Origin: Bacillota bacterium
Lineage (GTDB): Bacteria > Bacillota > Clostridia > Lachnospirales > CAG-274
DNA: 64,000 nt
Direction: 5' to 3'
Assembly: GCA_017460805.1 (NCBI GenBank)
Contig: JAFUAF010000037.1
Coordinates: 62,001 to 126,000, forward strand
Under the pieces are notes generated by a model. That model did no database searches. It saw only the letters and a program-made list of their open reading frames with translations, and was not told the DNA's origin. Positions 1 through 64,000 of this stretch are shown here, piece by piece. Positions within the stretch are counted from its first letter, which is position 1. Every line of letters starts with the position of its first letter. Made by a program: the position numbers and the translations under genes.

Positions 1-2
1 AG

Positions 3-401
3 ATATACCGTAAAAAAGCCGATGAAGATATTGAAAAGGCATTTGATATTATCGAAAAAATGATACAGCCTTTCGGAATTGCCAAGGGTTCAACACTCAA
101 CTATACGGTCGCAGACGAAAATACGGTGCGTGCTGTAGGAGAACTTGAAGGCATGGCTATATATTTTAACGGTACAGATTTGCCAAAAGAGGTATATGAA
201 CAGTGTGATATAAATCATGCGGCGGAGCAGATAAGCAAATGTCTTGACGGCATGGGCAAGATGTTCAGCCATTGGCGCGGACCGTCGGAAACGGCGCTGT
301 ATTACTACGGCAAATCTTTTGAGCAGATGAAAGATGCAATACAGGGATTTATTTCCGAATATCCTCTGTGTGAAAAATGCAGAATAGTACGTATAGCGTA
401 A
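3..401 (+). CDS. Hypothetical protein, 5'-truncated by window edge
   Basis: The frame is open from base 3 and ends in TAA 13 bases before def, so this is the C-terminal ~132 residues of a longer protein. The ATG at position 60 is internal, because the same frame codes upstream of it. The tail has a Cys-x2-Cys pair (LCEKC) near the end and a WRGPSETALYYYG stretch. I do not recognise the family. PriA often precedes def in Clostridia, but this is not a PriA C-terminus. It probably shares an operon with def. Confidence 0.6.
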   Translation: MYRKKADEDIEKAFDIIEKMIQPFGIAKGSTLNYTVADENTVRAVGELEGMAIYFNGTDLPKEVYEQCDINHAAEQISKCLDGMGKMFSHWRGPSETALYYYGKSFEQMKDAIQGFISEYPLCEKCRIVRIA

Positions 402-413
402 GGAGAATAAAAA

Positions 414-911
414 ATGGCTATCAGAATTGTAAGAGAATATGACGAAGAGATATTAAGAAAAAAGTGCAAGCCCGTTAAGGCGTTTGACGAAAAACTTCAT
501 GTTTTGCTTGACGATATGGCGGAGACCATGTATTCATACAACGGCGTGGGTCTTGCAGCACCTCAGGTGGGTATGCTTAAACGTGCGGTCGTTATTGATA
601 TAGGCGACGGCATACTGGAACTTATAAATCCCGAGATAATAGAAACATCGGGCGAACAGACGGGCAGCGAGGGCTGTCTGAGCGTACCCGGCAAGGCGGG
701 CGATGTAACACGTCCCAACTATGTAAAAGTACGTGCGTTTGACAGAAACGGCAATGAGTATGAAGTAGAGGGCGAGGAACTTATGGCACGCGCTCTCTGC
801 CACGAGATAGATCATCTTGACGGTATTTTATATACCGACCTCTGCGATGAACTGTATGATGTTCAGCCGCCCGAGGAAGATGACGACGAAGAGACCGAAG
901 AAGAGGAGTGA
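414..911 (+). CDS. def: Peptide deformylase
   Basis: Removes the N-formyl group from nascent proteins; a metallohydrolase acting at the ribosome. All three family motifs are present in 165 residues: [10 protein letters not shown] (44-53), EGCLSVP (86-92, metal-binding Cys) and HEIDH (130-134, the two metal His and catalytic Glu). The last ~14 residues are an acidic Glu/Asp tail beyond the normal fold. An AGGAG lies just before the ATG. Its 3' end meets fmt, the classical pairing: Fmt adds the formyl group that Def removes. Confidence 0.97.
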
Positions 912-916
912 GACCT

Positions 917-1849
917 GTGAAAGTTGTTTTTATGGGTACGCCCGATTTTGCCGTGCCCACTTTAAATGCGCTTATAGAAAACCATGAGGTCATGGCGGTC
1001 ATCTCACAGCCCGACAAGCCAAAGGGCAGGGGCAAACATTTACAGCCCACACCCGTGAAAATGGCTGCCGAAGCGGCAAATATACCCGTTTATCAACCGG
1101 AAAAGATAAAAGCCCCCGATTTTATCGAAAAATTGAAAACGATAGAAGCGGACGTATTTGTGGTCGTGGCTTATGGTCAGATCTTGCCGCAGGCTGTGCT
1201 TGAAATGCCGAAATACGGCTGTATCAATGTTCACGGCTCTCTGCTTCCGAAATATAGGGGCGCAGCGCCTATCCAATGGTCGATAATAGACGGCGAAGAA
1301 ATGACGGGTGTTACTATCATGTATATGGAAAAGGGTCTTGATACGGGCGATATGCTTTTAAAGAAAGAAATTCCTATCGAACCCGATGAAACCTACGGCA
1401 CTTTACACGATAAAATGGCACCGATAGGTGCACAGGCGCTTATCGAAGTGCTTGATATGCTTGAAAAGGGTACAGTTAAGCCCGAAAAGCAGAATGATGC
1501 TTTGTCAAGCTATGTTTCCGTTATAAACAAGTCGCTCGGACTTATAGACTGGAGCAAGAATGCGCAGACTATAGTAAACTTAGTGCGCGGTCTTGACCCT
1601 GTGCCGGGCGCATACGGCTTTTTTAACGGCGAAATGATGAAAATATGGTCGGCGGAAGTACTTGACGGGTATGACGGCGACCCCGGAACAGTAGTGTTTA
1701 CCGACAAGAAAAAGGGTTTTGCAGTCGCTGCGGGCGATAAGGCGGTACTTGTAAAACAGGTGCAGGCAAAAGGCGGCAAGCGCATGAACAGCGCCGATTA
1801 TATGCGCGGCCATGCGGTAAACGTCGGCGACAGATTTGAAAAGGAGTGA
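917..1849 (+). CDS. fmt: Methionyl-tRNA formyltransferase
   Basis: Formylates Met-tRNAfMet using 10-formyl-THF. An N-terminal formyltransferase domain shows FMGTPDFAVP, then INVHGSLLPKYRG (about 103-115) with the catalytic Asn/His, and LDTGD with the catalytic Asp; a C-terminal OB-like domain follows, 310 residues in all, normal for Fmt. I chose the GTG at 917 because AGAGGAG sits about 9 nt upstream; the GTG at 908 overlaps the def stop and leaves no room for a ribosome site. Translation is probably coupled to def. Confidence 0.96.
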   Translation: MKVVFMGTPDFAVPTLNALIENHEVMAVISQPDKPKGRGKHLQPTPVKMAAEAANIPVYQPEKIKAPDFIEKLKTIEADVFVVVAYGQILPQAVLEMPKYGCINVHGSLLPKYRGAAPIQWSIIDGEEMTGVTIMYMEKGLDTGDMLLKKEIPIEPDETYGTLHDKMAPIGAQALIEVLDMLEKGTVKPEKQNDALSSYVSVINKSLGLIDWSKNAQTIVNLVRGLDPVPGAYGFFNGEMMKIWSAEVLDGYDGDPGTVVFTDKKKGFAVAAGDKAVLVKQVQAKGGKRMNSADYMRGHAVNVGDRFEKE

Positions 1850-1854
1850 TAATT

Positions 1855-2550
1855 ATGGATATGCTGCTTTATGTATTGTTTATAATTGTGGCTATCGTCA
1901 CAATATTTGCACAGTTCAATGTAAAAAGTACATTTGAAAAGTATTCAAAAATACGTAATTCAAGAGGTTATACGGGTGCGGATGTTGCGCGTATGCTGCT
2001 TGAACAAAACGGGATAACGGATGTTGCGGTAGAGCCGATAAGCGGTGTACTGACCGACCATTACGACCCGACAAACAAGGTCTTAAGACTTTCGGAAAGC
2101 GTTTATGCGTCACAGTCGGTAGCGGCACTTGGTGTCGCTGCTCACGAAACGGGTCATGCCGTACAGCATAACACGGGGTATACTCCGCTTGCCATAAGAA
2201 GCAGTATTTTCCCTGCTGTCAGCATAGGAAGCAAGACCGCTGTTCCGCTTGTAGTGATAGGTGTGCTTTTAAGCTATTTTACAAATTCGCTTTTCCTTGC
2301 TTATGCGGGTATAATTCTGTTTACATTTGTTGTGCTCTTTCAGCTTGTGACACTTCCCGTGGAATTTGATGCAAGTCACAGAGCGATGGATATGTTGGTT
2401 GAATACAATTTCTTAGACAACAGCGAAGCGACTGCGGCAAGAAAAGTTCTCGGCGCTGCGGCACTCACTTATGTTGCGGCTGCGGCATCGTCAATTATCA
2501 CGCTTTTAAGACTTATCTCAATAGTCAGCGGCGGCAGAAGAAGACGATAA
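1855..2550 (+). CDS. Membrane zinc metallopeptidase (Zn_peptidase_2 / YugP family)
   Basis: A 231-residue membrane protein. An N-terminal transmembrane helix (3-20) is followed by a soluble stretch holding HETGHAVQH (HExxH zinc site, 97-101) and then hydrophobic segments around 120-160 and 195-215. This matches the YugP/PF04298 family in length and motif. The ATG at 1855 has AAGGAG 8 nt upstream, preferable to the GTG at 1846. It follows fmt with almost no gap; in Clostridia this family is often in the def-fmt operon. Substrate unknown. It ends in an Arg-rich tail (GGRRRR). Confidence 0.88.
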   Translation: MDMLLYVLFIIVAIVTIFAQFNVKSTFEKYSKIRNSRGYTGADVARMLLEQNGITDVAVEPISGVLTDHYDPTNKVLRLSESVYASQSVAALGVAAHETGHAVQHNTGYTPLAIRSSIFPAVSIGSKTAVPLVVIGVLLSYFTNSLFLAYAGIILFTFVVLFQLVTLPVEFDASHRAMDMLVEYNFLDNSEATAARKVLGAAALTYVAAAASSIITLLRLISIVSGGRRRR

Positions 2551-2578
2551 ACAAAGCTATATCCGTATATAAATTTGA

Positions 2579-2607
2579 TTGACTTTTTACTGTAAAAGAA
2601 GTATAAT
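2579..2607 (+). promoter_or_regulatory. Sigma-A promoter of rex
   Basis: TTGACT at 2579-2584, 17-nt spacer, TATAAT at 2602-2607. The expected start of transcription is near 2614. Confidence 0.8.
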
Positions 2608-2632
2608 TATATAATAATAGATTAAGGGATTT

Positions 2633-2648
2633 TTGGTATTTATACCAA
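2633..2648 (+). promoter_or_regulatory. 16-bp palindrome before rex start
   Basis: TTGGTA-TTTA-TACCAA, perfect 6-bp arms, between the rex promoter and its ribosome site. It resembles a Rex box in its outer TTG...CAA but is 2 bp shorter than the usual 18-bp operator, so autoregulation by Rex is only a possibility. Confidence 0.4.
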
Positions 2649-2661
2649 TAAGGTGAAAGTA

Positions 2662-3303
2662 ATGCAAGAAAAGGATATTTCAATAGCAGTTATCAAGCGT
2701 TTACCCCGTTATTATCGTTATTTGGGCGATCTGCTTGAGCATGGCGTGACGAGAATATCGTCAAATGACCTTGCAAGAAGAATGAATCTGACTGCTTCAC
2801 AAATAAGACAGGATCTTAATAAATTCGGCTGTTTCGGACAGCAGGGTTATGGATACAATGTTGAACTGTTATATGAAGAAATTAAAAATATACTGGGGCT
2901 CCAACGCACCTATAATCTTATAATAATAGGCGGCGGCAATCTGGGACAGACCCTTGCAAACTATAGTAATTTTCAAAAACGCGGCTTTAAATTTACCGCA
3001 ATATTCGATAAAAACCCGAGGCTTATAGGTCTTAATATACGCGGACTTGAAATAATGGATGTTTCGGGTCTTGAAACATTTTTAAAGAACAATCCCGTTG
3101 ATATAGCGGTATTGGCCCTTCCGAAAATGAATGTTGCCGAAGTGCTGCCTGTTCTGATTCAAAACGAAATAAGCGGTATATGGAATTTTTCGCATGTGGA
3201 TCTAAAAACTCCCGACAGCATTACTGTAGAAAATGTACATCTTACCGACAGCCTTCTGACACTCTCTTACAGATTGAGTCAAAAGGAAAAGGGTGAGGCG
3301 TAA
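2662..3303 (+). CDS. rex: Redox-sensing transcriptional repressor Rex
   Basis: Senses the NADH/NAD+ ratio and represses fermentation and respiration genes when NADH is low. A winged-helix N-terminal domain (about 5-78, with SSNDLARRMNLTASQIRQDL as the recognition region) is followed by a Rossmann domain opening with IIIGGGNLGQ (88-96). The length, 213 residues, is typical. ATG 2662 is preferred over the GTG at 2653, which overlaps the ribosome site. It is transcribed from its own promoter and closed by a strong terminator, so it is monocistronic. Confidence 0.96.
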   Translation: MQEKDISIAVIKRLPRYYRYLGDLLEHGVTRISSNDLARRMNLTASQIRQDLNKFGCFGQQGYGYNVELLYEEIKNILGLQRTYNLIIIGGGNLGQTLANYSNFQKRGFKFTAIFDKNPRLIGLNIRGLEIMDVSGLETFLKNNPVDIAVLALPKMNVAEVLPVLIQNEISGIWNFSHVDLKTPDSITVENVHLTDSLLTLSYRLSQKEKGEA

Positions 3304-3309
3304 AATTTC

Positions 3310-3335
3310 AAGGGGCAGCATTTCTGCCCCTTTTT
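3310..3335 (+). terminator. Rho-independent terminator after rex
   Basis: AGGGGCAG / CTGCCCCT stem (3311-3318 with 3324-3331), 5-nt loop, then TTTTT. It ends only 16 nt before the next start codon. Confidence 0.9.
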
Positions 3336-3351
3336 GTATGAGGTGTGTTAA

Positions 3352-5163
3352 ATGGAGAAAAAGAAACTGAATATAGATTGGATAAAGGGTGCGATCTTGT
3401 TTGTATGCGCGGGTATAGTGCCTGTTATAGTACGTATGGCAAGGCTTCATCCGCGTACAAGCGAATATGGTCTGGTGCGTGCACAGTGGGATATAACCGA
3501 TGCTTTCAGCTATAACAAAATGTCTGTGCTGATGATAATGGGTGCGCTGCTTGCACTGTATGCTCTTACCGATATGTGGGGCAGGGAACCTAAAAAAGCA
3601 ATAAAGCGCGCGGAAAATTGGCTTGTTATTCTTTTTCTCGGTTTAAGTTTTATATCTGCTTTGGCATCACCTTACAAAGATGTGTCATTTAACGGCGCAA
3701 GCGAGCGCTTTGAAGGATTCTGGATGTGGGCGGTATATATGCTGCTCTTTGCCGAAGCGAAAATTTTTGTCGAAAACAAGCAAAGCCTTTTTGTATTGAC
3801 GGCAAGCATCGCTTTTGGTGCAATGCTTGTGGGCGGTATCGGGTTTTTGCAGTATATAGGTCACAATCCCTTTGAATGGGAATCTGTGGGGAAACTTATA
3901 ATGGGTGAAGTAAAAGGCAGTTTTTCAATGCGCTTTTCTTCGGTTTTCTCAACGCTTTACAATCCTAACTGCGTGGGTATTTACACCGGTATGCTTTGCC
4001 CGTTCTTTCTTATTGCGGGCATTTCGGCTCCCGTAAAAAAATGGTATAAATATGTTATGCTTATACTTGCGGCAATTCTTGGCGTATGTCTTTTCGGCTG
4101 TGAGTCTGTCGGCGGTTTGCTCGGACTTGGGGCAGGTCTTTTTGTTGCTGCTGTTATTGCGGCGGTTTATTTTGTAAAACGCGCAGGGAAAAAGGGTATT
4201 GTTGCAGCTGCCGTGTCGGCTGTCTGCCTTGTTGTGGGAGCGGCTGTTATACTTTCGGGCAACTCTGTGTTGTCGCAGAAAATAAACATAATAAGAGAAA
4301 CGGTAAAAAATCCTGCATCTGCGGAGAGCCCGTTCTTCTTTAAATATATTGCCATGGAGGGCGAAAACGGCCATACCGCCGTTATAACCACGCAGGAGGG
4401 CGATATTGAGATAACGGTTGAAAACAACGAAAAAAAGGTTGAATTCTACGACGGTAATGAACGCAGAGAGATAGAACTTGTAAAAGCGGCCGAAGTTCCT
4501 GCGGGCTTTGAAGAAAGTTACAGTATGGAACTTCCGGGTCTTGTTGAAAGCCGTTTAAATATTACATCGGAAGGTTTTATGGAATTTAAGGGCGGTGACG
4601 GCAAAAACAGCAACACCAGCTTCTATTTTGATATTTCCGACGGAACTCTTACTTATACAAATGTGTTCGGCGAGCCTATAGACCTTGATAAGGAATATCC
4701 CTCAATAGGCTTCGAGGGCATGGAACGCCTGGGAAGCAACCGAGGTTATATCTGGTCGCGCAGTATACCGCTTGTTTTTAAGCATATCCTTATAGGTGCG
4801 GGCCCCGATTGTTATGAGTTTGATTTTCCGCAGAAAGATGTTTTAAGTAAACTTGAAATTTTGGGTAATCCCAATGTTATAATTGATAAACCACACAGCT
4901 TTTATATCCAGGTTGCCGTAAACAGCGGTCTTATAGCTTTGATTTCGCTTATAGCGCTGTTTGTGCTGTATTTTGTAAACACGGTACGTGCGGTAATGAA
5001 AAGCAGTGACAAAACCCTGCTTGGGCTGAGACTCGGCGCGGCAGCGGGTGTTATCGGATATCTTGCGGCTGTGGTTACTACGGATAGTGTTGTAAGTGTT
5101 TCGCCCGTGTTCTGGATCCTGCTTGGACTGGGCTTTGCTGTGAACAGATTGACCGAAGAATAA
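3352..5163 (+). CDS. O-antigen ligase/polymerase-like (Wzy/WaaL) membrane protein
   Basis: A 603-residue polytopic membrane protein. About ten hydrophobic helices lie in residues 10-300, then an extracytoplasmic domain of ~160 residues (about 320-480), then further helices to the end. The segment after that domain (SRSIPLVFKHILIGAGPDCYEF) resembles the conserved loop of O-antigen ligase family proteins. Such enzymes join lipid-linked glycans outside the membrane. It heads a three-gene glycan cluster with the sugar transferase and SDR that follow. The start is 16 nt beyond the rex terminator, leaving no room for a separate promoter. Polymerase versus ligase cannot be told from sequence alone. 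Confidence 0.8.
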   Translation: MEKKKLNIDWIKGAILFVCAGIVPVIVRMARLHPRTSEYGLVRAQWDITDAFSYNKMSVLMIMGALLALYALTDMWGREPKKAIKRAENWLVILFLGLSFISALASPYKDVSFNGASERFEGFWMWAVYMLLFAEAKIFVENKQSLFVLTASIAFGAMLVGGIGFLQYIGHNPFEWESVGKLIMGEVKGSFSMRFSSVFSTLYNPNCVGIYTGMLCPFFLIAGISAPVKKWYKYVMLILAAILGVCLFGCESVGGLLGLGAGLFVAAVIAAVYFVKRAGKKGIVAAAVSAVCLVVGAAVILSGNSVLSQKINIIRETVKNPASAESPFFFKYIAMEGENGHTAVITTQEGDIEITVENNEKKVEFYDGNERREIELVKAAEVPAGFEESYSMELPGLVESRLNITSEGFMEFKGGDGKNSNTSFYFDISDGTLTYTNVFGEPIDLDKEYPSIGFEGMERLGSNRGYIWSRSIPLVFKHILIGAGPDCYEFDFPQKDVLSKLEILGNPNVIIDKPHSFYIQVAVNSGLIALISLIALFVLYFVNTVRAVMKSSDKTLLGLRLGAAAGVIGYLAAVVTTDSVVSVSPVFWILLGLGFAVNRLTEE

Positions 5164-5192
5164 TCATTTAATTTGGAACGGAGATCATTATT

Positions 5193-5774
5193 ATGTATCT
5201 GAAAGTTAAACGCTTTACGGACATAGTTATCAGTCTTATCGGACTGTTGATTTTCTGGTGGGTGCTGCTTATAATTGCGGTCGTTGTCATGGTTGACGAC
5301 AAAGGGAATCCCATATTTAAGCAGCGGCGTATCGGAAAAGACAAAGAAGAATTCTATATATACAAATTCAGGACTATGAAAAAAAATACGCCGGATAATA
5401 TTCCTTCGCATTTGCTTGAAAATCCCGAACTTTATATTACAAAGGTCGGTAAATTTTTGCGATATTACAGCCTGGACGAGCTTCCGCAGCTTTTTAACAT
5501 TTTAAAAGGCGATATGAGTCTTGTCGGCCCGAGACCCGCACTTTATAACCAGTATGACCTTATAAAGGAACGTGACAGATATGGGGTCAATGCGATAAAA
5601 CCCGGTCTGACGGGTTATGCGCAGGTCAACGGCAGGGATGAGGTCGCTATTAAGGTAAAGGCAAGGCTTGACGGAGAATATGTCAGACGAATGGGCTTTT
5701 TGACTGATATCTTCATACTTTTGAAAACGGTTGAGGTAGTTATAAAGGGCAGAGGCGTAAAAGAAGGAAAATGA
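5193..5774 (+). CDS. Undecaprenyl-phosphate sugar phosphotransferase (Bac_transf family)
   Basis: A monotopic phosphoglycosyl transferase that starts glycan synthesis by moving a sugar-1-phosphate from a nucleotide sugar to undecaprenyl phosphate at the inner membrane face. At 193 residues it is the minimal catalytic form. One membrane helix (about 12-36) is followed by FKQRRIGKDKEEFYIYKFRTM-type motifs, then SLDELPQLFNILKGDMSLVGPRP (catalytic Asp-Glu) and KPGLTGYAQVNGR. The ATGA overlap with the next gene implies coupled translation. The sugar cannot be read from the sequence. Confidence 0.93.
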   Translation: MYLKVKRFTDIVISLIGLLIFWWVLLIIAVVVMVDDKGNPIFKQRRIGKDKEEFYIYKFRTMKKNTPDNIPSHLLENPELYITKVGKFLRYYSLDELPQLFNILKGDMSLVGPRPALYNQYDLIKERDRYGVNAIKPGLTGYAQVNGRDEVAIKVKARLDGEYVRRMGFLTDIFILLKTVEVVIKGRGVKEGK

Positions 5775-6604
5775 TCGTTATTACCGGTAAAAACGGGTAT
5801 ATTGGCAGTATTCTTAAATCATATCTTGAAAAACAGGGACTTGAAGTGCGCCGTGCGGATGTACGAGGCGAGGTGGACGATAATGTTTTTAAGGATGCGG
5901 AATGTGTGATACATACTGCGGGTATAGTCCATAACAAAAAAGCCGACAGTGCTCTTTATGAAAGCGTGAATACCGTCCTTACAAAAAAACTGGCGGAGAT
6001 CGCCAAAAACAGTGGGGTAAAACATTTTGTTTTTTTCAGCACTATGAGTGTTTACGGTATGAGCGAAGGCGCGGTAACCAAAGGTACAGCGCCAAAGCCC
6101 GTAAACGATTACGGAAAAAGCAAGCTTGCGGCGGAAAAACTGCTTTTTTGTATGCAGACGGATGATTTTAAGATCACTGTCCTGCGGCCGCCTATGGTTT
6201 ACGGAATGGGCTGTCCGGGGAATTATGCACTGCTTTCAAAGCTTGTAAAAAAAGTACCTGTTTTTCCTTCTGTGGAAAATAAAAGAAGTCTTTTGTATAT
6301 AGAAAATTTATGCGAATGTGTCACTCGCGTTATAAAAGAAGAGATAACAGGTATAGTATGTCCGCAGAATAAAAAATATGTAAATACGGCCGAAATGTGC
6401 GCGTATATTGCAAAAACAAACGGGAAAAAGATTTTTTTGTCGAAGTTTCTCGGAAAAATCATACCTTTTATTAAAATAAATGCGGCAAAAAAGGCGTTCG
6501 GCAGTTTGTATTACGATACGGACGCTGCATTTTTATGCGATTTTGTCGGCCTTGAGGAAAGTATTGAACTGACGGAAAATAATATGTTGAAATTTGAACA
6601 ATAA
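5771..6604 (+). CDS. NAD-dependent epimerase/dehydratase (extended SDR)
   Basis: A 277-residue nucleotide-sugar SDR. A Rossmann start ITGKNGYIG (GxxGxxG) is followed by the catalytic STMSVYG and YGKSK (YxxxK), then RPPMVYG. The C-terminal part is shorter than in most epimerases. It overlaps the phosphoglycosyl transferase by 4 bp. A similar pairing elsewhere has the reductase act on a 4-keto sugar, nucleotide- or lipid-linked, but that role is inference here. The third gene of the cluster; its last codons overlap the tkt promoter. Confidence 0.85.
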   Translation: MIVITGKNGYIGSILKSYLEKQGLEVRRADVRGEVDDNVFKDAECVIHTAGIVHNKKADSALYESVNTVLTKKLAEIAKNSGVKHFVFFSTMSVYGMSEGAVTKGTAPKPVNDYGKSKLAAEKLLFCMQTDDFKITVLRPPMVYGMGCPGNYALLSKLVKKVPVFPSVENKRSLLYIENLCECVTRVIKEEITGIVCPQNKKYVNTAEMCAYIAKTNGKKIFLSKFLGKIIPFIKINAAKKAFGSLYYDTDAAFLCDFVGLEESIELTENNMLKFEQ

Positions 6605-6615
6605 TGTTGTATAAT
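6587..6615 (+). promoter_or_regulatory. Sigma-A promoter of tkt
   Basis: TTGAAA at 6587-6592, 17-nt spacer, TATAAT at 6610-6615. The -35 and the spacer lie inside the 3' end of the SDR gene. Confidence 0.75.
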
Positions 6616-6625
6616 GTAATGTAAC

Positions 6626-6646
6626 CGCCTTTGCAAAAGGCGTTTT
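6626..6646 (+). terminator. Hairpin at the 5' end of the tkt transcript
   Basis: CGCCTTT-GCA-AAAGGCG followed by TTTT. It can terminate the upstream glycan operon. Because the tkt promoter lies just upstream, the same hairpin would form at the very 5' end of the tkt mRNA. Confidence 0.65.
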
Positions 6647-6670
6647 ATGATAAAAATCAGGAGGGTCATT

Positions 6671-8668
6671 ATGAGTTTGTCAGAAAACATGACAGTTAAT
6701 TGTATAAGAGTACTTAGTGCGGAGGCCATTCAAAAGGCAAAATCGGGGCATCCCGGTGTTACAATGGGAGCAGCGCCTATGGCATTGGAGCTTTGGGCGC
6801 ATCATTTAAGACACAGCGCAAAAAATCCCGCGTGGATAGACCGCGACCGTTTTGTGCTTTCGGCAGGACACGGTTCCATGCTGTTATATTCGCTTTTGCA
6901 TTTATTCGGATATCCCGTATCTATGGAGGATATTAAAAATTTCCGTCAGTTTGGCTCGGTTACTCCGGGTCATCCCGAGTTTGGTCATACAGTAGGTGTT
7001 GATGCAAGCACGGGTCCGCTTGGTCAGGGCTTTACAAATGCGGTAGGTATGGCTGTTGCGGAAAGTTTTCTTGCGGAGAAATTCAACAGACCCGATTTTA
7101 ATATTATAGACCATTATTCATACGCACTTTGCGGCGATGGCTGTCTTATGGAGGGTATTTCCTATGAGGCGGCTTCTTTTGCGGGTCTTATGGGTCTCGG
7201 AAAAGTAATAATATTGTATGATTCAAATAATATCACTATAGAGGGCAGCACGGACCTTGCGTTCAAAGAGGATATCAAAAAGAGATTTGAGTCTGTGAAC
7301 TGGCATTATCAGCTTGTTGAAGACGGTACGGATATGACTGCAATCGGCAAGGCTATCGAGAACGCAAAGGCTGAAAAGAACAAGCCTTCCATTATAGAAA
7401 TTAAGACAACTATCGGTTTTGGCTCGCCAAACAAGGCGGGAACAAACAAGGCACATGGCGAACCTCTGGGCGAGGAGGAACTTGCGCTTACAAAGCAGAA
7501 CCTCGGCTGGACGGCAGAACCTTTTACAGTACCCGACGAAGTTTGGGCTTATATGGAAGAAGTGCGCAAAACTTCGGACAGCTATGAAGCCGAGTGGCAG
7601 AAAAAATTCAGTGAGTACAGCGCAAAATATCCCGAACTTGCAAAGCAGCTTACAGACTGGTTTGACGGCAAGTACGAACAGGATATCGCAAAAGAACTTC
7701 TTAATGATGACAGTTTCTGGATGCACGAGGGCGACTGTGCAACCCGTCAGTCCTCGGAGACCATATTAAATAAGTTAAAAGATGTAATACCTAATTTTAT
7801 CGGCGGTTCGGCAGATCTTGCACCGTCCAACAAGTCGGTAATGAAAGGTGTTGACTACTATACAAAGGAAAACCGCGGCGGTGCGAATATGCACTATGGC
7901 ATAAGAGAACTTGCTATGACAGCTATTGCAAACGGTATGGCTTTCCACGGCGGTGTTAAGCCTTATATCGCAAGTTTCTTTGTGTTCAGCGACTATATGA
8001 AGCCTGCACTGCGTGTTTCGGCTATTTCAAGCCTGCCCGTTATCGGTATTTTGACACACGACAGTATAGGTGTCGGCGAAGACGGCCCCACACACCAGCC
8101 CGTAGAACAGCTTGCATCTTTCAGAAGTATGCCAAACAGCTATACATTCCGTCCCTGTGATACAAACGAGGCGGCTGCCGCTTGGTACACGGCTGCATTC
8201 AACGGCAAAAAGCCTACACTTATGGCTTATACGCGTCAGACAACAAAAAATATCGGTCTTGACGGCAGACTTGCCTTAAAGGGCGGTTATATCGCAAAGG
8301 ACAGCAAAAAGGATGTTCCCGACATAATAATTATTGCAACGGGTTCGGAAGTGGGTCCTGCGTTTGAGTCGTGGAAGATCTTACAGCAAAAGGGCATTGA
8401 TGCAAGGATCGTAAGTATGCCTTGTGTTGAATTATACGAAGAGCAGAGTGAAGAATACAAGCAGTCCGTACTGCCTGTTGAGGTCGATAAGAGAGTCGCA
8501 GTGGAAGCTTCAAGCGATAACTACTGGTACAGATATATCGGCATAAAGGGCAGATTTATCGGTGTTGACCGCTTTGGTATCTCCGCTCCGTTCCCGAAAC
8601 TTTTTGACTACTTTGGCTTTACTGCCGAAAATATCGCTAAAATTGCGGAGGAAGTTGTAAAAGGCTGA
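6671..8668 (+). CDS. tkt: Transketolase
   Basis: A thiamine-diphosphate enzyme of the non-oxidative pentose phosphate pathway that moves two-carbon units between sugar phosphates. At 665 residues it is full length. The ThDP site [19 protein letters not shown] and the [19 protein letters not shown] transketolase signature are clear, as is SGHPG near the N-terminus. AGGAGGG sits 5 nt before ATG 6671, so an in-frame ATG at 6647 is rejected. RpiB, encoded at 29.9 kb, serves the same pathway. Confidence 0.96.
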
Positions 8669-8685
8669 GAAAAGGGAAGATCTTA

Positions 8686-9270
8686 ATGGACAGACTTGAA
8701 AAACAAATAGATTTTTTGTTGGAAGTTGATAAATTAAAAAATGTGCTGCGCCGCTCGTCGGTAACGGACGGCAGCAGACGTGAAAATTCGGCGGAACACA
8801 GCTGGCATTTATGTATGTTTGCGCTGACCCTTGCCGAATATGCTCCCGAAAATACCGATATTTCACACGTTATAAAGATGCTTTTGGTTCACGATCTTGT
8901 TGAGGTATATGCAGGCGACACCTATCTTTATGACGAGGAGGGCAACAAAACAAAGGCGGCGCGCGAGAATGAGGCGGCTGACAAATTGTATGCTATCCTG
9001 CCCGATACACAGGGTGATGAAATGAAAAAACTTTGGTATGAGTTTGAAAAATGTGATACAAATGAATCATTATTTGCAAACGCACTTGACAGGCTTCAGC
9101 CTATTTTGCTCAATTACACAAACGAGGGCAGTATATGGCGCGAAAACCATATTAAGAAGCAGGAAGTAATAGACCATGCTTTCAGACTGACGAAACTTTC
9201 ACATCCAAAGTTAAGGGAATTTGCGCTTAATATAATAGAAAAGGCAGCTCAAAACGGCTGGCTTGAATGA
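8686..9270 (+). CDS. HD-domain phosphohydrolase (YfbR/HDDC2-like)
   Basis: A 194-residue HD-superfamily hydrolase. The metal site can be traced as ENSAEHSWHL (first His, about 24-33), LLVHDLVEVYAGDT (the HD pair) and a later Asp in NALDRLQP. YfbR-type members remove phosphate from deoxynucleoside monophosphates; that substrate is inferred from family likeness. It is 17 nt behind tkt, probably cotranscribed, and overlaps nothing downstream. Confidence 0.82.
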   Translation: MDRLEKQIDFLLEVDKLKNVLRRSSVTDGSRRENSAEHSWHLCMFALTLAEYAPENTDISHVIKMLLVHDLVEVYAGDTYLYDEEGNKTKAARENEAADKLYAILPDTQGDEMKKLWYEFEKCDTNESLFANALDRLQPILLNYTNEGSIWRENHIKKQEVIDHAFRLTKLSHPKLREFALNIIEKAAQNGWLE

Positions 9271-9289
9271 TAGGAACGGAGTGGCAGAT

Positions 9290-9886
9290 ATGAATAAAGA
9301 AACGATTTTAAGAAGAATATCATATATCGGTCTTGCATTGCTTATACTGCTGCTTGTTGCTTTGGCGGGCAGAGGGATATACGGCTTTTACACGTCTTAT
9401 AAGATGAAAAAACTGCCGACGGTCAATTATAAATTCGGTGTGAACGATACCGAACTGATAACCCTGCATGATACACTTATAATCGGCGGTATAAGGTATT
9501 ATCCCGAGGTCAAGGGCGGCGTGAATTACTATGCGCCGAATGAGGAACAGGGCGAAAAAATAAGTGAATACTGGGGCGGCAGTGTTGATAACCGTATTTT
9601 TGTAGACTCCGTTAAAGTGCAGGGTATACTTAATATCCTTGACGGACTTGATCTTGCAAAAATAGAGCAGGACAAAAAGATAGATGCAATACATGAGCGC
9701 GAAAGCTATAACGGCAAGCGCGTATGGCTGACGTTACAGACAAGTTCCAAAAGCTATAATCTGCATATTTTTGACAGATATATCTATGCCTATACCCCGT
9801 GGGATGAGGTTGAAACGGTATATTACATCCAGAATTTCGACAAGGATAATACGCCCGAAGATCTTATTATGTCGATAGCGGGTTAA
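9290..9886 (+). CDS. Membrane-anchored protein, unknown function
   Basis: 198 residues with one N-terminal membrane helix (about 10-32) and an outside domain. ATG 9290 is chosen for a CGGAG about 8 nt upstream. The C-terminal ~55 residues (FDRYIYAYTPWDEVETVYYIQNFD region) resemble the end of the protein encoded at 15608-16225, so the two are probably distant paralogues. I do not recognise a named domain. It may be cotranscribed with the HD protein, as the spacing is 19 nt. Confidence 0.7.
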   Translation: MNKETILRRISYIGLALLILLLVALAGRGIYGFYTSYKMKKLPTVNYKFGVNDTELITLHDTLIIGGIRYYPEVKGGVNYYAPNEEQGEKISEYWGGSVDNRIFVDSVKVQGILNILDGLDLAKIEQDKKIDAIHERESYNGKRVWLTLQTSSKSYNLHIFDRYIYAYTPWDEVETVYYIQNFDKDNTPEDLIMSIAG

Positions 9887-9894
9887 AATAATAC

Positions 9895-9923
9895 TTGCAA
9901 TGTATTGGAATTTATGATATAAT
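9895..9923 (+). promoter_or_regulatory. Sigma-A promoter of the aspS-gatCAB T-box operon
   Basis: TTGCAA at 9895-9900, 17-nt spacer, TATAAT at 9918-9923; start expected near 9930. Confidence 0.8.
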
Positions 9924-9939
9924 TTTTAACAGATTTTAA

Positions 9940-10178
9940 AAGCGATGACAAAGAGAAGTAACATAAAAGAAACCTGACAGGGATATAAGGCCGTGGACTG
10001 AGAGCCTTATTCTTGACACTTTTGTGCGAATAACACTTTCGAGCCGACAGCGTGAAAAGAGATGAGTAATGCTGTACGTTTCCCGCGTTAAGGGCAAGAG
10101 GGTACTTCTGTACCGAAAAAAGGTGGCACCACGTTAATTCGTCCTTAGATACTTGTGTATTTAAGGACTTTTTTATTT
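9940..10178 (+). promoter_or_regulatory. T-box riboswitch upstream of aspS, Asn specifier (AAC)
   Basis: Stem I starts with the GATGA K-turn and AGAAGTA S-turn (9944-9960). The opposite strand holds CGAATAACA, followed by CTTT, which pairs with AAAG. The codon just before the conserved A is AAC (10032-10034), Asn. The same loop also contains GAA (10028-10030), Glu. The antiterminator T-box AAGGTGGCACCACG is at 10120-10133; its TGGC pairs with an NCCA end whose discriminator is G, as expected of tRNA-Asn. The terminator is GTCCTTA / TAAGGAC (10141-10147 with 10162-10168) plus a T-run. Uncharged tRNA should switch the operon on. Confidence 0.93.
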
Positions 10179-10208
10179 TATTTTTACGAAAGGTTAAGGT
10201 TGATAAAA

Positions 10209-11531
10209 ATGATCAAAGCAAGCGGCGAGAGAACGATCACCGATTTAAGCATTGACGAGCTTATTGCGGCAGAGGGCACGGTCACTACCCACGGCGTTGT
10301 GTACAATGTGCGTGATATGGGCGATTTTGCCTTTATTATTTTAAGAAAAATAGGCGGCCTTGTGCAGTGTTTTTATGAAAAAACAGGCAGCGAGGAAGAA
10401 AAGGAGTTTTTGCGTGACGAGGCTTCTATCCGTGTTACGGGTCAGATACGCAAGGAAGAACGTGCGGTAAACGGTGTTGAGATAGCGGTGGAAAAGGTAG
10501 AACTTTTAGGCAGGCCAAAGGAAGAACTTCCGCTTAGCGTAAACAAGTACAGACTTAATATTGCTCTTGAAAACGAGCTTGGTCTTCGCCCCGTTACTTT
10601 AAGAAACGAGCAGAGAAGAAATGTATTCAAACTTCAGTCGGCTCTTGTTGAGGCTTTCAGAGAATATTTGGGCAAAAACGGTTTTACCGAGATAATGACA
10701 CCCAAGATCGTTGCTTCGGGTGCAGAGGGCGGTGCAAATATATTCAAACTGGACTATTTCGGCAAAAAAGCATATCTTGCACAGAGCCCCCAGTTCTATA
10801 AGCAGATGCTTATTCCCGTTTATGAGCGTGTATTTGAGATAGCACCCGTATTCCGTGCCGAAAAACATGATACGACACGCCATCTTAACGAATATATCGG
10901 CGTTGACTTTGAAATGGGCTTTATCAACAGCTTCTATGATGTAATAAATATGGAAACGGGTATGATAAAGTACGCCATGGAATTTTTAAAGGAAAAATAT
11001 CCCGATGTGCTTAAAAAATTGGGTGTTGAACTTCCCGTTATAAAGGATATCCCCTGCGTTACTTTCAAGGATGCAAAGGAAATGGTAGCCGAAAAGTATA
11101 ACAGAAAGATCAAGGATCCCTATGACCTTGAGCCCGAGGAAGAACGTCTTATCGGCGAACTTTTCAAAGAGGACTATGACAGCGATTTTGTTTTTGTAAC
11201 ACATTATCCTATCAAAAAACGTCCTTTCTATGCTATGGATGACCCCGAAAACGAAAAATACACTTTAAGCTTTGACCTTTTGTTCAGAGGACTTGAGGTA
11301 ACAACGGGCGGTCAGCGTATACATGACTATGACACACAGGTCAAAAAGATGATATTCAAGGGTCTTTATCCCGAGGACTTTGAAAGCTACTTAATGCTGC
11401 ACAAGTACGGCTGTCCTCCGCACGGCGGTCTGGGCATGGGTCTTGAGCGCTTTGTAATGAAGCTTATTGACGAGAAGAACATCAGGGCAACATCTATGTT
11501 CCCGAGAGATACAACAAGATTAAATCCGTAA
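10209..11531 (+). CDS. aspS: Aspartyl-tRNA synthetase, archaeal/non-discriminating type
   Basis: A class II synthetase of 440 residues, the short archaeal length rather than the ~590 of bacterial AspS. It has an N-terminal OB domain (about 15-100), then the class II motifs: PVFRAEKHDTTRHLNEY (motif 2) and GLGMGLERFVMKL (motif 3), with QSPQFYKQ between. Its placement before gatCAB, and an Asn-type T-box, argue that it charges tRNA-Asn with Asp for later amidation. ATG 10209 follows AAGGT. A direct AsnS function is unlikely given the neighbouring amidotransferase but needs family comparison. Confidence 0.9.
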   Translation: MIKASGERTITDLSIDELIAAEGTVTTHGVVYNVRDMGDFAFIILRKIGGLVQCFYEKTGSEEEKEFLRDEASIRVTGQIRKEERAVNGVEIAVEKVELLGRPKEELPLSVNKYRLNIALENELGLRPVTLRNEQRRNVFKLQSALVEAFREYLGKNGFTEIMTPKIVASGAEGGANIFKLDYFGKKAYLAQSPQFYKQMLIPVYERVFEIAPVFRAEKHDTTRHLNEYIGVDFEMGFINSFYDVINMETGMIKYAMEFLKEKYPDVLKKLGVELPVIKDIPCVTFKDAKEMVAEKYNRKIKDPYDLEPEEERLIGELFKEDYDSDFVFVTHYPIKKRPFYAMDDPENEKYTLSFDLLFRGLEVTTGGQRIHDYDTQVKKMIFKGLYPEDFESYLMLHKYGCPPHGGLGMGLERFVMKLIDEKNIRATSMFPRDTTRLNP

Positions 11532-11546
11532 AAGGGGGTTTTGTAA

Positions 11547-12008
11547 TTGACAGCAGAAGAAAAGATCATTACCGCCATTGAGGAAGCTACGGGCATCCAG
11601 GTGACGGAAGAAAAAATTGATGCAGTCAAGTCACGCATCAATATGATATTTGATTATTTAGGCTATGAAGAGGGTAAGGCTCTTGCATCGGAGGACGGCG
11701 AAAAAGCTGCTCCGGACGCAAACGGCATTGACGACGAGCTTATTAAATACCTTGAAGAACTTTCACGTCTTACCCTTACCGAGGACGAGGAAAAGAAAGC
11801 AAAAGAGGATCTTACAAAGATACTTGACTATATAGATACGCTTAATCAGCTTGACACAGACAATGTTGAGCCTATGAGCCATCCGTTCCCGTACACAAAT
11901 AATTTCCGTGATGATGAAGTCAAGCCTTCGGAAGAACGTGAACTTATTCTTAAAAACGCACCGCAGCAGAAAGACGGCTGCTTCAAAGTGCCTACAACAG
12001 TAGAGTAA
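11547..12008 (+). CDS. gatC: Asp/Glu-tRNA amidotransferase subunit C with N-terminal extension
   Basis: The GatC core starts near residue 61 (IDDELIKYLEELSRLTLTE), includes TLNQLDTDNVEPMSHPF and ends with LKNAPQQKDGCFKVPTTVE, which wraps GatA in known structures. The first ~60 residues, a predicted helical segment and an acidic linker, are extra: GatC is normally ~95 residues, here 153. The TTG start at 11547 has AAAGGGGG about 9 nt upstream, supporting the long form. A shorter start at the internal Met (MIFDYLG, residue 33) cannot be excluded. Second gene of the T-box operon. Confidence 0.88.
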   Translation: MTAEEKIITAIEEATGIQVTEEKIDAVKSRINMIFDYLGYEEGKALASEDGEKAAPDANGIDDELIKYLEELSRLTLTEDEEKKAKEDLTKILDYIDTLNQLDTDNVEPMSHPFPYTNNFRDDEVKPSEERELILKNAPQQKDGCFKVPTTVE

Positions 12009-12021
12009 AGGGGGAGCGAAA

Positions 12022-13497
12022 ATGAGTTTTTCAAATAAAACTGCCCTTGAATTGGGACAAATGATAAAAAACAAGGAAGTCAGCTCCGTTGAGCTTACAA
12101 AGAACTTTCTTGCAAATATAAAGAAAACAGATGAAAAAATAAACGCATATATAACCGTTTTGGAAGATGAAGCACTTGCTCGGGCAGAAGCGGTGCAGGC
12201 CAAAATCGACAGCGGCGAACTTACATCTCCGCTTGCAGGTGTGCCTATGGCTATAAAGGACAATATCTGTACAAAGGATATTCTTACGACCTGCGGTTCT
12301 AAAATGCTTTACAACTTCAAGCCCGTTTATAATGCAACGGTTACCGAAAGACTGTTGAATAACGGTGCTGTAGTACTTGGCAAACTGAATATGGACGAGT
12401 TTGCAATGGGCGGCTCTACGGAAACATCCTACTTTGGCGCTGCTCACAATCCATTTGATTTAGAGAGAGTTACGGGCGGTTCTTCGGGCGGTTCTGCGGC
12501 GAGCGTTGCTGCGGATGAGTGCGCATATTCACTCGGCTCCGATACGGGCGGCTCTATCCGTCAGCCCTGTTCTTTCTGCGGTGTCAGCGGTATCAAGCCA
12601 ACTTACGGTGCTGTAAGCCGTTTTGGTTTGGTCGCGTTCGCATCATCTCTCGATCAGATAGGACCCGTAGGCCGTGATATTCGTGACTGTGCGGAAGTTT
12701 TAAGTGTTATTTCGGGTCATGACCCCAAGGATTCCACATCCGTAAAGGGCAAGACATTCGATTTTTCACAGAGCTTTACAAAAGATTTAAAGGGTATGAA
12801 GATAGGTCTGCCCACAAACTACTTTGGCAAAGGTCTTGACGAAGATGTTAAAAAGCCCGTTCTGGAAGCTGTTGAAACGTTAAAGAAACTCGGTGCGCAG
12901 GTAGAAGAATTTGAAATGACGATAGTTGACTATGCTATCCCCACATACTATGTTCTTGCGTGTGCAGAGGCAAGCTCCAACCTTTCAAGATATGACGGCA
13001 TCAAATACGGCTACAGAAGAAAAGACTGCGAGGATCTTATGGATGTTTACTATACTTCCAGAAGCGAGGGCTTCGGCATGGAAGTCAAGCGCCGTATAAT
13101 GCTCGGTTCTTTCGTTCTGAGCAGCGGTTACTATGATGCTTACTATAACAAGAGCCTGAAAGTACGCGGTCTTATCAAAAAGAGCTTTGACCAGGCGTTC
13201 AACGACTATGATATGATAATTTCGCCTGTTGCGCCTACTGTTGCATACAAGATAGGCGAAAATTCTTCCGACCCGTTAAAGATGTACTTAGGCGACATCT
13301 ATACGGTTTCCGTAAACCTTGCGGGACTTCCCGGTGTTTCCGTGCCCTGCGGTTTCGGCAAGGGCGATATGCCTGTGGGCTTCCAGCTTATAGGTCCTGC
13401 ATTCAGCGAGGCGAAGCTTGTTAAGGCGGCTTATGCGTTCCAGCAGTCAACGGACTTTCACACAAAAAAGCCCGCTATAGTAAAGGAGGGCAATTAA
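12022..13497 (+). CDS. gatA: Asp/Glu-tRNA amidotransferase subunit A (amidase)
   Basis: Releases ammonia from glutamine for transamidation of Asp-tRNAAsn or Glu-tRNAGln. The amidase signature is intact in 491 residues: catalytic Lys79 in MAIKDN, cis-Ser154 in TGGSSGGSAA and nucleophile Ser178 in LGSDTGGSIRQP. A GGGGAG lies before ATG 12022. It sits between gatC and gatB with gaps of 13 and 1 nt, so the three subunits are made together. Confidence 0.97.
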   Translation: MSFSNKTALELGQMIKNKEVSSVELTKNFLANIKKTDEKINAYITVLEDEALARAEAVQAKIDSGELTSPLAGVPMAIKDNICTKDILTTCGSKMLYNFKPVYNATVTERLLNNGAVVLGKLNMDEFAMGGSTETSYFGAAHNPFDLERVTGGSSGGSAASVAADECAYSLGSDTGGSIRQPCSFCGVSGIKPTYGAVSRFGLVAFASSLDQIGPVGRDIRDCAEVLSVISGHDPKDSTSVKGKTFDFSQSFTKDLKGMKIGLPTNYFGKGLDEDVKKPVLEAVETLKKLGAQVEEFEMTIVDYAIPTYYVLACAEASSNLSRYDGIKYGYRRKDCEDLMDVYYTSRSEGFGMEVKRRIMLGSFVLSSGYYDAYYNKSLKVRGLIKKSFDQAFNDYDMIISPVAPTVAYKIGENSSDPLKMYLGDIYTVSVNLAGLPGVSVPCGFGKGDMPVGFQLIGPAFSEAKLVKAAYAFQQSTDFHTKKPAIVKEGN

Positions 13498-13498
13498 T

Positions 13499-14938
13499 AT
13501 GAATTACCAAACAGTAGTCGGTCTGGAAGTCCATGTTGAGCTTTCGACCAAGTCAAAAATTTTCTGCTCCTGTACAACGGAATTCGGCGGCGAGCCCAAT
13601 ACACACGTTTGCCCCGTATGCTCGGGTATGCCCGGCGTACTTCCCGTTTTAAACAAAAAGGTAGTGGACTTTGCTATCCGTGCGGGTCTTGCAACAAACT
13701 GCGAGATAACACGCTACAATAAATTCGACCGTAAAAACTATTTCTATCCCGACCTTCCAAAGGCATATCAGGTCAGCCAGCTGTACCTGCCTATCTGCCG
13801 CAACGGTAAAGTGGAGATAGAAGTGGAGGGTAAGAAAAAGTATATCGGCATCCATGAGATACACATGGAGGAAGATGCGGGTAAACTTGTACATGACCCT
13901 TGGGATGACTGTACACTGGTTGACTACAACCGCTGCGGCGTACCTCTTTTGGAAATCGTTTCCGAGCCCGATTTCAGAAGCGCGGACGAGGTTATCGCAT
14001 ACTTGACAAAGTTAAGAGAAACAATGATGTATCTCGGTGTCTCCGACTGTAAGATGCAGGAGGGTTCTATGCGTGCCGATGTCAATATCTCGGTAATGCC
14101 CGTTGGTTCGGCTAAGTTCGGTACTCGTACAGAGATGAAGAACATGAACAGCTTCAAGGCTATATACCGCGCTATCAACTACGAGTCGAAGCGTCAGATA
14201 GAATTGCTTGAAAGCGGCGGCAGAGTGGTGCAGGAAACAAGAAGATGGGATGACAACAAGGATGCATCTTTTGCTATGAGAAGCAAGGAAAATGCTCAGG
14301 ACTACCGTTATTTCCCCGAGCCCGACCTTCTTCCCATAGAGATAGGCGATGATTGGATAAAGGATACGCAGGACAATATGCCCGAACTTCCCGAGGCTAA
14401 GCGTCAAAGATATATGAAAGAATTTGGTCTTTCCGAGTATGATGCATCGGTCATCACAGCCGAAAGACAGGTCGCTTATATCTTCGAGGACACAGCGGCA
14501 TTAAGCGGCAAGCCAAAGGAAGCCGCAAACTATGTCATGGGCGAACTTATGCGCCTTATGAGTGAAACAGGCACACTTGCCGAAGAACTTGAAATAGAGC
14601 CTAAGAAGATAGCCGATATTATAAAATTCGTTTCCGACGGCAAGATAAACAGAAGTGTTGCCAAGGAAGTTTTCGAGGCGGTATTCAAAAAGAATGTAGA
14701 CCCCGAAAAGTATATCGAAGAAAACAACCTTGCTATGGTAGACGATTCTTCACTTGTTGAAGAAGTTGTTGCAAAGGTGATCGCAGACAATCCCAAGTCT
14801 ATCGAGGATCTTAAGGCAGGCAAGGCAAAGGCTAAGGGCTTCCTTGTAGGCCAGACAATGAAAGCACTTAAGGGTAAGGCTAACCCGCAGACAGTAAATA
14901 AGGTACTTAACGAAAAACTTTCGGAAGTGCTTAAATAA
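13499..14938 (+). CDS. gatB: Asp/Glu-tRNA amidotransferase subunit B
   Basis: The kinase-like subunit that activates the misacylated tRNA with ATP and performs the amidation. 479 residues, normal for the family: an N-terminal GatB catalytic region (VGLEVHVELSTKSKIFCSC, FDRKNYFYPDLPKAYQVSQ, HMEEDAGKL, DYNRCGVPLLEIVSEPD) and a C-terminal YqeY-like tail that contacts the tRNA. The last gene of the operon, followed by a strong terminator. Confidence 0.97.
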   Translation: MNYQTVVGLEVHVELSTKSKIFCSCTTEFGGEPNTHVCPVCSGMPGVLPVLNKKVVDFAIRAGLATNCEITRYNKFDRKNYFYPDLPKAYQVSQLYLPICRNGKVEIEVEGKKKYIGIHEIHMEEDAGKLVHDPWDDCTLVDYNRCGVPLLEIVSEPDFRSADEVIAYLTKLRETMMYLGVSDCKMQEGSMRADVNISVMPVGSAKFGTRTEMKNMNSFKAIYRAINYESKRQIELLESGGRVVQETRRWDDNKDASFAMRSKENAQDYRYFPEPDLLPIEIGDDWIKDTQDNMPELPEAKRQRYMKEFGLSEYDASVITAERQVAYIFEDTAALSGKPKEAANYVMGELMRLMSETGTLAEELEIEPKKIADIIKFVSDGKINRSVAKEVFEAVFKKNVDPEKYIEENNLAMVDDSSLVEEVVAKVIADNPKSIEDLKAGKAKAKGFLVGQTMKALKGKANPQTVNKVLNEKLSEVLK

Positions 14939-14946
14939 TGATTTAA

Positions 14947-14977
14947 AGAGATGTTCATTTAGGGCATCTCTTTTTTT
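14947..14977 (+). terminator. Terminator of the aspS-gatCAB operon
   Basis: AGAGATG (14947-14953) pairs with CATCTCT (14965-14971), followed by seven T. Confidence 0.9.
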
Positions 14978-14984
14978 ATGCTTA

Positions 14985-15014
14985 TTGACATTTTGTATTA
15001 TAGTGATATATAAT
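14985..15014 (+). promoter_or_regulatory. Sigma-A promoter of the gene at 15085
   Basis: TTGACA at 14985-14990, 18-nt spacer, TATAAT at 15009-15014. Confidence 0.7.
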
Positions 15015-15084
15015 GGTTATTAGAAATAATAAACCGAATTGTTACAGAAAAAAGTTACTTAAAAATTTTTTAGGAGTGTGAAAT

Positions 15085-15414
15085 ATGGGACAATGGCTAT
15101 GTTATTGCGGAAATCCAATGAATGACCATAATTATCCAAATGAAAATGGTTTTATAGCGTTCTCTGATTATGAGTGGGACGATATATCATGTATGACAGA
15201 TGATGAAAATAACATAAATTGGATGGATATACCTCCTTCCCAATACGAAGTATATAAATGTCCTAAATGCGGTCGTCTTATGATTTTTGGCGAGTCAAAC
15301 CGTTTTCTTTCTTATAAACCGGAATTCAATATAGAAGATGCCAAAAAAATTTTGACTGAAAGCGTAAATATTGAATTTCATAGTCAAAAAAATGAGAATA
15401 TGGGGAATAATTAG
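15085..15414 (+). CDS. Small Cys-containing protein, possible zinc-ribbon, unknown function
   Basis: 109 residues with a CYCG near the N-terminus (6-9) and CPKCG in the middle, which together could bind zinc. It is acidic between these and shows no membrane segment. It has its own promoter and GGAG before ATG 15085. It is visibly more AT-rich than the gat operon, and a palindromic repeat follows. I do not recognise a named family. Confidence 0.6.
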   Translation: MGQWLCYCGNPMNDHNYPNENGFIAFSDYEWDDISCMTDDENNINWMDIPPSQYEVYKCPKCGRLMIFGESNRFLSYKPEFNIEDAKKILTESVNIEFHSQKNENMGNN

Positions 15415-15470
15415 TAATAGCTATCCCTGTTCATCAAAACGTAGGTGTGCATTATGGGTAAATATTAGGC

Positions 15471-15538
15471 GGGACCGGGGACGGACAACTGTCCTGAACG
15501 CAGTGAGGGACTGTCGCCTGTCCCCTGTCTTGTCCGTC
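15471..15538 (+). repeat. GC-rich imperfect palindromic repeat (REP/MITE-like)
   Basis: The outer arms GACGGACAA (15480-15488) and TTGTCCGTC (15530-15538) are perfect inverted repeats. Inside are further GGGGAC / GTCCCC and GGACA / TGTCC pairings. It stands out as GC-rich in an AT-rich intergenic stretch. No transposase or coding frame is associated. Confidence 0.6.
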
Positions 15539-15607
15539 ATTAGAGATGGTCGCTAACCAACAATTTTACTGCATTTTCAGACATTTCATTTTAAAAGAGG
15601 AAGTAAT

Positions 15608-16225
15608 ATGAATAAAAAAAGCAAACTGATAAAAATATATATAATTATTACGGCGGTCTTTATTTTGGGGTATTTTGCGCGGATATTATATATTTCACAT
15701 CATCTTACCCACTCGCCCGCGGTAAAAACAAGCTACAACAGCGATGATATATATATTGAGATAGATCGGGAATACATTTTTAATAATAAAGAAATGTATG
15801 AAAAATATCAATCAGACTATGCCAAGGAAAAGGAAATGGGACGATATCCGCCCGAAAGTTGTTATTCGCCCGAGGCGGTAAAGAAATTTACCGATTTGAT
15901 GAACAGTCTGGAGCTTTGCGAGGTGGATTTTTCGACAAACTCAATAGTGCGGGGGTATATCAGAAAAATTTGGGACAAAGAATACGAAGCCGACAGATGC
16001 GTATATGTTTCGGTATTTTCCGATTCGCCCGATAAGTCGCCGTATTTTTTTTACAAGCATTATATAAATGGTGAAAGAATAGGCTTTTTTGACCGATATG
16101 TGCGTTTTTTGAATGACAGCGACGGAACAATAGCTTTTTACTATATTAAAAACTATGACGAAAACGCCCCGACAGTCCAAAAATTAAAAGATATAGCATC
16201 GGGGATGACACAAAATGATAAATAA
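15608..16225 (+). CDS. Membrane-anchored protein, unknown function
   Basis: 205 residues with one N-terminal membrane helix (about 8-28) and an outside domain. The C-terminal part (FFDRYVRFLNDSDG, FYYIKNYDENAP) resembles the end of the protein at 9290-9886. GAGGAAG precedes ATG 15608. No named domain recognised. It ends just before the tyrS leader promoter. Confidence 0.65.
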   Translation: MNKKSKLIKIYIIITAVFILGYFARILYISHHLTHSPAVKTSYNSDDIYIEIDREYIFNNKEMYEKYQSDYAKEKEMGRYPPESCYSPEAVKKFTDLMNSLELCEVDFSTNSIVRGYIRKIWDKEYEADRCVYVSVFSDSPDKSPYFFYKHYINGERIGFFDRYVRFLNDSDGTIAFYYIKNYDENAPTVQKLKDIASGMTQNDK

Positions 16226-16229
16226 CCGC

Positions 16230-16258
16230 TTGACAAACAAAAACGGATATGCTAAAAT
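16230..16258 (+). promoter_or_regulatory. Sigma-A promoter of tyrS
   Basis: TTGACA at 16230-16235, 17-nt spacer, TAAAAT at 16253-16258. Confidence 0.8.
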
Positions 16259-16267
16259 TTTAAATGT

Positions 16268-16492
16268 ATTAAAAATTGTGAACATACGTTGAAGAAAGAC
16301 CAAGTTTGTATTTGTTACAACACAGAGAGCAGGGCGGCTGCTGAAAGCCTTGCAGTAAAATACAATTCCATACACTTTCGGAGTATGCGGCAGGCGTGCC
16401 TTAAAACGTGAATGAGGCTTTATTTTCAATAAAGTGAATTAAGGTGGTAACACGGGTATTCTCGTCCTTTGGGCTTGGATACCCGTTTTTTA
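16268..16492 (+). promoter_or_regulatory. T-box riboswitch upstream of tyrS, Tyr specifier (TAC)
   Basis: The specifier side reads CATACACTTTCGGAG; the codon just before the conserved A is TAC (16371-16373), Tyr, in the same position as AAC in the aspS leader. The T-box AAGGTGGTAACACG lies at 16441-16454; its TGGT fits a tRNA with discriminator A, as in tRNA-Tyr. The terminator is ACGGGTAT / ATACCCGT (16452-16459 with 16479-16486) plus a T-run. Confidence 0.93.
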
Positions 16493-16525
16493 TTTTATGG
16501 CATCATTAAATCAGGAGGAAGAAAA

Positions 16526-17749
16526 ATGCAAATTTACGAAGAATTACAGGCAAGAGGACTTCTTGCACAGCTTACCGATGAAAAGGAGATACGCGACCTT
16601 ATCAACAACGGCAAGGCGACTTTCTATATCGGTTTTGACCCTACGGCAGACAGTCTGCACGTTGGTCATTTTATGGCGCTTTGCCTTATGAAGCGTTTAC
16701 AGATGGCAGGCAACAAGCCTATTGCGCTTATCGGCGGCGGTACGGCAATGATAGGCGATCCCTCGGGTCGTACAGATATGCGTCAGATGATGACGGAGGA
16801 AATGATAGACCACAACTGCGAGTGCTTTAAAAAGCAGATGAGCCGTTTTATCGACTTTTCGGACGGCAAGGCACTTATGGTAAACAATGCGGATTGGCTT
16901 CGTGACCTTAATTATATCGAGGTACTGCGTGAAGTCGGCGCACATTTCAGCGTAAACCGTATGCTTACGGCGGAGTGCTACAAGCAGAGAATGGAAAAGG
17001 GCTTGAGCTTCCTTGAATTCAACTATATGATAATGCAGAGCTACGATTTCTACTGCTTATACCAAAAATACGGCTGTAATATGCAGTTCGGCGGTGACGA
17101 CCAGTGGAGCAATATGCTCGGCGGTACGGAGCTTATAAGAAGAAAACTCGGCAAGGATGCCTATGCAATGACTATAACCCTGCTTCTTAACAGCGAGGGC
17201 AAGAAAATGGGCAAGACACAGAAAGGTGCTGTCTGGCTTGATCCGAACAAGACTTCGCCTTTCGAGTTCTATCAGTATTGGAGAAATGTTGCCGATGCGG
17301 ATGTTCTCAAATGTCTGCGTATGCTTACTTTCTTACCGCTTGAACAAATCGACGAGATGGACAAGTGGGAGGGCAGCCAGCTGAATGAGGCAAAGGAGAT
17401 ACTTGCTTACGAGCTTACAGAACTTGTACACGGCAAGGAAGAGGCAGAAAAGGCAAAACAGGCGGCAAAGGCGCTTTTTGCAGGCGGTGCTATGGGTGGT
17501 TCCGTGCCCACAACTGAAATCGGCAAGGACGAATACGGCGACGGTTTGCAGATAATAGAACTGCTTGAAAAGTGCGGTCTTATCCCGTCAAGAGGCGAGG
17601 GCAGACGTCTTGTTCAGCAGGGCGGTGTAAAAGTAGCGGGCGAAAAGGTCGGCGCTATTGATTTTGTTGTCGCGCCGAACCTCTTTGAGAATGACGAGGT
17701 AATGATACAAAAAGGCAAGAAAGTTTTCCACAGAGTAAAACTTGTTTAA
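16526..17749 (+). CDS. tyrS: Tyrosyl-tRNA synthetase
   Basis: A class I synthetase, 407 residues. The HIGH-type motif is HVGH (45-48), and the KMSKS loop is KKMGKT. It has [13 protein letters not shown] and [13 protein letters not shown], typical of bacterial TyrRS, and a C-terminal S4 domain (about 340-407). AGGAGG lies 9 nt before ATG 16526; an upstream in-frame codon at 16469 lies inside the terminator and is rejected. Controlled by the T-box that precedes it. Confidence 0.97.
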
Positions 17750-17923
17750 TTGCCGACAAACAGCGGGAGAAAACGACATAAAACGATAAAAAAGTACGAG
17801 TTTCTTCCTATTATAATATACTAATTATAATATACTAAATATGCCGGTGTATTTTGAGTAATGTCAAGATATGCCGGTTTTTGTTGTAAGAGGGAGAGAA
17901 ATTCCGATTTTACAACTAATCTC
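17750..17923. other. Intergenic stretch between tyrS and the tRNA region
   Basis: No gene seen. It holds a tandem duplication of ATTATAATATACTAA-type sequence around 17808-17838. I found no convincing terminator for tyrS here. Confidence 0.5.
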
Positions 17924-17952
17924 TTGACTAAATTGCTTCATAATGGTATAAT
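17924..17952 (+). promoter_or_regulatory. Sigma-A promoter of the tRNA-Leu region
   Basis: TTGACT at 17924-17929, 17-nt spacer, TATAAT at 17947-17952. It reads through the broken tRNA half and then into the intact tRNA-Leu. Confidence 0.75.
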
Positions 17953-17975
17953 TTTTAATGCAGTTGAAAAAATAT

Positions 17976-18017
17976 GCGGATGTGGCGGAATTGGCAGACG
18001 CGCCGGACTTAGGATCC
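17976..18017 (+). pseudogene. Broken 5' half of tRNA-Leu(TAG)
   Basis: The acceptor 5' strand, D-arm and anticodon loop are identical to the intact tRNA at 18132, including TAG. Identity runs 44 nt (17969-18012 against 18125-18168, including leader bases) and stops inside the anticodon arm. No variable arm, T-arm or 3' acceptor strand follows; instead there is unrelated, strongly folding sequence. Confidence 0.85.
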
Positions 18018-18131
18018 AAAGGGGAATTTGCCGAAGGCAAAACCCCGCCTGAGAGAGGGACTGGGAGCTGAGCGCTTGCGCGATGCGATTCCCGAACGAA
18101 GAACGCAAGAGTAAGACTGACGATAAAATAT
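18018..18131 (+). other. Structured spacer between tRNA half and tRNA-Leu
   Basis: It contains a hairpin GGGG-aa-TTTGCC / GGCAAA-a-CCCC and a GCGC-tt-GCGC hairpin. No coding frame of interest. It should be transcribed with the tRNA. Confidence 0.5.
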
Positions 18132-18211
18132 GCGGATGTGGCGGAATTGGCAGACGCGCCGGACTTAGAATCCGGTTCTTCGGAGTGCAGGTTCAAGTCC
18201 TGTCATCCGCA
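18132..18211 (+). tRNA. tRNA-Leu, anticodon TAG
   Basis: GCGGATG pairs with CATCCGC; D-arm with GGCAGA, anticodon loop CTTAGAA (TAG), long variable arm, T-arm with GGTTCAAGTCC, discriminator A. The class II shape fits Leu. CCA is not encoded. Confidence 0.96.
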
Positions 18212-18213
18212 TT

Positions 18214-18237
18214 AAGCTCCCTTGCGGGAGTTTTTTT
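18214..18237 (+). terminator. Terminator after tRNA-Leu
   Basis: CTCCC-TTGC-GGGAG followed by seven T. Confidence 0.85.
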
Positions 18238-18257
18238 ATTTAAACGGGAGGACTGTT

Positions 18258-19016
18258 ATGTACTATTTTGACACCCATGCCCATTATGACGACCCGTCAT
18301 TTGATGCGGACAGGGAAGAACTGATAAGAAAGATGCACGAATTCGGCATAGGCAAGATAATAAATGTAGGCGCGGATATGCAGTCAAGTCTTAACAGTAT
18401 AAATTTAGCGAAAAAGTATGACTTTTTTTATGCCGCGGTGGGCGTTCATCCTTATGACACAAAAGAAATGTGTACAGAAGATATCAAATTGTTACAAAAG
18501 TATTGCGAATGTTACAAAGTGGTTGCGATAGGTGAAACAGGTCTGGATTATCACTATGAGGATGCGGACAGAGAGGAGCAGTGCTACTGGTTTGAAAAAC
18601 AGCTTGAACTTGCCAAAATAGCAGACAAGCCTGTCATCATCCACTCGCGTGATGCGGCGGAAAAAACCTACGAAATTATCGCAAAAAGCGGCATAAACCG
18701 CGGAGTTATACATGCTTTTTCGGGCAGTTTGGAGCTTGCGAAAGAGTATGTCAAGCTTGGTTTTTATATCGGTGTCGGGGGAGTTGTAACATTTAAAAAT
18801 GCGAAAAAATTAGTCCGAGTGGTTGAAAATTTGCCCTTAAGTCGAATTTTGTTGGAAACAGATGCACCATATCTCGCTCCCGAGCCATACAGAGGCAAGC
18901 GAAATAATTCACAAAATCTACAAGTTGTAGCTGATAAAATTAGTAAAATTAAACAAATCGAGGTAAATGAGGTCATAAAAACAACGTGTGAAAATGCCGA
19001 AATGTTATTTTTATGA
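18258..19016 (+). CDS. tatD: TatD-family metal-dependent deoxyribonuclease
   Basis: A 252-residue TIM-barrel hydrolase. Metal ligands are visible: DTHAHYDD (His7 and His9), GETGLDYHYE (Glu), HSRDA (His), HAFSG (His) and ETDAPYLAP (Asp). Family members have 3'-5' exonuclease activity; the cellular role is not settled. GGGAGG precedes ATG 18258; in-frame sequence upstream to 18222 runs through the tRNA terminator and is rejected. Confidence 0.92.
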   Translation: MYYFDTHAHYDDPSFDADREELIRKMHEFGIGKIINVGADMQSSLNSINLAKKYDFFYAAVGVHPYDTKEMCTEDIKLLQKYCECYKVVAIGETGLDYHYEDADREEQCYWFEKQLELAKIADKPVIIHSRDAAEKTYEIIAKSGINRGVIHAFSGSLELAKEYVKLGFYIGVGGVVTFKNAKKLVRVVENLPLSRILLETDAPYLAPEPYRGKRNNSQNLQVVADKISKIKQIEVNEVIKTTCENAEMLFL

Positions 19017-19025
19017 AAAAAGTTG

Positions 19026-19054
19026 TTGCATAAGTGTTACGAATGTGTTAATAT
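19026..19054 (+). promoter_or_regulatory. Promoter of the YabE-like gene
   Basis: TTGCAT at 19026-19031, 17-nt spacer, TAATAT at 19049-19054. Two GTGTTA motifs fall in the spacer and at the -10. Confidence 0.6.
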
Positions 19055-19059
19055 ATTAC

Positions 19060-19215
19060 CTGTAGTTGTTGAAGCAAATGTTTCAAAAGTGTTACACAAA
19101 ATGTTACACAAACATTTCAACGACGGTTTTACAAGAGAAACCTGTGAAACTATGCAAAAGATATACTTAGTAGAGGTACTGAAGAAAATAAAAAACGAAA
19201 ACAAAAACAGTGCCT
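19060..19215 (+). promoter_or_regulatory. Structured 5' leader with repeated GTGTTAC motifs
   Basis: GTTG and AAATGTTT (19068-19083) pair with AAACATTT-CAAC (19110-19121). The loop holds GTGTTACAC and TGTTACAC; with the two in the promoter, the motif occurs four times in 90 nt. I do not recognise a known riboswitch here. Confidence 0.4.
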
Positions 19216-19231
19216 TAAGGAGGACTATTTT

Positions 19232-20257
19232 ATGGCAAAGAGAGCAAAAGGTTTGGTATTGACTTTAACAACGGTCATTTTATCGGCTGTAATGCCTGTT
19301 ACCGCATCATCTGCGGATTCCAAAAAGGTAAGGCTTACTACAGACGGACAAAGCACATTCTATCAGACGACTGCAGCAACAGTTGATGAGTTTTTTAAAA
19401 CAAATAAGCTCGCATACGATCTTAACTACAAGGTAAGTGCAGCGGGCGAAGATGAAGTTACGGACGGTATGCAGATAGTTGTTGTATCTCCCAAAAAAGT
19501 GACAATATCCGTAAACGGCGGCGCAAAGACCTTTGAAACGGAGACACAGTGTGAAACTATCGGCCAGCTGATGCTTGAGCTTAAGCAGAGCACAGGCACA
19601 GGCTACAAAACAGCCGAAGGCAGATCTTCTTCTGAAAAGGTCAAGGACGGCGACACGATAGAACTTCGTGACGTAAGAGAAGAAATTTACACAGAAACAG
19701 AAGAAATTCCTTTCTCCAGAGTAGAGGAAAAGACAGAGGAACTCTTTGAGGGCGAAACAAAAGTTAAGCAGCAGGGCGTTTCGGGCAAGAAGCTTATCAC
19801 TATGAAGACTATCTTCTACGGCGGTGAGCAGGTAGATAACTACTGCATCGAAAGAAAGGTAGTTGCAGAACCCGTAAACGAGATCGTACTTGTAGGTACA
19901 AAGAAAAAGGACGGCTCGGGTGTTGTCGATCTTGGTGCAGACCTCGGTCAGATAACATATTCAAGAGAAGTTACAATGAACGCTACGGCTTACTGCCCAT
20001 GCGCACAGTGTAACGGCTCTTGGGCAGGTCAGCCTTCAACAATGGGCTTAAGGGTACAAAAAGGCATCGTTGCCGTTGACCCCAAGTTCATACCTCTTGG
20101 TACAAAGCTTTATGTAGAAGGTTACGGTTATTGTATAGCAGCCGATACAGGCGGAGCAATAAAGGGCAACAGAATTGACCTTTGCTACAATTCACACAGT
20201 GAGGCACTCGGTTCGGGCTGGGGTCACACTCCCGTAAAAGTTTACATACTTGAATAA
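19232..20257 (+). CDS. YabE/Rpf-like cell-wall protein (DUF348, G5 and 3D domains)
   Basis: A secreted protein of 341 residues: signal peptide (1-28), ubiquitin-like DUF348-type segments (about 32-145), a G5-like domain (about 148-222) and a C-terminal 3D domain (about 245-341). The three Asp of the 3D fold are at D283, D305 and D316 (VDP, ADT, IDL); Y254 and CPCAQC precede them. 3D domains are peptidoglycan lytic enzymes related to MltA, and YabE is a Bacillus relative. AGGAGG precedes ATG 19232. Monocistronic, with its own promoter and terminator. Confidence 0.88.
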   Translation: MAKRAKGLVLTLTTVILSAVMPVTASSADSKKVRLTTDGQSTFYQTTAATVDEFFKTNKLAYDLNYKVSAAGEDEVTDGMQIVVVSPKKVTISVNGGAKTFETETQCETIGQLMLELKQSTGTGYKTAEGRSSSEKVKDGDTIELRDVREEIYTETEEIPFSRVEEKTEELFEGETKVKQQGVSGKKLITMKTIFYGGEQVDNYCIERKVVAEPVNEIVLVGTKKKDGSGVVDLGADLGQITYSREVTMNATAYCPCAQCNGSWAGQPSTMGLRVQKGIVAVDPKFIPLGTKLYVEGYGYCIAADTGGAIKGNRIDLCYNSHSEALGSGWGHTPVKVYILE

Positions 20258-20264
20258 TAATATT

Positions 20265-20297
20265 GACGGATGGTCATTTGACTGTCCGTCTTTTTTT
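20265..20297 (+). terminator. Terminator after the YabE-like gene
   Basis: GACGGA pairs with TCCGTC (20265-20270 with 20285-20290), followed by seven T. Confidence 0.88.
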
Positions 20298-20766
20298 GCT
20301 ATTATAGGACATAAACGCAATTTGTATAATATTTATATAGCTTAAATTTAATGATTTTAATGCAAAATTAATGACTAAAAGTAAAAATGTAAAAAATAAA
20401 TGTCTGCAAACCCTCTTGTTATGTGCATATTTTAAATTATTGTAAAAAATGCTGAAAAATTTTTAAAAAAGGTCTTCACAAAACATAATTTTTATGGTAC
20501 AATATATACAAATAAAGGTTTTGGCTGTTAATGAGGTAGCCTGTTTGTGGGTTTTGGTCAAATTTGGGTACGTTTTTTATACGTTCAAGGGTGGTTTTGC
20601 TTTTGTCTGAAAAAAATGTATAAAAATTTTCAAAAATCTATTTACAAATTAGTGAAAATAGGTTATTCTATTAATGGGTTAAACTTTGCGTGCAGTAAAA
20701 CAAAAACAAACAAACTACTGTACATAAAAAACTATGCATTTACCTATAAAAGAAAGGGGATCAAAA
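20298..20766 (+). promoter_or_regulatory. Long AT-rich promoter/leader region of the sugar ABC importer
   Basis: A promoter TTCACA (20475-20480), 17 nt, TACAAT (20498-20503) would give a ~255-nt leader. A weaker candidate TTTACA-17-TATTCT lies near 20640. No gene is seen in the stretch. No clear CRE site was recognised. Confidence 0.55.
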
Positions 20767-22233
20767 ATGAAAAAGAACTTATTAATCAGATTGACAAGTC
20801 TGGGTCTTGCAGTTGTTACCGCTATGGGTATGACAGCTTGTAACGGCGGCGGCTCAACAGGCGGCGCAGGCTCTGCAGGCAATGAAGAGTATTCAAAGCC
20901 CGAGTCGATCAAAATGACATTCGATACCTGTATGACATTCGAAAACGGTCTTCAGGACGTATGTGATGAGTACCAGAACAAGACAGGCATCAAGCTTGAG
21001 CTTGAAAAGCCCGACCACAACAAGTACTATGAGAAGATCACTCTTGCATTTGCATCCGGTACACCTTCGGACGTAATCGAGATGGGTTCTACTTACTATC
21101 CCGAAAACGCTAACAACGGCGCTCTCTGGGATATGACAAACGCTTGGGAAACAACAGAGGCTCCCGCTAAGGCTATAATCGACGCTTCTTATGTTGATGC
21201 TCTTAAGATCGACGGCGTTCTTTACGGCTTCCCTACAGTTGCAGGTAACGGTACCGTTACTTATGTAAGACAGGATTGGCTCGATTCTATGGGTATCAAG
21301 ATGCCCGAGACTTATGATGAATTTATCGAAATGCTTCGTGCATTCAAGGGCAGAGGCAGCGGTACTATTCCTCTTACGGCAGCAGGTCTTCTTAACAACG
21401 GTGAAACACCTTACGACATTTATTTAAGAGAGTTCTATCAGGATGCTATCCCCGACTTCTATCAGAAAGAAGACGGCACATGGGTTGACGGTTTCTCCGA
21501 ACCCGCTATGGAACAGGCTCTTACAAGACTTCACGACGCATTTGCAGAAGGTCTTATCGACGGTGAGATCGTAACAAACAAGACATCTACTTGCCGTGAT
21601 AAGGTTAACGCAGGCCTTGTTGGCTGCTTCAACTACTGGGCAGGTATGTGGTGTGCTAAGCTTGAGGATGCTACTACAGGTACAGATCCTAACGCTAAGT
21701 TTGCTGCTATGCCTATCATCAAGGAGGCAGGTCACTATACAGAGCGTGTACCTACCGCACTTGTAATCACAAACAACTGTGCTAACCCCAGAGGCGTATT
21801 TGAAGACCTCATCATGTATTCACATGACGGCGGCGAGGGTCAGATGCTCTTTACACACGGTGTTCTTGACAAGCACTATGTAGACAACGGCGACGGCACA
21901 TGCACAGCTCTTCCTTACTACGAAGATCCTACAAAGCTTTGCGAGAAGTCATTCTACGCTCCTGAGCTTTCTATCAGCGAGTGGAACGATCCTATCGCTC
22001 TCGATCCTCGTGTAGAAGAATCTCTTAAGGTATTCCGTGACAACAGAACATTTGCTTCCGTTCCTGTTGTTTCCGATGTTATCTCCGAGAACCTTTCAAA
22101 CCTTAACGTAGTTAAGGGTGAAGTTGCAGCTAATGTACTTCACGGCAATATCTCCGTTCAGGAAGGTATGGAAAAATACAACAAGGATGCAGGCAAGTAT
22201 GTTGAAGCTATCCTTGCTGACTTAAACAGCTGA
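20767..22233 (+). CDS. Sugar ABC transporter substrate-binding lipoprotein
   Basis: 488 residues. A lipoprotein signal with lipobox GMTAC makes Cys25 the lipid anchor; a GGGSTGGAGSAG linker follows, then a large family 1-type solute-binding fold (LELEKPDHNKYYEKITLAFASGTPSDVIEMG is typical). Anchored outside the membrane, it would hand a carbohydrate, probably an oligosaccharide, to the permeases that follow. ATG 20767 follows AAGGGG. Codon use is strongly biased, suggesting high expression. Confidence 0.9.
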   Translation: MKKNLLIRLTSLGLAVVTAMGMTACNGGGSTGGAGSAGNEEYSKPESIKMTFDTCMTFENGLQDVCDEYQNKTGIKLELEKPDHNKYYEKITLAFASGTPSDVIEMGSTYYPENANNGALWDMTNAWETTEAPAKAIIDASYVDALKIDGVLYGFPTVAGNGTVTYVRQDWLDSMGIKMPETYDEFIEMLRAFKGRGSGTIPLTAAGLLNNGETPYDIYLREFYQDAIPDFYQKEDGTWVDGFSEPAMEQALTRLHDAFAEGLIDGEIVTNKTSTCRDKVNAGLVGCFNYWAGMWCAKLEDATTGTDPNAKFAAMPIIKEAGHYTERVPTALVITNNCANPRGVFEDLIMYSHDGGEGQMLFTHGVLDKHYVDNGDGTCTALPYYEDPTKLCEKSFYAPELSISEWNDPIALDPRVEESLKVFRDNRTFASVPVVSDVISENLSNLNVVKGEVAANVLHGNISVQEGMEKYNKDAGKYVEAILADLNS

Positions 22234-22260
22234 TAAGCTGTACCGATTTTATCGGAAATC

Positions 22261-22292
22261 ACACAGTCCCTGCTTAAGGGCGGGGGCTGTGT
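22261..22292 (+). other. Intercistronic hairpin after the binding-protein gene
   Basis: ACACAG-t-CCC pairs with GGG-g-CTGTGT, with no T-run after it. This is the usual place for an mRNA-stabilising stem that keeps the binding protein more abundant than its permeases. Confidence 0.6.
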
Positions 22293-22320
22293 TAAAAAAT
22301 AATGAAAGGGATGATTTTTA

Positions 22321-23301
22321 ATGGCAACAAATACCGACGCTATTATCGTAAAAAAGCCACCTCTTGGTATCAGAATGTATAAGTACAGATATTTCTACCT
22401 GATGGCTATTCCTGTAGTTGTACTGCTGCTTTTATTCTTCTATTGGCCCATGCTTGGTATTCGCTTTGCTTTCTCAACATATAAGTTAAAGCACATCACA
22501 AGCGGACAGGGTCCCGATTACTCAACAGGTATAGGAAACTTCCAAAAACTGTTTACAGACAGATTCTTTACGGATTCTTTCAGAAATACAGTTATCCTGA
22601 GTTTCTGGAACCTTGTATTTGCTACTGTTTTCACAGTAGTTGTTGCTCTTCTTATCAACGAGCTTCAGCATGAATGGGGCAAAAAGTTTGTTCAGACAGT
22701 TCTGTACTTACCTCACTTCCTTTCATGGGTTGTTGTTGCATCTATCTTTACTCTGCTTCTTTCGGCAGGTGCCGATGCAACAGGTGCAGATACATCGACA
22801 GTTGGTTTTATCAACGCTGTATTCTTAAAATTAGGTTTGATCGACAAACCTGTATCATTCTTAACGGAAACTTCGACCTGGCGTCCTGCATGGTACATCA
22901 TCCAGCGCTGGAAAGAAACAGGTTGGGGTACTATTATCTACCTTGCGGCTCTTTCGGGTATCAGCCCCGACCTTTACGAGGCAGCCGAGATCGACGGCGC
23001 AGGCAGAATGAAACAAACTTGGTACATCACATTACCAAGCCTTATGAATACTATCCTTATCGTATTCATACTTAACCTTGCAAAAATTCTTAACGTATTT
23101 GAATCTGTATTCGTGCTTTACAACGACCTTGTATTGTCTGTATCCGACGTTATCCAGACATATACATACCGTAAAGGTATCCAGGGCAATGACTACGGCT
23201 ATGCAACAGCTATCGGTCTGTTCAAGTCTGTTATCTCCCTCTTCCTTGTAACCGGTGCTGACTACGTTGCAAAGAGAATCAGAGGCTACGGTATTGTATA
23301 A
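22321..23301 (+). CDS. Carbohydrate ABC transporter permease (LplB-like)
   Basis: A 326-residue integral membrane protein with about six helices. The EAA loop that contacts the ATPase is EAAEIDGAGRMKQTWYITLPSL (about 220-241). It is the first permease of the pair and resembles the LplB/YteP group. AAAGGG lies before ATG 22321. Confidence 0.9.
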   Translation: MATNTDAIIVKKPPLGIRMYKYRYFYLMAIPVVVLLLLFFYWPMLGIRFAFSTYKLKHITSGQGPDYSTGIGNFQKLFTDRFFTDSFRNTVILSFWNLVFATVFTVVVALLINELQHEWGKKFVQTVLYLPHFLSWVVVASIFTLLLSAGADATGADTSTVGFINAVFLKLGLIDKPVSFLTETSTWRPAWYIIQRWKETGWGTIIYLAALSGISPDLYEAAEIDGAGRMKQTWYITLPSLMNTILIVFILNLAKILNVFESVFVLYNDLVLSVSDVIQTYTYRKGIQGNDYGYATAIGLFKSVISLFLVTGADYVAKRIRGYGIV

Positions 23302-23316
23302 GGAGGCGATATTGTT

Positions 23317-24180
23317 ATGAGTACTAAATTCAGTTTTCAAAAAGGTTATAGAGCTCGTGCAGTATTCGTAATCTTAAATACTATATTCTTTATCTTTATG
23401 ATGGTATGTATGATCGTGCCTATCTTAAAGATCTTGAGTGACTCTTTAATGAACCATACTGTTTACGGTATGCAGCTTATACCCGATGAGTTTAATCCCA
23501 TTGCGTATTCGTATATCTTTACCCGTGACTCATTAAGACGTCCTCTTGTAATTTCTATCTACACAACACTTTTGACCACTATCTTAGGTCTTTTGATCTC
23601 TACTATCGGTGCATACATCCTTATTCAGAGAGAAATGCCCGGCGTTAAGTTCTTTGGTTACATGCTTATGTTCACCATGATCTTTAACGGTGGTCTTATC
23701 CCTACATTCCTTGTTATCAAGAAGATGGGATTACTTAACACACTTTGGGCAGTTATACTTCCCATGTCACTTAACGTATCTAACCTGGTGCTTATGCGTT
23801 CATTCTTTGAAGGCTTGCCGACCAGTTTGTTCGAGGCTGCCGAGATCGACGGCTGTACCCCTATCGGTACATTCATCAAGATCGTGCTTCCTCTTTCAAA
23901 GGCAGCTCTTGCTTCTATCGGTCTTTTCTTCGCCGTTGCTGCATGGAGTGAATATTTCCACTATGTAATGTACATCAGTGATACATCAAAGTATAACTTC
24001 CAGTACAAACTGCGTGACCTCTTCGCTGATAAGCAGGAGGCTATGGAAGGTATCCAGATCAACCTTAAGACTCTTCAGTCTGCGGCTATCATCGTTTCTA
24101 TCGTGCCTTTCATGTTCATTTACCCATTCTGCCAGAAGTATTTCATGACAGGTATCACAATGGGCGCTGTTAAGGAATAA
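23317..24180 (+). CDS. Carbohydrate ABC transporter permease (YtcP-like)
   Basis: A 287-residue membrane protein with six helices and the EAA loop EAAEIDGCTPIGTFIKIVLPLS. It is the second permease, 15 nt after the first, preceded by AAGGAGG. No ATPase gene is in the operon, so the pair must use an ATPase encoded elsewhere, as MsmX does for several Bacillus importers. Confidence 0.9.
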   Translation: MSTKFSFQKGYRARAVFVILNTIFFIFMMVCMIVPILKILSDSLMNHTVYGMQLIPDEFNPIAYSYIFTRDSLRRPLVISIYTTLLTTILGLLISTIGAYILIQREMPGVKFFGYMLMFTMIFNGGLIPTFLVIKKMGLLNTLWAVILPMSLNVSNLVLMRSFFEGLPTSLFEAAEIDGCTPIGTFIKIVLPLSKAALASIGLFFAVAAWSEYFHYVMYISDTSKYNFQYKLRDLFADKQEAMEGIQINLKTLQSAAIIVSIVPFMFIYPFCQKYFMTGITMGAVKE

Positions 24181-24190
24181 TACAATAACA

Positions 24191-24217
24191 AAAGCACCGC
24201 TTCTGCGGTGCTTTTTT
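24191..24217. terminator. Bidirectional terminator
   Basis: AAAGCACCGC-TTCT-GCGGTGCTTT with T-runs on both strands. It closes the importer operon and, from the other side, the minus-strand lipoprotein gene. Confidence 0.88.
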
Positions 24218-24225
24218 ATATGGGT

Positions 24226-25392
24226 TTATTTTTTCAGGGTCAATTCAAAGCATGAATAGGGGTCGCTCATATCGCCCGAAAGGTAATATGAATTAAAGCC
24301 CTTGAAATTCAGTATGTCAAGCAGATCATTTGATGTAAAGGTATAATTGTCGCATCTGAAAGCGATAACACTCTCTCCGTGTGAAATATGGTCGTTTATC
24401 ACTGATTTTAAACTATCAAAATCATTGACAACAAGGTTATTATAAGTAAAATAATTGTATTTTTCGGACGAACAGATATAAGTATTATCATCGGGAATAT
24501 GGCTTCTGTTCAGTTGTACATCGGTAATGTTAAAATAGCTGCGGTAAACGTGCTGCGGTTCGTCGGGAACAGGGTCATCGGAAGTGACATCAACGTTATA
24601 ATATTCACCGTCTATTTTAACGACATTCCATGCGTGGTTTACACCGTCAAGTTTGCCTGTGACAATATGACATTCGATCCCGCTTAAACTGCAAAGAGCC
24701 ATAAAAGTGTTGGCATAAGCTTCACAAACACCCTTTTTGTTAAGAAGAAAAGGAATTATTCCGGTGGCGGTATCGCTTATTTCGGCTGCCTTAGCCGCTT
24801 CAACATCATAACTGTAATTTTTAACAATATAATCATGCAGTGCAAGCTCTTTTTCATAATCCGTCATATCGTCTGATATGACAGAATCCCTGATAAAGCC
24901 CAAAGAAGTAACTATATGCTGCTGTTCTTCATTCAAAAGCGGTATAAGCGAATTATCTGCACAGGCATGAGTAATGATATAGTTGTCGCTGTAATTAAAA
25001 GTATAGTCCATATAAGCGGTTTTTCCGATTATTTTGCCGTTTGATGAAAGAGAATACTTACCGCGTTTAAATTTGTGGATATCATAGGTATCTTCATCGA
25101 AATTATCTATTTTAAAATGAAGTTCCGTAACCAGATTGTCACAGGCTTCCGTTAAATATCCGAAAAAAATGTCGGGGTCGGAAATTGTCAATGTCTGTGA
25201 GAAGTCTGTTTTATATGTGTCTGCCGATCCGGCAGCAGTCCCGGTTTGAGGTTCTGTCTGTTCGGTTTGAAAGGTCTCTGTGTAAATGTCAGACTCCATA
25301 GGGGATACAGCGGGGCTGAAGTCCGAAATGCTGCTGCTGCATCCGCCCGCAAAAACGCAAAGGGTAAATACTGTAATTAGTCTTTTTTTCAT
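24226..25392 (-). CDS. Transglutaminase-like lipoprotein
   Basis: 388 residues. The lipobox AGGC makes Cys18 the anchor; a Thr/Glu/Ser-rich linker follows (to about 70). The transglutaminase-like core shows GVCEAYANTF (Cys), NHAWNVV (His) and DVTSDD (Asp), the papain-like triad. Secreted members may be peptidases or cross-linkers; the activity is not known here. It is 4 bp behind the pseudouridine synthase gene and probably cotranscribed with it. Confidence 0.85.
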   Translation of the reverse strand: MKKRLITVFTLCVFAGGCSSSISDFSPAVSPMESDIYTETFQTEQTEPQTGTAAGSADTYKTDFSQTLTISDPDIFFGYLTEACDNLVTELHFKIDNFDEDTYDIHKFKRGKYSLSSNGKIIGKTAYMDYTFNYSDNYIITHACADNSLIPLLNEEQQHIVTSLGFIRDSVISDDMTDYEKELALHDYIVKNYSYDVEAAKAAEISDTATGIIPFLLNKKGVCEAYANTFMALCSLSGIECHIVTGKLDGVNHAWNVVKIDGEYYNVDVTSDDPVPDEPQHVYRSYFNITDVQLNRSHIPDDNTYICSSEKYNYFTYNNLVVNDFDSLKSVINDHISHGESVIAFRCDNYTFTSNDLLDILNFKGFNSYYLSGDMSDPYSCFELTLKK

Positions 25393-25396
25393 ATAT

Positions 25397-26131
25397 TTAT
25401 TCTCCGATATATTTTTTTATCAAGTTCATTTCGTCATCGTTAAGTCGTCTGTATTCGCCCGCAGCAAGGCTTTCGTCCAGCTTTATCTCTCCGAAAGAGA
25501 GCCTTTTAAGGTAGATAACGATACCACCTTCGGCTTTTATCATTAATTTTACCTGATGAAATTTGCCTTCGGATATGGTTAGCTTTAATATCTGATATTC
25601 GTCGGTTTGGGCGATAAATTCAAGCTTTGCGCTTTTGCATTTATACCCGCCTTCTATCTCTATACCGTCAAGAAAACGCTGCCTGCTTTCCTCGCTGTAA
25701 ACATAGTTTTTTGCGTGGATAAGATAAGTTTTTTCAACGTGTTTTTTCGGCGAAAGGGTATTATGCGCAAAATTACCGTCATTTGTCAGCAAAAGCAGGC
25801 CTTCTGTGTCTATATCGAGCCTGCCGACAGGAAAAAGTCCGTCCTTTTTTACTTCGTCACCGATAAGGTCAAGCACTGTTTTGTGTTCCTTGTCCTCGGT
25901 CGCACTTATAACACCCGCAGGCTTATTGAGCATGATATAAGTATATTTTTCGCCTTTTGCGGGTATTCCGTCTATTTTAATTATATCGCAGTCTTCGTCG
26001 ATTTTTACGGCTTCGTCTTTAATGAGCCAATCATTTATGCTGACTTTGCCGGAATGTATGATTTTCTTCGCCTGCGAGCGGGTATAATTGCCGCATAAAG
26101 TAATGAATTTATCAAGCCTGACTTTTGCCAT
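25397..26131 (-). CDS. rRNA pseudouridine synthase (RsuA/RluB family)
   Basis: Isomerises a uridine in rRNA. 244 residues: an N-terminal S4 RNA-binding domain (about 3-60, RLDKFITLCGNYTRSQAKKIIHSG region) and a catalytic domain with LNKPAGVISATED and the active-site GRLDIDTEGLLLLTNDG. Which subunit and position are modified cannot be read from this. First gene of a minus-strand pair. Confidence 0.92.
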   Translation of the reverse strand: MAKVRLDKFITLCGNYTRSQAKKIIHSGKVSINDWLIKDEAVKIDEDCDIIKIDGIPAKGEKYTYIMLNKPAGVISATEDKEHKTVLDLIGDEVKKDGLFPVGRLDIDTEGLLLLTNDGNFAHNTLSPKKHVEKTYLIHAKNYVYSEESRQRFLDGIEIEGGYKCKSAKLEFIAQTDEYQILKLTISEGKFHQVKLMIKAEGGIVIYLKRLSFGEIKLDESLAAGEYRRLNDDEMNLIKKYIGE

Positions 26132-26286
26132 TTTTTTGCCTCGTGAAAAATCTATAAATTTTAACCAAAATGTAATAAATTTTTATGTACAAAATACATT
26201 TTCTCTGTTATAATTATATATAAGAATAAGTATTTTGTCAAAGGAAAAAGAAAAATAAACATTCCTTGACAGGGAGGAAAAAAATT

Positions 26287-26694
26287 ATGGCAGTAATTAA
26301 AGAAGCTATTGTATTAAATGATGACAACACCTTAAGCTTTGGCAACTATCTTCTTGCGGACAAGCAGAAAGTAGAATTCGAGGCAGGCGGTAATTTATAC
26401 AAGGTAAGGACACACAAGGACGTTACACGTCTTTCAAAAAATACTCAGCTTTTGCTTGAGACTGTGCCGGGTGCAACCGTGCATAATCTTAAGGTAGAGG
26501 ATAAGAAAGTTACATTTTCTATCGAGGGCAACGGCGGAACACAGGTAACGCTCGAACTGGAAAATGATGCACATTATACCATTTATATAGATGATGTCAG
26601 CATCGGAAATATCGCTACTAACTTTGCAGGTAAAATAAGCTTTGGCATGGAGCTTACAGATAAGCCCCAGTCTGTTAAGATAGAGAAGCACTGA
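26287..26694 (+). CDS. Conserved hypothetical protein (short all-beta-looking protein)
   Basis: 135 residues, no signal or membrane segment. I recall similar Clostridial proteins carrying the label endosialidase, but no catalytic motif supports an enzyme here; treat that label as doubtful. Alternating hydrophobic residues suggest beta structure. GGGAGG lies before ATG 26287. A TATAAT at about 26210 gives a likely promoter. radA starts 1 nt after its stop. Confidence 0.7.
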   Translation: MAVIKEAIVLNDDNTLSFGNYLLADKQKVEFEAGGNLYKVRTHKDVTRLSKNTQLLLETVPGATVHNLKVEDKKVTFSIEGNGGTQVTLELENDAHYTIYIDDVSIGNIATNFAGKISFGMELTDKPQSVKIEKH

Positions 26695-26695
26695 T

Positions 26696-28054
26696 ATGGC
26701 GGCTAAAACACGTTATGTCTGTTCCAACTGCGGGTATGAGACCGTAAAATGGCTTGGCAAATGCCCCGACTGCGGCAGTTTTTCCACATTTACCGAGGAG
26801 GAAGTCGAGCCAAAGAATAAAAGAACGGGCTTTGCATCCGCGCCTGTGCGTACACCCATAAAGCTGAATACCGTAAAAGCAGACAGCGAGGGCAGGACAA
26901 AAACCGAAATAGGGGAGCTTGATATAGTTCTCGGCGGAGGTTTTGTGCAGGGCTCTCTGACATTGGTTGGCGGCGACCCCGGTATTGGTAAAAGTACCTT
27001 GCTTTTACAGATATGCCAAAAAATGGAGGACAAGGGCAAGACCGTGCTTTATGTATCGGGCGAGGAGTCGGCACAGCAGATAAAAATGCGTGCGCAGCGC
27101 CTTGGTGTAGAGGGCGAAAGTCTGCTTTTACTTGCTGAAACTGATGTAAATTCCATTATTGCGACAGCTATAGACACAAAGCCCGATATGCTTATAATAG
27201 ATTCTATACAGACTATGTATCTGGACAGCGTTACATCTGCGCCCGGCTCCGTTACACAGGTGCGCGAGGCATCAAACCGATTTATGCAGCTTGCAAAGGG
27301 CTACAATATATCTGTGGTGCTGGTCGGTCATGTGACAAAGGACGGCTCGCTTGCAGGTCCGCGTGTGCTGGAGCATATAGTCGATACCGTGCTTTATTTT
27401 GAGGGTCAGCGAAACGGAAATTACAGACTTTTGCGAAGTGTTAAAAACCGTTTTGGCGGCACTAACGAAGTCGGCGTGTTTGAAATGAGCGCCAAAGGAC
27501 TTCGCGAAGTAAAAAATCCGTCGGAGTATATGCTTTCGGGCAGACCCGAGGATGTGCCCGGTACGGTCATTACCTGCATTATGGAGGGCAGCCGCCCGAT
27601 GCTGATAGAAGTGCAGAGCCTTGTCACATATACAAATTTCGGTATCCCGCGCCGTATGGCAACGGGTACGGATTTCAACCGTGTGATAATGCTTATTGCC
27701 GTGCTTGAAAAATGCGGCGATCTTCAGCTTGGAAATTACGATGCCTACGTCAATCTTGCGGGCGGTATGAAAATTACCGAAACTTCTCTTGACTGTGCGC
27801 TTGCAGTGGCTATAGCTTCGGCTTATACGGGCAAGATAGTTCCCGCGGATACCGTTATTTTCGGAGAAATAGGTCTGACGGGCGAGATACGCGGCGTTTC
27901 TATGGTGCAGCAAAGAATAAACGAGATAAAGAAACTCGGTTTTAAAAGGGTAGTAATACCGCGCGCCAACCTTAAAGAGGCGGCATCGGTAAAAGATATG
28001 GATATTTTAAGCGTAAACTCGGTAAACGAGCTGCTTAAAGTAAGCATGAAGTGA
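26696..28054 (+). CDS. radA: DNA repair protein RadA/Sms
   Basis: A RecA-like ATPase that promotes branch migration in recombination repair. 452 residues: an N-terminal zinc finger (Cys 9, 12, 23, 26), a Walker A GDPGIGKST (about 99-107), the RadA-specific KNRFG motif, and a C-terminal Lon-protease-like domain (about 275-452). ATG 26696 is one base after the previous stop. Confidence 0.96.
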   Translation: MAAKTRYVCSNCGYETVKWLGKCPDCGSFSTFTEEEVEPKNKRTGFASAPVRTPIKLNTVKADSEGRTKTEIGELDIVLGGGFVQGSLTLVGGDPGIGKSTLLLQICQKMEDKGKTVLYVSGEESAQQIKMRAQRLGVEGESLLLLAETDVNSIIATAIDTKPDMLIIDSIQTMYLDSVTSAPGSVTQVREASNRFMQLAKGYNISVVLVGHVTKDGSLAGPRVLEHIVDTVLYFEGQRNGNYRLLRSVKNRFGGTNEVGVFEMSAKGLREVKNPSEYMLSGRPEDVPGTVITCIMEGSRPMLIEVQSLVTYTNFGIPRRMATGTDFNRVIMLIAVLEKCGDLQLGNYDAYVNLAGGMKITETSLDCALAVAIASAYTGKIVPADTVIFGEIGLTGEIRGVSMVQQRINEIKKLGFKRVVIPRANLKEAASVKDMDILSVNSVNELLKVSMK

Positions 28055-28102
28055 TTTTTTTTAATTTTTATTTTACAAAAGAATTACATTGTAATTATTT
28101 TC

Positions 28103-28131
28103 TTGATTTTTGGTAAAAAATATAGTACAAT
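28103..28131 (+). promoter_or_regulatory. Promoter of the SEC-C gene
   Basis: TTGATT at 28103-28108, 17-nt spacer, TACAAT at 28126-28131; start near 28138, leaving a ~80-nt leader. Confidence 0.7.
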
Positions 28132-28218
28132 ATCTAATGATGTGTTATTAAGCTTTGTTTTGGGACAGGCTTTATAACAAATAATAATTATTAACAGAAT
28201 ACTCAGGAGGAAGTTTTT

Positions 28219-28737
28219 ATGACTTTATATGAACAGTGGTTTGGTGCGGCTTATAACAGAGACGGCAGAACAAATGAGCGTGTTTGGGATGAATATATGC
28301 CGCAGGAACAGAAAATATACGAATACATTCTTGAAAACAAAACAAAGGAAATAAGCGGCACAGTTAAGCAGCTTTCCGAGCGTTTTGATATGACACCCGT
28401 TTATATTGTCGGTTTTATCGACGGTATCAACGAAACTCAGGATCCCCGCATAGATATCGAACATCTTACAGAGGAGACTGAGGTAACTATCAAGATAGAT
28501 TTCCCGACACTTTTCAAGAAAATGGTTGAGTACAAGGCAGATCACCTTTACTCACTTCCTCAGTGGAAGAATATCTTCAAGGAAGAAGAAATGAAGAAGT
28601 ACTACAAGGAGCAGAAGAACTCGGGTACTTACATCAACCCTAACGCTAAGGTCGGCAGAAACGATCCTTGTCCCTGCGGCAGCGGTCTTAAATATAAGAA
28701 GTGCTGCGGTAAGAACGTAAAGACAGTTGAGGCTTAA
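28219..28737 (+). CDS. SEC-C motif protein
   Basis: 172 residues. An all-helical N-terminal part of unknown function is followed by a C-terminal zinc-binding SEC-C motif, [20 protein letters not shown], nearly identical to the tail of SecA encoded at 35.7 kb. SEC-C tails bind SecB-like partners or ribosomes in other bacteria. AGGAGG precedes ATG 28219. Role unknown. Confidence 0.85.
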
Positions 28738-28783
28738 TAACATCTGTAAAAATTGTCTTACAAATTTTTAGAGGTGGCTCTGA

Positions 28784-29839
28784 TTGAAAACTACGATTTT
28801 AACGGTCGATCCGACAAATACGCAGTTAAATAACGAGATATACGCAAAGGCCGCTGAGGTGATAAATACCGGCGGTCTTGTGGCGTTTCCGACAGAGACG
28901 GTTTACGGATTGGGCGCAAATGCGCTGGACGGTACGGCGGTCAAAAAAATTTACGAAGCAAAGGGCAGACCGTCCGATAACCCTCTTATTGCGCATATCT
29001 CGGATATAAGTGAACTTTATGCGCTTGTAAAGGATATAAGTCCTGTGGCACAGAAATTGATGAAAGCATTCTGGCCCGGGCCTATGACACTTGTTTTTAA
29101 AAAGAAGGATATTATTCCCAAAGAAACAAGCGGCGGGCTTGATACCGTGGCTGTACGCTTTCCCGAAAATCGTGTGGCACAGCATTTTATTGCGGCCTGC
29201 GGTGTGCCTATAGCTGCGCCGAGTGCGAATACGAGCGGCAAACCGAGTCCAACAAGGGCATCTCATGTCGAATTTGACCTTGACGGCAAGATAGATATGA
29301 TAATAGACGGCGGGCATTGCGAATTCGGGCTTGAAAGCACAATAGTGGATGTCAGCGGTGATGTGCCGTGTCTGCTTCGTCCGGGATCGGTAACACTTGA
29401 AATGCTTAAAGAAATAGCACCGGATATTACGGTCGATAAAGCAGTTTTGGGTAAGCTTAACGAGGGCGAACGCCCGAAAGCGCCGGGAATGAAGTATACA
29501 CATTACTCTCCCGATGCAAATGTAACAATAGTCCGGGGCAGTGTGGACAAGACTGTAAAGGAAATAAATTCTCTATTGGAAGAACATAAAAACGAAAACT
29601 GCGGTGTTATCGCGACCGAGGAGACAAAGGACGGCTACAACACAAAAAATGTGCTTGTGATCGGTTCGCGCAAACATCCCGAAACGATAGCGGCAAACCT
29701 TTTTAAAATGCTCAGAAAATGCGATTATTACGGCTATAAAGTCGTTTTTGTCGAGGGTTTTCCCGAAAGTGAGATAGGTCTTGCGATAATGAACAGACTT
29801 AAAAAGGCTGCGGGATATAATATTATTGAACTGAATTAA
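28784..29839 (+). CDS. Threonylcarbamoyl-AMP synthase (Sua5/YwlC type)
   Basis: Makes the threonylcarbamoyl-AMP used for the t6A37 modification of ANN-decoding tRNAs. 351 residues: the YrdC/Sua5 core (about 15-215, FPTETVYGLGANA, KGRPSDNPLIAHI, AVRFPENRVAQ, PSANTSGKPSPT) plus the C-terminal Sua5 domain (about 230-351), which marks the long form. The TTG start at 28784 follows GAGGTGG at 28771. It opens a run ending with the TagO-like gene. Confidence 0.93.
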   Translation: MKTTILTVDPTNTQLNNEIYAKAAEVINTGGLVAFPTETVYGLGANALDGTAVKKIYEAKGRPSDNPLIAHISDISELYALVKDISPVAQKLMKAFWPGPMTLVFKKKDIIPKETSGGLDTVAVRFPENRVAQHFIAACGVPIAAPSANTSGKPSPTRASHVEFDLDGKIDMIIDGGHCEFGLESTIVDVSGDVPCLLRPGSVTLEMLKEIAPDITVDKAVLGKLNEGERPKAPGMKYTHYSPDANVTIVRGSVDKTVKEINSLLEEHKNENCGVIATEETKDGYNTKNVLVIGSRKHPETIAANLFKMLRKCDYYGYKVVFVEGFPESEIGLAIMNRLKKAAGYNIIELN

Positions 29840-29866
29840 GAACAAATCAAGAAAGGAAAGACGACT

Positions 29867-30295
29867 ATGATAGGCTTGGGCTGTGACCATGGCGGTCTTG
29901 AATTAAAGAACATAATTATTGAATATCTGAAGAAAAATAATATAGAATACAAAGATTACGGAACTTACACACCCGATTCGGTGGATTATCCCGTTTATGC
30001 AAAAAAAGTAGCAAATGCCGTCACATCGGGCGAGTGTGAAAAGGGCATACTTATCTGCGGTACGGGTATAGGCATTTCCATTGCCGCAAATAAGGTAAAG
30101 GGCATACGCGCCGCACTTTGCCACGATGTTGCGTCCGCAAAGCTTACAAGGCTTCACAACGACAGCAATATCCTTTGCATGGGCGGCAGGATAATAGGTC
30201 CCGAACACGCTCTTGCCATAGCCGAAGCATGGCTCGGTACGGATTTTTCGGGTGACGAAAGACATATCAGAAGAATAAATATGATAGAGGACTAA
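29867..30295 (+). CDS. rpiB: Ribose-5-phosphate isomerase B
   Basis: Interconverts ribose-5-P and ribulose-5-P. 142 residues, normal for RpiB/LacAB. Motifs: CDHGG near the N-terminus, CGTGIGISIAANKVKGIRAA (active-site Cys and anion hole) and CMGGRIIG. AAAGGAAAG lies before ATG 29867. With tkt it covers part of the pentose phosphate pathway. Confidence 0.95.
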   Translation: MIGLGCDHGGLELKNIIIEYLKKNNIEYKDYGTYTPDSVDYPVYAKKVANAVTSGECEKGILICGTGIGISIAANKVKGIRAALCHDVASAKLTRLHNDSNILCMGGRIIGPEHALAIAEAWLGTDFSGDERHIRRINMIED

Positions 30296-30312
30296 GAGAG
30301 AGGGGTATACTT

Positions 30313-30939
30313 ATGAGCAGTTTATTTATAAACGAGCATCCGCTTGTGCAGTCAAAACTTGTGCTTTTACGCGATACAAATACAAAAAGCAAGGAATTTC
30401 GCGAGCTTGTGGGTGAAATGGCAAGCCTTTTATGCTATGATGCTGTAAGGGATTTTCAAACAAAGGAAATTGAAGTGGAAACTCCGCTTGGCAAGGCGGA
30501 GGGCAAAACGCTTGACAAGGAGATAGGTGTTGTGGCTCTTCTGCGTGCGGGTATGGGCATGGCAGAGGGTATCCTTAATATGATACCTGCCGCAAAAATG
30601 GGTCATATCGGTCTTTACCGCGACCCAAACACCTTACAGCCTATAGAATATTTCTGCAAGATACCAAAGGATGCCGAAAATATGCATATATTCGTGCTTG
30701 ACCCTATGCTTGCAACGGGCGGTACGGCATCTGCGGCTATACAGTTTTTAAAGGAACGCGGCGTAAAGGATATTACTTTCCTGTGCATAGTCTGCGGCAG
30801 AGAGGGCGTTCAGAAGATACAGGCAGATCATCCCGATGTGGATATCTATACAGCTGCTCTTGACCGCTCTATCACAGAGGACGGCTATATCGTTCCGGGT
30901 CTCGGCGATGTCGGCAACAGAATGTACGGCACCAAATAA
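30313..30939 (+). CDS. upp: Uracil phosphoribosyltransferase
   Basis: Salvages uracil to UMP using PRPP. 208 residues, normal length. PRPP loop VLDPMLATGGTASAAI; RAGMGMAEG and the C-terminal GLGDVGNRMYGTK uracil-binding tail are typical. Located 17 nt after rpiB, an arrangement common in Bacillota. Confidence 0.97.
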   Translation: MSSLFINEHPLVQSKLVLLRDTNTKSKEFRELVGEMASLLCYDAVRDFQTKEIEVETPLGKAEGKTLDKEIGVVALLRAGMGMAEGILNMIPAAKMGHIGLYRDPNTLQPIEYFCKIPKDAENMHIFVLDPMLATGGTASAAIQFLKERGVKDITFLCIVCGREGVQKIQADHPDVDIYTAALDRSITEDGYIVPGLGDVGNRMYGTK

Positions 30940-30967
30940 ACTGTATTTATGAAAGGGGGCTGTTTTT

Positions 30968-31993
30968 ATGTCCCATGATTGGCTGTTGTATATGACAGCG
31001 TTTGCTACCGCATTCGGTGTAACGATGGTGACTACGCCTATTGCACGAAAAATAGCATATAAATTCAAGGCTGTGGACTATCCGCGTTCAAGAGGTATGA
31101 ACAAAGAACCCGTGCCGCTTATGGGCGGTATTGCCATTGTACTTGGCTTTGCCGTAAGTCTGCTTGTGACAAGCCTTTTTGTGTCGGGATTTAAAACAAA
31201 GCAGTTTTTGGGCTTTGTTATCGGCGGTATAATAATTTTTATAGTCGGTATGCTTGATGATGTGTACGAGCTTGGCCCTAAATTCAAACTGCTTATGCAG
31301 TTTATAGTAGGACTTATTGTCGTTAGCACGGGTACAAAAATAGATTTTATAATGTGGCCATATTGGCAGTATTTAAAGGTGCTTTCGGCACCCATAACGA
31401 TAGTGTGGATAATCGGTCTTATAAATGCGGTAAACCTTATCGACGGTCTTGACGGCCTTGCGGCGGGTGTTACAAGTATTGCGGCTATCTGTCTTATGGT
31501 GCTTTGCATACTTTCGGGTACTACCTTGGCAATTGCGCTTACTGCGGCACTTGCGGGTGCCTGCCTTGGCTTCCTGCCAAGAAATTTCAGCCCTGCCGAG
31601 ATATATATGGGCGATACGGGCTCGACTTTCCTTGGATATGTGCTTGCGGTTGCAAGCTGTATAGGCGTATTCAAAAGTTATGCTATCCTTTCTATCGTGC
31701 TTTCTGTGCTTGCAATGGCTCTGCCTATTATGGACTCCGCCTTTGCCATAATCAGACGTGCGATAAATCATAAACCCATTATGATGGCTGACAGGGGTCA
31801 TCTTCACCACAGATTGATAGATGCGGGTTATACAAACAAGCAGGCTGTTGCCATTTTGTACGGCCTTAGCCTTGCAAGTGCGGTTATTGCCGTACTTATC
31901 GCAATGCAGGATTACCGCGCGACTATTATCGTGTTTTTCTTCTTTATGATACTTCTGCTTATGATGTTTGCATATAAAAGCAGAACCAAATAA
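30968..31993 (+). CDS. Undecaprenyl-phosphate sugar-1-phosphate transferase (TagO/WecA-like)
   Basis: A polytopic enzyme that loads GlcNAc-1-P, or a similar sugar, onto undecaprenyl phosphate and so starts a wall glycan. 341 residues, about ten helices. Motifs: DDVYELGP (DDxx), NAVNLIDGLDGLAAG, GDTGSTFLG and the HLHHR loop (DRGHLHHR). It is more TagO/WecA-like than MraY-like. It could start the polymer exported by the ABC module at 39.6 kb; that link is inference. Confidence 0.92.
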   Translation: MSHDWLLYMTAFATAFGVTMVTTPIARKIAYKFKAVDYPRSRGMNKEPVPLMGGIAIVLGFAVSLLVTSLFVSGFKTKQFLGFVIGGIIIFIVGMLDDVYELGPKFKLLMQFIVGLIVVSTGTKIDFIMWPYWQYLKVLSAPITIVWIIGLINAVNLIDGLDGLAAGVTSIAAICLMVLCILSGTTLAIALTAALAGACLGFLPRNFSPAEIYMGDTGSTFLGYVLAVASCIGVFKSYAILSIVLSVLAMALPIMDSAFAIIRRAINHKPIMMADRGHLHHRLIDAGYTNKQAVAILYGLSLASAVIAVLIAMQDYRATIIVFFFFMILLLMMFAYKSRTK

Positions 31994-32003
31994 AAATATA
32001 TCG

Positions 32004-32037
32004 GCCGCGGTTTTTTCGGAACACCGCGGCTTTCTTT
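32004..32037 (+). terminator. Terminator after the TagO-like gene
   Basis: GCCGCGGT (32004-32011) pairs with ACCGCGGC (32023-32030), then TTTCTTTT. Confidence 0.87.
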
Positions 32038-32087
32038 TAATGTAAGAAAATTCGGAATTATTTTGGGGCTATTTATTAAAAGAGTAC

Positions 32088-32116
32088 TTGAATATTTCCT
32101 CTGTTTGGTATATAAT
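32088..32116 (+). promoter_or_regulatory. Sigma-A promoter of nadB
   Basis: TTGAAT at 32088-32093, 17-nt spacer, TATAAT at 32111-32116. Confidence 0.75.
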
Positions 32117-32165
32117 TAATAAAATAAGTTTTTACGAAGGTAAAAATCGACATGGGGGCTAAAAT

Positions 32166-33656
32166 ATGGCTATAAAAAATATTATTGATGCAGATATACT
32201 GATAATCGGCTCGGGCATAGGTGCTTTAAGTGTTGCGGGCAAACTCTGCCGTGAGGGCAGGCAGATAACGGTGGTTACAAAAGGCCTTGAAAAGTCGTGT
32301 AATTCCTCGCTTGCACAGGGAGGTATCTCCGTTGCGCTTTCCAAAGAGGATGACTATCATATCCACTTTAAGGACACAATGGCTGCGGGCTGTTATCAGA
32401 ATGATGAAGAAGCGGTAATGACCCTTGTTTCAAAAGCACCCGAGATAATTCGTGAGTTTATAGATACGGGTATGAAATTCGATACGGACGAAAACGGCGA
32501 ATTACAGTTCGGAAGAGAGGCTGCACACAGCCTTAACCGTGTTATCCATGCAGGCGGTGACAAAACAGGACTGCTTGTTGTGGAACAGCTTTTAAGAAAT
32601 ATCAACGAAAATGTAACCATTATGCGCAATGAAATGGCTCTTGACCTTTGTGTTAAGGACGGGCAGTGCAACGGTGTCATAACCCGTGACGAAAACGGTA
32701 ATTTAAAACGATATAAAGCTAATTTTACCATACTTGCAACGGGCGGCATCGGTCAGCTTTATCCGTCCACATCAAATGATACTACCATTACGGGCGACGG
32801 AATGGCGATGGCTTACCGTGCGGGCTGCGTGCTTAAAAATCTGGAGTTTATCCAGTTCCATCCGACGATGCTTACAATAGACGGCAACGCTTACGGTCTT
32901 GTTTCCGAGGCTGTGCGCGGTGACGGCGGTATTCTTATAAACGAAAAGGGCGAAAAGATAATGGAGGGCGTACACCCCATGAAAGACCTTGCACCCCGTG
33001 ATGTAGTGGCCCGTGAAGTCTATGCGCATTACCTCAAAGGCGAGAAGATATATCTCGATATCTCCGCTATACACGATTTCAGGGACAGATTTCCGACAGT
33101 TACCGAGATATGCGAAAGCCACGGCGTAGACCTTTCCAAAAATCTTATCCCCGTGGGTCCGGGTGCTCATTTTCACATGGGCGGTGTTCAGGCAACACCT
33201 CAGGGCGTTACCAATATAGAGGGGCTCTTTGCGGTAGGCGAAGTGGCTTGTACGGGTGTTCACGGTGCTAACAGACTTGCCAGCAACTCTCTGCTTGAAG
33301 GTATCGTTTTCGGCAAACTGCTTGCTGAACATATTTCCGCTATTGACAGAAAAGCTCCCGATTTTGAGTATGAGATGCCCGTGTATACGGTGGATAAACT
33401 GCCTGCAAAATCGGAGATACAGCGTAAGATGATGGATTTTGTGGGTATAGTGAGACACCGCTCGCAAATGCATGAGATAATGGAGTGGTTCAGACAGTAT
33501 ATGCCGCAGGGCTGCGACAGTTTCTGCGCTCTCGACCTGACAAAAACAGACAATGCCAAACAGGAAGTATACAATATGCTTACTGCGGGCTGGCTTATTG
33601 CGGATGCCGCAATGAAACGCCACGACAGCATTGGCGCACATTATGTAGTAGAATAA
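32166..33656 (+). CDS. nadB: L-aspartate oxidase
   Basis: A FAD flavoprotein that oxidises aspartate to iminoaspartate in NAD synthesis. 496 residues: FAD site IIGSGIGALSVA, SSLAQGGISVA, HSLNRVIHAGGDKTG, and the active-site/FAD region HFHMGGVQATPQGVTNIEGLFAVGEVACTGVHGANRLASNSLLEG (quoted in part). The C-terminal helical domain is present but short. nadA and nadC do not follow it here, unlike the common nadBCA order, so the gene stands alone. A succinate dehydrogenase-like flavoprotein is less likely given GANRLASNSL. Confidence 0.93.
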   Translation: MAIKNIIDADILIIGSGIGALSVAGKLCREGRQITVVTKGLEKSCNSSLAQGGISVALSKEDDYHIHFKDTMAAGCYQNDEEAVMTLVSKAPEIIREFIDTGMKFDTDENGELQFGREAAHSLNRVIHAGGDKTGLLVVEQLLRNINENVTIMRNEMALDLCVKDGQCNGVITRDENGNLKRYKANFTILATGGIGQLYPSTSNDTTITGDGMAMAYRAGCVLKNLEFIQFHPTMLTIDGNAYGLVSEAVRGDGGILINEKGEKIMEGVHPMKDLAPRDVVAREVYAHYLKGEKIYLDISAIHDFRDRFPTVTEICESHGVDLSKNLIPVGPGAHFHMGGVQATPQGVTNIEGLFAVGEVACTGVHGANRLASNSLLEGIVFGKLLAEHISAIDRKAPDFEYEMPVYTVDKLPAKSEIQRKMMDFVGIVRHRSQMHEIMEWFRQYMPQGCDSFCALDLTKTDNAKQEVYNMLTAGWLIADAAMKRHDSIGAHYVVE

Positions 33657-33662
33657 AAAAAT

Positions 33663-33700
33663 GCCGAAGCGTTTTGAAAATGCTTCGGCTTGTTTTTTTT
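33663..33700 (+). terminator. Terminator after nadB
   Basis: GCCGAAGC pairs with GCTTCGGC (33663-33670 with 33682-33689), then a T-run. Confidence 0.88.
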
Positions 33701-34007
33701 ATCCGAGTAAGTTTATAAAAGCGGATGCCCTGTCCATGTAATTTGCCAGGCCTGCTGCTGCGCCTACCGCAAACATGAGTATATAGAATGCGAATACGAC
33801 TGCGGCGATTATAAGGTATGCCTGGAAGAATGTCTTTTTGCTTGGGTTTACATCGGAGCCGAAAGCCCAGATAAATACCATAACAATGTTGACACATGGT
33901 ATACAAAGTATTAAAAATGTGATAAGCCAGTCACCCATTGTCATATGAGGATAAGCCATTTTGTCATAATCGATCGGTTGATTGTAATTGTTTTGTTCAG
34001 TGTCCAT
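33699..34007 (-). CDS. Small membrane protein, unknown function
   Basis: 102 residues with two membrane helices (about 24-48 and 62-88) and a hydrophilic N-terminus. The start at 34007 has GGAGGGTCT just upstream on the minus strand; the longer frame reaching 34097 lies inside the DUF2752 gene and is rejected. It overlaps that gene's end by 11 bp. Small proteins of this type often sit next to DUF2752 genes in Clostridia. Confidence 0.75.
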   Translation of the reverse strand: MDTEQNNYNQPIDYDKMAYPHMTMGDWLITFLILCIPCVNIVMVFIWAFGSDVNPSKKTFFQAYLIIAAVVFAFYILMFAVGAAAGLANYMDRASAFINLLG

Positions 34008-34425
34008 TAAAGACCCTCCTTGTATTGTTGTAAATATTGTTTTGTGTATATTCCAAAGGCGGATGGTCGGGGAAATATTTGTACATCCTGTAAACATACG
34101 CCGATATACCGATAATTAAAATTATGCCGAGAAGCAGTAAAAAAAGCTTTTTGTCGGTCTTGTTTTTGTAATAGCGCCTATAGCAGAAAAAAAGAGAAAA
34201 AAACACAAGCAAAGGCATTACGGGCTGATACCAAAGCATACCCAAAATGTCAAAGTGCAATAGTGCAAGTGCGCTTCTTATCGTGCCGCAGGCGGGGCAG
34301 GGCAGCCCTGTCAGAATACGCAGGGGGCAGCAGGTACCGAAAAAATGCGTCAGTATCAGGCATACGATGACTGCAATAACAAGCCCCGGAAGTATATTTT
34401 TTATGTCTTTTTTAAGAAGTTTCAT
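33997..34425 (-). CDS. DUF2752 membrane protein
   Basis: 142 residues, three to four membrane helices. The family hallmark GLPCPACGTIRSALALLHFD is present (about 40-60). Function unknown. ATG 34425 follows GGTG; a TTG at 34446 lies too deep in the upstream gene. It overlaps the acyltransferase gene by 14 bp, so the three minus-strand genes form one operon. Confidence 0.85.
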   Translation of the reverse strand: MKLLKKDIKNILPGLVIAVIVCLILTHFFGTCCPLRILTGLPCPACGTIRSALALLHFDILGMLWYQPVMPLLVFFSLFFCYRRYYKNKTDKKLFLLLLGIILIIGISAYVYRMYKYFPDHPPLEYTQNNIYNNTRRVFNGH

Positions 34426-35515
34426 TTTTATCACCGATTTTTCCAAAAAATTTCGGCTTTTTTATAATATTGTATGTGTACAGCTTTATTTTTTCGAGAA
34501 TATATGATATCATAAAGCTTATTATCAGCAAAAGTGCAAATTTTGCGGCAATATTCGTGCTTAAAATAAATATCCACGATATTACCAGCCAGTTAAAGAA
34601 AAAAAAGATATGGATCAGATACATATTCATTGAGTATCTGCCAAGCATGGTTATATACTTTGATATAAAGGTTTTGCGCTTTAAAAACAGTACCGATATA
34701 AATATTATGTCAAGTGACATAAATGTAAAACCAATATACGGAAATTGCAGTGAAACCGCCGCAGTTACCGCAAGTATGACAAATGACAGGCAAAGGCAGG
34801 GGATAAAGCTGCTTTCGGACAATTCGATCATTTTGTCGGGAGTATTCTTTTGTGCAATAAAGATCCCCACAGTAAATGGGAAAAAATAGAATAATTCACG
34901 GTCGGGCATAAAAGGCAGTTCCCAACGCAGAAAAATAAATACGCTGATGACTGCACACGGTAAGGCAGATATAGCAACAGCCGCATAAGGGAATTTTTTG
35001 ACGGCACGCCAAAACAGCGGAAAAAGCAGATAACAGCATATTATAGTTTCCATATACCACCAGTTTCCATTAAGCGTATTCGTGCGCAAAAGCCCGGACA
35101 AGCCAAAAAAATCCAACAGAAACTCGGCAGCGGCGTGGTATCTGCCGTTAAGATACATTATGATCGGACTGCATGGATGAGGCTTTACTATGCCCGATTG
35201 TTCCAGAATAAATGCGGGAATATATATCCACCAAAAATTTATCATCAATTTTTTTATGTGCATAAGAGAAAACTTGACCGAACCGCAGGAGCTTCTTTCA
35301 AAACTTTTTGTCAGTCCGTACCCGCTTAAAACCGTAAACAGAGCCACACACACATCGGATATTGCAACTGCGACAGACAAAGGACTGCTGTGCGTTATAT
35401 CAAAGGGGAAACTTTGTGATATCGGCGGCAAAACATGGTGCAAAAGCATCAGCATTATGCCTATACCCTTTATAAACAGCGTATGATCAACATCAAATTT
35501 TAGCGTTTCTTTCAT
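34412..35515 (-). CDS. Acyltransferase 3 family membrane protein
   Basis: 367 residues, about ten helices. The N-terminal IKGIGIMLMLLHHV supplies the family's catalytic His near residue 27, and a later GNWWYMETIICCYLLFPL is typical of OafA/acyltransferase 3. Such proteins O-acetylate surface glycans. ATG 35515 follows GGAGCGCTCC; the ATG at 35530 has no ribosome site. First gene of the minus-strand operon. Confidence 0.87.
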   Translation of the reverse strand: MKETLKFDVDHTLFIKGIGIMLMLLHHVLPPISQSFPFDITHSSPLSVAVAISDVCVALFTVLSGYGLTKSFERSSCGSVKFSLMHIKKLMINFWWIYIPAFILEQSGIVKPHPCSPIIMYLNGRYHAAAEFLLDFFGLSGLLRTNTLNGNWWYMETIICCYLLFPLFWRAVKKFPYAAVAISALPCAVISVFIFLRWELPFMPDRELFYFFPFTVGIFIAQKNTPDKMIELSESSFIPCLCLSFVILAVTAAVSLQFPYIGFTFMSLDIIFISVLFLKRKTFISKYITMLGRYSMNMYLIHIFFFFNWLVISWIFILSTNIAAKFALLLIISFMISYILEKIKLYTYNIIKKPKFFGKIGDKNETS

Positions 35516-35550
35516 ATTGGAGCGCTCCATTCAAAAAAAACTATAATGTA

Positions 35551-35579
35551 ATGATAACATTTTAAAAATGATGTGTCAA
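35551..35579 (-). promoter_or_regulatory. Sigma-A promoter of the acyltransferase operon
   Basis: Read on the minus strand: TTGACA (35579-35574), 17-nt spacer, TATCAT (35556-35551). Confidence 0.75.
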
Positions 35580-35638
35580 TTATTGTTTTGCTAAAAATGA
35601 AATTTCTCTTAATTTTTTTAAAAAATGTAAAATAACTC

Positions 35639-35668
35639 TTGCATAAGTAGGGGGTTATCTGTTAAAAT
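35639..35668 (+). promoter_or_regulatory. Promoter of secA-prfB
   Basis: TTGCAT at 35639-35644, 18-nt spacer, TAAAAT at 35663-35668; divergent from the acyltransferase promoter. Confidence 0.65.
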
Positions 35669-35729
35669 ATATATTGATTATTTATGTCATCAGGCATATA
35701 TTTGTAACTAAATAATACGAGGTGTAAAA

Positions 35730-38309
35730 ATGGGATTTTTTGAAAAAATATTCGGCAGCTACAGCGACAAGGAAATAAAGCGTATCCGTCCTATAGTTGC
35801 TAAGATCAACAGCCTTGAACCCGAGATGGAAAAGCTTTCGGACGAGGAATTAAAGGCAAAAACGCCCGAATTTAAAGAAAGACTTGCGCAGGGAGAAACA
35901 CTTGACGATATTCTTCCCGAGGCATTCGCCGTTGTCCGTGAGGCGGGCAAGCGTGTGCTTAATATGCGCCATTATGATGTACAGCTTATCGGCGGTATCG
36001 TACTGCATCAGGGACGTATCGCAGAAATGAAAACAGGTGAAGGTAAAACCCTTGTTTCCACCTGTCCCGCTTACCTTAATGCACTCGCAGGCAAGGGTGT
36101 ACATATCGTTACGGTAAACGATTACCTTGCAAAGCGTGACTCCGAGCATGAAGGTGAGATACATCGTTTCCTCGGTCTTACGGTAGGTGTTATTCTTCAC
36201 GATATGGACAAGGCCGAAAGACAGGAAGCTTATAACTGTGATATAACTTATGCGACAAACAACGAGCTTGGTTTTGACTATCTGCGTGATAACATGGTAG
36301 TTTACGAAAAGGATATGGTTCTTCGCGGACTTCCCTATGCTATCATAGACGAGGTCGATTCTATCCTTATAGATGAGGCGCGTACTCCCCTTATCATCAG
36401 CGGTCAGGGTACAAAGTCAACACAGCTTTATACTATAGCCGACAACTTTGTAAGAACACTTAAAGCAGGCCGTATCCTTAACGAGGACGAGGCTCTTAAC
36501 CCCCTTATCCGTGAGGAACTTAAAGAAGAGGGCGACTTTGTTGTGGATGAAAAGGCAAAGACTGTAAACCTTACTCAGGAGGGTGTTGAAAAGGCAGAAC
36601 GCTTCTTTGCTATCGATAACCTTTCGGATCCCGAGAATATGGATATTCTCCACCATATAAACAATGCGCTTAAAGCTAACTACAATATGCACGTTGACCA
36701 GGATTACGTTGTTGACTATGAAAATCAGGAGATCATCATCGTTGATGAATTTACAGGCCGTATGATGCCCGGCCGCCGTTATTCCGACGGTCTTCATCAG
36801 GCTATCGAAGCCAAGGAAAAGGTCGAAGTCAAGCATGAGAGCAAAACCCTTGCGACCATTACTTTCCAGAACTTCTTTAATAAATACGAGAAAAAAGCAG
36901 GTATGACAGGTACGGCACAGACGGAGGAAGGCGAGTTCCGTGCAATTTATGCAATGGACGTTGTTTGTATCCCCACAAACGAGCCTGTTATCCGTGTAGA
37001 CCACTCGGATGTTGTATATCAGACAGAGGCGGCTAAACTTCGCGCTGTTGTTGCAGACGTCAAGGAGTCCTACGAAAAGGGTCAGCCCGTACTTGTAGGT
37101 ACCGTAAATATTGATAAATCCGAAGTTTTGAGTAAAATGCTCAAGCGTGAGGGTATCAAGCACCAGGTGCTTAATGCGAAGTATCATCAGAAAGAAGCCG
37201 AAATCGTTGCTTTGGCAGGTCAGAAAGGCGCTATCACGATAGCAACAAACATGGCAGGCCGTGGTACGGATATCAAGCTTGGCGAGGGTGTTAAGGAACT
37301 TGGCGGTCTGAAGATCATTGGTACCGAGCGCCACGAGTCGAGACGTATCGACAACCAGCTCCGCGGCCGTTCCGGACGTCAGGGCGACCCGGGCGAATCA
37401 CGTTTCTTCTTATCACTTGAAGATGACCTTATGCGTCTGTTCGGTTCGGAAAAGACGGCTTCCGTTATTGCCGCACTCGGTCTGCCGGAGGACGAGCCTA
37501 TTGAGGCTAAAATTCTTACAAAGACTATCGAGAACGCACAGAAAAAAGTCGAGGGCAACAACTTCGGTATAAGAAAGAGGCTTCTTGACTATGACCAGGT
37601 AATGAATGAGCAGCGCGAGATAATTTACGGCGAACGCTATGAGGTTTTAAGCGGTGCAGACCTGCGTGACAAGATATACAATATGATAAGATCCGTTATC
37701 CGGCTTAAAGTCAATGAATATATAGAAGACGGTTCGGAAACGGATGAGTGGGATCTTATAGGTTTGAGCGACGGTCTTTTCCCGATTTTCGGCATCAAAC
37801 CCGTTGCGCTTACAGATGACGAAAAGGAAAACTTTACAAAAGAACAGCTTGTTGACAAGATCTATGACGAGTGTGCAAAGCTGTATGCGGAAAAAGAAGA
37901 GGAATTCGGCGAGGAATTTATCCGCGAAGTCGAGAGAGTTATTCTTCTGCGTGTAGTAGACAGCAAGTGGATGGATCATATTGACGATATGGATCAGATG
38001 CGTCAGGGCATCTCGCTTCGTTCCTACGGTCAGCGTGACCCGTTGGTAGAGTACAAGTTCTTAAGTTTTGATATGTTTGAGGAAATGTCAAACAATATCC
38101 AGATAGAGACCGTAAGAGGACTCTTCCATGTACGTCCCGCAGTTCAGGTCGAAAGAGAACAGGTTGCAAAGCCTACTATAACAAACCGTGACGAAAGCGG
38201 CGTAAGCACACCTAAAAAACGTAAAGAGCCCAAAGTCGGCAGAAACGATCCCTGTCCATGCGGCAGCGGCAAAAAGTATAAGAATTGCTGCGGCAGGAAC
38301 GAGGACTAA
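35730..38309 (+). CDS. secA: Protein translocase ATPase SecA
   Basis: The motor that pushes preproteins through SecYEG. 859 residues, normal. Walker A in [11 protein letters not shown] (about 96-106), [13 protein letters not shown] (DEAD-type Walker B), [13 protein letters not shown] and [13 protein letters not shown] (motifs V and VI), and the C-terminal zinc tail [26 protein letters not shown] precedes ATG 35730. Followed after 29 nt by prfB, a common pair. Confidence 0.98.
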
Positions 38310-38338
38310 AAATTTTATTAAGAAGGATTTGATAATCT

Positions 38339-39445
38339 ATGATACTTGAGCTTGAACAGATAGGTACAGAGCTTAATGCGTATCAAAAAAATTTAGAGGA
38401 AATGGCAGACTCGCTTGATGTTGCGGGTGCAGCGGCAAAAGTAGAGGAACTTGAAGAGATCGCGGGCGACCCCGATTTCTGGAACGATATGGAAAAGGCA
38501 CAGGGCATTTTGCAGCAGACAAAGCAGCTCAAGGATAAAATTGAGAAATACAATGCCCTAAAGACCGCTTATGAAGATATCAACACGCTTATAGAAATGG
38601 GCAATGAAATGGATGATGATTCCGTTGTTCCCGAGGTAAAGGAAATGAAAGATAAATTCCTTGCCGATTACGAGCATCTCAGGATATCTACTTTGCTGAC
38701 AGGTCCTTACGACAAGAACAATGCTATTGTTACCCTGCACTCGGGTGCGGGCGGTACGGAGGCCTGCGACTGGGTGGGAATGCTTTACCGTATGTACTCA
38801 CGCTGGGTAGAAAAAGAAGGCTTTGGCTTTGAGCTGCTGGATTACCAGGAGGGTGATGAAGCGGGCATAAAGTCTGCAACATTTATGGTCAAAGGCGAAA
38901 ATGCCTTCGGTTATCTTAAAAGTGAAAAAGGCATCCATCGTCTTGTGCGCATTTCGCCTTTTGACAGCAGCGGCAGAAGACACACCTCGTTTGCCAGCTG
39001 TGATGTAATGCCCGAACTTGACGACAGCATAGATGTCGAGATAAATCCCGACGACATCGAAATGCAGGTCTATCGTTCAAGCGGTGCGGGCGGTCAGCAT
39101 ATCAACAAAACTTCATCGGCTGTACGTCTTATACATAAGCCCACGGGTCTTGTTGCTGCCTGCCAGAACGAGCGAAGCCAGTTCCAAAACAGAGATATGG
39201 CTATGAAGATGCTTAAAGCGAAACTTTATGAATTAAAGCTTAAAGAGCAGGGCGAGATGCTCGAGGGCATCCGCGGCGAGGTAAAGGATATTGCGTGGGG
39301 CAGTCAGATACGAAGCTATGTGTTCCACCCCTACAATATGATAAAAGACCACCGTACAAACGCCGAAACATCCAATGTTCAGCCTGTTATGGACGGCAAT
39401 CTCGATCTTTACATCAATGCCTATCTTAAATGGATAAACAGTTAA
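38339..39445 (+). CDS. prfB: Peptide chain release factor 2, no programmed frameshift
   Basis: Releases proteins at UGA and UAA. 368 residues with SPF (RISPFDSSG; the RF2 stop-codon reader) and GGQ (SSGAGGQHINKTSSA). The whole protein is in one frame. In many bacteria codon ~26 is an in-frame TGA read by +1 shifting at CTT-TGA-C; here the equivalent place, aligned by the SLDV / YLDY region, reads CTT-GAT with no stop. The autoregulatory frameshift is therefore absent. Confidence 0.96.
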   Translation: MILELEQIGTELNAYQKNLEEMADSLDVAGAAAKVEELEEIAGDPDFWNDMEKAQGILQQTKQLKDKIEKYNALKTAYEDINTLIEMGNEMDDDSVVPEVKEMKDKFLADYEHLRISTLLTGPYDKNNAIVTLHSGAGGTEACDWVGMLYRMYSRWVEKEGFGFELLDYQEGDEAGIKSATFMVKGENAFGYLKSEKGIHRLVRISPFDSSGRRHTSFASCDVMPELDDSIDVEINPDDIEMQVYRSSGAGGQHINKTSSAVRLIHKPTGLVAACQNERSQFQNRDMAMKMLKAKLYELKLKEQGEMLEGIRGEVKDIAWGSQIRSYVFHPYNMIKDHRTNAETSNVQPVMDGNLDLYINAYLKWINS

Positions 39446-39450
39446 ATTTT

Positions 39451-39502
39451 AAATGCCAAAGAAATGCCATAAAATGCAAAGGCTGTTTCTTTGGCATTTT
39501 TT
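39451..39502 (+). terminator. Terminator after prfB
   Basis: AAATGCCAAAGAAA (39451-39464) pairs with TTTCTTTGGCATTT (39486-39499), then T-run. Confidence 0.85.
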
Positions 39503-39536
39503 ATATTTCAAAACAGTTTCAAATAGCGCTAAAGCA

Positions 39537-39565
39537 TTGACTTTAAAGAAAAAATAGGGTATCAT
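39537..39565 (+). promoter_or_regulatory. Promoter of the glycan export module
   Basis: TTGACT at 39537-39542, 17-nt spacer, TATCAT at 39560-39565. Confidence 0.7.
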
Positions 39566-39643
39566 TATTATAATGGTTAATAACATGGGATAGCTGTGTG
39601 CCTGCACGGCTGTAAAAATATAAATCGGATAGGAAAGTGGAAA

Positions 39644-40447
39644 ATGTTAAGTGCTGTTAAATATGTATTTAAAGAACATTATGACAACAGAAAACTGCTG
39701 TTTAAAATGGCAGTTGTAAATATGACAAAGCAGACCATGCGTACATCGCTTGGTGTACTGTGGCTTTATCTGCATGATTTCGTGTATTTTTTTGTGTTTG
39801 TGCTGTTTCGTGTGCTTATGGCGGGCTCGGGCGAAATTGACGGTATGCACCCCGTTGTCTATCTTATTACGGGTCTTATCCCTTGGTTTTTTATAAGTGA
39901 AGTGCTTAATGTGGGTGCTGCTTCCATAAGGTCAAGCAAGCCCATTATACAAAGTATAAAGTTCCCGATAACGGTTATACCCACAATAGAGGTAACAAGT
40001 ATATTCTTTAAAAGATTTTTCACGTTTTTCTTTGTGTTTGGCGTAACCATTTATTATGGTTATCTTGAAAATATAAATCTTTTGCTTTTTATATATTATA
40101 CGGCAGCCATGCTGGCGCTTATGTATGCGATAGTGCTGCTTGTATCGGCTTTCGTTGCAATATCGAGCGACCTGCACCAGTTCTATCTTATATTTATAAG
40201 GGTGCTTATATATACGATGCCCATTATCTGGGGCTATAAGCATATTAAAACTCATCACCTGTTAAGAAGAATTATAAAAATAAATCCTATGGTCTATGTA
40301 CTTGACGGCTACAGAGATGCTTTTGTAAGAGGCGGTTTTCAGAGTATGAGATATACGTTGTATTTCTGGGGCGTTGTGCTTGTTATATGGATGGTAGGCA
40401 GTTTTGTACAGTATAAATTAAGAAGATATTATGCTGATGTGATTTGA
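39644..40447 (+). CDS. ABC-2 type polysaccharide export permease (TagG/KpsM-like)
   Basis: 267 residues, six helices. It starts with an amphipathic segment (SAVKYVFKEHYDNRKLLFKMAVVNMTKQ), typical of Wzm/TagG permeases, then TSLGVLWLYLHDFVYFFVFV. It would move a lipid-linked glycan across the membrane with the ATPase that follows. ATG 39644 is chosen over an upstream in-frame GTG; AGGAAAG lies before it. It overlaps the ATPase gene's leader. Confidence 0.9.
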   Translation: MLSAVKYVFKEHYDNRKLLFKMAVVNMTKQTMRTSLGVLWLYLHDFVYFFVFVLFRVLMAGSGEIDGMHPVVYLITGLIPWFFISEVLNVGAASIRSSKPIIQSIKFPITVIPTIEVTSIFFKRFFTFFFVFGVTIYYGYLENINLLLFIYYTAAMLALMYAIVLLVSAFVAISSDLHQFYLIFIRVLIYTMPIIWGYKHIKTHHLLRRIIKINPMVYVLDGYRDAFVRGGFQSMRYTLYFWGVVLVIWMVGSFVQYKLRRYYADVI

Positions 40448-40455
40448 GGTGTACT

Positions 40456-41184
40456 ATGGAAAATGCAGTTACGGTAAGAAATCTTACAAAGACATTTTAC
40501 CTGTTTGAAAAAGACTACAAGATATTGCAGTGGATATTTACAAAAAAAGGCTGCACTGCCGAAAAAACAGCCCTTGACAATATCAGCCTTGACATTAAAA
40601 AAGGCGAAATGGTCGGCCTTATCGGTAAAAACGGCGCGGGTAAATCCACACTTATGAAGCTTATTGCGGGCATTACTTTCCCCACAAAAGGCAGTGTTGA
40701 AGTTGACGGACGTGTCGGCTCGTTCATCAACCTTACTGCGGGATTCAATATGGACTTTACGGGCAGAAAAAACATTTACTACAAGGGTATGCTCACGGGC
40801 AAGACCAAAGAAGAAATAGATGCTATCCTTGACGATATAATTGATTTTGTGGATATCGGAGATTATTTTGACCTTCCAATGCGTATGTATTCTTCGGGTA
40901 TGTCGGCAAGGCTTGGCTTTGCGCTTGCCGTTTTTACCGATCCCGATATACTGGTGGTAGACGAGGTATTTGCCGTAGGCGATAAAAATTTTCAGGAAAA
41001 ATCAAGAGCAAAGACAATGGAGCTTTTCAACTCGGGCAAAACATTGCTTTTTTCCTCACACTCCGATGCACTCATAAAAAGATTTTGCAGCAGAGTTATA
41101 TACATCAAAGACAGCAAAATAGCTTTTGACGGCGATGTTGATGAAGGTATAGCAATGTATAACAGAGATGTTAGCGGGAAGTAG
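40456..41184 (+). CDS. ABC exporter ATPase (TagH/KpsT/Wzt-like)
   Basis: 242 residues, one nucleotide-binding domain: Walker A GKNGAGKST, signature YSSGMSARLGFALA, Walker B ILVVDEVFAVGD and switch His in FSSHSD. The N-terminal LFEKDYKILQWIFTKK segment, ahead of Walker A, is typical of polysaccharide exporters. No C-terminal glycan-binding domain (as in some Wzt) is present. GAGGTG lies before ATG 40456. It pairs with the permease upstream. Confidence 0.94.
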   Translation: MENAVTVRNLTKTFYLFEKDYKILQWIFTKKGCTAEKTALDNISLDIKKGEMVGLIGKNGAGKSTLMKLIAGITFPTKGSVEVDGRVGSFINLTAGFNMDFTGRKNIYYKGMLTGKTKEEIDAILDDIIDFVDIGDYFDLPMRMYSSGMSARLGFALAVFTDPDILVVDEVFAVGDKNFQEKSRAKTMELFNSGKTLLFSSHSDALIKRFCSRVIYIKDSKIAFDGDVDEGIAMYNRDVSGK

Positions 41185-41192
41185 GTATTTTT

Positions 41193-44100
41193 ATGCAGAA
41201 ACTTAGTCAAAAACAGATGGATAACATAAAAAAGATAATTGAAAAGAGCGGTATGTTTGATGAAAAATATTACCGCTCGCAGTTTGATACCGTACCGTCG
41301 GGAGACTTGCTTGAATACTATATCATAAACGGTATAGACGAGGACAAAGACCCCTGCGCTTTCTTTGACAATGACTATTATATAAACACCAACAGAGATG
41401 TATACGAAGCGGGACTTAACCCGCTGTATCATTATCTTGTTTTCGGCAAAAAAGAGGGCAGACTTATCAAAGAAGATGAGGATATGGACCTCTATAAAAA
41501 ATGGTGTATAGCAAGAATGTCGGATGTTTCGTGGAGAAGGCGCTTTTTTTATGTCAAGGACCTTATGACCGTGCTTGCAAGCGGAATGTTTGACGGCGCA
41601 TGGTATCTTGAACAAAACGAGGATGTCAAGCAGGAACTGACCCAAAAGAGTGCATGGGACTGGCGCTTCAGCAAAAATCCCGCAAAGCGTGCTTTGGGAA
41701 GAATGTTGACTACACCCGCGGTGCATTATCTTCAAAAAGGTATGTACGAGGGCAGAAATCCGTCAAAGGAATTTTCGACCTCGTTTTATATGAACACTAA
41801 CCCCGACCTTATCAACGGGCGCTACCTTACGCCTTTTGTGCATTATATAAAGCATGGTAAGGCAGAGGGCAGACAGGGTAGAAGACTTGATAAAAATCAG
41901 TTGAATTATCTTGACATTTTTCTTGATAAATGCGAGAACAGAACAGAGCAAAAGCATCTTTTATTAAGCGTGATAGGCAGCGAAGAATATGATATTGCGT
42001 ATCCCGACAAGGAGTTTATAAAGCTTTCGGACGGAATAAAAAAGGCAGTTTCAAAAGCGAACGGCGATGTTATCTGGGTACGCGATAAAGCAAGGGAAGA
42101 TGACGATGATTTTGCGGCAAAAGCAATGGAAATGTTTGAGGATGAGGCTGTTTTTGCTGTCGTCAGACTGAAAGACCCCGACGGCGAAAACATTGGCTTT
42201 ATGTCCGCAGCCGCACTTGCGCTTGACGAGGAAACTTTAAAAGGCAGATACTTCGGCTTTTCCGATATAATGTTAAGAAATCCGCGTGATTTTATGCTTT
42301 TTGAGTCTTATGAGGAAATAAAAAGCGCGGAAGATATGAATTTGTTTATGTATAACTGTATCGGCGGAAGCGAAGTGGGCTTTGTAAATACAGAAGAAAA
42401 GCTCGAATATTCCGAAAATATTGATTATTTCAAGCGCCTTGCAAAAATTGCCATAAACAAATATGCCATGGATATGGGGCAGCAAAAAGCCATATACAGA
42501 CAGATAAGGGATACTTTGCATAATGAGTATGGCATAAGTTATGTGGATTTTAATAAAACAATTGATATAAATGAAATATACGTCGAAAAGAAATTGAATA
42601 TTATGATAGGTATTTATTCCTTTACTTTCGGCGGCGGCGAAATTATGCCTATAAGACTTGCAAACAAACTGTTTTCGCTTGGATATACGGTCACGGTGCT
42701 TTCAATGCTTGAAAATCCGCTTGATGAAAAGGTCAGGAAAATGCTTTTGCCCGATATTCCTGTGGTATACTGCAACGATAAGGCAAAACTTCAATTTTAT
42801 GTGTATGAATTCAATATTCAGGTATTCAATTCGCATCATCAGGCTTTACAGCAGCTTTATAGTGAAACTGCGGACATTTTTTCAGATCTCAAATATCATG
42901 TGCTTAATGTCGGTACATCACATGGTATGTATGAAAATATGGAAGAACACGCACAGACGTATTTGCTTGAAGATACGAACCTTGTAAATAATACCGATAT
43001 TTGGACCTATGTTGCCGATAAAAATATTATTCCGTTTATGGAACATGATGTTTATGCTCAATACAAGTTTGTAAAGGTGCCAAACGGAATGGAAATGCCC
43101 GAGATATCGCCGATAGACCTCAGCGAGTACGGGATAGGAAAAGACTCTTTTGTTGTTTGCCTTATAAGCCGTGCGCTTAAAGAAAAGGGCTGGCTGAATG
43201 CTATAAATGCGGTAACAAAAATAAAAGAGAAAACAAATGCGGATATCCACCTTTTGCTTATAGGCGAGGGCGAGATATATGATGAATACGCCCAAAAAGC
43301 GGGCAATGATTTTATTCATTTTCTTGGTTTCAGGGATGATCCCTGTGATTACTTTGCTGCATCAAGTCTTTGCGTACTTCCGTCCTACTACGCATCCGAG
43401 AGTGCCCCGCTTTGCCTTATAGAGGCTATGATGTGCGGCAAGCCCTGTGTTGCAAGCAATATAGGCGATGTAAAATATATTCTTGAATGTGAGGGCGAGT
43501 TTGCAGGCTCGATATTTGACCTTGAAGACGGGACAGTAAATGATGATGTGCTTGCAGACTGTATAGAAAGGCTTTACAGCGACAAGGCACTTTATGCCCG
43601 TGCGGCCGAGACAGCAAAGAAAAAACGCGAATATTATCTTATTGATAATATTGCAAATATGTACATTGAACAGTACAATAAATATTATATCAAGAGCAAT
43701 ACATCACCGACTTTTACGCAGGCACAGCTTTGTGTTATGAAGTATTCTACGGAATTTCTTATTGATATGGAGCAGGGAAGACCTGTGCCTAAAGTCAGCG
43801 TTATAGTTCCGAATTACAACCATAGTGCGTTTTTGCGCAAAAGACTTGACTGTATTTATGCCCAAAACTATCCCAATATGGAAGTTATACTTATGGATGA
43901 CTGTTCAAAGGATAACAGCAGGGAAATATTACAGGAATATGCCGATAAATACCCCGATATTACAAAAACGCTTTTTAACGAGAAAAATTCGGGCGGCGTA
44001 TTTTATCAATGGGCAAAGGGTGTTAAAAATGCAACGGGCGAACTTTGCTGGATAGCCGAAAGTGATGACTACTGCGAAGATAATCTTCTTGAAGAACTTG

Positions 44101-45836
44101 TTCCGTTTTTCAAGGATGAGGACATAAAGCTGGCTTATGCGAAGTATTGTTTTGTGGATGAAAATGACAATAAAAATGAAGGCGGCTTCTTTAATTATGT
44201 AGGTTCTATAGATGATAAAAAATGGCGCAGCAGCTATATAAACGATGCCGATAATGAGGTCGATACCGCACTTGGTATTATAAATTCCGTTCCCAACGCT
44301 TCGGGTGCGGTGTTCAGAAATCCCAAAGGCAACGATGTCTTTGATGACGAAGACTGGTATAAAATGAAGATATGCGGCGACTGGATATTCTATCTGCATA
44401 TTTTAAAAGGCGGAAAAATAGCATACAGTACCGATACAACAAGCTATTTCAGGTTCCATTCAAGCAACAGCTCGGCAAAGACTTATACAAACTCCAATTA
44501 TTATACCGAGCACGAGAAAGTCGCTTCGCTGGTAAGAAATCTTTACCATGTTGACAGAAGTGTTATCGAACGAAATCACGAAAAGATAAGAAAATTCTAT
44601 CATGAGCACATAAATGGCACGGATGAGGAATTTGAGTCATACTACAGTATTGAACGTGCTATGAAATGGCTGCCCGATCTAAAAAAAGTCGAGGCAAAGA
44701 TTTCACAGCAAAAAAATAAATATAACAAAACTTATGAAAGTGTTTTGGTCGATCCTATAAAATCGGCTACTGACAGTGACGATGTTTCATTTGAAAAGAA
44801 AATGGAATATGTCGGTGCAAATACGGGTAATATGTTGTTTGTAAGTGCTGTGAAAGAACAGGTGGAGTATATTGAAGAGATTTGGTTCAACGGCAGAGAT
44901 CTTGGCGCACTTGACAGCAAACAGCCTGTTGCTGCGGTAATTCCGTCGTCCAACTTTATTATTGCGGGTTCGGATAACATGGTAGACAGAATGCGTCAGA
45001 TGTACGAGCAGACCGATTGTCCTATAACAATGGCAGGCCTTGGCGCGCAGGCTTATGCTCCGTATAATACACCGAGAAAACTGGTGGAAATACTTAGCGA
45101 TAATAAGATAAAATTTTTCCAAATGGCGGCCGAGAGAGCTGTGTCACTTGGTGTTAGAGGAGAGTTTACGGCGGAATGTCTTGAAATAATGGGTATCAAA
45201 AATTACCGTATAATCGGCTGTCCCACTTGTTTCAAGTATTTTGATGGTATATATAAGCCTCTTGCAAAACCGACAGCCGATAAGATGATATTTACCGTTA
45301 CGGGTAAAAATTCGGGAGAAAGCGGCATACTTGATTTTGGTATGAAGAATAACGGTACGCTGCTTATGCAGATGGTCACCGAAATGCCGCAGATACTTTT
45401 CGGCGAGGATATAACCGACGAGCAGTTTGAAAAAAGTTTCCCCGATCTTGGCATAGAAAAACAGGCATATATCGACTATGTAAAAGAACACGGAAAGATA
45501 TTCTTTGATATGGACAAGTGGAACAAGTTTATGCAGGATGAGAAATTTACATTCTCGTTCGGCAGTCGCTTCCACGGAAATATGTCGGCGCTCAGAAACG
45601 GTATCCCCTCACTGTGGATAACACACGACAGCCGTACAAGCGAGCTTATAAATACGCTTAAACTGCCGCATATCTCTATTTCCGAGTTCCAAAGCATCGA
45701 AAGTATGGATCAGCTTTTGGAAAAATGCGATTATACGGAGTTCTATAAGGCTTATGGTCAGCTTTGCAGAGAGTATGCAGCGTTCCTTGATGAAAACGGC
45801 CTGAAAAATAAGTTTAAATTTGAAAAAAAGGCTTGA
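41193..45836 (+). CDS. Giant multi-domain glycan enzyme: repeats, GT4, GT2 and pyruvyl transferase
   Basis: 1547 residues with no signal peptide or membrane helix, so cytoplasmic. Four N-terminal repeats (about 20-230) follow a pattern F-D-x2-YY...P-x2-HY-L/I-x2-G-x2-EGR. A GT4-type glycosyltransferase follows (about 465-815; GGGEIMPIRLANKL, GEGEIYDEYAQ, CVLPSYYASESAPLCLIEAM). Then a GT2 domain (about 865-1120; VSVIVPNYNHSAFLRKRLDC, ESDDYCEDN with the DXD-like acids). Last is a polysaccharide pyruvyl transferase-like domain (about 1205-1540; NTGNMLFVSAVKEQ, FSFGSRFHGNMSALRNGIPSL). It is third in the operon after the ABC exporter, implying that it builds the exported glycan. Sugar identities are unknown. 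Confidence 0.85.
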   Translation: MQKLSQKQMDNIKKIIEKSGMFDEKYYRSQFDTVPSGDLLEYYIINGIDEDKDPCAFFDNDYYINTNRDVYEAGLNPLYHYLVFGKKEGRLIKEDEDMDLYKKWCIARMSDVSWRRRFFYVKDLMTVLASGMFDGAWYLEQNEDVKQELTQKSAWDWRFSKNPAKRALGRMLTTPAVHYLQKGMYEGRNPSKEFSTSFYMNTNPDLINGRYLTPFVHYIKHGKAEGRQGRRLDKNQLNYLDIFLDKCENRTEQKHLLLSVIGSEEYDIAYPDKEFIKLSDGIKKAVSKANGDVIWVRDKAREDDDDFAAKAMEMFEDEAVFAVVRLKDPDGENIGFMSAAALALDEETLKGRYFGFSDIMLRNPRDFMLFESYEEIKSAEDMNLFMYNCIGGSEVGFVNTEEKLEYSENIDYFKRLAKIAINKYAMDMGQQKAIYRQIRDTLHNEYGISYVDFNKTIDINEIYVEKKLNIMIGIYSFTFGGGEIMPIRLANKLFSLGYTVTVLSMLENPLDEKVRKMLLPDIPVVYCNDKAKLQFYVYEFNIQVFNSHHQALQQLYSETADIFSDLKYHVLNVGTSHGMYENMEEHAQTYLLEDTNLVNNTDIWTYVADKNIIPFMEHDVYAQYKFVKVPNGMEMPEISPIDLSEYGIGKDSFVVCLISRALKEKGWLNAINAVTKIKEKTNADIHLLLIGEGEIYDEYAQKAGNDFIHFLGFRDDPCDYFAASSLCVLPSYYASESAPLCLIEAMMCGKPCVASNIGDVKYILECEGEFAGSIFDLEDGTVNDDVLADCIERLYSDKALYARAAETAKKKREYYLIDNIANMYIEQYNKYYIKSNTSPTFTQAQLCVMKYSTEFLIDMEQGRPVPKVSVIVPNYNHSAFLRKRLDCIYAQNYPNMEVILMDDCSKDNSREILQEYADKYPDITKTLFNEKNSGGVFYQWAKGVKNATGELCWIAESDDYCEDNLLEELVPFFKDEDIKLAYAKYCFVDENDNKNEGGFFNYVGSIDDKKWRSSYINDADNEVDTALGIINSVPNASGAVFRNPKGNDVFDDEDWYKMKICGDWIFYLHILKGGKIAYSTDTTSYFRFHSSNSSAKTYTNSNYYTEHEKVASLVRNLYHVDRSVIERNHEKIRKFYHEHINGTDEEFESYYSIERAMKWLPDLKKVEAKISQQKNKYNKTYESVLVDPIKSATDSDDVSFEKKMEYVGANTGNMLFVSAVKEQVEYIEEIWFNGRDLGALDSKQPVAAVIPSSNFIIAGSDNMVDRMRQMYEQTDCPITMAGLGAQAYAPYNTPRKLVEILSDNKIKFFQMAAERAVSLGVRGEFTAECLEIMGIKNYRIIGCPTCFKYFDGIYKPLAKPTADKMIFTVTGKNSGESGILDFGMKNNGTLLMQMVTEMPQILFGEDITDEQFEKSFPDLGIEKQAYIDYVKEHGKIFFDMDKWNKFMQDEKFTFSFGSRFHGNMSALRNGIPSLWITHDSRTSELINTLKLPHISISEFQSIESMDQLLEKCDYTEFYKAYGQLCREYAAFLDENGLKNKFKFEKKA

Positions 45837-45861
45837 CATTATGTACCAAATAGTGTAAAAT
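45833..45861 (+). promoter_or_regulatory. Sigma-A promoter of rplM-rpsI
   Basis: TTGACA at 45833-45838, 17-nt spacer, TAAAAT at 45856-45861. The -35 box contains the TGA stop of the giant glycan enzyme. Confidence 0.8.
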
Positions 45862-45869
45862 AATAATGT

Positions 45870-46005
45870 TTTGAGTTATAGCCTTTTTTCGGACATTTGG
45901 GGCTGATGATTTAAAACGGGTTTCGCGGGAATGTTATCAAGGCAGTTGGCCTTGCGCTGCTTCCGGCATGGTTTTATTTTGATAAGTTTTTGAAAGGGGA
46001 ATTTT
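45870..46005 (+). promoter_or_regulatory. Structured leader of rplM, L13-leader-like
   Basis: A ~140-nt leader with a closing stem TTATCAA / TTGATAA (45934-45940 with 45979-45985) that encloses AAGGC / GCCTT and GCAG / CTGC pairings, followed by the ribosome site. The placement fits the Bacillota L13 leader, in which L13 represses its own operon. I did not match it to the family model. Confidence 0.55.
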
Positions 46006-46008
46006 CCA

Positions 46009-46446
46009 ATGAGAACAACATTTATAGCTAAAACAGCTGAAATAGAGAGAAAATGGTATGTTGTTGACGCAGCAGATCATACATTGGGCAGACTTGCATC
46101 GGAAGTTGCAAGCGTTCTTAAAGGTAAGAACAAGCCTACTTATACTCCTCACCTTGATACAGGCGACTATGTTATCATAATCAATGCCGACAAGATCAAA
46201 GTTACAGGCAAAAAGCTCGATCAGAAGCTTTACAGAAAGCACAGCGAGTACACAGGCGGTTTCAAGGAAGTTACTTTAAGACAGATGCTTGACAAGAAGC
46301 CCGAAGATGTACTTGTACACGCAGTAAAGGGTATGCTTCCTAAGAACACTCTTGGCAAGAATATGTTAAAGAAACTTTATGTTTACACAGGCACAGAGCA
46401 CGGTCACGAAGCTCAGAAGCCCGAAGTTCTTGAAATCAAGTATTAA
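46009..46446 (+). CDS. rplM: 50S ribosomal protein L13
   Basis: 145 residues, full length. Family features: [18 protein letters not shown] near the N-terminus, then [18 protein letters not shown], and AVKGMLPKN later. AAGGGG lies before ATG 46009. In operon with rpsI, 18 nt downstream, as in most bacteria. Confidence 0.98.
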
Positions 46447-46464
46447 TAGTTAGGAGGATATATC

Positions 46465-46857
46465 ATGGCAGAAACTAAATATTACGGTACAGGCAGAAGA
46501 AAAAGCTCAGTTGCAAGAGTTTATCTTGTTCCCGGTTCCGGTAAAATTACGATCAATAAAAGAGATATAGATGAGTATTTCGGTCTTGAAACTTTAAAGG
46601 CTATCGTTAAGCAGCCTCTTGAACTTACAAACACACTTGCTAAGTTCGACGTTAAGGTAAATGTTTGCGGCGGCGGTACAACAGGCCAGGCAGGTGCTAT
46701 CAGACACGGCATCTCCAGAGCTCTTCTTGAGGTTGACGAAGATTTAAGAGTCGCACTTAAAAAGGCAGGTTTCTTAACAAGAGACCCAAGAATGAAGGAA
46801 AGAAAGAAGTACGGCTTAAAAGGCGCAAGACGTGCTCCTCAGTTCTCGAAGAGATAA
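46465..46857 (+). CDS. rpsI: 30S ribosomal protein S9
   Basis: 130 residues, full length, starting [16 protein letters not shown] and ending in the conserved basic tail PQFSKR, which reaches the P-site tRNA. The mobile element begins within its last codons, but the repeat keeps the reading frame and the SKR-stop end, so the protein is intact. AGGAGG precedes ATG 46465. Confidence 0.98.
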
Positions 46858-46858
46858 T
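46845..46858 (+). repeat. Left attachment repeat (attL) at rpsI end
   Basis: CTCGAAGAGATAAT, containing the last three codons and stop of rpsI. Matches the right copy at 51861 with one synonymous difference (TCG to TCA). Confidence 0.85.
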
Positions 46859-46915
46859 GAAAACATTTTGGAAACCGCTGTTTTACAGCTTTTCAGATTG
46901 TTTTGTATCAAATTT

Positions 46916-46935
46916 GATGTTTATTTGATGTTTAT
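46916..46935 (+). repeat. Left pair of 11-nt tandem repeats
   Basis: Two copies of TGATGTTTA with a TT spacer. The same 20 bases recur at 51733-51752. They are probably arm-type integrase sites rather than the crossover site. Confidence 0.7.
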
Positions 46936-46943
46936 CAATTAAA

Positions 46944-47018
46944 ATTCCCTATGCAAATACAAGTTTTGATGATTGGTGTTCATATTTATGGCTTGTATAT
47001 TTGCATAGGGATTTTTGC
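46944..47018. terminator. Long bidirectional terminator hairpin inside the element
   Basis: TTCCCTATGCAAATACAAG (46946-46964) pairs with CTTGTATATTTGCATAGGGA (46992-47011), one 2-nt bulge, with T-runs on both strands. It would stop rpsI transcripts from the left and element transcripts from the right. Confidence 0.75.
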
Positions 47019-47120
47019 GTTTATTTGTCTTGCTTTTGCGTTTTATTACTTTTACAGTACAATTATAGCATAAAATATAAAACGCTTAAAAACGGGCAAA
47101 TTTTAACAAATAAGCACATA

Positions 47121-47798
47121 TCATTCTGAAAAGCCGTCAAGCGTGTAATCATCAAAGGTATGATTTACGATTTCGGGAACACTCTTTTCAGCATTAATAT
47201 ATATACGCTCTCCGTTAGATATAGTGTTCAGTTCGGCATCTGAAATATCGCTTTTACCAAAATACACTATTTCAAGCGGGTTTTGCATAATCTGTTTATT
47301 CTGATGTATCAAGTCTGTGATATGCAATGCCCTGTTGCTGAGTTTTTTATAAACATACAAATGGTCGATAGGATAGAAAACATTTATTGTTGCATACTCG
47401 TTTTTACCAGCGACAAGTTGCTTTTCAATCCAGTTTTTGATGTAAGCCAACATTGTAAAATTGCCTTGCATTTCTGCTTTTTCAATATAACCTCGTACTG
47501 TAAAAGTAGATAGTTCAAGCCCGCTTTCAAAAATGGCTTTTGCATCTGTTAATTCAGAAGCACTATAAAAAGTACCTTTTGCTAATATCTCCCGTACATT
47601 CAAATATTTAGCGTTTATCGCTTTTCGGGTCTGTTCATAAGCATCATTCAAATTTGCATCAACCTTTTTATTTGCCGTTTCAGCAATATCAGGCGAATAA
47701 TACTCGTTATTTTGTTTTTTCTGATTATTCAGCTTTTGGGCTGTTGCGTAATAGTTTTCTAAGATTTTTTTTAATTCTTTGATGTAGATATTTTCCAT
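47121..47798 (-). CDS. Element-borne protein, unknown function
   Basis: 225 residues, mostly helical and charged, no membrane segment, no recognised motif. A long coiled N-terminal half (about 5-60) precedes a mixed C-terminal part. AAGGAG lies before the start at 47798. It is the last gene of the element's minus-strand group, ending at the internal terminator. Confidence 0.65.
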   Translation of the reverse strand: MENIYIKELKKILENYYATAQKLNNQKKQNNEYYSPDIAETANKKVDANLNDAYEQTRKAINAKYLNVREILAKGTFYSASELTDAKAIFESGLELSTFTVRGYIEKAEMQGNFTMLAYIKNWIEKQLVAGKNEYATINVFYPIDHLYVYKKLSNRALHITDLIHQNKQIMQNPLEIVYFGKSDISDAELNTISNGERIYINAEKSVPEIVNHTFDDYTLDGFSE

Positions 47799-47817
47799 AA
47801 TAAATTCTCCTTTGTGA

Positions 47818-48006
47818 TTATTTTTTACATTGTAATTTTTTCATAATTTTAGGACATAGTCCTTTAATTGTACTGAATAATTCAACCTCATCATCATCCC
47901 ATATTAAAAAGATGTCAATAAAATTGTTATCATTTTTTGTCATAGTGCTTTCAATATTGCGTATACGCTTTTCGGCATATGATAAAAGTTTATTCAATGG
48001 TAACAC
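47818..48006 (-). CDS. Small element-borne protein, unknown function
   Basis: 62 residues. The C-terminal part reads FLIWDDDEVELFSTIKGLCPKI and resembles the ends of the proteins at 48406 and 48662. AAAAGAGGTG lies before the ATG. The short length makes it less certain than its neighbours. Confidence 0.55.
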   Translation of the reverse strand: MLPLNKLLSYAEKRIRNIESTMTKNDNNFIDIFLIWDDDEVELFSTIKGLCPKIMKKLQCKK

Positions 48007-48040
48007 CTCTTTTGTTGTATTTTGTTATAAAAAATCATAT

Positions 48041-48394
48041 TTACTCGGATACTGCATTTTCAATATCATCAAGCCTTTGTTGTAAGTCATTCAAGGTTAT
48101 CCAGTTTTCTGCATAGCTTAATATCTTTGATGCAGCATTATATTTTGTAAGTTCGTTATCGCTGTCTAAAAGCCTAATAAGTGTGTTTGCAGCTTTTTCG
48201 CTATTAGATGTCAATAATGTAGCGGTATTATCCAAAATTCGCTGTCTATATTCACTAAGCAGTTTTTTAAATTCGGGCTTTTTAATTCTCCTTGATATTG
48301 TGGTCGGTGTTGCTTTCAGCTCTGCGGATATTTGCCTTTGTGAATAACCTTGCAAAAGTAGTATTAAAATTGCCTCGTCTGATATTTTTGACAT
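48041..48394 (-). CDS. HTH protein resembling small terminase subunits
   Basis: 117 residues. An N-terminal helix-turn-helix (about 4-35, LLLQGYSQRQISAELKATPTTISRRIKKP) is followed by helices (NTATLLTSNSEKAANTLIRLLDSDNELTKYNAASKILSYAENW, quoted to show pattern only in part) like those in phage small-terminase and phBC6A51-type proteins. It could recognise DNA for packaging or simply regulate. AGGAGTG lies before the ATG. Confidence 0.65.
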   Translation of the reverse strand: MSKISDEAILILLLQGYSQRQISAELKATPTTISRRIKKPEFKKLLSEYRQRILDNTATLLTSNSEKAANTLIRLLDSDNELTKYNAASKILSYAENWITLNDLQQRLDDIENAVSE

Positions 48395-48405
48395 AATATC
48401 ACTCC

Positions 48406-48672
48406 TTAAATGCCCGATATTTTGAGGTCGGGAAAATCTCTTTTAAGGTCTGATGCAAATATTGGATAATCCGATTTTGGCAAAATAATCCTTTTTGTTG
48501 AGCGTGTAAGTGTTCCGCTTTGCTTTTGCTTAAAAAGGATTAGTATTGAATTACGGGTATTTTCAAAATAAATGCCTTGCAATAGAGTTTCATTTTGGCT
48601 CACCAAACTTGCAATCAGAGAGATATATGTCCTTTTGGCAAGTGATAAACTAAGTAAATTTTTATAATTCAT
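48406..48672 (-). CDS. Small element-borne protein, unknown function
   Basis: 88 residues, no signal or membrane helix. It ends SDYPIFASDLKRDFPDLKI, similar to the tail of the protein at 48662. Its start overlaps the end of that gene by 11 bp, so the two are translated together. Confidence 0.6.
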   Translation of the reverse strand: MNYKNLLSLSLAKRTYISLIASLVSQNETLLQGIYFENTRNSILILFKQKQSGTLTRSTKRIILPKSDYPIFASDLKRDFPDLKISGI

Positions 48673-48994
48673 CAGTATTTGCTCCTTTCCTATAATTTGT
48701 GGGTTTATCTTCCTCCGCAGTTAAGTCAACCATTTCCGCATCAGGAAAATCTTGCTCCAATGCCGTAATTAGCCATAAATAATCATCATCCCATAGCTTA
48801 AAAGCGTTAGAATGAATACAATTATTGCGGTCAATAAGGTATACAGTTATGATTGATACTAAACGCCCCGATGCCGTGTGTTTTCGGTATAGGGTTAATT
48901 TTTGTAACTGTTCTTGATAGACGCTGCATTTTGATATAATCAAGCTGTAAATTTTTTGATACGGTTCAAGTTGATTAAGTTCTGACAAGTTCAT
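48662..48994 (-). CDS. Small element-borne protein, unknown function
   Basis: 110 residues. The C-terminal part reads LWDDDYLWLITALEQDFPDAEM. It appears related to the two other small proteins in this group. AAGGAGAAG precedes the ATG on the minus strand. No named domain recognised. Confidence 0.62.
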   Translation of the reverse strand: MNLSELNQLEPYQKIYSLIISKCSVYQEQLQKLTLYRKHTASGRLVSIITVYLIDRNNCIHSNAFKLWDDDYLWLITALEQDFPDAEMVDLTAEEDKPTNYRKGANTDEL

Positions 48995-49171
48995 ATTTTT
49001 TCTTCTCCTTAATTTTTTGTTATAAACTGTAAGTTGCGAGTTGCAAGATATGGCAAAGTTTGTAAATAGACTATTAAAAATAATAAACTAAAATAAGTGT
49101 GTTATTTAAGACTATTGATTTTGTTAACAACACTCAAAAAAATATCAATTTTGTTTATTGAAAATGTTAAT
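48995..49171. other. Gap inside the element
   Basis: Very AT-rich. It has a 10-bp palindrome TTGTTAACAA at 49121-49130 and a short direct repeat GTTGCGAGTTGCAAG near 49035. No gene seen. It could hold a promoter or a replication origin next to the Rep-like gene. Confidence 0.35.
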
Positions 49172-49696
49172 CTATTCAGCTGTACTACTATTAGAAAAGT
49201 TAGTATTAGAATACTTTTTAATCATCGCCCTTGTCATTTCTGCGGGCTCAATGTTAAAACTCTCAGTTCCCCACAATTGCCATTTATCAGAATACGTATA
49301 TATACTGCGTTTCTTTGGTCGATTACTACTCTGACAGGCAACGCATTTTATAAAACCGTGTAAAATTAACTGTTCAAGGTCGCGGTAAAAAGTCATCAAA
49401 TTTGATTTTGAATAAATCTTTAATTGTTCGGTGACTTCCCAAACTGATAAACTGAAAAATGGGTCAATATATTTTGGTGTTTCCAATCCCTCAAATTGAT
49501 TGAATAGGGCTTTTTTATCGGCTGTTCTTTGCCCATAAAAGCGACTTTTGGCGTACAAATATAATACTTGTTGTCGTGGTGTTAAATCCATCCAAGCTGG
49601 GCTCATTAGCATACTCATATAAATATTTGCGGATGTATCGCTTTTGTTGCCCACGCTTTCGAAGGGTTTTTTTTGGTATTTTTTTCTTTTTTGCAT
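49172..49696 (-). CDS. Winged-helix replication-initiator-like protein
   Basis: 174 residues. SPAWMDLTPRQQVLYLYAKSRFYGQR and, later, FYRDLEQLILHGFIKCVACQS resemble RepA/replisome-organiser-type proteins carried by small Clostridial integrative elements. A DNA-binding winged helix is likely in the middle. A role in replicating the excised circle is inferred. Follows the excisionase-like gene by 6 bases. Confidence 0.6.
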   Translation of the reverse strand: MQKRKKYQKKPFESVGNKSDTSANIYMSMLMSPAWMDLTPRQQVLYLYAKSRFYGQRTADKKALFNQFEGLETPKYIDPFFSLSVWEVTEQLKIYSKSNLMTFYRDLEQLILHGFIKCVACQSSNRPKKRSIYTYSDKWQLWGTESFNIEPAEMTRAMIKKYSNTNFSNSSTAE

Positions 49697-49702
49697 AACT
49701 CA

Positions 49703-49873
49703 TTAAAAATTTTCCTGTGGATTTTCAAGCATCTCAACTAATCGGTCGTAGTTGATTAAAACCTTTCGCCCTGCATTGATTGAAGGCAGCTTGCCTTGTT
49801 TAGCCATAACACGCAAGGCATTCTCAGGTAAAATTCCTGTTGCTGCTGTTTGTCGGATGGTCATAAATTTCAT
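49703..49873 (-). CDS. Excisionase-like HTH protein (56 residues)
   Basis: A short gene: 56 residues starting MKFMTIRQTAATGILPENAL. A single MerR/Xis-type helix-turn-helix, with the wing GKLPSINAGRKVLINYDRL. These proteins direct integrase to excise. AAGGAGAG sits before the ATG. It leads the minus-strand group, sharing its control region with the XRE repressor. Confidence 0.78.
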   Translation of the reverse strand: MKFMTIRQTAATGILPENALRVMAKQGKLPSINAGRKVLINYDRLVEMLENPQENF

Positions 49874-49913
49874 AGAAAATCTCTCCTTTCGTTGAACGGT
49901 TTTAAATTTATTC

Positions 49914-49942
49914 TTGACAATTCCAATTATAGAACATATAAT
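49914..49942 (+). promoter_or_regulatory. Promoter of the XRE repressor
   Basis: TTGACA at 49914-49919, 17-nt spacer, TATAAT at 49937-49942. Confidence 0.75.
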
Positions 49943-49955
49943 ATACTTAATACAA
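49926..49955 (-). promoter_or_regulatory. Divergent promoter of the minus-strand genes
   Basis: Read on the minus strand: TTGTAT (49955-49950), 18-nt spacer, TATAAT (49931-49926). It overlaps the XRE promoter, and its -35 lies in operator O1. Confidence 0.6.
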
Positions 49956-49959
49956 GTGT
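49943..49959 (+). promoter_or_regulatory. Operator O1 for the element repressor
   Basis: ATACTT-5nt-AAGTGT, 17 bp, one half-site imperfect. It lies at the -35 of the minus-strand promoter and near the start of the plus-strand transcript. Confidence 0.6.
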
Positions 49960-49997
49960 ATTCTTAGTATATGTTATAAAGTGAAAGGAAGTGAAAT

Positions 49998-50014
49998 ATA
50001 CTTATATGAAGTAT
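49998..50014 (+). promoter_or_regulatory. Operator O2 for the element repressor
   Basis: ATACTT-5nt-AAGTAT, a perfect 17-bp palindrome spanning the repressor's own ATG at 50006. Same layout as O1. Confidence 0.6.
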
Positions 50015-50569
50015 ACAATTAAGGGCATAGGAGAAAGAATTAGAGAAAAACGCAAGGAAAAGGGCTTAAAACAATTGGATGTATCGGAAAACATTCATAT
50101 TTGTAATACAAAATTAAGTGCTATTGAGAATGATGCTGAGAAAAAAGGTGTTTACGCAATAGAGTCAATTAAATTAAAGCAGTTATTTGATTTATCGGAA
50201 CAACTTGGCGTTGATGTTGGATATTTATTAGGTGAGTATGAGTCTAATACACAAGAAAATGAATTTATTAAAAATCATACCAAACTTAGCGAAGCTGCCA
50301 TTATTAAACTTATAGAAATTAAATCCCTTAAATATGGCGAAATAACGAAGATTTTAAGCAAGCTAATTGAAAATGATGATTTTATTCACCTGCTCATTGA
50401 TTTATCAGATTATAAAGAAAACTTATATGAAATGTTGTCAAATGGAGAAAATGAGAAAATGAAATATGAATTGTTTAAGATGCAAACAAGTTTTATCAGA
50501 ATTGTTGATGCAATAACAGAATTGCAAAAGAATAAAGAAAAGCTAAACCGTAGAAAACGACTATTTTAA
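50006..50569 (+). CDS. XRE-family transcriptional repressor
   Basis: 187 residues. An N-terminal helix-turn-helix (about 5-70, IGERIREKRKEKGLKQLDVSENIHICNTKLSAIE in outline) followed by a helical region for dimer contacts. Start choice is open: AAAGGA lies 16 nt before ATG 50006 but 1 nt before a GTG at 49991, neither ideal. As in phages, it probably blocks the divergent excisionase group until induced; no LexA-type protease domain is present. Confidence 0.8.
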   Translation: MKYTIKGIGERIREKRKEKGLKQLDVSENIHICNTKLSAIENDAEKKGVYAIESIKLKQLFDLSEQLGVDVGYLLGEYESNTQENEFIKNHTKLSEAAIIKLIEIKSLKYGEITKILSKLIENDDFIHLLIDLSDYKENLYEMLSNGENEKMKYELFKMQTSFIRIVDAITELQKNKEKLNRRKRLF

Positions 50570-50581
50570 GGAGGTTTTATT

Positions 50582-51724
50582 ATGGCAACTATTCAAAAAC
50601 GAAAAAACAGTTTTCAGATTATTGTATCTCTCGGATATGACAGCTCTGGAAAACAAATTCGCAAGACAACTACATTTAAACCGCCCGAAGGTACTACACC
50701 TAAAAAAGCAGAAAAAATGGCAGCTGCATTTGCATCAGACTTTGAAAAGAAATGTCAGGGTTTATCAGCTCTAAATGAGAATATGAGATTTTCTGATTTA
50801 GTAGAGAAGTATTTTGAATTATATGCACCGACTTTAAAAGAGGTAACGGCATACACATATAAGGGTCAGATTGAGCGACATTTGCTGCCTGCTTTTGGCA
50901 ATACCAAACTTAAAGATTTTAGTACAGCAAAATTATCGGCTTTTTTTAAAGATATTGATTTACAGCCGTCAAGCTGTCGTAAATTATTGGTTATTTTAAA
51001 ATCTGTGTTTTCTTTTGCTGTTAAGCAAGGTATAATCGAAAAATCGCCTTGTACAAATGTTATTTTGCCGAAAGCAAACAATGTTGATGATGATACACCA
51101 GTAATGACAGAATTGCAGATAAAAGAGCTTATTTCAATGCTTAAAGCGGATGATGTAAAAGAGAGCCAATTCTCTGCTATTATAATGACTTTATTATATA
51201 CTGGAATGAGGTCTGGAGAATGTTTAGGTCTGCAATGGGCAGACGTTGATTTTGACAATAATTTAATTCATATTCGACATTCTTGTGCTGATTGTGGCGG
51301 AAAACATTGGCTTGATGCTCCTAAAACAAAAAATTCAATCAGAACAATAGGCGTAAGTGAAGAATTAAAGCAAATTTTATTAGCACATAAAGCATCACAA
51401 CAAAATATTGCTTTAAAAGTTGGCAAAGGATATAATCCTCTCAACCTTGTTTTTACATCAGCAACAGGAACATTTAAAGATAGGTCACAACTGTTATATG
51501 AGTTTAAACGCTTTATAAAAGGCAAAGACTTTGAAAATATATCTTTGCATAGTCTAAGACACGCAAACGCAACTTTGCTTATTATGAACGGAATTGACAT
51601 AAAATTAGTATCTGCACATTTAGGTCATTCAAGTATTGCTATTACTGGAGATATGTATGCAGATGTTCTTGAAAAGTCAAAAAGACAAATGGCTGATTTA
51701 ATATCATTATCACTTAACAGCTGA
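50582..51724 (+). CDS. Tyrosine recombinase / integrase
   Basis: 380 residues: an arm-type DNA-binding N-terminus (about 1-55), a SAM-like core-binding domain (about 62-160) and the catalytic domain. Active-site residues are seen in TGMRSGECLGL (Arg), SLHSLRHANAT (His-x2-Arg), GHSSI (His) and DMYADV (Tyr). AAGGAGG precedes ATG 50582. It is next to the right end, and should recombine the 14-bp sites. A Tn916/phage-type integrase by layout. Confidence 0.93.
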   Translation: MATIQKRKNSFQIIVSLGYDSSGKQIRKTTTFKPPEGTTPKKAEKMAAAFASDFEKKCQGLSALNENMRFSDLVEKYFELYAPTLKEVTAYTYKGQIERHLLPAFGNTKLKDFSTAKLSAFFKDIDLQPSSCRKLLVILKSVFSFAVKQGIIEKSPCTNVILPKANNVDDDTPVMTELQIKELISMLKADDVKESQFSAIIMTLLYTGMRSGECLGLQWADVDFDNNLIHIRHSCADCGGKHWLDAPKTKNSIRTIGVSEELKQILLAHKASQQNIALKVGKGYNPLNLVFTSATGTFKDRSQLLYEFKRFIKGKDFENISLHSLRHANATLLIMNGIDIKLVSAHLGHSSIAITGDMYADVLEKSKRQMADLISLSLNS

Positions 51725-51752
51725 TGTTTAAATGATGTTTATTTGATGTTTA
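51722..51752 (+). repeat. Right set of 11-nt tandem repeats
   Basis: Three copies of TGATGTTTA with 2-nt spacers, the first using the integrase stop TGA. The last 20 bases are identical to 46916-46935. Confidence 0.75.
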
Positions 51753-51860
51753 ACGCTATTGAATTTTATTAAATGATATGATACAATAATAGTGTGAAAA
51801 GCTCTATTTTATTACACTTTGCGGGACGAGGAGAAATGATATAAAATGTTTAATTTAATA
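51753..51860 (+). other. Right end of the element, outward promoter candidate
   Basis: TTGAAT (51759-51764), 17 nt, TACAAT (51782-51787) points rightward out of the element. A GAGGAG follows near 51830, but the frame after it runs into the chromosomal terminator and is not convincing as a gene. In the excised circle the promoter would read across attP. Confidence 0.4.
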
Positions 51861-51874
51861 CTCAAAGAGATAAT
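51861..51874 (+). repeat. Right attachment repeat (attR)
   Basis: CTCAAAGAGATAAT, 13/14 identical to the rpsI end at 46845. Confidence 0.8.
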
Positions 51875-51902
51875 ATTTTACGTTTTCTTAAAAACGACAA
51901 CA

Positions 51903-51940
51903 ACCCTGAAAACAGCTTGTTTTCAGGGTTTTCTTTATGT
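51903..51940 (+). terminator. Terminator, probably the original one of rplM-rpsI
   Basis: AACCCTGAAAACA-GCT-TGTTTTCAGGGTT with TTCTTT after. It lies ~30 nt after attR, where the rpsI terminator would be if the element were absent. Confidence 0.85.
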
Positions 51941-51975
51941 CCGTTAAAACTGTAAAATAGGTCATTCAGAGACGG

Positions 51976-52007
51976 TAACTAACAAGTAACTAACAAGTAA
52001 CTAACAA
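51976..52007 (+). repeat. Second 11-nt tandem repeat (three units)
   Basis: TAACTAACAAG repeated almost three times, outside the element. The rest of 51941-52096 holds no gene that I can see. Confidence 0.7.
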
Positions 52008-52096
52008 ATTTTTTATGATCCTTTGCAAATAAATAGCTTTATTGTTCGGGAAATCATGTTAATTTTTTTGTAATAATTATTTAAGAAAATGTTAAA

Positions 52097-52125
52097 TTGA
52101 AATGAATAATTTTGTATTGTATAAT
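52097..52125 (+). promoter_or_regulatory. Promoter of the WG-repeat gene
   Basis: TTGAAA at 52097-52102, 17-nt spacer, TATAAT at 52120-52125. Confidence 0.75.
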
Positions 52126-52145
52126 CGGATAAAGGAGATGGTTTT

Positions 52146-53324
52146 ATGAGAAAAATTTTATTGATCTGCATAATGGGTCTTCTTTTTTTGACGGGATGTT
52201 CAAAAAAAGAAGAACAGTACGAGAATGTGACCGTAAGCAAAGAAGAACTGCCTGTTTATTTCAAACAAAACGGGAAGTACGGTTTTATTGATAAAAACGG
52301 AAATGTTGTCATTGAACCTAAATTTACAAAAACTTACGGTTTTAGTTCGGACGGAACAGCAGCCGTGAGCGAGGGAGGCTTTGTTTTTGGAGTGTTGACG
52401 GATAAATGGGGAATGATAAATACAAAAGGCGAATATATAATAAAGCCCGAATTCAGTTTTTTGGGATATTTTGATGAAAACGGGCTTTGTCCTGCAGGGA
52501 AAAATTTCAAATGCGGTTTTATAGACAAAACGGGCGAATTTATTATCAAGCCCGAATTTGATGATATATCTTATTTTGGAGATTCCGATATTGCACCCGC
52601 TATGAAAGGGAAAAAGTGGGGATATATAGATAAAACGGGAGAAACGGTCATAGATTTTAAATTTGATGAAGCGGAATGTTTTGCCGAAAACGGTATTGCT
52701 AAGGTTACCGTTGACGGAAAAAACGGGTATATAAACAAAACGGGGGAATATGTTATAGAGCCGAAATATGAATATTCGCTTGGGTTTAACAGCGTTGGTC
52801 TTGCAAGGGTATATGACCAACAAAACGATTATATGTATTTTATTGATGAAAACGGAGAAACGGTCATTGACTGTAAAGGCGGCTCGGCAGATGATTTTAG
52901 CGAAAACGGTCTTGCGGCTGTGCGAAATAAGGACAGGCTGTATGGATATATAGATAAAACGGGAGAGTATGTTGTAGAGCCGAAATTTGAATATGTGAGT
53001 GAAAACTGGAGCGAGGGCTATGCGGTGATCAAACAAAACGGAAAGGAAGGTTATATAAATGAAAAGGGTGAGATAGTTATTGAGCCTAAGTATGATCAGG
53101 CGTACCATTTTGACGAAAGTGACACGGCGCGCGTCAATCTTGGCGGAGAGTTATATTACATAGACAAGCAGGGGAATGTACTTTTTAAATCGACTTATAA
53201 AACGGCGGGAAGAATACTGCCGAACGGGCTTGCGGCAATATCCGAAAATGAAAAGTGGGGCTTTATGGATTCACAAGGGAATATAGTTATTGAACCAAAG
53301 TATGAGGAGGTACAGATATTTTGA
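52146..53324 (+). CDS. WG-repeat lipoprotein
   Basis: 392 residues. The lipobox LTGC makes Cys18 the anchor. About ten WG/KWG-type beta repeats of ~36 residues follow, each with a core like YGFIDKNGNVVIEPKF (for example WGYIDKTGETVIDFKF and YGYIDKTGEYVVEPKF). Such repeats probably form a propeller-like binding surface outside the cell; the ligand is unknown. AAGGAG lies before ATG 52146. Membrane protein genes follow directly. Confidence 0.9.
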   Translation: MRKILLICIMGLLFLTGCSKKEEQYENVTVSKEELPVYFKQNGKYGFIDKNGNVVIEPKFTKTYGFSSDGTAAVSEGGFVFGVLTDKWGMINTKGEYIIKPEFSFLGYFDENGLCPAGKNFKCGFIDKTGEFIIKPEFDDISYFGDSDIAPAMKGKKWGYIDKTGETVIDFKFDEAECFAENGIAKVTVDGKNGYINKTGEYVIEPKYEYSLGFNSVGLARVYDQQNDYMYFIDENGETVIDCKGGSADDFSENGLAAVRNKDRLYGYIDKTGEYVVEPKFEYVSENWSEGYAVIKQNGKEGYINEKGEIVIEPKYDQAYHFDESDTARVNLGGELYYIDKQGNVLFKSTYKTAGRILPNGLAAISENEKWGFMDSQGNIVIEPKYEEVQIF

Positions 53325-53695
53325 TAAAAGATTTTTTCAAAAAAATATTTATATTTATTAAAAACAATATTTTAAAAGTATCTGTATGGCTCTTGCTTTT
53401 AAGGCATATTTCAATAACCTCGGGCGCTGTTATTATATCGGCGGGGATGTTATTAAGTCCATCGGGCGGATATATACCGAATTTTCCGATGCTGTTTGAA
53501 CTTAAAGAAAGATACAGCCCTCTGCGCCTGCTTATACCTGCGGCGATACTTACTGTAGTTTCGGCAATAGCCGCGAAAAAAGGGATCATAAAATACAGAC
53601 GTGTTGGAAAAGCTTTTACATCGATACTCTGGGTACTGTCTGTGATAGGGTGTTTTGCGATAGATATGGCTATTGATATGCTTTTGAGCGTGTAA
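53321..53695 (+). CDS. Membrane protein, unknown function
   Basis: 124 residues with about three helices. The TTG start at 53321 overlaps the WG gene's stop, with GAGGAGG 10 nt before it. No named domain. Likely cotranscribed with the WG lipoprotein. Confidence 0.65.
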   Translation: MIKDFFKKIFIFIKNNILKVSVWLLLLRHISITSGAVIISAGMLLSPSGGYIPNFPMLFELKERYSPLRLLIPAAILTVVSAIAAKKGIIKYRRVGKAFTSILWVLSVIGCFAIDMAIDMLLSV

Positions 53696-53716
53696 GTTGC
53701 TTTTAAGGAGAAAAAT

Positions 53717-54131
53717 ATGGAAAAAAACAAAACTTTTGTATTTTTTATATTTATGATAATTATATTTTATGCTGTACCTGCGGTATTTACGCTGCTTTTA
53801 TACTGTGGGGTCCTGACTCGGAATTTTTATTTGTCGGTTGAAGATACTGTTTTTGAAACTTATAAAAATTGTGCGGTCATCATTCCCGAACCGGGGTTTG
53901 CAATATACTTTGTTCTTATCGGGGCAGGGGCTTTTCTTCTCGGCGCTGTGTCAAAAAAGCGGGCTGAATGTATTTCTTGCGTGTATAATAACGGCTGTTG
54001 TGGCAATACCACAGGCGTGGGATCTCAGATATGTGGACGAGGGCACGGGGATAATATCTGCGCTGACGATCGTTATCCCGACGGGAATATGTGCTTTAAT
54101 GGGATTTTTCGGATATGAACTTCATAATTGA
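53717..54131 (+). pseudogene. Membrane protein gene with a one-base frameshift
   Basis: Frame 1 (from 53717) codes helices and reaches GAGAFLLGAVSKK; after that it turns into Cys-rich nonsense ending at 54118. Frame 2 carries a sensible membrane continuation (VFLACIITAVVAIPQAW, GICALMGFFGYELHN) to 54131. The two join at an A6 run, 53953-53958; one A fewer restores a single ~138-residue protein. This is an assembly error or a real mutation. AAGGAG precedes ATG 53717. Confidence 0.75.
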
Positions 54132-54200
54132 AAAAATATTAAATATTTTCCGACGTTTTATGCCTTTAAATTGTATTATTAATAAAGGGAGGTAATTATC

Positions 54201-54776
54201 ATGTCGGAAAAACTATACGGAAGAATAAAATATACGCTTTTATTGATCATTGTAATATGTATGGCGTATTTTGTGTTTTATTATGATTTGAAAAAAGATG
54301 AGAATATTATTGTTTTTGCGGGGTTTACGGGCGGATTTTACCGTGATGCGGCTTTTACTGCGGTATCTTTGGCATTTGCGGGCATAATTGCCGCGGGCTC
54401 TGTATACAAATTCGGGAAAAAGCTGCCCGTTTCTCTGTTGCTTGCGGAATTTTTGCTGCTGTTGACGGCGTTTGCGTTTTTTCCTAAAGATATATCGTCA
54501 TACAAAGAATTTGATGTTATCCATTCGCCCGATGGCAAACATATCGTCTTGGTAAGACCCGAAGAGCCGAAAAGCGGGTTATTTGGCTTTGGTACATCGG
54601 AGACAGAGTATTATCAGCCCATAGGCAGGTTTTTATATCATAAAAGCTATTCAGCTATTGAGGAAATGCCTGTAATAAAATGGGATGATGAGGGATTTTA
54701 CGGGTCGGAAAAGTCCGACAGATACATAGGCAATTTTGCCCGCTATACTCCGTATAATGAGGAGGTGCGAAAATGA
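54201..54776 (+). CDS. Membrane protein, unknown function
   Basis: 191 residues: about four helices in the first half (to about 95), then a soluble domain. GGGAGG lies before ATG 54201. It overlaps the next gene by 4 bp (ATGA). I do not recognise the family. Confidence 0.65.
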   Translation: MSEKLYGRIKYTLLLIIVICMAYFVFYYDLKKDENIIVFAGFTGGFYRDAAFTAVSLAFAGIIAAGSVYKFGKKLPVSLLLAEFLLLLTAFAFFPKDISSYKEFDVIHSPDGKHIVLVRPEEPKSGLFGFGTSETEYYQPIGRFLYHKSYSAIEEMPVIKWDDEGFYGSEKSDRYIGNFARYTPYNEEVRK

Positions 54777-55351
54777 CGGCAAAGAGGATATTTCTGCCGA
54801 TAGGTTTTTTGATATTTATTTGGGGACTTATTACCTTGCTGCCTGCGCTATACAATAATGCACAGCTTGTAAAAACAACAGCCGTAATTACAAAAGTCGG
54901 CGAGACAAAATACGATCATCTGCCCGAAATAACGGCACGGTACATTGCAAACGGCACGGCAAGGAAAATTTCCAAAACAGATCATTTCAATTATCCGCCG
55001 TTCGGAAAAAATGAAACGGGATATACATTTGATATATACTATAATAAGAACTATCCCTACAAATACGAGCTTTACAAGTACGACACAACATTAGGCATGG
55101 TAATAACGGGTCTGGGAATTGTTATATTTGTTTTGTGCAGAAAAGCCTTAAAGGGTTATTTTAAAGATTTTTTGCTTGAACACAAGCTTTTGCTTTTGTT
55201 TACGGTTGTGCATATATGCAATTTTTTGTATCTTATATATAATATCGCACTTGACAGCTGGGGCGTTGTTATGCCTTTATGTGCCGAATATGTCCTTGTG
55301 CCCGGAAATATTATCGGGCTTGTTATAGCCGCACTTAACGATTCATATTGA
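54773..55351 (+). CDS. DUF3592-like membrane protein
   Basis: 192 residues. A helix (about 7-28), an outside beta-rich domain (about 35-100; VKTTAVITKVGETKY region), then further helices. The layout resembles DUF3592 proteins. GAGGTG precedes ATG 54773. Last gene of this membrane cluster, followed by a terminator. Confidence 0.65.
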   Translation: MTAKRIFLPIGFLIFIWGLITLLPALYNNAQLVKTTAVITKVGETKYDHLPEITARYIANGTARKISKTDHFNYPPFGKNETGYTFDIYYNKNYPYKYELYKYDTTLGMVITGLGIVIFVLCRKALKGYFKDFLLEHKLLLLFTVVHICNFLYLIYNIALDSWGVVMPLCAEYVLVPGNIIGLVIAALNDSY

Positions 55352-55377
55352 TGATAATATCATTGATATTTTTTTTA

Positions 55378-55420
55378 CGCCTTCGGTCTTTTTTTCCTTC
55401 TGTACCGAGGGCGGTTTTTA
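55378..55420 (+). terminator. Terminator before tilS
   Basis: CGCCTTCGGT (55378-55387) pairs with ACCGAGGGCG (55404-55413), one wobble, then GTTTTTA. Confidence 0.8.
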
Positions 55421-55436
55421 TTGTGTAAAAGTTTAT

Positions 55437-55465
55437 TTGATTTTTTTTTTGTTATATGTTATAAT
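55437..55465 (+). promoter_or_regulatory. Promoter of tilS-hpt
   Basis: TTGATT at 55437-55442, 17-nt T-rich spacer, TATAAT at 55460-55465. Confidence 0.7.
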
Positions 55466-55495
55466 AATATAAATTTAATAAAAAAAGGTAAAATT

Positions 55496-56779
55496 ATGTT
55501 TGATAAAGTTATTGAAACTATTAAACAATTTGATATGCTTAAAAAGGACGATAGTGTTGTTATCGGCTTATCGGGCGGGGCAGACAGCGTTACGCTTGCA
55601 CATATACTTTTAAGGCTAAGAGAAAAGTATTCTCTTGAACTGTCGGCGGTACATATCAATCACAATATCCGCACGGAGGGTGCGCTTAACGATCAACACT
55701 TTGTTGAAAATTTTTGTGAAAAATATTCCTTGCCGTTAAAGGTTTACAGTCTTGATATAAAGGGCTATGCCGAAAAAAATTCACTTACGCTTGAAGAGGC
55801 GGGGCGGCAGTGCAGATACAAGGCATTTAAAGAAGCAAATGCCGATAAAACGGCTGTTGCGCACAACCTTAACGACAACGCAGAGACAATGATAATGCGC
55901 CTTTGCCGCGGTACGGGCTTAAAGGGAATGGGAGGTATACTTCCCGTAAGGGATGATATTATAAGGCCGCTTATTATGTGCAGCCGAAGCGAGATAGAGC
56001 AGTACTGCAAAGAAAATTCGCTTTCCTACTGCACGGACGAGACTAACCTTGAGACCGAGTACACCCGCAATAAAATAAGGCATCTTATCCTGCCCGTCCT
56101 GGAGGAGATAAACCCTGGTGCAATTTCTATCTTAGGCAAAAACGCTTTCCTTTTCAGACAGGAAAATGAACTGATAGAAAAACTTGCGGATGAAGCATAC
56201 GAAAAATACCGCAAAGACAACACACTTGATGTTGAAGGTCTTTTGTCGGTCGAACCCGTTATCCGCTACAGGGTGTTCCGACAGGCCTGTGAGAATGCTG
56301 TGGGGCTTAAAGACATAGCTTTTGAGCATATAGAGATAATTGACTCTCTTTTGGACAAGCCAAGCGGCAAGCGTGTTGACCTGCCAAAGGGGCTTAGTGT
56401 AGTAAAAGACGGCGGCAGCCTTGCTTTTGTCAAACGGCACAAGTCTTTTGACATTGAAATAAAAACAGGCGTTCCCGTTAATGTAAACGGCAGAAATTAT
56501 CTGCTTTCAAAAGACAAACTGCCCGACAGACCATATATCGGCATAAAATGCGATACAGACGGAGAGTGGCGGATACGCACACGTCTTGCGGGCGACATTT
56601 TTATGCGTGGTGACGGCCGCCGAATAAAATTAAAAAAGTTTTTTAACGACAAAAAAATTCCCGTTTCAAAGCGGGATGAAATAGTGCTGCTTGCAAAGGA
56701 AAACTTTGTTTACTTTGCCGACGGCATAAAAAATAAATTTAAAGAAGAAGACATCTATCTTTATGTATGGGAGGAATAA
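55496..56779 (+). CDS. tilS: tRNA(Ile)-lysidine synthase
   Basis: Adds lysine to C34 of tRNA-Ile(CAU) so that it reads AUA. 427 residues: PP-loop GLSGGADSVTL near the N-terminus, the N-type ATPase body with LNDNAETMIMRLCRGTGLKGMGG, and the C-terminal TilS domains (about 340-427; RTRLAGDIFMRGDGRRIKLKKFFND in outline). ATG 55496 follows AAAGGT; upstream in-frame codons lie in the promoter. Paired with hpt as in Bacillus. Confidence 0.95.
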   Translation: MFDKVIETIKQFDMLKKDDSVVIGLSGGADSVTLAHILLRLREKYSLELSAVHINHNIRTEGALNDQHFVENFCEKYSLPLKVYSLDIKGYAEKNSLTLEEAGRQCRYKAFKEANADKTAVAHNLNDNAETMIMRLCRGTGLKGMGGILPVRDDIIRPLIMCSRSEIEQYCKENSLSYCTDETNLETEYTRNKIRHLILPVLEEINPGAISILGKNAFLFRQENELIEKLADEAYEKYRKDNTLDVEGLLSVEPVIRYRVFRQACENAVGLKDIAFEHIEIIDSLLDKPSGKRVDLPKGLSVVKDGGSLAFVKRHKSFDIEIKTGVPVNVNGRNYLLSKDKLPDRPYIGIKCDTDGEWRIRTRLAGDIFMRGDGRRIKLKKFFNDKKIPVSKRDEIVLLAKENFVYFADGIKNKFKEEDIYLYVWEE

Positions 56780-56781
56780 CT

Positions 56782-57312
56782 ATGAGCGACAAAATTACCG
56801 AATTCATATCGGAAGAGAAGATCAAAAACCGTATCAGTGAGATCGCAGTACAGCTTAACGAAATGTTCAAGGGTCAGACAGTTACTGTCATCTGCACACT
56901 TAAAGGTGCTTTTGTTTTTACGGCAGACCTTATCCGTCAGCTTGATTTTGATGTAAGAATGGAATTTGTAAGTGCAACAAGCTATAGAGGTACGGAATCA
57001 ACGGGCAAGCTTGTGATGAGATATCCGCTTGATAATTCTGTTGAGGGCGACAATGTGATACTTGTTGAAGATATCCTCGATACGGGCAGAACATTGAAAT
57101 ATCTTTACGATTATGTTAAAGAAAAAAATCCCAAGAATCTTAAATTGGTCGTTTTGCTTGACAAACCCGACAGACGTGTTGCGGAGATCCAAGCCGATAT
57201 TGCGGGCTTTACTATCCCAGACAAGTTTGTGGTGGGCTATGGTCTCGATTACGAACAGAAGTACAGATATCTGCCTTATATCGGTGTTATAGAACCAACA
57301 GAGGAAAAGTAA
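56782..57312 (+). CDS. hpt: Hypoxanthine phosphoribosyltransferase
   Basis: Salvages hypoxanthine and guanine with PRPP. 176 residues, normal. PRPP loop VILVEDILDTGRTL; VVLLDKPDRRV and FVVGYGLDYEQKYR are typical. GGGAGG lies before ATG 56782, so the ATG-less extension to 56767 is rejected. In many Bacillota ftsH follows tilS-hpt; here a membrane glycosyltransferase-like gene takes that place. Confidence 0.96.
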   Translation: MSDKITEFISEEKIKNRISEIAVQLNEMFKGQTVTVICTLKGAFVFTADLIRQLDFDVRMEFVSATSYRGTESTGKLVMRYPLDNSVEGDNVILVEDILDTGRTLKYLYDYVKEKNPKNLKLVVLLDKPDRRVAEIQADIAGFTIPDKFVVGYGLDYEQKYRYLPYIGVIEPTEEK

Positions 57313-59430
57313 GTGAGCGGCAAAAAATTTAAACTCCCCGATTTAAAAACTCTTTCCGTGAAAGATAAAGCGGTATTGTTTTTTATACTGTGTATTATTG
57401 CGGAGCTTTTTGTGTTCAACATAAATGCGTTTCATCTTGTCGGAAAACAGTACGAAAAGAAACATCTGCATTTTGCCGATGCACAGACCGAAAATTTTGA
57501 TATATCCGCAAACCGCAATATCGGAAGCGGAAGCGGATATATCGAGTTCAAGGATCTGAATATGCCTGTGGGCACGATAACCATAGATACCGCAAGTTCA
57601 AGCAAAAGCAGCGTAAATATCAGTATTGACGTTACGGATGATACACATTGCGGACATTACTACGGCGGGCTTGCAAAGGCGGAAGTTATAAAGAACAACA
57701 AAAGCAGTCAGACTATTATCTGCAATTTCTTTGGCAATACGCATGATCTGAAATTCAATTTCAATGCCGACGGCGACGAAATTATAAGGATTAGATCCAT
57801 AAAACTGAATGAGCCTGTTGGACTGAGATTTTCGTTTTTAAGGATATTTATGCTTTATGCTTCGATAATGCTGTTTTATCTTGTAAAACATTATCTTGGA
57901 CAAAAACAGGGTGAAAAACGCAGTTTTGCGGCAAAGGAAAAACTTGTGACGTATTGTGCGTGGGGCGTGACGGCTTTTGCGCTGTTGTTCTGTCTTTACC
58001 TTACAAATTCGGGCAGATATACAAACCCGAATCATTCGTTTTCCGAGGATTGGAAAATGACCGAAGGCAATCAGATGACAAAGGAACTTGTCGATGCTTT
58101 CAGAAAAGGTACGACAGTGCTGAATGATGAGCCGAATGAGGCTCTGGAGGCGCTTGATAATCTGTACGACTGGAGCCAGCGCGACAATATCTCCTATCCA
58201 TGGGATCATCTGTATTTTGAGGGGAAAGTTTATTCATACTATGGCATTGCGCCTGTTTTACTGCTGTTTTTGCCGTATAATGTTTTGACGGGATACTATT
58301 TTCCGAGCAGCTGGGCGGTATTTCTGTTCTGCGCTGTCGGCATAGTTTTTCTTACAAAATTTTATCTTTTGCTGATAAAGAAATTCTTCTCCGATATTAC
58401 GGCGGAAACCGTTTTTTGGGGACTTGTTATATTACAGCTTACGACAGGCATCTATCTTTGCCCGTTCAATGCAAATTTCTATGAGATAGCGCAGGCATCG
58501 GGGTTTGCGTGTCTGCCGACGGGCGCATATTTACTTTTAAGGTCGAATGTGCTTGGCAGCGGCAAGATCAATAATAAATTCCTTGCGGCAAGTGCTGCGG
58601 TGCTTAGCCTTGGCGTGCTTTGCCGGCCTACGCTTGCGGTCTACTGCATTGCTGCGCTGTTTTATATCTATGTAGGCTTTATGACAAAGTTAAAGGGTAT
58701 AAAAGCGGATAAAAAGGCTGTTAAAAAGACTTATATCTCGTATTTTGTTTCTGCGCTGCTGCCGTTTGTCTGCATCGGTCTTGTGCAGATGATATACAAC
58801 TATGTGCGTTTCAAGTCTGTGTTTGATTTCGGTATACAATATTCGCTTACCATAAATGATTTTACACAGACGGAGTTTCACACACAGCTTGCGGCTATAG
58901 GTTTTTATAACTACCTGCTGCTTTTCCCGGGAGCAAAGGATGTATTTCCGTTTTACTCTAACCCCGGAGTGCTGCAATTTTCGCCGCAGGGCTATTATTT
59001 TGTGGCAACAAGTGCATCTGTGGGTCTGTTATGGCGGGCTCTGCCTGTTACATCCTATTTCAAGGCTAAAAAAGCTTATGACATATCAAAGGATGAAAAC
59101 AAAAAATATTATGCCTTGCTTATTTTTATAAGCTGTCTGCTTTGCCCGTTTATAATTATATTCTCTATATGGGAAAGCGGTTACGGCGCAAGATATATAG
59201 TGGATTTCGGATGGCAGATAGTAACGGGCGCATATATTATTGCATTTACGCTTTACAGACACAGCGGGAGCGAATTAAGGGCATTTCTTAACAGACTTAT
59301 GCGTATAAGTTCCGCCGCGGCCTTTGTGTTTCTTATAGGCGATATGTATATGTGGATAGTCAATGCCGTCAATGTCGATCAGCGTGCTGCCTTATATTCA
59401 TTTACAAGATTATTTGAATTTTGGAAATAA
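57313..59430 (+). CDS. Large GT-C-like membrane protein
   Basis: 705 residues. One helix at the N-terminus (about 18-36), an outside beta-rich domain (about 55-180), then about ten helices. The order and the acidic WKMTEGNQMTKELVDAF loop after the second helix recall lipid-linked-sugar GT-C glycosyltransferases, but I see no firm family motif. GTG 57313 starts right after the hpt stop, preceded by GAGGAAAAG, so it is probably cotranscribed with hpt. Confidence 0.7.
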   Translation: MSGKKFKLPDLKTLSVKDKAVLFFILCIIAELFVFNINAFHLVGKQYEKKHLHFADAQTENFDISANRNIGSGSGYIEFKDLNMPVGTITIDTASSSKSSVNISIDVTDDTHCGHYYGGLAKAEVIKNNKSSQTIICNFFGNTHDLKFNFNADGDEIIRIRSIKLNEPVGLRFSFLRIFMLYASIMLFYLVKHYLGQKQGEKRSFAAKEKLVTYCAWGVTAFALLFCLYLTNSGRYTNPNHSFSEDWKMTEGNQMTKELVDAFRKGTTVLNDEPNEALEALDNLYDWSQRDNISYPWDHLYFEGKVYSYYGIAPVLLLFLPYNVLTGYYFPSSWAVFLFCAVGIVFLTKFYLLLIKKFFSDITAETVFWGLVILQLTTGIYLCPFNANFYEIAQASGFACLPTGAYLLLRSNVLGSGKINNKFLAASAAVLSLGVLCRPTLAVYCIAALFYIYVGFMTKLKGIKADKKAVKKTYISYFVSALLPFVCIGLVQMIYNYVRFKSVFDFGIQYSLTINDFTQTEFHTQLAAIGFYNYLLLFPGAKDVFPFYSNPGVLQFSPQGYYFVATSASVGLLWRALPVTSYFKAKKAYDISKDENKKYYALLIFISCLLCPFIIIFSIWESGYGARYIVDFGWQIVTGAYIIAFTLYRHSGSELRAFLNRLMRISSAAAFVFLIGDMYMWIVNAVNVDQRAALYSFTRLFEFWK

Positions 59431-59463
59431 AAAAACGGGTCTCTTTTACAGAGATCCGTTTTT
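59431..59463. terminator. Bidirectional terminator
   Basis: AACGGGTCTCT-TTTAC-AGAGATCCGTT (59434-59460) with A/T-runs on both sides. It overlaps the last codons of the minus-strand GT2 gene. Confidence 0.85.
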
Positions 59464-60399
59464 GCGTCTGTCGGATGACAGAATATTGAGTTTTATAATA
59501 AAATCCTGTTTGTTTTTCTTGACTATAACATCGAGAATAACTCCTATTGCAAATGATATAACGCCTATAACTGCGCATATCATCGAGCATATAAGTGTCG
59601 GGAAGCGCGGTACTTCGTGTATGCTGAAATATTCGGCAAGTATCGGGATAAACAAGCCTAACGAAACCAATACAAAAAGAGCGGCGATAGTGCCGAAAAA
59701 TATCATCGGTCGGTATTCCTTGAACATTATTGCAATAGTTTTGAGGACTTTCATGCCGTCGCTGAATGTATTCAGCTTGGAAACGCTGCCCTCGGGTCTG
59801 TCGCGGAAGTCGATAGGTATCTCCTTTAAATTAAAACGCTTGTCAAGGGCATTTATCGTCATTTCCGTTTCTATTTCAAAGCCTGCCGATGTAATGGGCA
59901 TCATTTTTACAAAATCATAGCTGAAAGCGCGGTAACCTGTCATTATATCCTTAACATCGCTTTTGAAAAGCTTATTTATAAGGTATCTTACAAGTTTGTT
60001 GCCAAAACCGTGGAACATACGCTTGTTTTCGCTGAAATAGGTGCTTGAAAGTCTGTCGCCTATTACCATGTCATACCCGTCGTTAAGCACATAATCACAC
60101 ATTTCTCTTGCGTGTTCGGCGGGGTATGTATCATCGCCGTCTATCATTATATAGCAGTCTGCATCTATATCCCTGAACATACTGCGTACAACATGGCCTT
60201 TGCCCTGACGGTATTCTTTTCTTACAACCACACGTTCGCCAATGGAAGAGGCTATTTCATAAGTCCTGTCGGTGGAGTTATTGTCGTATACATATACGGT
60301 TGCCTCGGGGAGTGCATTCAGAAAATCTCTTGCAACTTTTTCTACGGTTTTTTCTTCGTTGTAGCACGGTACAAGAACCGCGATTTTTTTATTTTCCAT
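59446..60399 (-). CDS. GT2 glycosyltransferase, polyprenyl-phosphate-sugar synthase-like
   Basis: 317 residues. A GT2 domain (about 1-230; VLVPCYNEEKTVEKVA, IDGDDTYPAEH with the DXD, GYRAFSYDF) and two C-terminal helices (about 235-255 and 270-295). This layout matches DPM1/GtrB-type enzymes that make polyprenyl-phosphate sugars for GT-C enzymes. It lies convergent to the GT-C-like gene and divergent from the DUF6020 gene, which may be its users. Confidence 0.87.
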   Translation of the reverse strand: MENKKIAVLVPCYNEEKTVEKVARDFLNALPEATVYVYDNNSTDRTYEIASSIGERVVVRKEYRQGKGHVVRSMFRDIDADCYIMIDGDDTYPAEHAREMCDYVLNDGYDMVIGDRLSSTYFSENKRMFHGFGNKLVRYLINKLFKSDVKDIMTGYRAFSYDFVKMMPITSAGFEIETEMTINALDKRFNLKEIPIDFRDRPEGSVSKLNTFSDGMKVLKTIAIMFKEYRPMIFFGTIAALFVLVSLGLFIPILAEYFSIHEVPRFPTLICSMICAVIGVISFAIGVILDVIVKKNKQDFIIKLNILSSDRRKNGSL

Positions 60400-60415
60400 T
60401 TTTTATACCTGCCTA

Positions 60416-60444
60416 TTGAAATTTTTTTTGTTTAGTAGTAAAAT
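60416..60444 (+). promoter_or_regulatory. Promoter of the DUF6020 gene
   Basis: TTGAAA at 60416-60421, 17-nt spacer, TAAAAT at 60439-60444. Confidence 0.7.
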
Positions 60445-60479
60445 AAATATGATTTTGCTATATAGAAAGGAATTTATTT

Positions 60480-62228
60480 ATGTCTCAAAAAAACGTCTCT
60501 ATATATTCATATAATATAAAACAAATATTGAAAATAACGGCTGCCGCCTATTTTTCGTGTGCCGCAATAACCACATTTTTGCTTATGAATACGACAAGCA
60601 TTATGGCATTTTTTATTTTTGCCGCTCTTTTGCTTTTGTTTAAAGTAAGGTTTGAAGGAACAAAAAAAGGTACTCTTGTTCCTTCCGTGTTCTGCGGTGT
60701 ATTGTTTTCGCTTTTTATTTCCATGTTCAAATTCCGTTGGATGATAGAACAGGACAGCATTTTTTATATGTTTACAATGCCTGTCGGGCTGTATCTGTTT
60801 TTTGAAGCAGTTACAAATATTGTGTATGCACGCATAAAGGATGTTGTGTTTTGCGAAAAAAATGATACAAGCAAAAAGAAAAAAGTGTTTTTTACATCCA
60901 TGGCAGTAATGCTTATTATGTGGCTGCCGCATTTTTTGAGATTTTACCCCGGCAATCTGACTAACGATTCGATAAATCAGCTTAATCAGGCTTTCGGGAA
61001 TTATCCTTTGTCCAATCATCATCCGCTGCTGCATACGGCTATAATAAGGCTGTTTGTTGGGAGCGGCTGGATAGTTTCCGGCGATATAATACATGGTATT
61101 GCGTTTTATTCTGTTTGCCAGGCAATAATGCTTGCGGCATCATTTTCCTATCTTGTTGTTACGCTTTACGGTTACGGCTATAAAAAAATCGTTCTTGCCG
61201 CTGTCGTTTTGTTTTATGCATTGCCCTCTTATCACGGCAACTACAGCATAACAATGTGGAAAGATATCTGGTTTGCCGCTGCCGCCGTTGTGTTTTGCAC
61301 AACTTTGTGGAGACTTATCATAAAGCTTGAAGGCAACAACAAAATACCGCTCTTTGAGGGCATAATGTTTGCTCTCGGCGGCTTTGGATTTTGCCTTTTC
61401 AGAAGCAACGGACTGTATGCCTATATTTTTATGCTGGTAATACTTGCAGCTATATATGCAAGAAAAAATATAAAAGTAATTGGACTTACAGCGGCGGTGC
61501 TTGCCGTGGCTCTGGTCGTAAAAGGACCTGTTTATAAATCGCTTGGCGCTGTGCCGTCCGAGCCTACGGAATCGCTCGCCATACCGCAGCAGCAGATAGC
61601 GGCTGTGATAAAAGGCGGCTATAAAATAAGGAGCGAGCATAAAGAACTTATCTCGCATCTTATCGAGCTCGAAAAGATCGAAGAGCTTTATTCTCCTAAC
61701 AATGCCGACCCGATAAAGTTTTATATCAGGGATAACGGCGGGGAAGAGTACATATCGGAACATAAAGGCGAGTTGTTTAAAGCATGGTTCCAAATAGGCC
61801 TTAAACATCCGATAATATACACCCTTGCATTTATCGACCAGACTTACGGATATTATTATCCCGATGTACAGTACTGGATATACGCTTCACAGCTTTGTAA
61901 TGACAATTTTGAGGATCTGTATCAAGATCCGAGATTGTCGGAGGGTCTGTGTGAAGTGTACGATAAATTTGTTCAGTCCTATAAGAAATACCCCGTCTGG
62001 GGTCTGCTGTACAGTATAGGTGCAATGACTTGGGTTTGCGTTTTTACATTAGGTGCGGCATTTTTAAATCAAAAAAAGAAAATGCTTTTGGTTTTTGTGC
62101 CGATAATATGCGTAATACTGACTATTTTGATGGCTACACCGATATTTGCGGAGTTCCGTTACGCATACAGCGTATTTACGACAGTACCGCTTTTCTGTAC
62201 CCTGCCTTTTTACAAAAAAATGCAGTAA
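60480..62228 (+). CDS. DUF6020-family membrane protein (GT-C-like)
   Basis: 582 residues, about twelve helices. WLPHFLRFYPGNLTNDSINQ and NHHPLLHTAIIRLF are features I associate with DUF6020, a group with GT-C-like architecture; function not established. AAAGGAA lies before ATG 60480. Monocistronic by promoter and terminator. Confidence 0.75.
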   Translation: MSQKNVSIYSYNIKQILKITAAAYFSCAAITTFLLMNTTSIMAFFIFAALLLLFKVRFEGTKKGTLVPSVFCGVLFSLFISMFKFRWMIEQDSIFYMFTMPVGLYLFFEAVTNIVYARIKDVVFCEKNDTSKKKKVFFTSMAVMLIMWLPHFLRFYPGNLTNDSINQLNQAFGNYPLSNHHPLLHTAIIRLFVGSGWIVSGDIIHGIAFYSVCQAIMLAASFSYLVVTLYGYGYKKIVLAAVVLFYALPSYHGNYSITMWKDIWFAAAAVVFCTTLWRLIIKLEGNNKIPLFEGIMFALGGFGFCLFRSNGLYAYIFMLVILAAIYARKNIKVIGLTAAVLAVALVVKGPVYKSLGAVPSEPTESLAIPQQQIAAVIKGGYKIRSEHKELISHLIELEKIEELYSPNNADPIKFYIRDNGGEEYISEHKGELFKAWFQIGLKHPIIYTLAFIDQTYGYYYPDVQYWIYASQLCNDNFEDLYQDPRLSEGLCEVYDKFVQSYKKYPVWGLLYSIGAMTWVCVFTLGAAFLNQKKKMLLVFVPIICVILTILMATPIFAEFRYAYSVFTTVPLFCTLPFYKKMQ

Positions 62229-62276
62229 AATCACTTTTTTATTATAAACCATATAAGATATAATGTCAAGTTTTGC

Positions 62277-62311
62277 AAGTGCCGCAGTTATTCGCTGCGG
62301 CGCTTTTTTTG
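62277..62311 (+). terminator. Terminator after the DUF6020 gene
   Basis: AAGTGCCGCAG pairs with CTGCGGCGCTT (one wobble), then seven T. Confidence 0.87.
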
Positions 62312-62325
62312 TCTTATTTTGCCTT

Positions 62326-62354
62326 GTATATCCTATCTTTGTACGGAAACACTA
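62326..62354 (+). promoter_or_regulatory. Candidate sigma-F-type promoter of sigG
   Basis: GTATA (62326-62330), 14 nt, GGAAACACTA (62345-62354). The -10 fits the sigma-F pattern GGnRAnAMTW at every fixed place; the spacing is about one base shorter than I recall. No sigma-A promoter is evident. Confidence 0.55.
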
Positions 62355-62390
62355 TTTATAAAAGAAACATTAGTTTTAGGAGATGAGGAT

Positions 62391-63164
62391 ATGGCGGTGA
62401 CAAAGGTCGAAATATGCGGTGTCAATACGGGCAAACTTCCCGTGTTGAAAGAAAGCGAAAAAGAAGAATTGTTCAAGCGTGTCAAACAGGGTGATTTGCA
62501 GGCCAGACAGGATTATATATACGGAAATTTAAGACTGGTTTTAAGCGTGATACAGCGCTTTAACAACCGCGGCGAAAATATAGACGATATATTTCAGGTC
62601 GGATGTATAGGACTTATAAAGGCGATAGATAATTTTGATACCTCACATGGTGTCAAATTCTCGACTTATGCGGTGCCCATGATAATCGGAGAGGTAAGAC
62701 GGTATCTGCGTGACTACAGTGCTATACGCGTAAGCCGTTCATTAAGGGATACGGCGTATAAAGCTTTGCAGGCAAAGGAGAAACTTACTGCCGCCAACAA
62801 CAAAGAACCCGATGTTGAAGAAATAGCCAAGGAGCTTAATTTATCAAAACAGGATGTTGTTTTTGCGGTCGAGGCGATACAAACTCCCGTGTCACTTTTT
62901 GAGCCTGTGTACCATGACGGAACGGATGCGATCTTTGTAATGGATCAGATAGGCGACGAGAAAAACAGTGATGAAGTGTGGCTTGAAAATCTTGCACTTA
63001 AAGAGGCAATGGAAAAATTGAGCGAGAGGGAACGCTATATTATAAAACTAAGGTTTTTTAAGGGTAAAACACAAATGGAGGTAGCAGATGAGATAGGCAT
63101 TTCTCAGGCGCAGGTCAGCCGTCTTGAAAAGGGTGCCTTAAAAAATATGAGAAAGTATGTGTAG
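62391..63164 (+). CDS. sigG: RNA polymerase sporulation sigma factor SigG
   Basis: Directs late forespore genes. 257 residues. The N-terminal KVEICGVNTGKLPVLK is diagnostic for SigG; region 2 includes NLRLVLSVIQRFNNRGENIDD and KFSTYAVPMIIGEVRRYLRD, region 4 ends GKTQMEVADEIGISQAQVSRLEK. AGGAGATGAGG lies before ATG 62391; an upstream in-frame ATG at 62319 is rejected. spoIIGA and sigE, its usual Bacillus neighbours, are not beside it here. Confidence 0.95.
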   Translation: MAVTKVEICGVNTGKLPVLKESEKEELFKRVKQGDLQARQDYIYGNLRLVLSVIQRFNNRGENIDDIFQVGCIGLIKAIDNFDTSHGVKFSTYAVPMIIGEVRRYLRDYSAIRVSRSLRDTAYKALQAKEKLTAANNKEPDVEEIAKELNLSKQDVVFAVEAIQTPVSLFEPVYHDGTDAIFVMDQIGDEKNSDEVWLENLALKEAMEKLSERERYIIKLRFFKGKTQMEVADEIGISQAQVSRLEKGALKNMRKYV

Positions 63165-63173
63165 GGTGATAGT

Positions 63174-64000
63174 ATGAAACTGATAAGGGACAGGGTAAAT
63201 CTTTATGTGGAACAAAACGATAAGTTCAAGGGGTTTTATCTTTGCATCTGCCTGCATCAGCCGCTCAAGGAGGAGACCGTGACCAAAAACCGCCTTTTGT
63301 CGCTGGTGCTTGGCTGTGCGTGTGAAAAATACAAAACTCAGACAAGTTTAAATACCGCACTTGCGGAATGTGACGGGGCGCAGTTAAGGATAGAATCCGT
63401 AAAAAAGGGCGACAGGATAATTCTTCAACTGCTTATCGCCGCACCGAAAGGGAGCGAAGAAGAGCAGTTCAGGCTTTTGAGCGAGGTAGTGAACAAGCCT
63501 TATCTTAAAGCGGATGATTTTGCCGTTTCACGAAAAAAGCATCTTAAAAATCTTATTGAAAACAAAATAGCCGATAAAAAGCATTATGCACTGGACAGGT
63601 GTATAGAGCTGATGTTTGAAAAAACGGGTTTCGGTATAGACGGTGACGGTATATTGGGCGATCTTTGCGGAATAAAAGACTTGTACGGTTATTATCGTTC
63701 CCTTTTTGAAAATTCAAAGATAGATGTATTTGTGCTTGGCAATATGAGTCCCGAAAGGGCTGAGGAATTGTTCAATAAGTATTTTCCCGAGATGAAAAGT
63801 ATAGAAATAAAGTCGGGTAAAGCCGCAGCATCGGAGTATAAAAAAGTTATAGAGCGCACGGAGGGCGACAGGGCAAAGCTTTGCATAGGTGTCGATATGG
63901 GCGAGGGCAGCCGGTTTGAAAAAATGGTGTTCAACGAATTTTTCGGTGTGGGAGGTTCGTCCAGGCTGTTTGAAAAGGTCCGAGAGGAAAACGGTCTTTG
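63174..64000 (+). CDS. M16 peptidase-like protein YmfF, truncated by window end
   Basis: 275 codons are open from ATG 63174 to the edge. The N-terminal M16 fold is recognisable (LCICLHQPLKEE, KKHYALDRCIELMF, DVFVLGNMSPERAEELF). The zinc motif HxxEH is not in the expected N-terminal place, as in the non-catalytic YmfF half of YmfF/YmfH pairs, which are linked by annotation to EF-P modification. It begins 9 nt after sigG and may be cotranscribed. The partner would lie beyond the window. Confidence 0.8.
   Translation, partial: MKLIRDRVNLYVEQNDKFKGFYLCICLHQPLKEETVTKNRLLSLVLGCACEKYKTQTSLNTALAECDGAQLRIESVKKGDRIILQLLIAAPKGSEEEQFRLLSEVVNKPYLKADDFAVSRKKHLKNLIENKIADKKHYALDRCIELMFEKTGFGIDGDGILGDLCGIKDLYGYYRSLFENSKIDVFVLGNMSPERAEELFNKYFPEMKSIEIKSGKAAASEYKKVIERTEGDRAKLCIGVDMGEGSRFEKMVFNEFFGVGGSSRLFEKVREENGL

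Follow-up and report, generated by a model that had tools for sequence, protein, structure and literature searches.

Does the leader of the aspS2-gatCAB operon in this window, the whole stretch of 64,000 nucleotides that was analysed, sense tRNA-Asn alone, or does it sense tRNA-Glu as well? The preliminary description of this DNA proposed a T-box for tRNA-Asn and pointed to a second triplet, GAA, in the same specifier loop. Were this a two-codon T-box, tRNA-Asn would read AAC, tRNA-Glu would read GAA and the operon would balance two amino acids. On this question the abstract of Saad 2013 is said to mention a single base shift. The precedent is the transamidation operon of Clostridium acetobutylicum (Saad 2013), for which a review, in the part available to us, describes a two-codon T-box with overlapping codons for Asn and Glu (PMC4052509). 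Passages of PMC4919913 and PMC7778990 likewise leave room for T-boxes with more than one tRNA ligand and, by the latter's account, TBDB examines frames -1, 0 and +1 only. In the accessible part of PMC2494555, one of the three aspS genes of C. acetobutylicum is listed as T-box regulated, and no T-boxes are reported upstream of the amidotransferase genes examined there.

A class I T-box precedes aspS2

The leader and its parts lie on the forward strand as follows.

9895 to 9923, + strand: promoter-like sequence TTGCAA-N17-TATAAT, matching 10 of 12 consensus positions, at a position compatible with the start of the leader
9936 to 10149, + strand: T-box leader (RF00230), 98.2 bits against a gathering score of 93, E 2.1e-20, covering the whole model (1-219)
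9957 to 9960, + strand: AGUA, 5' half of the loop E (S-turn) motif of the specifier loop, assigned from its sequence by the motif definition given in the available part of PMC4695836
10028 to 10030, + strand: GAA, probable 3' half of the same loop E as AGUA 9957-9960 and the proposed second codon
10032 to 10034, + strand: AAC specifier, complementary to the GUU anticodon of tRNA-Asn, placed by the Rfam match and by 35 of 35 leaders of the family
10120 to 10146, + strand: antiterminator, AAGG/CCUU (10120-10123 with 10143-10146) and ACG/CGU (10131-10133 with 10140-10142)
10124 to 10127, + strand: UGGC, antiterminator bulge, complementary to the tRNA 3' end (G73-CCA)
10141 to 10168, + strand: intrinsic terminator, a 12-pair stem followed by a T-run, -16.6 kcal/mol, z -8.1

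The region holds two such promoter-like sites where shuffled sequence averages 1.2, weak evidence when taken alone. The specifier loop was found as it had been described, GAA-T-AAC-A at 10028-10035 (GAA 10028-10030, U 10031, AAC 10032-10034, A 10035), and it lies inside a T-box match above the gathering score. That AAC occupies the standard place was confirmed by the Rfam structure line: A and then CUUU (10036-10039) come after the codon, CUUU pairs with AAAG (9950-9953), and next comes C-GAGC, which forms the 3' strand of the K-turn motif. The tyrS leader, which had been used to calibrate this placement, has its T-box at 16280-16472 with TAC at 16371-16373, as claimed, albeit at 75.2 bits, below the gathering score.

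The leader shares with the class I T-box of RF00230 a K-turn Stem I, an internal loop that holds the specifier with A after it, the AGUA/GAA loop E pair twice, an antiterminator of the UGGNACC kind and a terminator; the second loop E pair lies in the stem after Stem I (GAA 10054-10056, AGUA 10065-10068). We noticed no departure from the class, here with AAC as specifier; class I is the type of Bacillus subtilis tyrS, as defined in the part of PMC10482949 available to us. Minimum free energy folding of Stem I alone did not give the T-box fold (z -1.06, not significant).

The operon probably serves Asn-tRNA

Profile matches identified the four genes downstream and bear out the assignment of the leader to an aspS-gatCAB operon for Asn-tRNA synthesis.

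10209 to 11531, + strand: aspS2, archaeal-type (non-discriminating) AspRS; NF003483 (aspartate--tRNA(Asn) ligase) 548.6 bits (cut-off 353), TIGR00458 403.1 (cut-off 368.4)
11547 to 12008, + strand: gatC, TTG start; TIGR00135 106.5 bits, residues 61-153
12022 to 13497, + strand: gatA; TIGR00132 629.7 bits
13499 to 14938, + strand: gatB; NF004014 684.4 bits

The gatC product carries about 60 additional N-terminal residues ahead of the TIGR00135 domain. Of the 30 loci read, 20 have this extension (genera g1, g2, g4 and g6) and 10 lack it (g5, g7 and g8).

The genome of origin (2.99 Mb, 96.55% complete) encodes three PF00152 enzymes, namely a bacterial AspRS, LysRS and AspRS2, and AsnRS was not found in our scan of it, although at this level of completeness AsnRS or other genes may be missing from the data. 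GluRS and GlnRS are both above their cut-offs, as are three AsnB-type asparagine synthetases. Of 48 genomes in the family, 47 have a GlnRS above cut-off and 35 encode AspRS2. Since no AsnRS was found and GlnRS is present, the operon appears to be needed for Asn-tRNA and to have no clear duty in making Gln-tRNA; with GlnRS in the genome it has, by the same token, no clear need to sense Glu-tRNA.

The organism's own tRNA-Asn has the anticodon GUU, the discriminator G73 and a U1-A72 pair; according to the part of PMC4206432 available to us, U1-A72 is the form of tRNA-Asn in each of the 15 bacterial genera examined there that have an additional AspRS. Among the 37 tRNA matches of this genome (the anticodon scan left out one of 88 bases, G000:C43:62763-62850), the genes for tRNA-Asn and tRNA-Glu(CUC) adjoin at G000:C43:50385-50533 (L052), and similar neighbouring matches occur in several genomes of the family, for example G008, G037 and G041.

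AAC points to tRNA-Asn and not tRNA-Asp

All 35 aspS2 leaders of the family have a T-box upstream of the gene and AAC in the specifier place, followed by A in 34 of them and by G in one. The bulge of the window leader, UGGC, complements the NCCA end of the specified tRNA as the UGGNACC motif should and pairs G73 of the organism's own tRNA-Asn. A conserved AAC in the specifier and downstream genes of asparagine metabolism together mark the leader as Asn specific. The preliminary description, which preferred tRNA-Asn to tRNA-Asp, is upheld in its Asn reading by the codon, by the match between UGGC and G73 and by the genome scan, in which AsnRS was not found.

Given that the encoded synthetase is an AspRS, a response to tRNA-Asp deserves consideration. 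The bulge does not separate the two tRNAs, because tRNA-Asp also has G73, and GAC (Asp) stands in the specifier place of four distant aspS2 leaders seen at class level (L339, L363, L364 and L365). It is the codon that separates them: AAC, in the window and throughout the family, would mispair with the GUC anticodon of tRNA-Asp at the first position. The very fact that an aspS2 leader can be of the Asp type in distant genomes makes AAC in the window leader informative, and on this codon we rejected control by tRNA-Asp, the least probable of all the readings considered here and one to which we give next to no credence.

Proposed mechanism of the switch

We conclude that the leader is, with high probability, an ordinary class I, transcription-attenuating T-box specific for tRNA-Asn that controls aspS2-gatCAB. 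Computed features carry this conclusion: the T-box match, the position and conservation of the codon, the loop E partner, the discriminator match, a terminator and an antiterminator that exclude each other, and the gene content. The leader is a riboswitch of a known kind on an operon of a known type, and an ordinary sensor of Asn is the best reading of it.

The antiterminator (10120-10146, -2.5 kcal/mol) shares six positions (10141-10146) with the terminator, so the two structures cannot form together; with -16.6 kcal/mol on the side of the terminator, the default state is expected to be off. In the model that we infer for tRNA binding, antitermination, enzyme activities and the response in the cell, the specifier-loop codon AAC would be paired by uncharged tRNA-Asn(GUU), whose G73-CCA end would pair with the UGGC bulge of the antiterminator. 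From what is established for T-boxes in general, the bound tRNA would then stabilise the weak antiterminator and block the strong terminator, allowing aspS2-gatCAB to be transcribed; the products of the operon would make Asp-tRNA(Asn) and amidate it to Asn-tRNA(Asn). In this model GAA at 10028-10030 would act as the loop E partner of AGUA and would not be read as a codon.

GAA is probably a structural piece of the loop

The available text of PMC4695836 places opposing AGUA and GAA segments in internal loops of the Specifier Loop and Stem II in most T box RNAs, and that of PMC7583486 counts among the features of Stem I an S-turn (loop E) positioned above the specifier. In the window leader, AGUA 9957-9960 stands opposite GAA 10028-10030. 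To see how common such a GAA is, we turned to other T-boxes as controls: 97 in number, taken from the best-scoring matches listed, 8 came from the organism's own genome, 29 from loci and 60 from fetched regions. Their specifiers were placed by helix pairing and the downstream GA motif, with GAA playing no part in the placement, which succeeded for 93 and left four unplaced (L282, L286, L289 and L313). The window leader (L004) is not in the count, the tyrS leader (L009) was placed one base off and L327 is probably misplaced.

GAA lies 0-2 bases 5' of the specifier in 76 of the 93 placed control T-boxes of the family, among the matches listed, and is absent there from 17. In the 76 it adjoins the specifier directly in 34, is separated from it by one base in 39 and by two bases in 3, across eight specificities; the controls are related to one another and are mostly Leu, Phe and Val leaders. 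Among the other T-boxes of the organism's own genome, GAA precedes the specifier in four of eight (L001, L002, L006 and L008) and is absent from four. It also travels with its partner. Out of 57 aspS2 leaders, 35 have both GAA and AGUA, 19 have neither, two have GAA alone (L082, whose 5' side is partly N, and L171) and one has AGUA alone (L188), so that the two are present or absent together in 54 of 57 (Fisher 6e-12, the kinship of the leaders being ignored).

From these sequence patterns, the likeliest role of GAA at 10028-10030 is that of a conserved structural element in the loop, not that of a codon. A GAA beside a T-box specifier is usually loop E, and caution is warranted before it is called a Glu codon without further evidence.

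The window leader is unlikely to fit tRNA-Glu

GAA does occur in the loop, and the C. acetobutylicum T-box has in common with the window leader an Asn codon and an operon for tRNA-dependent amidation, as far as the source goes. The likeness stops at the codons. They overlap in C. acetobutylicum by the review's description, whereas in the window U separates them, so that GAA and AAC do not overlap: the first base of GAA is four positions upstream of AAC, a shift to frame -1 gives UAA and one to frame +1 gives ACA, and GAA falls outside frames -1, 0 and +1. The Clostridium precedent invoked earlier thus stands as a reported two-codon T-box but does not carry over to the arrangement seen here.

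The bulge leads to the same answer. In 92 loci of the organism's own genome and its relatives, tRNA-Glu has A73 in 61 of 61 calls (45 CUC, 16 UUC), tRNA-Asn has G73 in 46 of 46 and tRNA-Asp has G73 in 10 of 10; discriminators were located by a constant offset from the T-loop, and genes in overlapping loci were counted more than once. Only one tRNA-Glu gene, with the anticodon CUC, was found in the assembly itself, and A73 for tRNA-Glu(UUC), the reader of GAA, is therefore taken from relatives. By the general T-box rule for the acceptor end, UGGC pairs G73 but not A73 of tRNA-Glu, and so does not suit both acceptors.

With loop E accounting for GAA as it does in most control T-boxes, no overlap between GAA and AAC, UGGC facing A73 and GlnRS in the genome, the proposal that GAA preserves a role for tRNA-Glu finds no support. 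We rejected GAA as a second codon, and consider a two-codon T-box at this locus highly improbable in spite of the published precedents.

Could an ancestor have sensed both tRNAs?

The family as a whole is less uniform than the window leader alone would suggest. Of the 35 leaders, 23 have G immediately before AAC, 6 have U and 6 have A, and an overlapping GAA is therefore not kept throughout the family. The bulge is UGGC in 6 and UGGU in 29; UGGU fits G73 only by wobble and pairs A73. On inspection of the 35 leaders, the bulge base showed no evident link with the base that precedes AAC. The window leader is the only one of them with both a base other than G before AAC and UGGC and, on these two features, is the family member least likely to admit tRNA-Glu.

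One may ask, then, whether the ancestor of the family sensed both tRNAs through overlapping GAA and AAC and whether the species in the window later specialised to Asn, with U before AAC and UGGC. A relative with GAAGAACA and UGGU would have the form at issue. G before AAC, which creates an overlapping GAA, in 23 of 35 family leaders and in all 22 further placed leaders, the prevalence of UGGU in the family and the solitary position of the window leader would all be in keeping with such a history. Against it, G commonly precedes the specifier in the family's other T-boxes as well (in GAA-N-codon loops N is G in 36 of 39: 21 Phe, 11 Val, 2 Cys, 1 Met and 1 Thr), so that no explanation by Glu is needed there, and GlnRS is above cut-off in all but one of the 48 genomes. 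We regard this history as unlikely, though less so than two-codon sensing in the window leader itself; it is compatible with an Asn-only reading of that leader.

Leaders outside the family

At order level 68 upstream regions were fetched, some of them shortened by contig ends, and 25 contain a strict T-box motif. A rule that demands AAC placed the specifier in 21 of these and placed nothing in four. Every one of the 21 has G before AAC and a UGGU bulge. G directly precedes AAC in 22 of 22 further placed aspS2 leaders outside the family, a count that is partly circular because the placement rule demands AAC.

Nineteen of the 21, lying among L165-L212 and all from other families of the order, lack both GAA and AGUA, with mostly RGG as the bases before AAC; the exceptions are L171, with GAA but without AGUA, and L188, in which AGUA was seen by eye upstream of Stem I. 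The loop-E-less leaders share with the window an AAC-A specifier upstream of aspS2 and a T-box antiterminator, and differ from it in having no AGUA/GAA, an overlapping GAA/AAC and a UGGU bulge. Dual sensing, if it is common among the leaders seen, would sit in these order-level leaders outside the family, and those without loop E are the better place to look for it. There may be two architectures of the aspS2-gatCAB T-box, one without loop E in other families, sensing tRNA-Asn and tRNA-Glu, and one with loop E in the family of the window species, which in that species would be restricted to Asn by loss of both features that could admit tRNA-Glu. We put this forward very tentatively, as a scheme that is probably not correct. 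If it were true, a riboswitch for two tRNAs would here have narrowed its specificity. The analysis also singles out leaders suitable for a real test of an overlapping GAA/AAC.

Retrieval at class level added 33 regions, nine of which showed a loose T-box motif. L366 and L367 read GAAG-AAC-A. In the Rfam alignment, L335 and three loci from named records (L136, L138 and L139) read GAAG-AAC-U, and the latter three have gatA and gatB motifs downstream. Upstream of aspS2 in one class-level genome there is also a match to 6S RNA, on the - strand of the fetched stretch (L341:275-460).

Follow-up and report, generated by a model that had tools for sequence, protein, structure and literature searches.

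A three-gene cassette pairing an ABC exporter with a repeat, glycosyltransferase and pyruvyltransferase-fold fusion protein in a Bacillota genome

The stretch analysed (the window, 64,000 nt of a Bacillota bacterium genome) carries on its plus strand an ABC-2 permease gene, an ABC ATPase gene and a gene for a 1547-residue fusion protein. The features to which we refer are the following.

30968..31993, plus strand: TagO/WecA-type phosphoglycosyltransferase, possible initiator (PF00953, 134 bits; role assigned by inference)
39454..45822, plus strand: three-gene cassette, present here and absent from the same site in the congener G031
39537..39565, plus strand: candidate operon promoter, TTGACT-17-TATCAT (from a consensus scan only, in which the number of sites is near the shuffled expectation)
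39644..40447, plus strand: ABC-2 permease, Wzm/TagG-like (start placed at an internal ATG by comparison with homologues)
40456..41184, plus strand: ABC ATPase, Wzt/TagH-like, 242 aa (PF00005; TagH/Wzt-type models at 180–220 bits)
41193..45836, plus strand: fusion gene, one uninterrupted frame encoding the 1547-aa protein
41193..41900, plus strand: four helical repeats of about 38 aa, NPDV...HYxxxGxxEGR type (residues 1–236)
41955..42557, plus strand: decayed GT2 (GT-A) domain with catalytic motifs lost (residues ~255–455; profile-profile, fold and orthologue evidence)
42594..43688, plus strand: GT4 domain (residues 468–832; PF00534/PF13692; EX7E as E736...E744)
43788..44672, plus strand: GT2 domain (residues 866–1160; PF00535; D902-D903, E956-S-D958-D959, D1063)
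44733..45833, plus strand: PS_pyruv_trans domain (residues 1181–1547; PF04230; N1210-x-G-N1213, R1322, R1459, H1461, R1481)

The fusion gene had been said to sit directly behind an ABC-2 exporter pair with no other glycan gene in between, and it does: the ATPase gene ends at 41184 and the fusion starts at 41193, after a gene-free gap of 8 nt. The permease reaches 36.7 bits against the NCBIfam galactan permease model, which is under the cut-off of that model. Walker A, signature and Walker B motifs of the ATPase are intact, and its Pfam matches are ABC_tran and other P-loop models only, with no C-terminal carbohydrate-binding domain (CBM). Two or more glycosyltransferase modules in one chain adjoining Wzm/Wzt, as found here, are characteristic of ABC-transporter-dependent multi-module polymerases. 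Export of the product by the adjacent CBM-less Wzm/Wzt-type pair is supported.

In G031 the gap between prfB and rplM is only 58 bp (blast coordinates), versus the 6.4-kb cassette in the window, and the flanks at 37653–39453 and 45823–46858 match G031 at 86% and 90%, respectively. The cassette at the prfB/rplM site was either gained here or lost in G031. The original prediction was that the system may be nearly self-contained, which overstates its content: the cassette includes neither an initiating phosphoglycosyltransferase nor an attachment enzyme, and no sugar-nucleotide genes; all of these would come from outside it. The genome encodes two LCP proteins. Behind rpsI lies a low-GC block (31–36%, window 46900–51724) of small minus-strand ORFs with an XRE-type regulator and an integrase-like ORF (50582–51724), by appearance a small integrated element; G031 has other genes there. 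A 392-aa lipoprotein-like ORF of WG-type (GFIDKTGEYVI-EPKF) repeats follows at 52146–53324.

The fusion chain consists of repeats and enzyme-type domains, of which there are four including a decayed one, in the order four repeats, decayed GT2, GT4, GT2 and PS_pyruv_trans. GT4, GT2 and pyruvyl transferase-type domains do share a single chain, as proposed, all three above the Pfam cut-offs. Four N-terminal repeats of the pattern HY-x3-G-x2-EGR had been claimed; four repeats are present (ending near residues 52, 90, 188 and 227), but only repeats 2–4 fit the pattern strictly, repeat 1 being degenerate (YY..NG..EDK). The strict pattern thus occurs three times, versus a mean of 0.00005 in 20,000 permutations of the same 240 N-terminal residues. 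AlphaFold pLDDT of the repeat region is mostly 80–93. NPDV-type repeats are common to many glycan enzymes, including ones with sulfotransferases and methyltransferases.

The decayed GT2 domain was absent from the original account. A direct Pfam scan of residues 237–470 of the window protein gave no GT2 match, but the equivalent segment of one orthologue (L039) scores 33 bits against Glycos_transf_2 (PF00535), and a segment profile built from seven orthologues matches the downstream GT2 profile with 99.1% probability (E 1e–18). The AlphaFold model of residues 1–470 also resembles GT2 enzymes (Z about 10, rmsd about 4.1), with a low pLDDT of 40–80 there. The DDxS and DXD motifs are missing from the segment in every orthologue. 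Residues ~255–455 are a GT2 that has decayed and that probably arose by internal duplication; it is longest in the fusions at L039, L041 and L020, and the window protein has a shortened form.

Both downstream modules appear catalytically intact. Glycos_transf_1 matches residues 645–810 (85 bits), and Glycos_transf_2 matches residues 869–993 (97 bits). The active-site residues of both, whose conservation had been proposed as a check, are invariant in the nine sequences compared: the EX7E motif (E736-x7-E744), glycine loop and His577 region of the GT4, and D902-D903-x-S905, E956-S-D958-D959 and D1063 of the GT2. The DXD-type motif of the latter has Glu at its first position (E956), likewise invariant.

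The C-terminal domain matches PF04230 over residues 1211–1480 (48 bits, curated cut-off 25.3) and is modelled with a pLDDT of 89. PDB sequence searches with its profile, as with the CsaB of the same genome, returned nothing useful, and fold comparison was needed. The best fold matches in the PDB are Pvg1p (5ax7; Z 14.2, rmsd 3.7, 249 aligned) and WbbZ (6x1l; Z 14.1, rmsd 4.2, 219 aligned), the two solved ketal-pyruvyltransferases; the subsequent matches, other GT-B-like enzymes, score about 2 lower, at Z about 12. The C-terminus therefore has the pyruvyl transferase fold, and the three catalytic domains keep their motifs in the orthologues, so that neither of the two outcomes named beforehand as refuting the original prediction has come about. 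The PEP-site residues have been mapped in CsaB and Pvg1p, with R148 and H308 needed in CsaB (PMC10435577). In the fusion, R148, R306, H308 and K328 of CsaB correspond to R1322, R1459, H1461 and R1481, and the K328R variant of CsaB is active (PMC10435577). The R-xxx-(S/T) pattern is present as R1322-GEF-T1326, and R1322, R1459 and H1461 are invariant in the orthologues. However, NxGN takes the place of the NxGD motif that the validated ketal-pyruvyltransferases CsaB, WbbZ, Pvg1p and WcfO conserve (PMC10629545). Every fusion has the same NxGN, as do the copy adjoining one fusion and each of the seven close standalone relatives examined, from Alphaproteobacteria and a Bacillus plasmid; the CsaB of the same genome has NCGD, of the NxGD type. 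D106 of Pvg1p, an acceptor-contacting residue required for activity, is, judged by position, probably the Asp of this motif. By its sequence the domain apparently belongs to an uncharacterised NxGN subfamily, no member of which has a tested activity in the literature searched. Assignment to PF04230 is safe and pyruvate transfer is likely; the label of a proven pyruvyltransferase would not be safe.

We next consider the distribution of the cassette. It is present in 5 of 48 genomes of its own taxonomic family, a patchy occurrence, with different chromosomal neighbours in different genera; the family cassettes have ATPases 71–76% identical, and the permease is 54–68% identical to those of the four sister cassettes. 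Fusions of the same order, which the original prediction suggested looking for, are thus present in other genomes, and a scan of genome contigs added three full-length ones: Oscillospiraceae RGIG4499 (L036), Clostridia RGIG8497 (L041) and an Anaerolineaceae MAG (L039). Permease, ATPase and fusion genes lie side by side in the window, G020, G022, G006, G004 and RGIG4499 (ATPases 71–81% identical to that of the window, and at 242–248 aa too short for a CBM). The fusion of RGIG8497 adjoins, and that of the Anaerolineaceae MAG lies near, a less related ABC pair. The Anaerolineaceae label places this MAG in another phylum and its fusion is about 40% identical; either inter-phylum transfer or a misbinned contig may be involved. 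In RGIG4499 a standalone PF04230 gene, an apparent duplicate, overlaps the end of the fusion gene (L036, 12602–13807). No relative was found in the viral contigs scanned. Across 398 genomes of the phylum, the C-terminal profile at 1e–20 matched only the genome of the window, and the domain is on this count rare in the phylum. The third PF04230 gene of the same genome lies in a separate polysaccharide cluster (L024, 2203–15963), next to a ferredoxin/F420-dehydrogenase-beta-like gene. Two genomes of the family carry other ABC pairs with ATPases of ~420–450 aa (L021, 4346–13949; L022, 2751–11536), at loci that also encode a ~305-aa ORF, a ~1200-aa GT2-GT4 chain and a ~980-aa membrane-type protein.

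Partial forms of the chain occur as well. Anaerosporobacter has a repeats-GT4-GT2 chain without the C-terminal domain, and plasmids of Ruegeria, Aminobacter and Bradyrhizobium encode a GT4-GT2 chain followed by a standalone NxGN gene, with one gene between the two in Aminobacter and Bradyrhizobium. A GT4-GT2 chain with a standalone NxGN domain represents the pattern of separate genes elsewhere. In a tree of C-terminal domains, the fused copies group with one neighbouring standalone copy; the tree is weakly supported (1 of 14 branches starred) and would not prove a single fusion event.

Taken with the Klebsiella systems discussed below, these observations incline us, by a modest preponderance, to see in the fusion a single-chain dual-glycosyltransferase polymerase with a pyruvyl-type modifier, serving an ABC-exported surface polysaccharide. 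A single cytoplasmic chain would then contain nearly all of the dedicated assembly chemistry. The TagO-like enzyme would probably make a lipid-linked primer, which the retaining GT4 and the inverting GT2 would extend, most likely in alternation, to give a polymer of disaccharide repeats whose sugars could only be presumed. The C-terminal domain would place a pyruvate ketal derived from PEP on the chain as it grows or at its end, and the CBM-less Wzm/Wzt pair would export the product, which LCP enzymes may attach to the wall. The decayed GT2 and the N-terminal repeats would have no catalytic role and would probably help in docking or in positioning the acceptor. By analogy with Klebsiella O1, we suggest for the C-terminal domain a role in decorating or capping the chain, not that of an export ticket. 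A more specific version, which we regard as possible but doubtful, is that this would be the first polysaccharide polymerase in which the same chain also caps or modifies the product, by a pyruvyltransferase-fold domain of the NxGN subfamily whose acceptor or transferred group would differ from those of the NxGD enzymes, the decayed GT2 being used for acceptor handling.

Other explanations deserve consideration. Instead of polymerising, GT4 and GT2 might each add one sugar, and the last domain would then cap a short oligosaccharide or a glycolipid. A trisaccharide needs no more than a primer sugar and two catalytic modules, the exporter has no CBM, and G004 has an extra GT2-type gene directly behind its fusion (L020, 7599–8498). 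Nevertheless, single-chain dual-glycosyltransferase polymerases with ABC exporters are known, and the Klebsiella multi-glycosyltransferase chains beside Wzm/Wzt pairs are polymerases (PMC11231755); we consider the short product unlikely. The same holds, somewhat more firmly, for the possibility that the C-terminal domain adds no pyruvate, being a PF04230-fold enzyme that moves another group or a GT-B-like glycosyltransferase. NxGN instead of NxGD throughout the subfamily would agree with this, as would a fold common to GT-B glycosyltransferases and epimerases (Z about 12), but the two best fold matches are true pyruvyltransferases, the equivalents of CsaB R148, R306 and H308 are conserved, and the Arg at the K328 position is compatible with activity in CsaB.

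Pyruvylation of a wall polymer led the original prediction to an S-layer-anchoring type of modification, in which the fusion would make a pyruvylated secondary cell wall polymer bound by SLH proteins. SLH domains bind pyruvylated ManNAc polymers (PMC6801904) and the genome has 46 SLH domain matches. However, it also has its own separate CsaB gene (164.7 bits to PF04230) in a canonical CsaB/TagA cluster, which encodes an O-antigen-ligase-type protein besides the TagA homologue (L023), and CsaB has an NxGD motif that is missing from the fusion. Moreover, CsaB is found in 47 and SLH proteins in all 48 of the family genomes, irrespective of the cassette, which only five possess. The CsaB and SLH genes are near-universal and the genome has its own CsaB cluster, whereas few genomes have the cassette. 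It is therefore not the cassette that anchors the SLH proteins, and with this co-occurrence test we reject an anchoring role as very improbable. That the 1547-aa ORF is an assembly artefact fusing separate genes has a practically negligible chance. In G006, of the same taxonomic family, the gene is split across two contig ends, but full-length fusions, 42–51% identical, are found in independently assembled genomes, and these orthologues rule the artefact out. The architecture is real and well conserved. Its parts are ordinary and their combination is apparently undescribed: we found no report of a fused pyruvyltransferase-glycosyltransferase protein in the open-licence papers searched.

If the polymerase reading is true, the dedicated part of a negatively charged, ABC-exported surface polysaccharide would be handled by just three proteins, the two subunits of the exporter and one enzyme; in so compact a system the coupling of polymerisation with end-modification could be tested. 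The analysis also singles out, among the "polysaccharide pyruvyl transferases", a widespread NxGN subfamily that databases annotate by family alone, and sets such genes apart from the SLH/CsaB pathway that this annotation suggests.

Several known systems resemble the fusion in part. Repeat-glycosyltransferase proteins of Pseudomonadota share NPDV-type repeats and/or GT4 and GT2 in one chain; examples are proteins of E. coli pKTa005_1 (1787 aa), Ruegeria (1356 aa) and Aminobacter (1480 aa), the latter two adjoining an NxGN PF04230 gene (in Aminobacter across the one gene in between). Unlike the fusion, they have other extra domains (sulfotransferase, WbsX, methyltransferase) and no fused PF04230 domain. 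The pKTa005_1 protein, a sulfotransferase-repeat-WbsX-GT2-GT4 chain, is encoded beside an ABC pair and cysDN (L045, 5366–10729). CsaB of Paenibacillus alvei has the PF04230 fold and the PEP-binding Arg/Arg/His pattern of the C-terminal domain, but is standalone, with NxGD and with Lys at position 328, where the fused domain has Arg. In the polymerase-terminator proteins WbbB (K. pneumoniae O12) and ORF6 (O7), as in the fusion, several glycosyltransferase modules and a terminating or modifying activity form one polypeptide beside an ABC transporter. However, their terminators are N-terminal Kdo transferase or methyltransferase-kinase domains, whereas the fusion has a C-terminal pyruvyltransferase-fold domain. 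CBM-checkpointed systems of the WbdD/WbbB type, moreover, carry the CBM on the ATPase, which the 242-aa ATPase lacks, again unlike WbbB/ORF6. In Klebsiella pneumoniae O1, the dual-glycosyltransferase polymerase WbbY elongates the chain and WbbZ modifies the polymer before export by pyruvylating ends; both forms leave the cell through an ABC transporter without a CBM (PMC11231755, PMC10629545). Two glycosyltransferase modules, a pyruvyltransferase-fold enzyme (WbbZ, 6x1l) and a CBM-less exporter are thus common to both, but the O1 enzymes are separate proteins with NxGD in WbbZ, whereas the fusion is one chain with NxGN, in a Bacillota host and with no rfb operon around the gene. With these differences, WbbY and WbbZ of Klebsiella O1 are the closest working analogy to the fusion.
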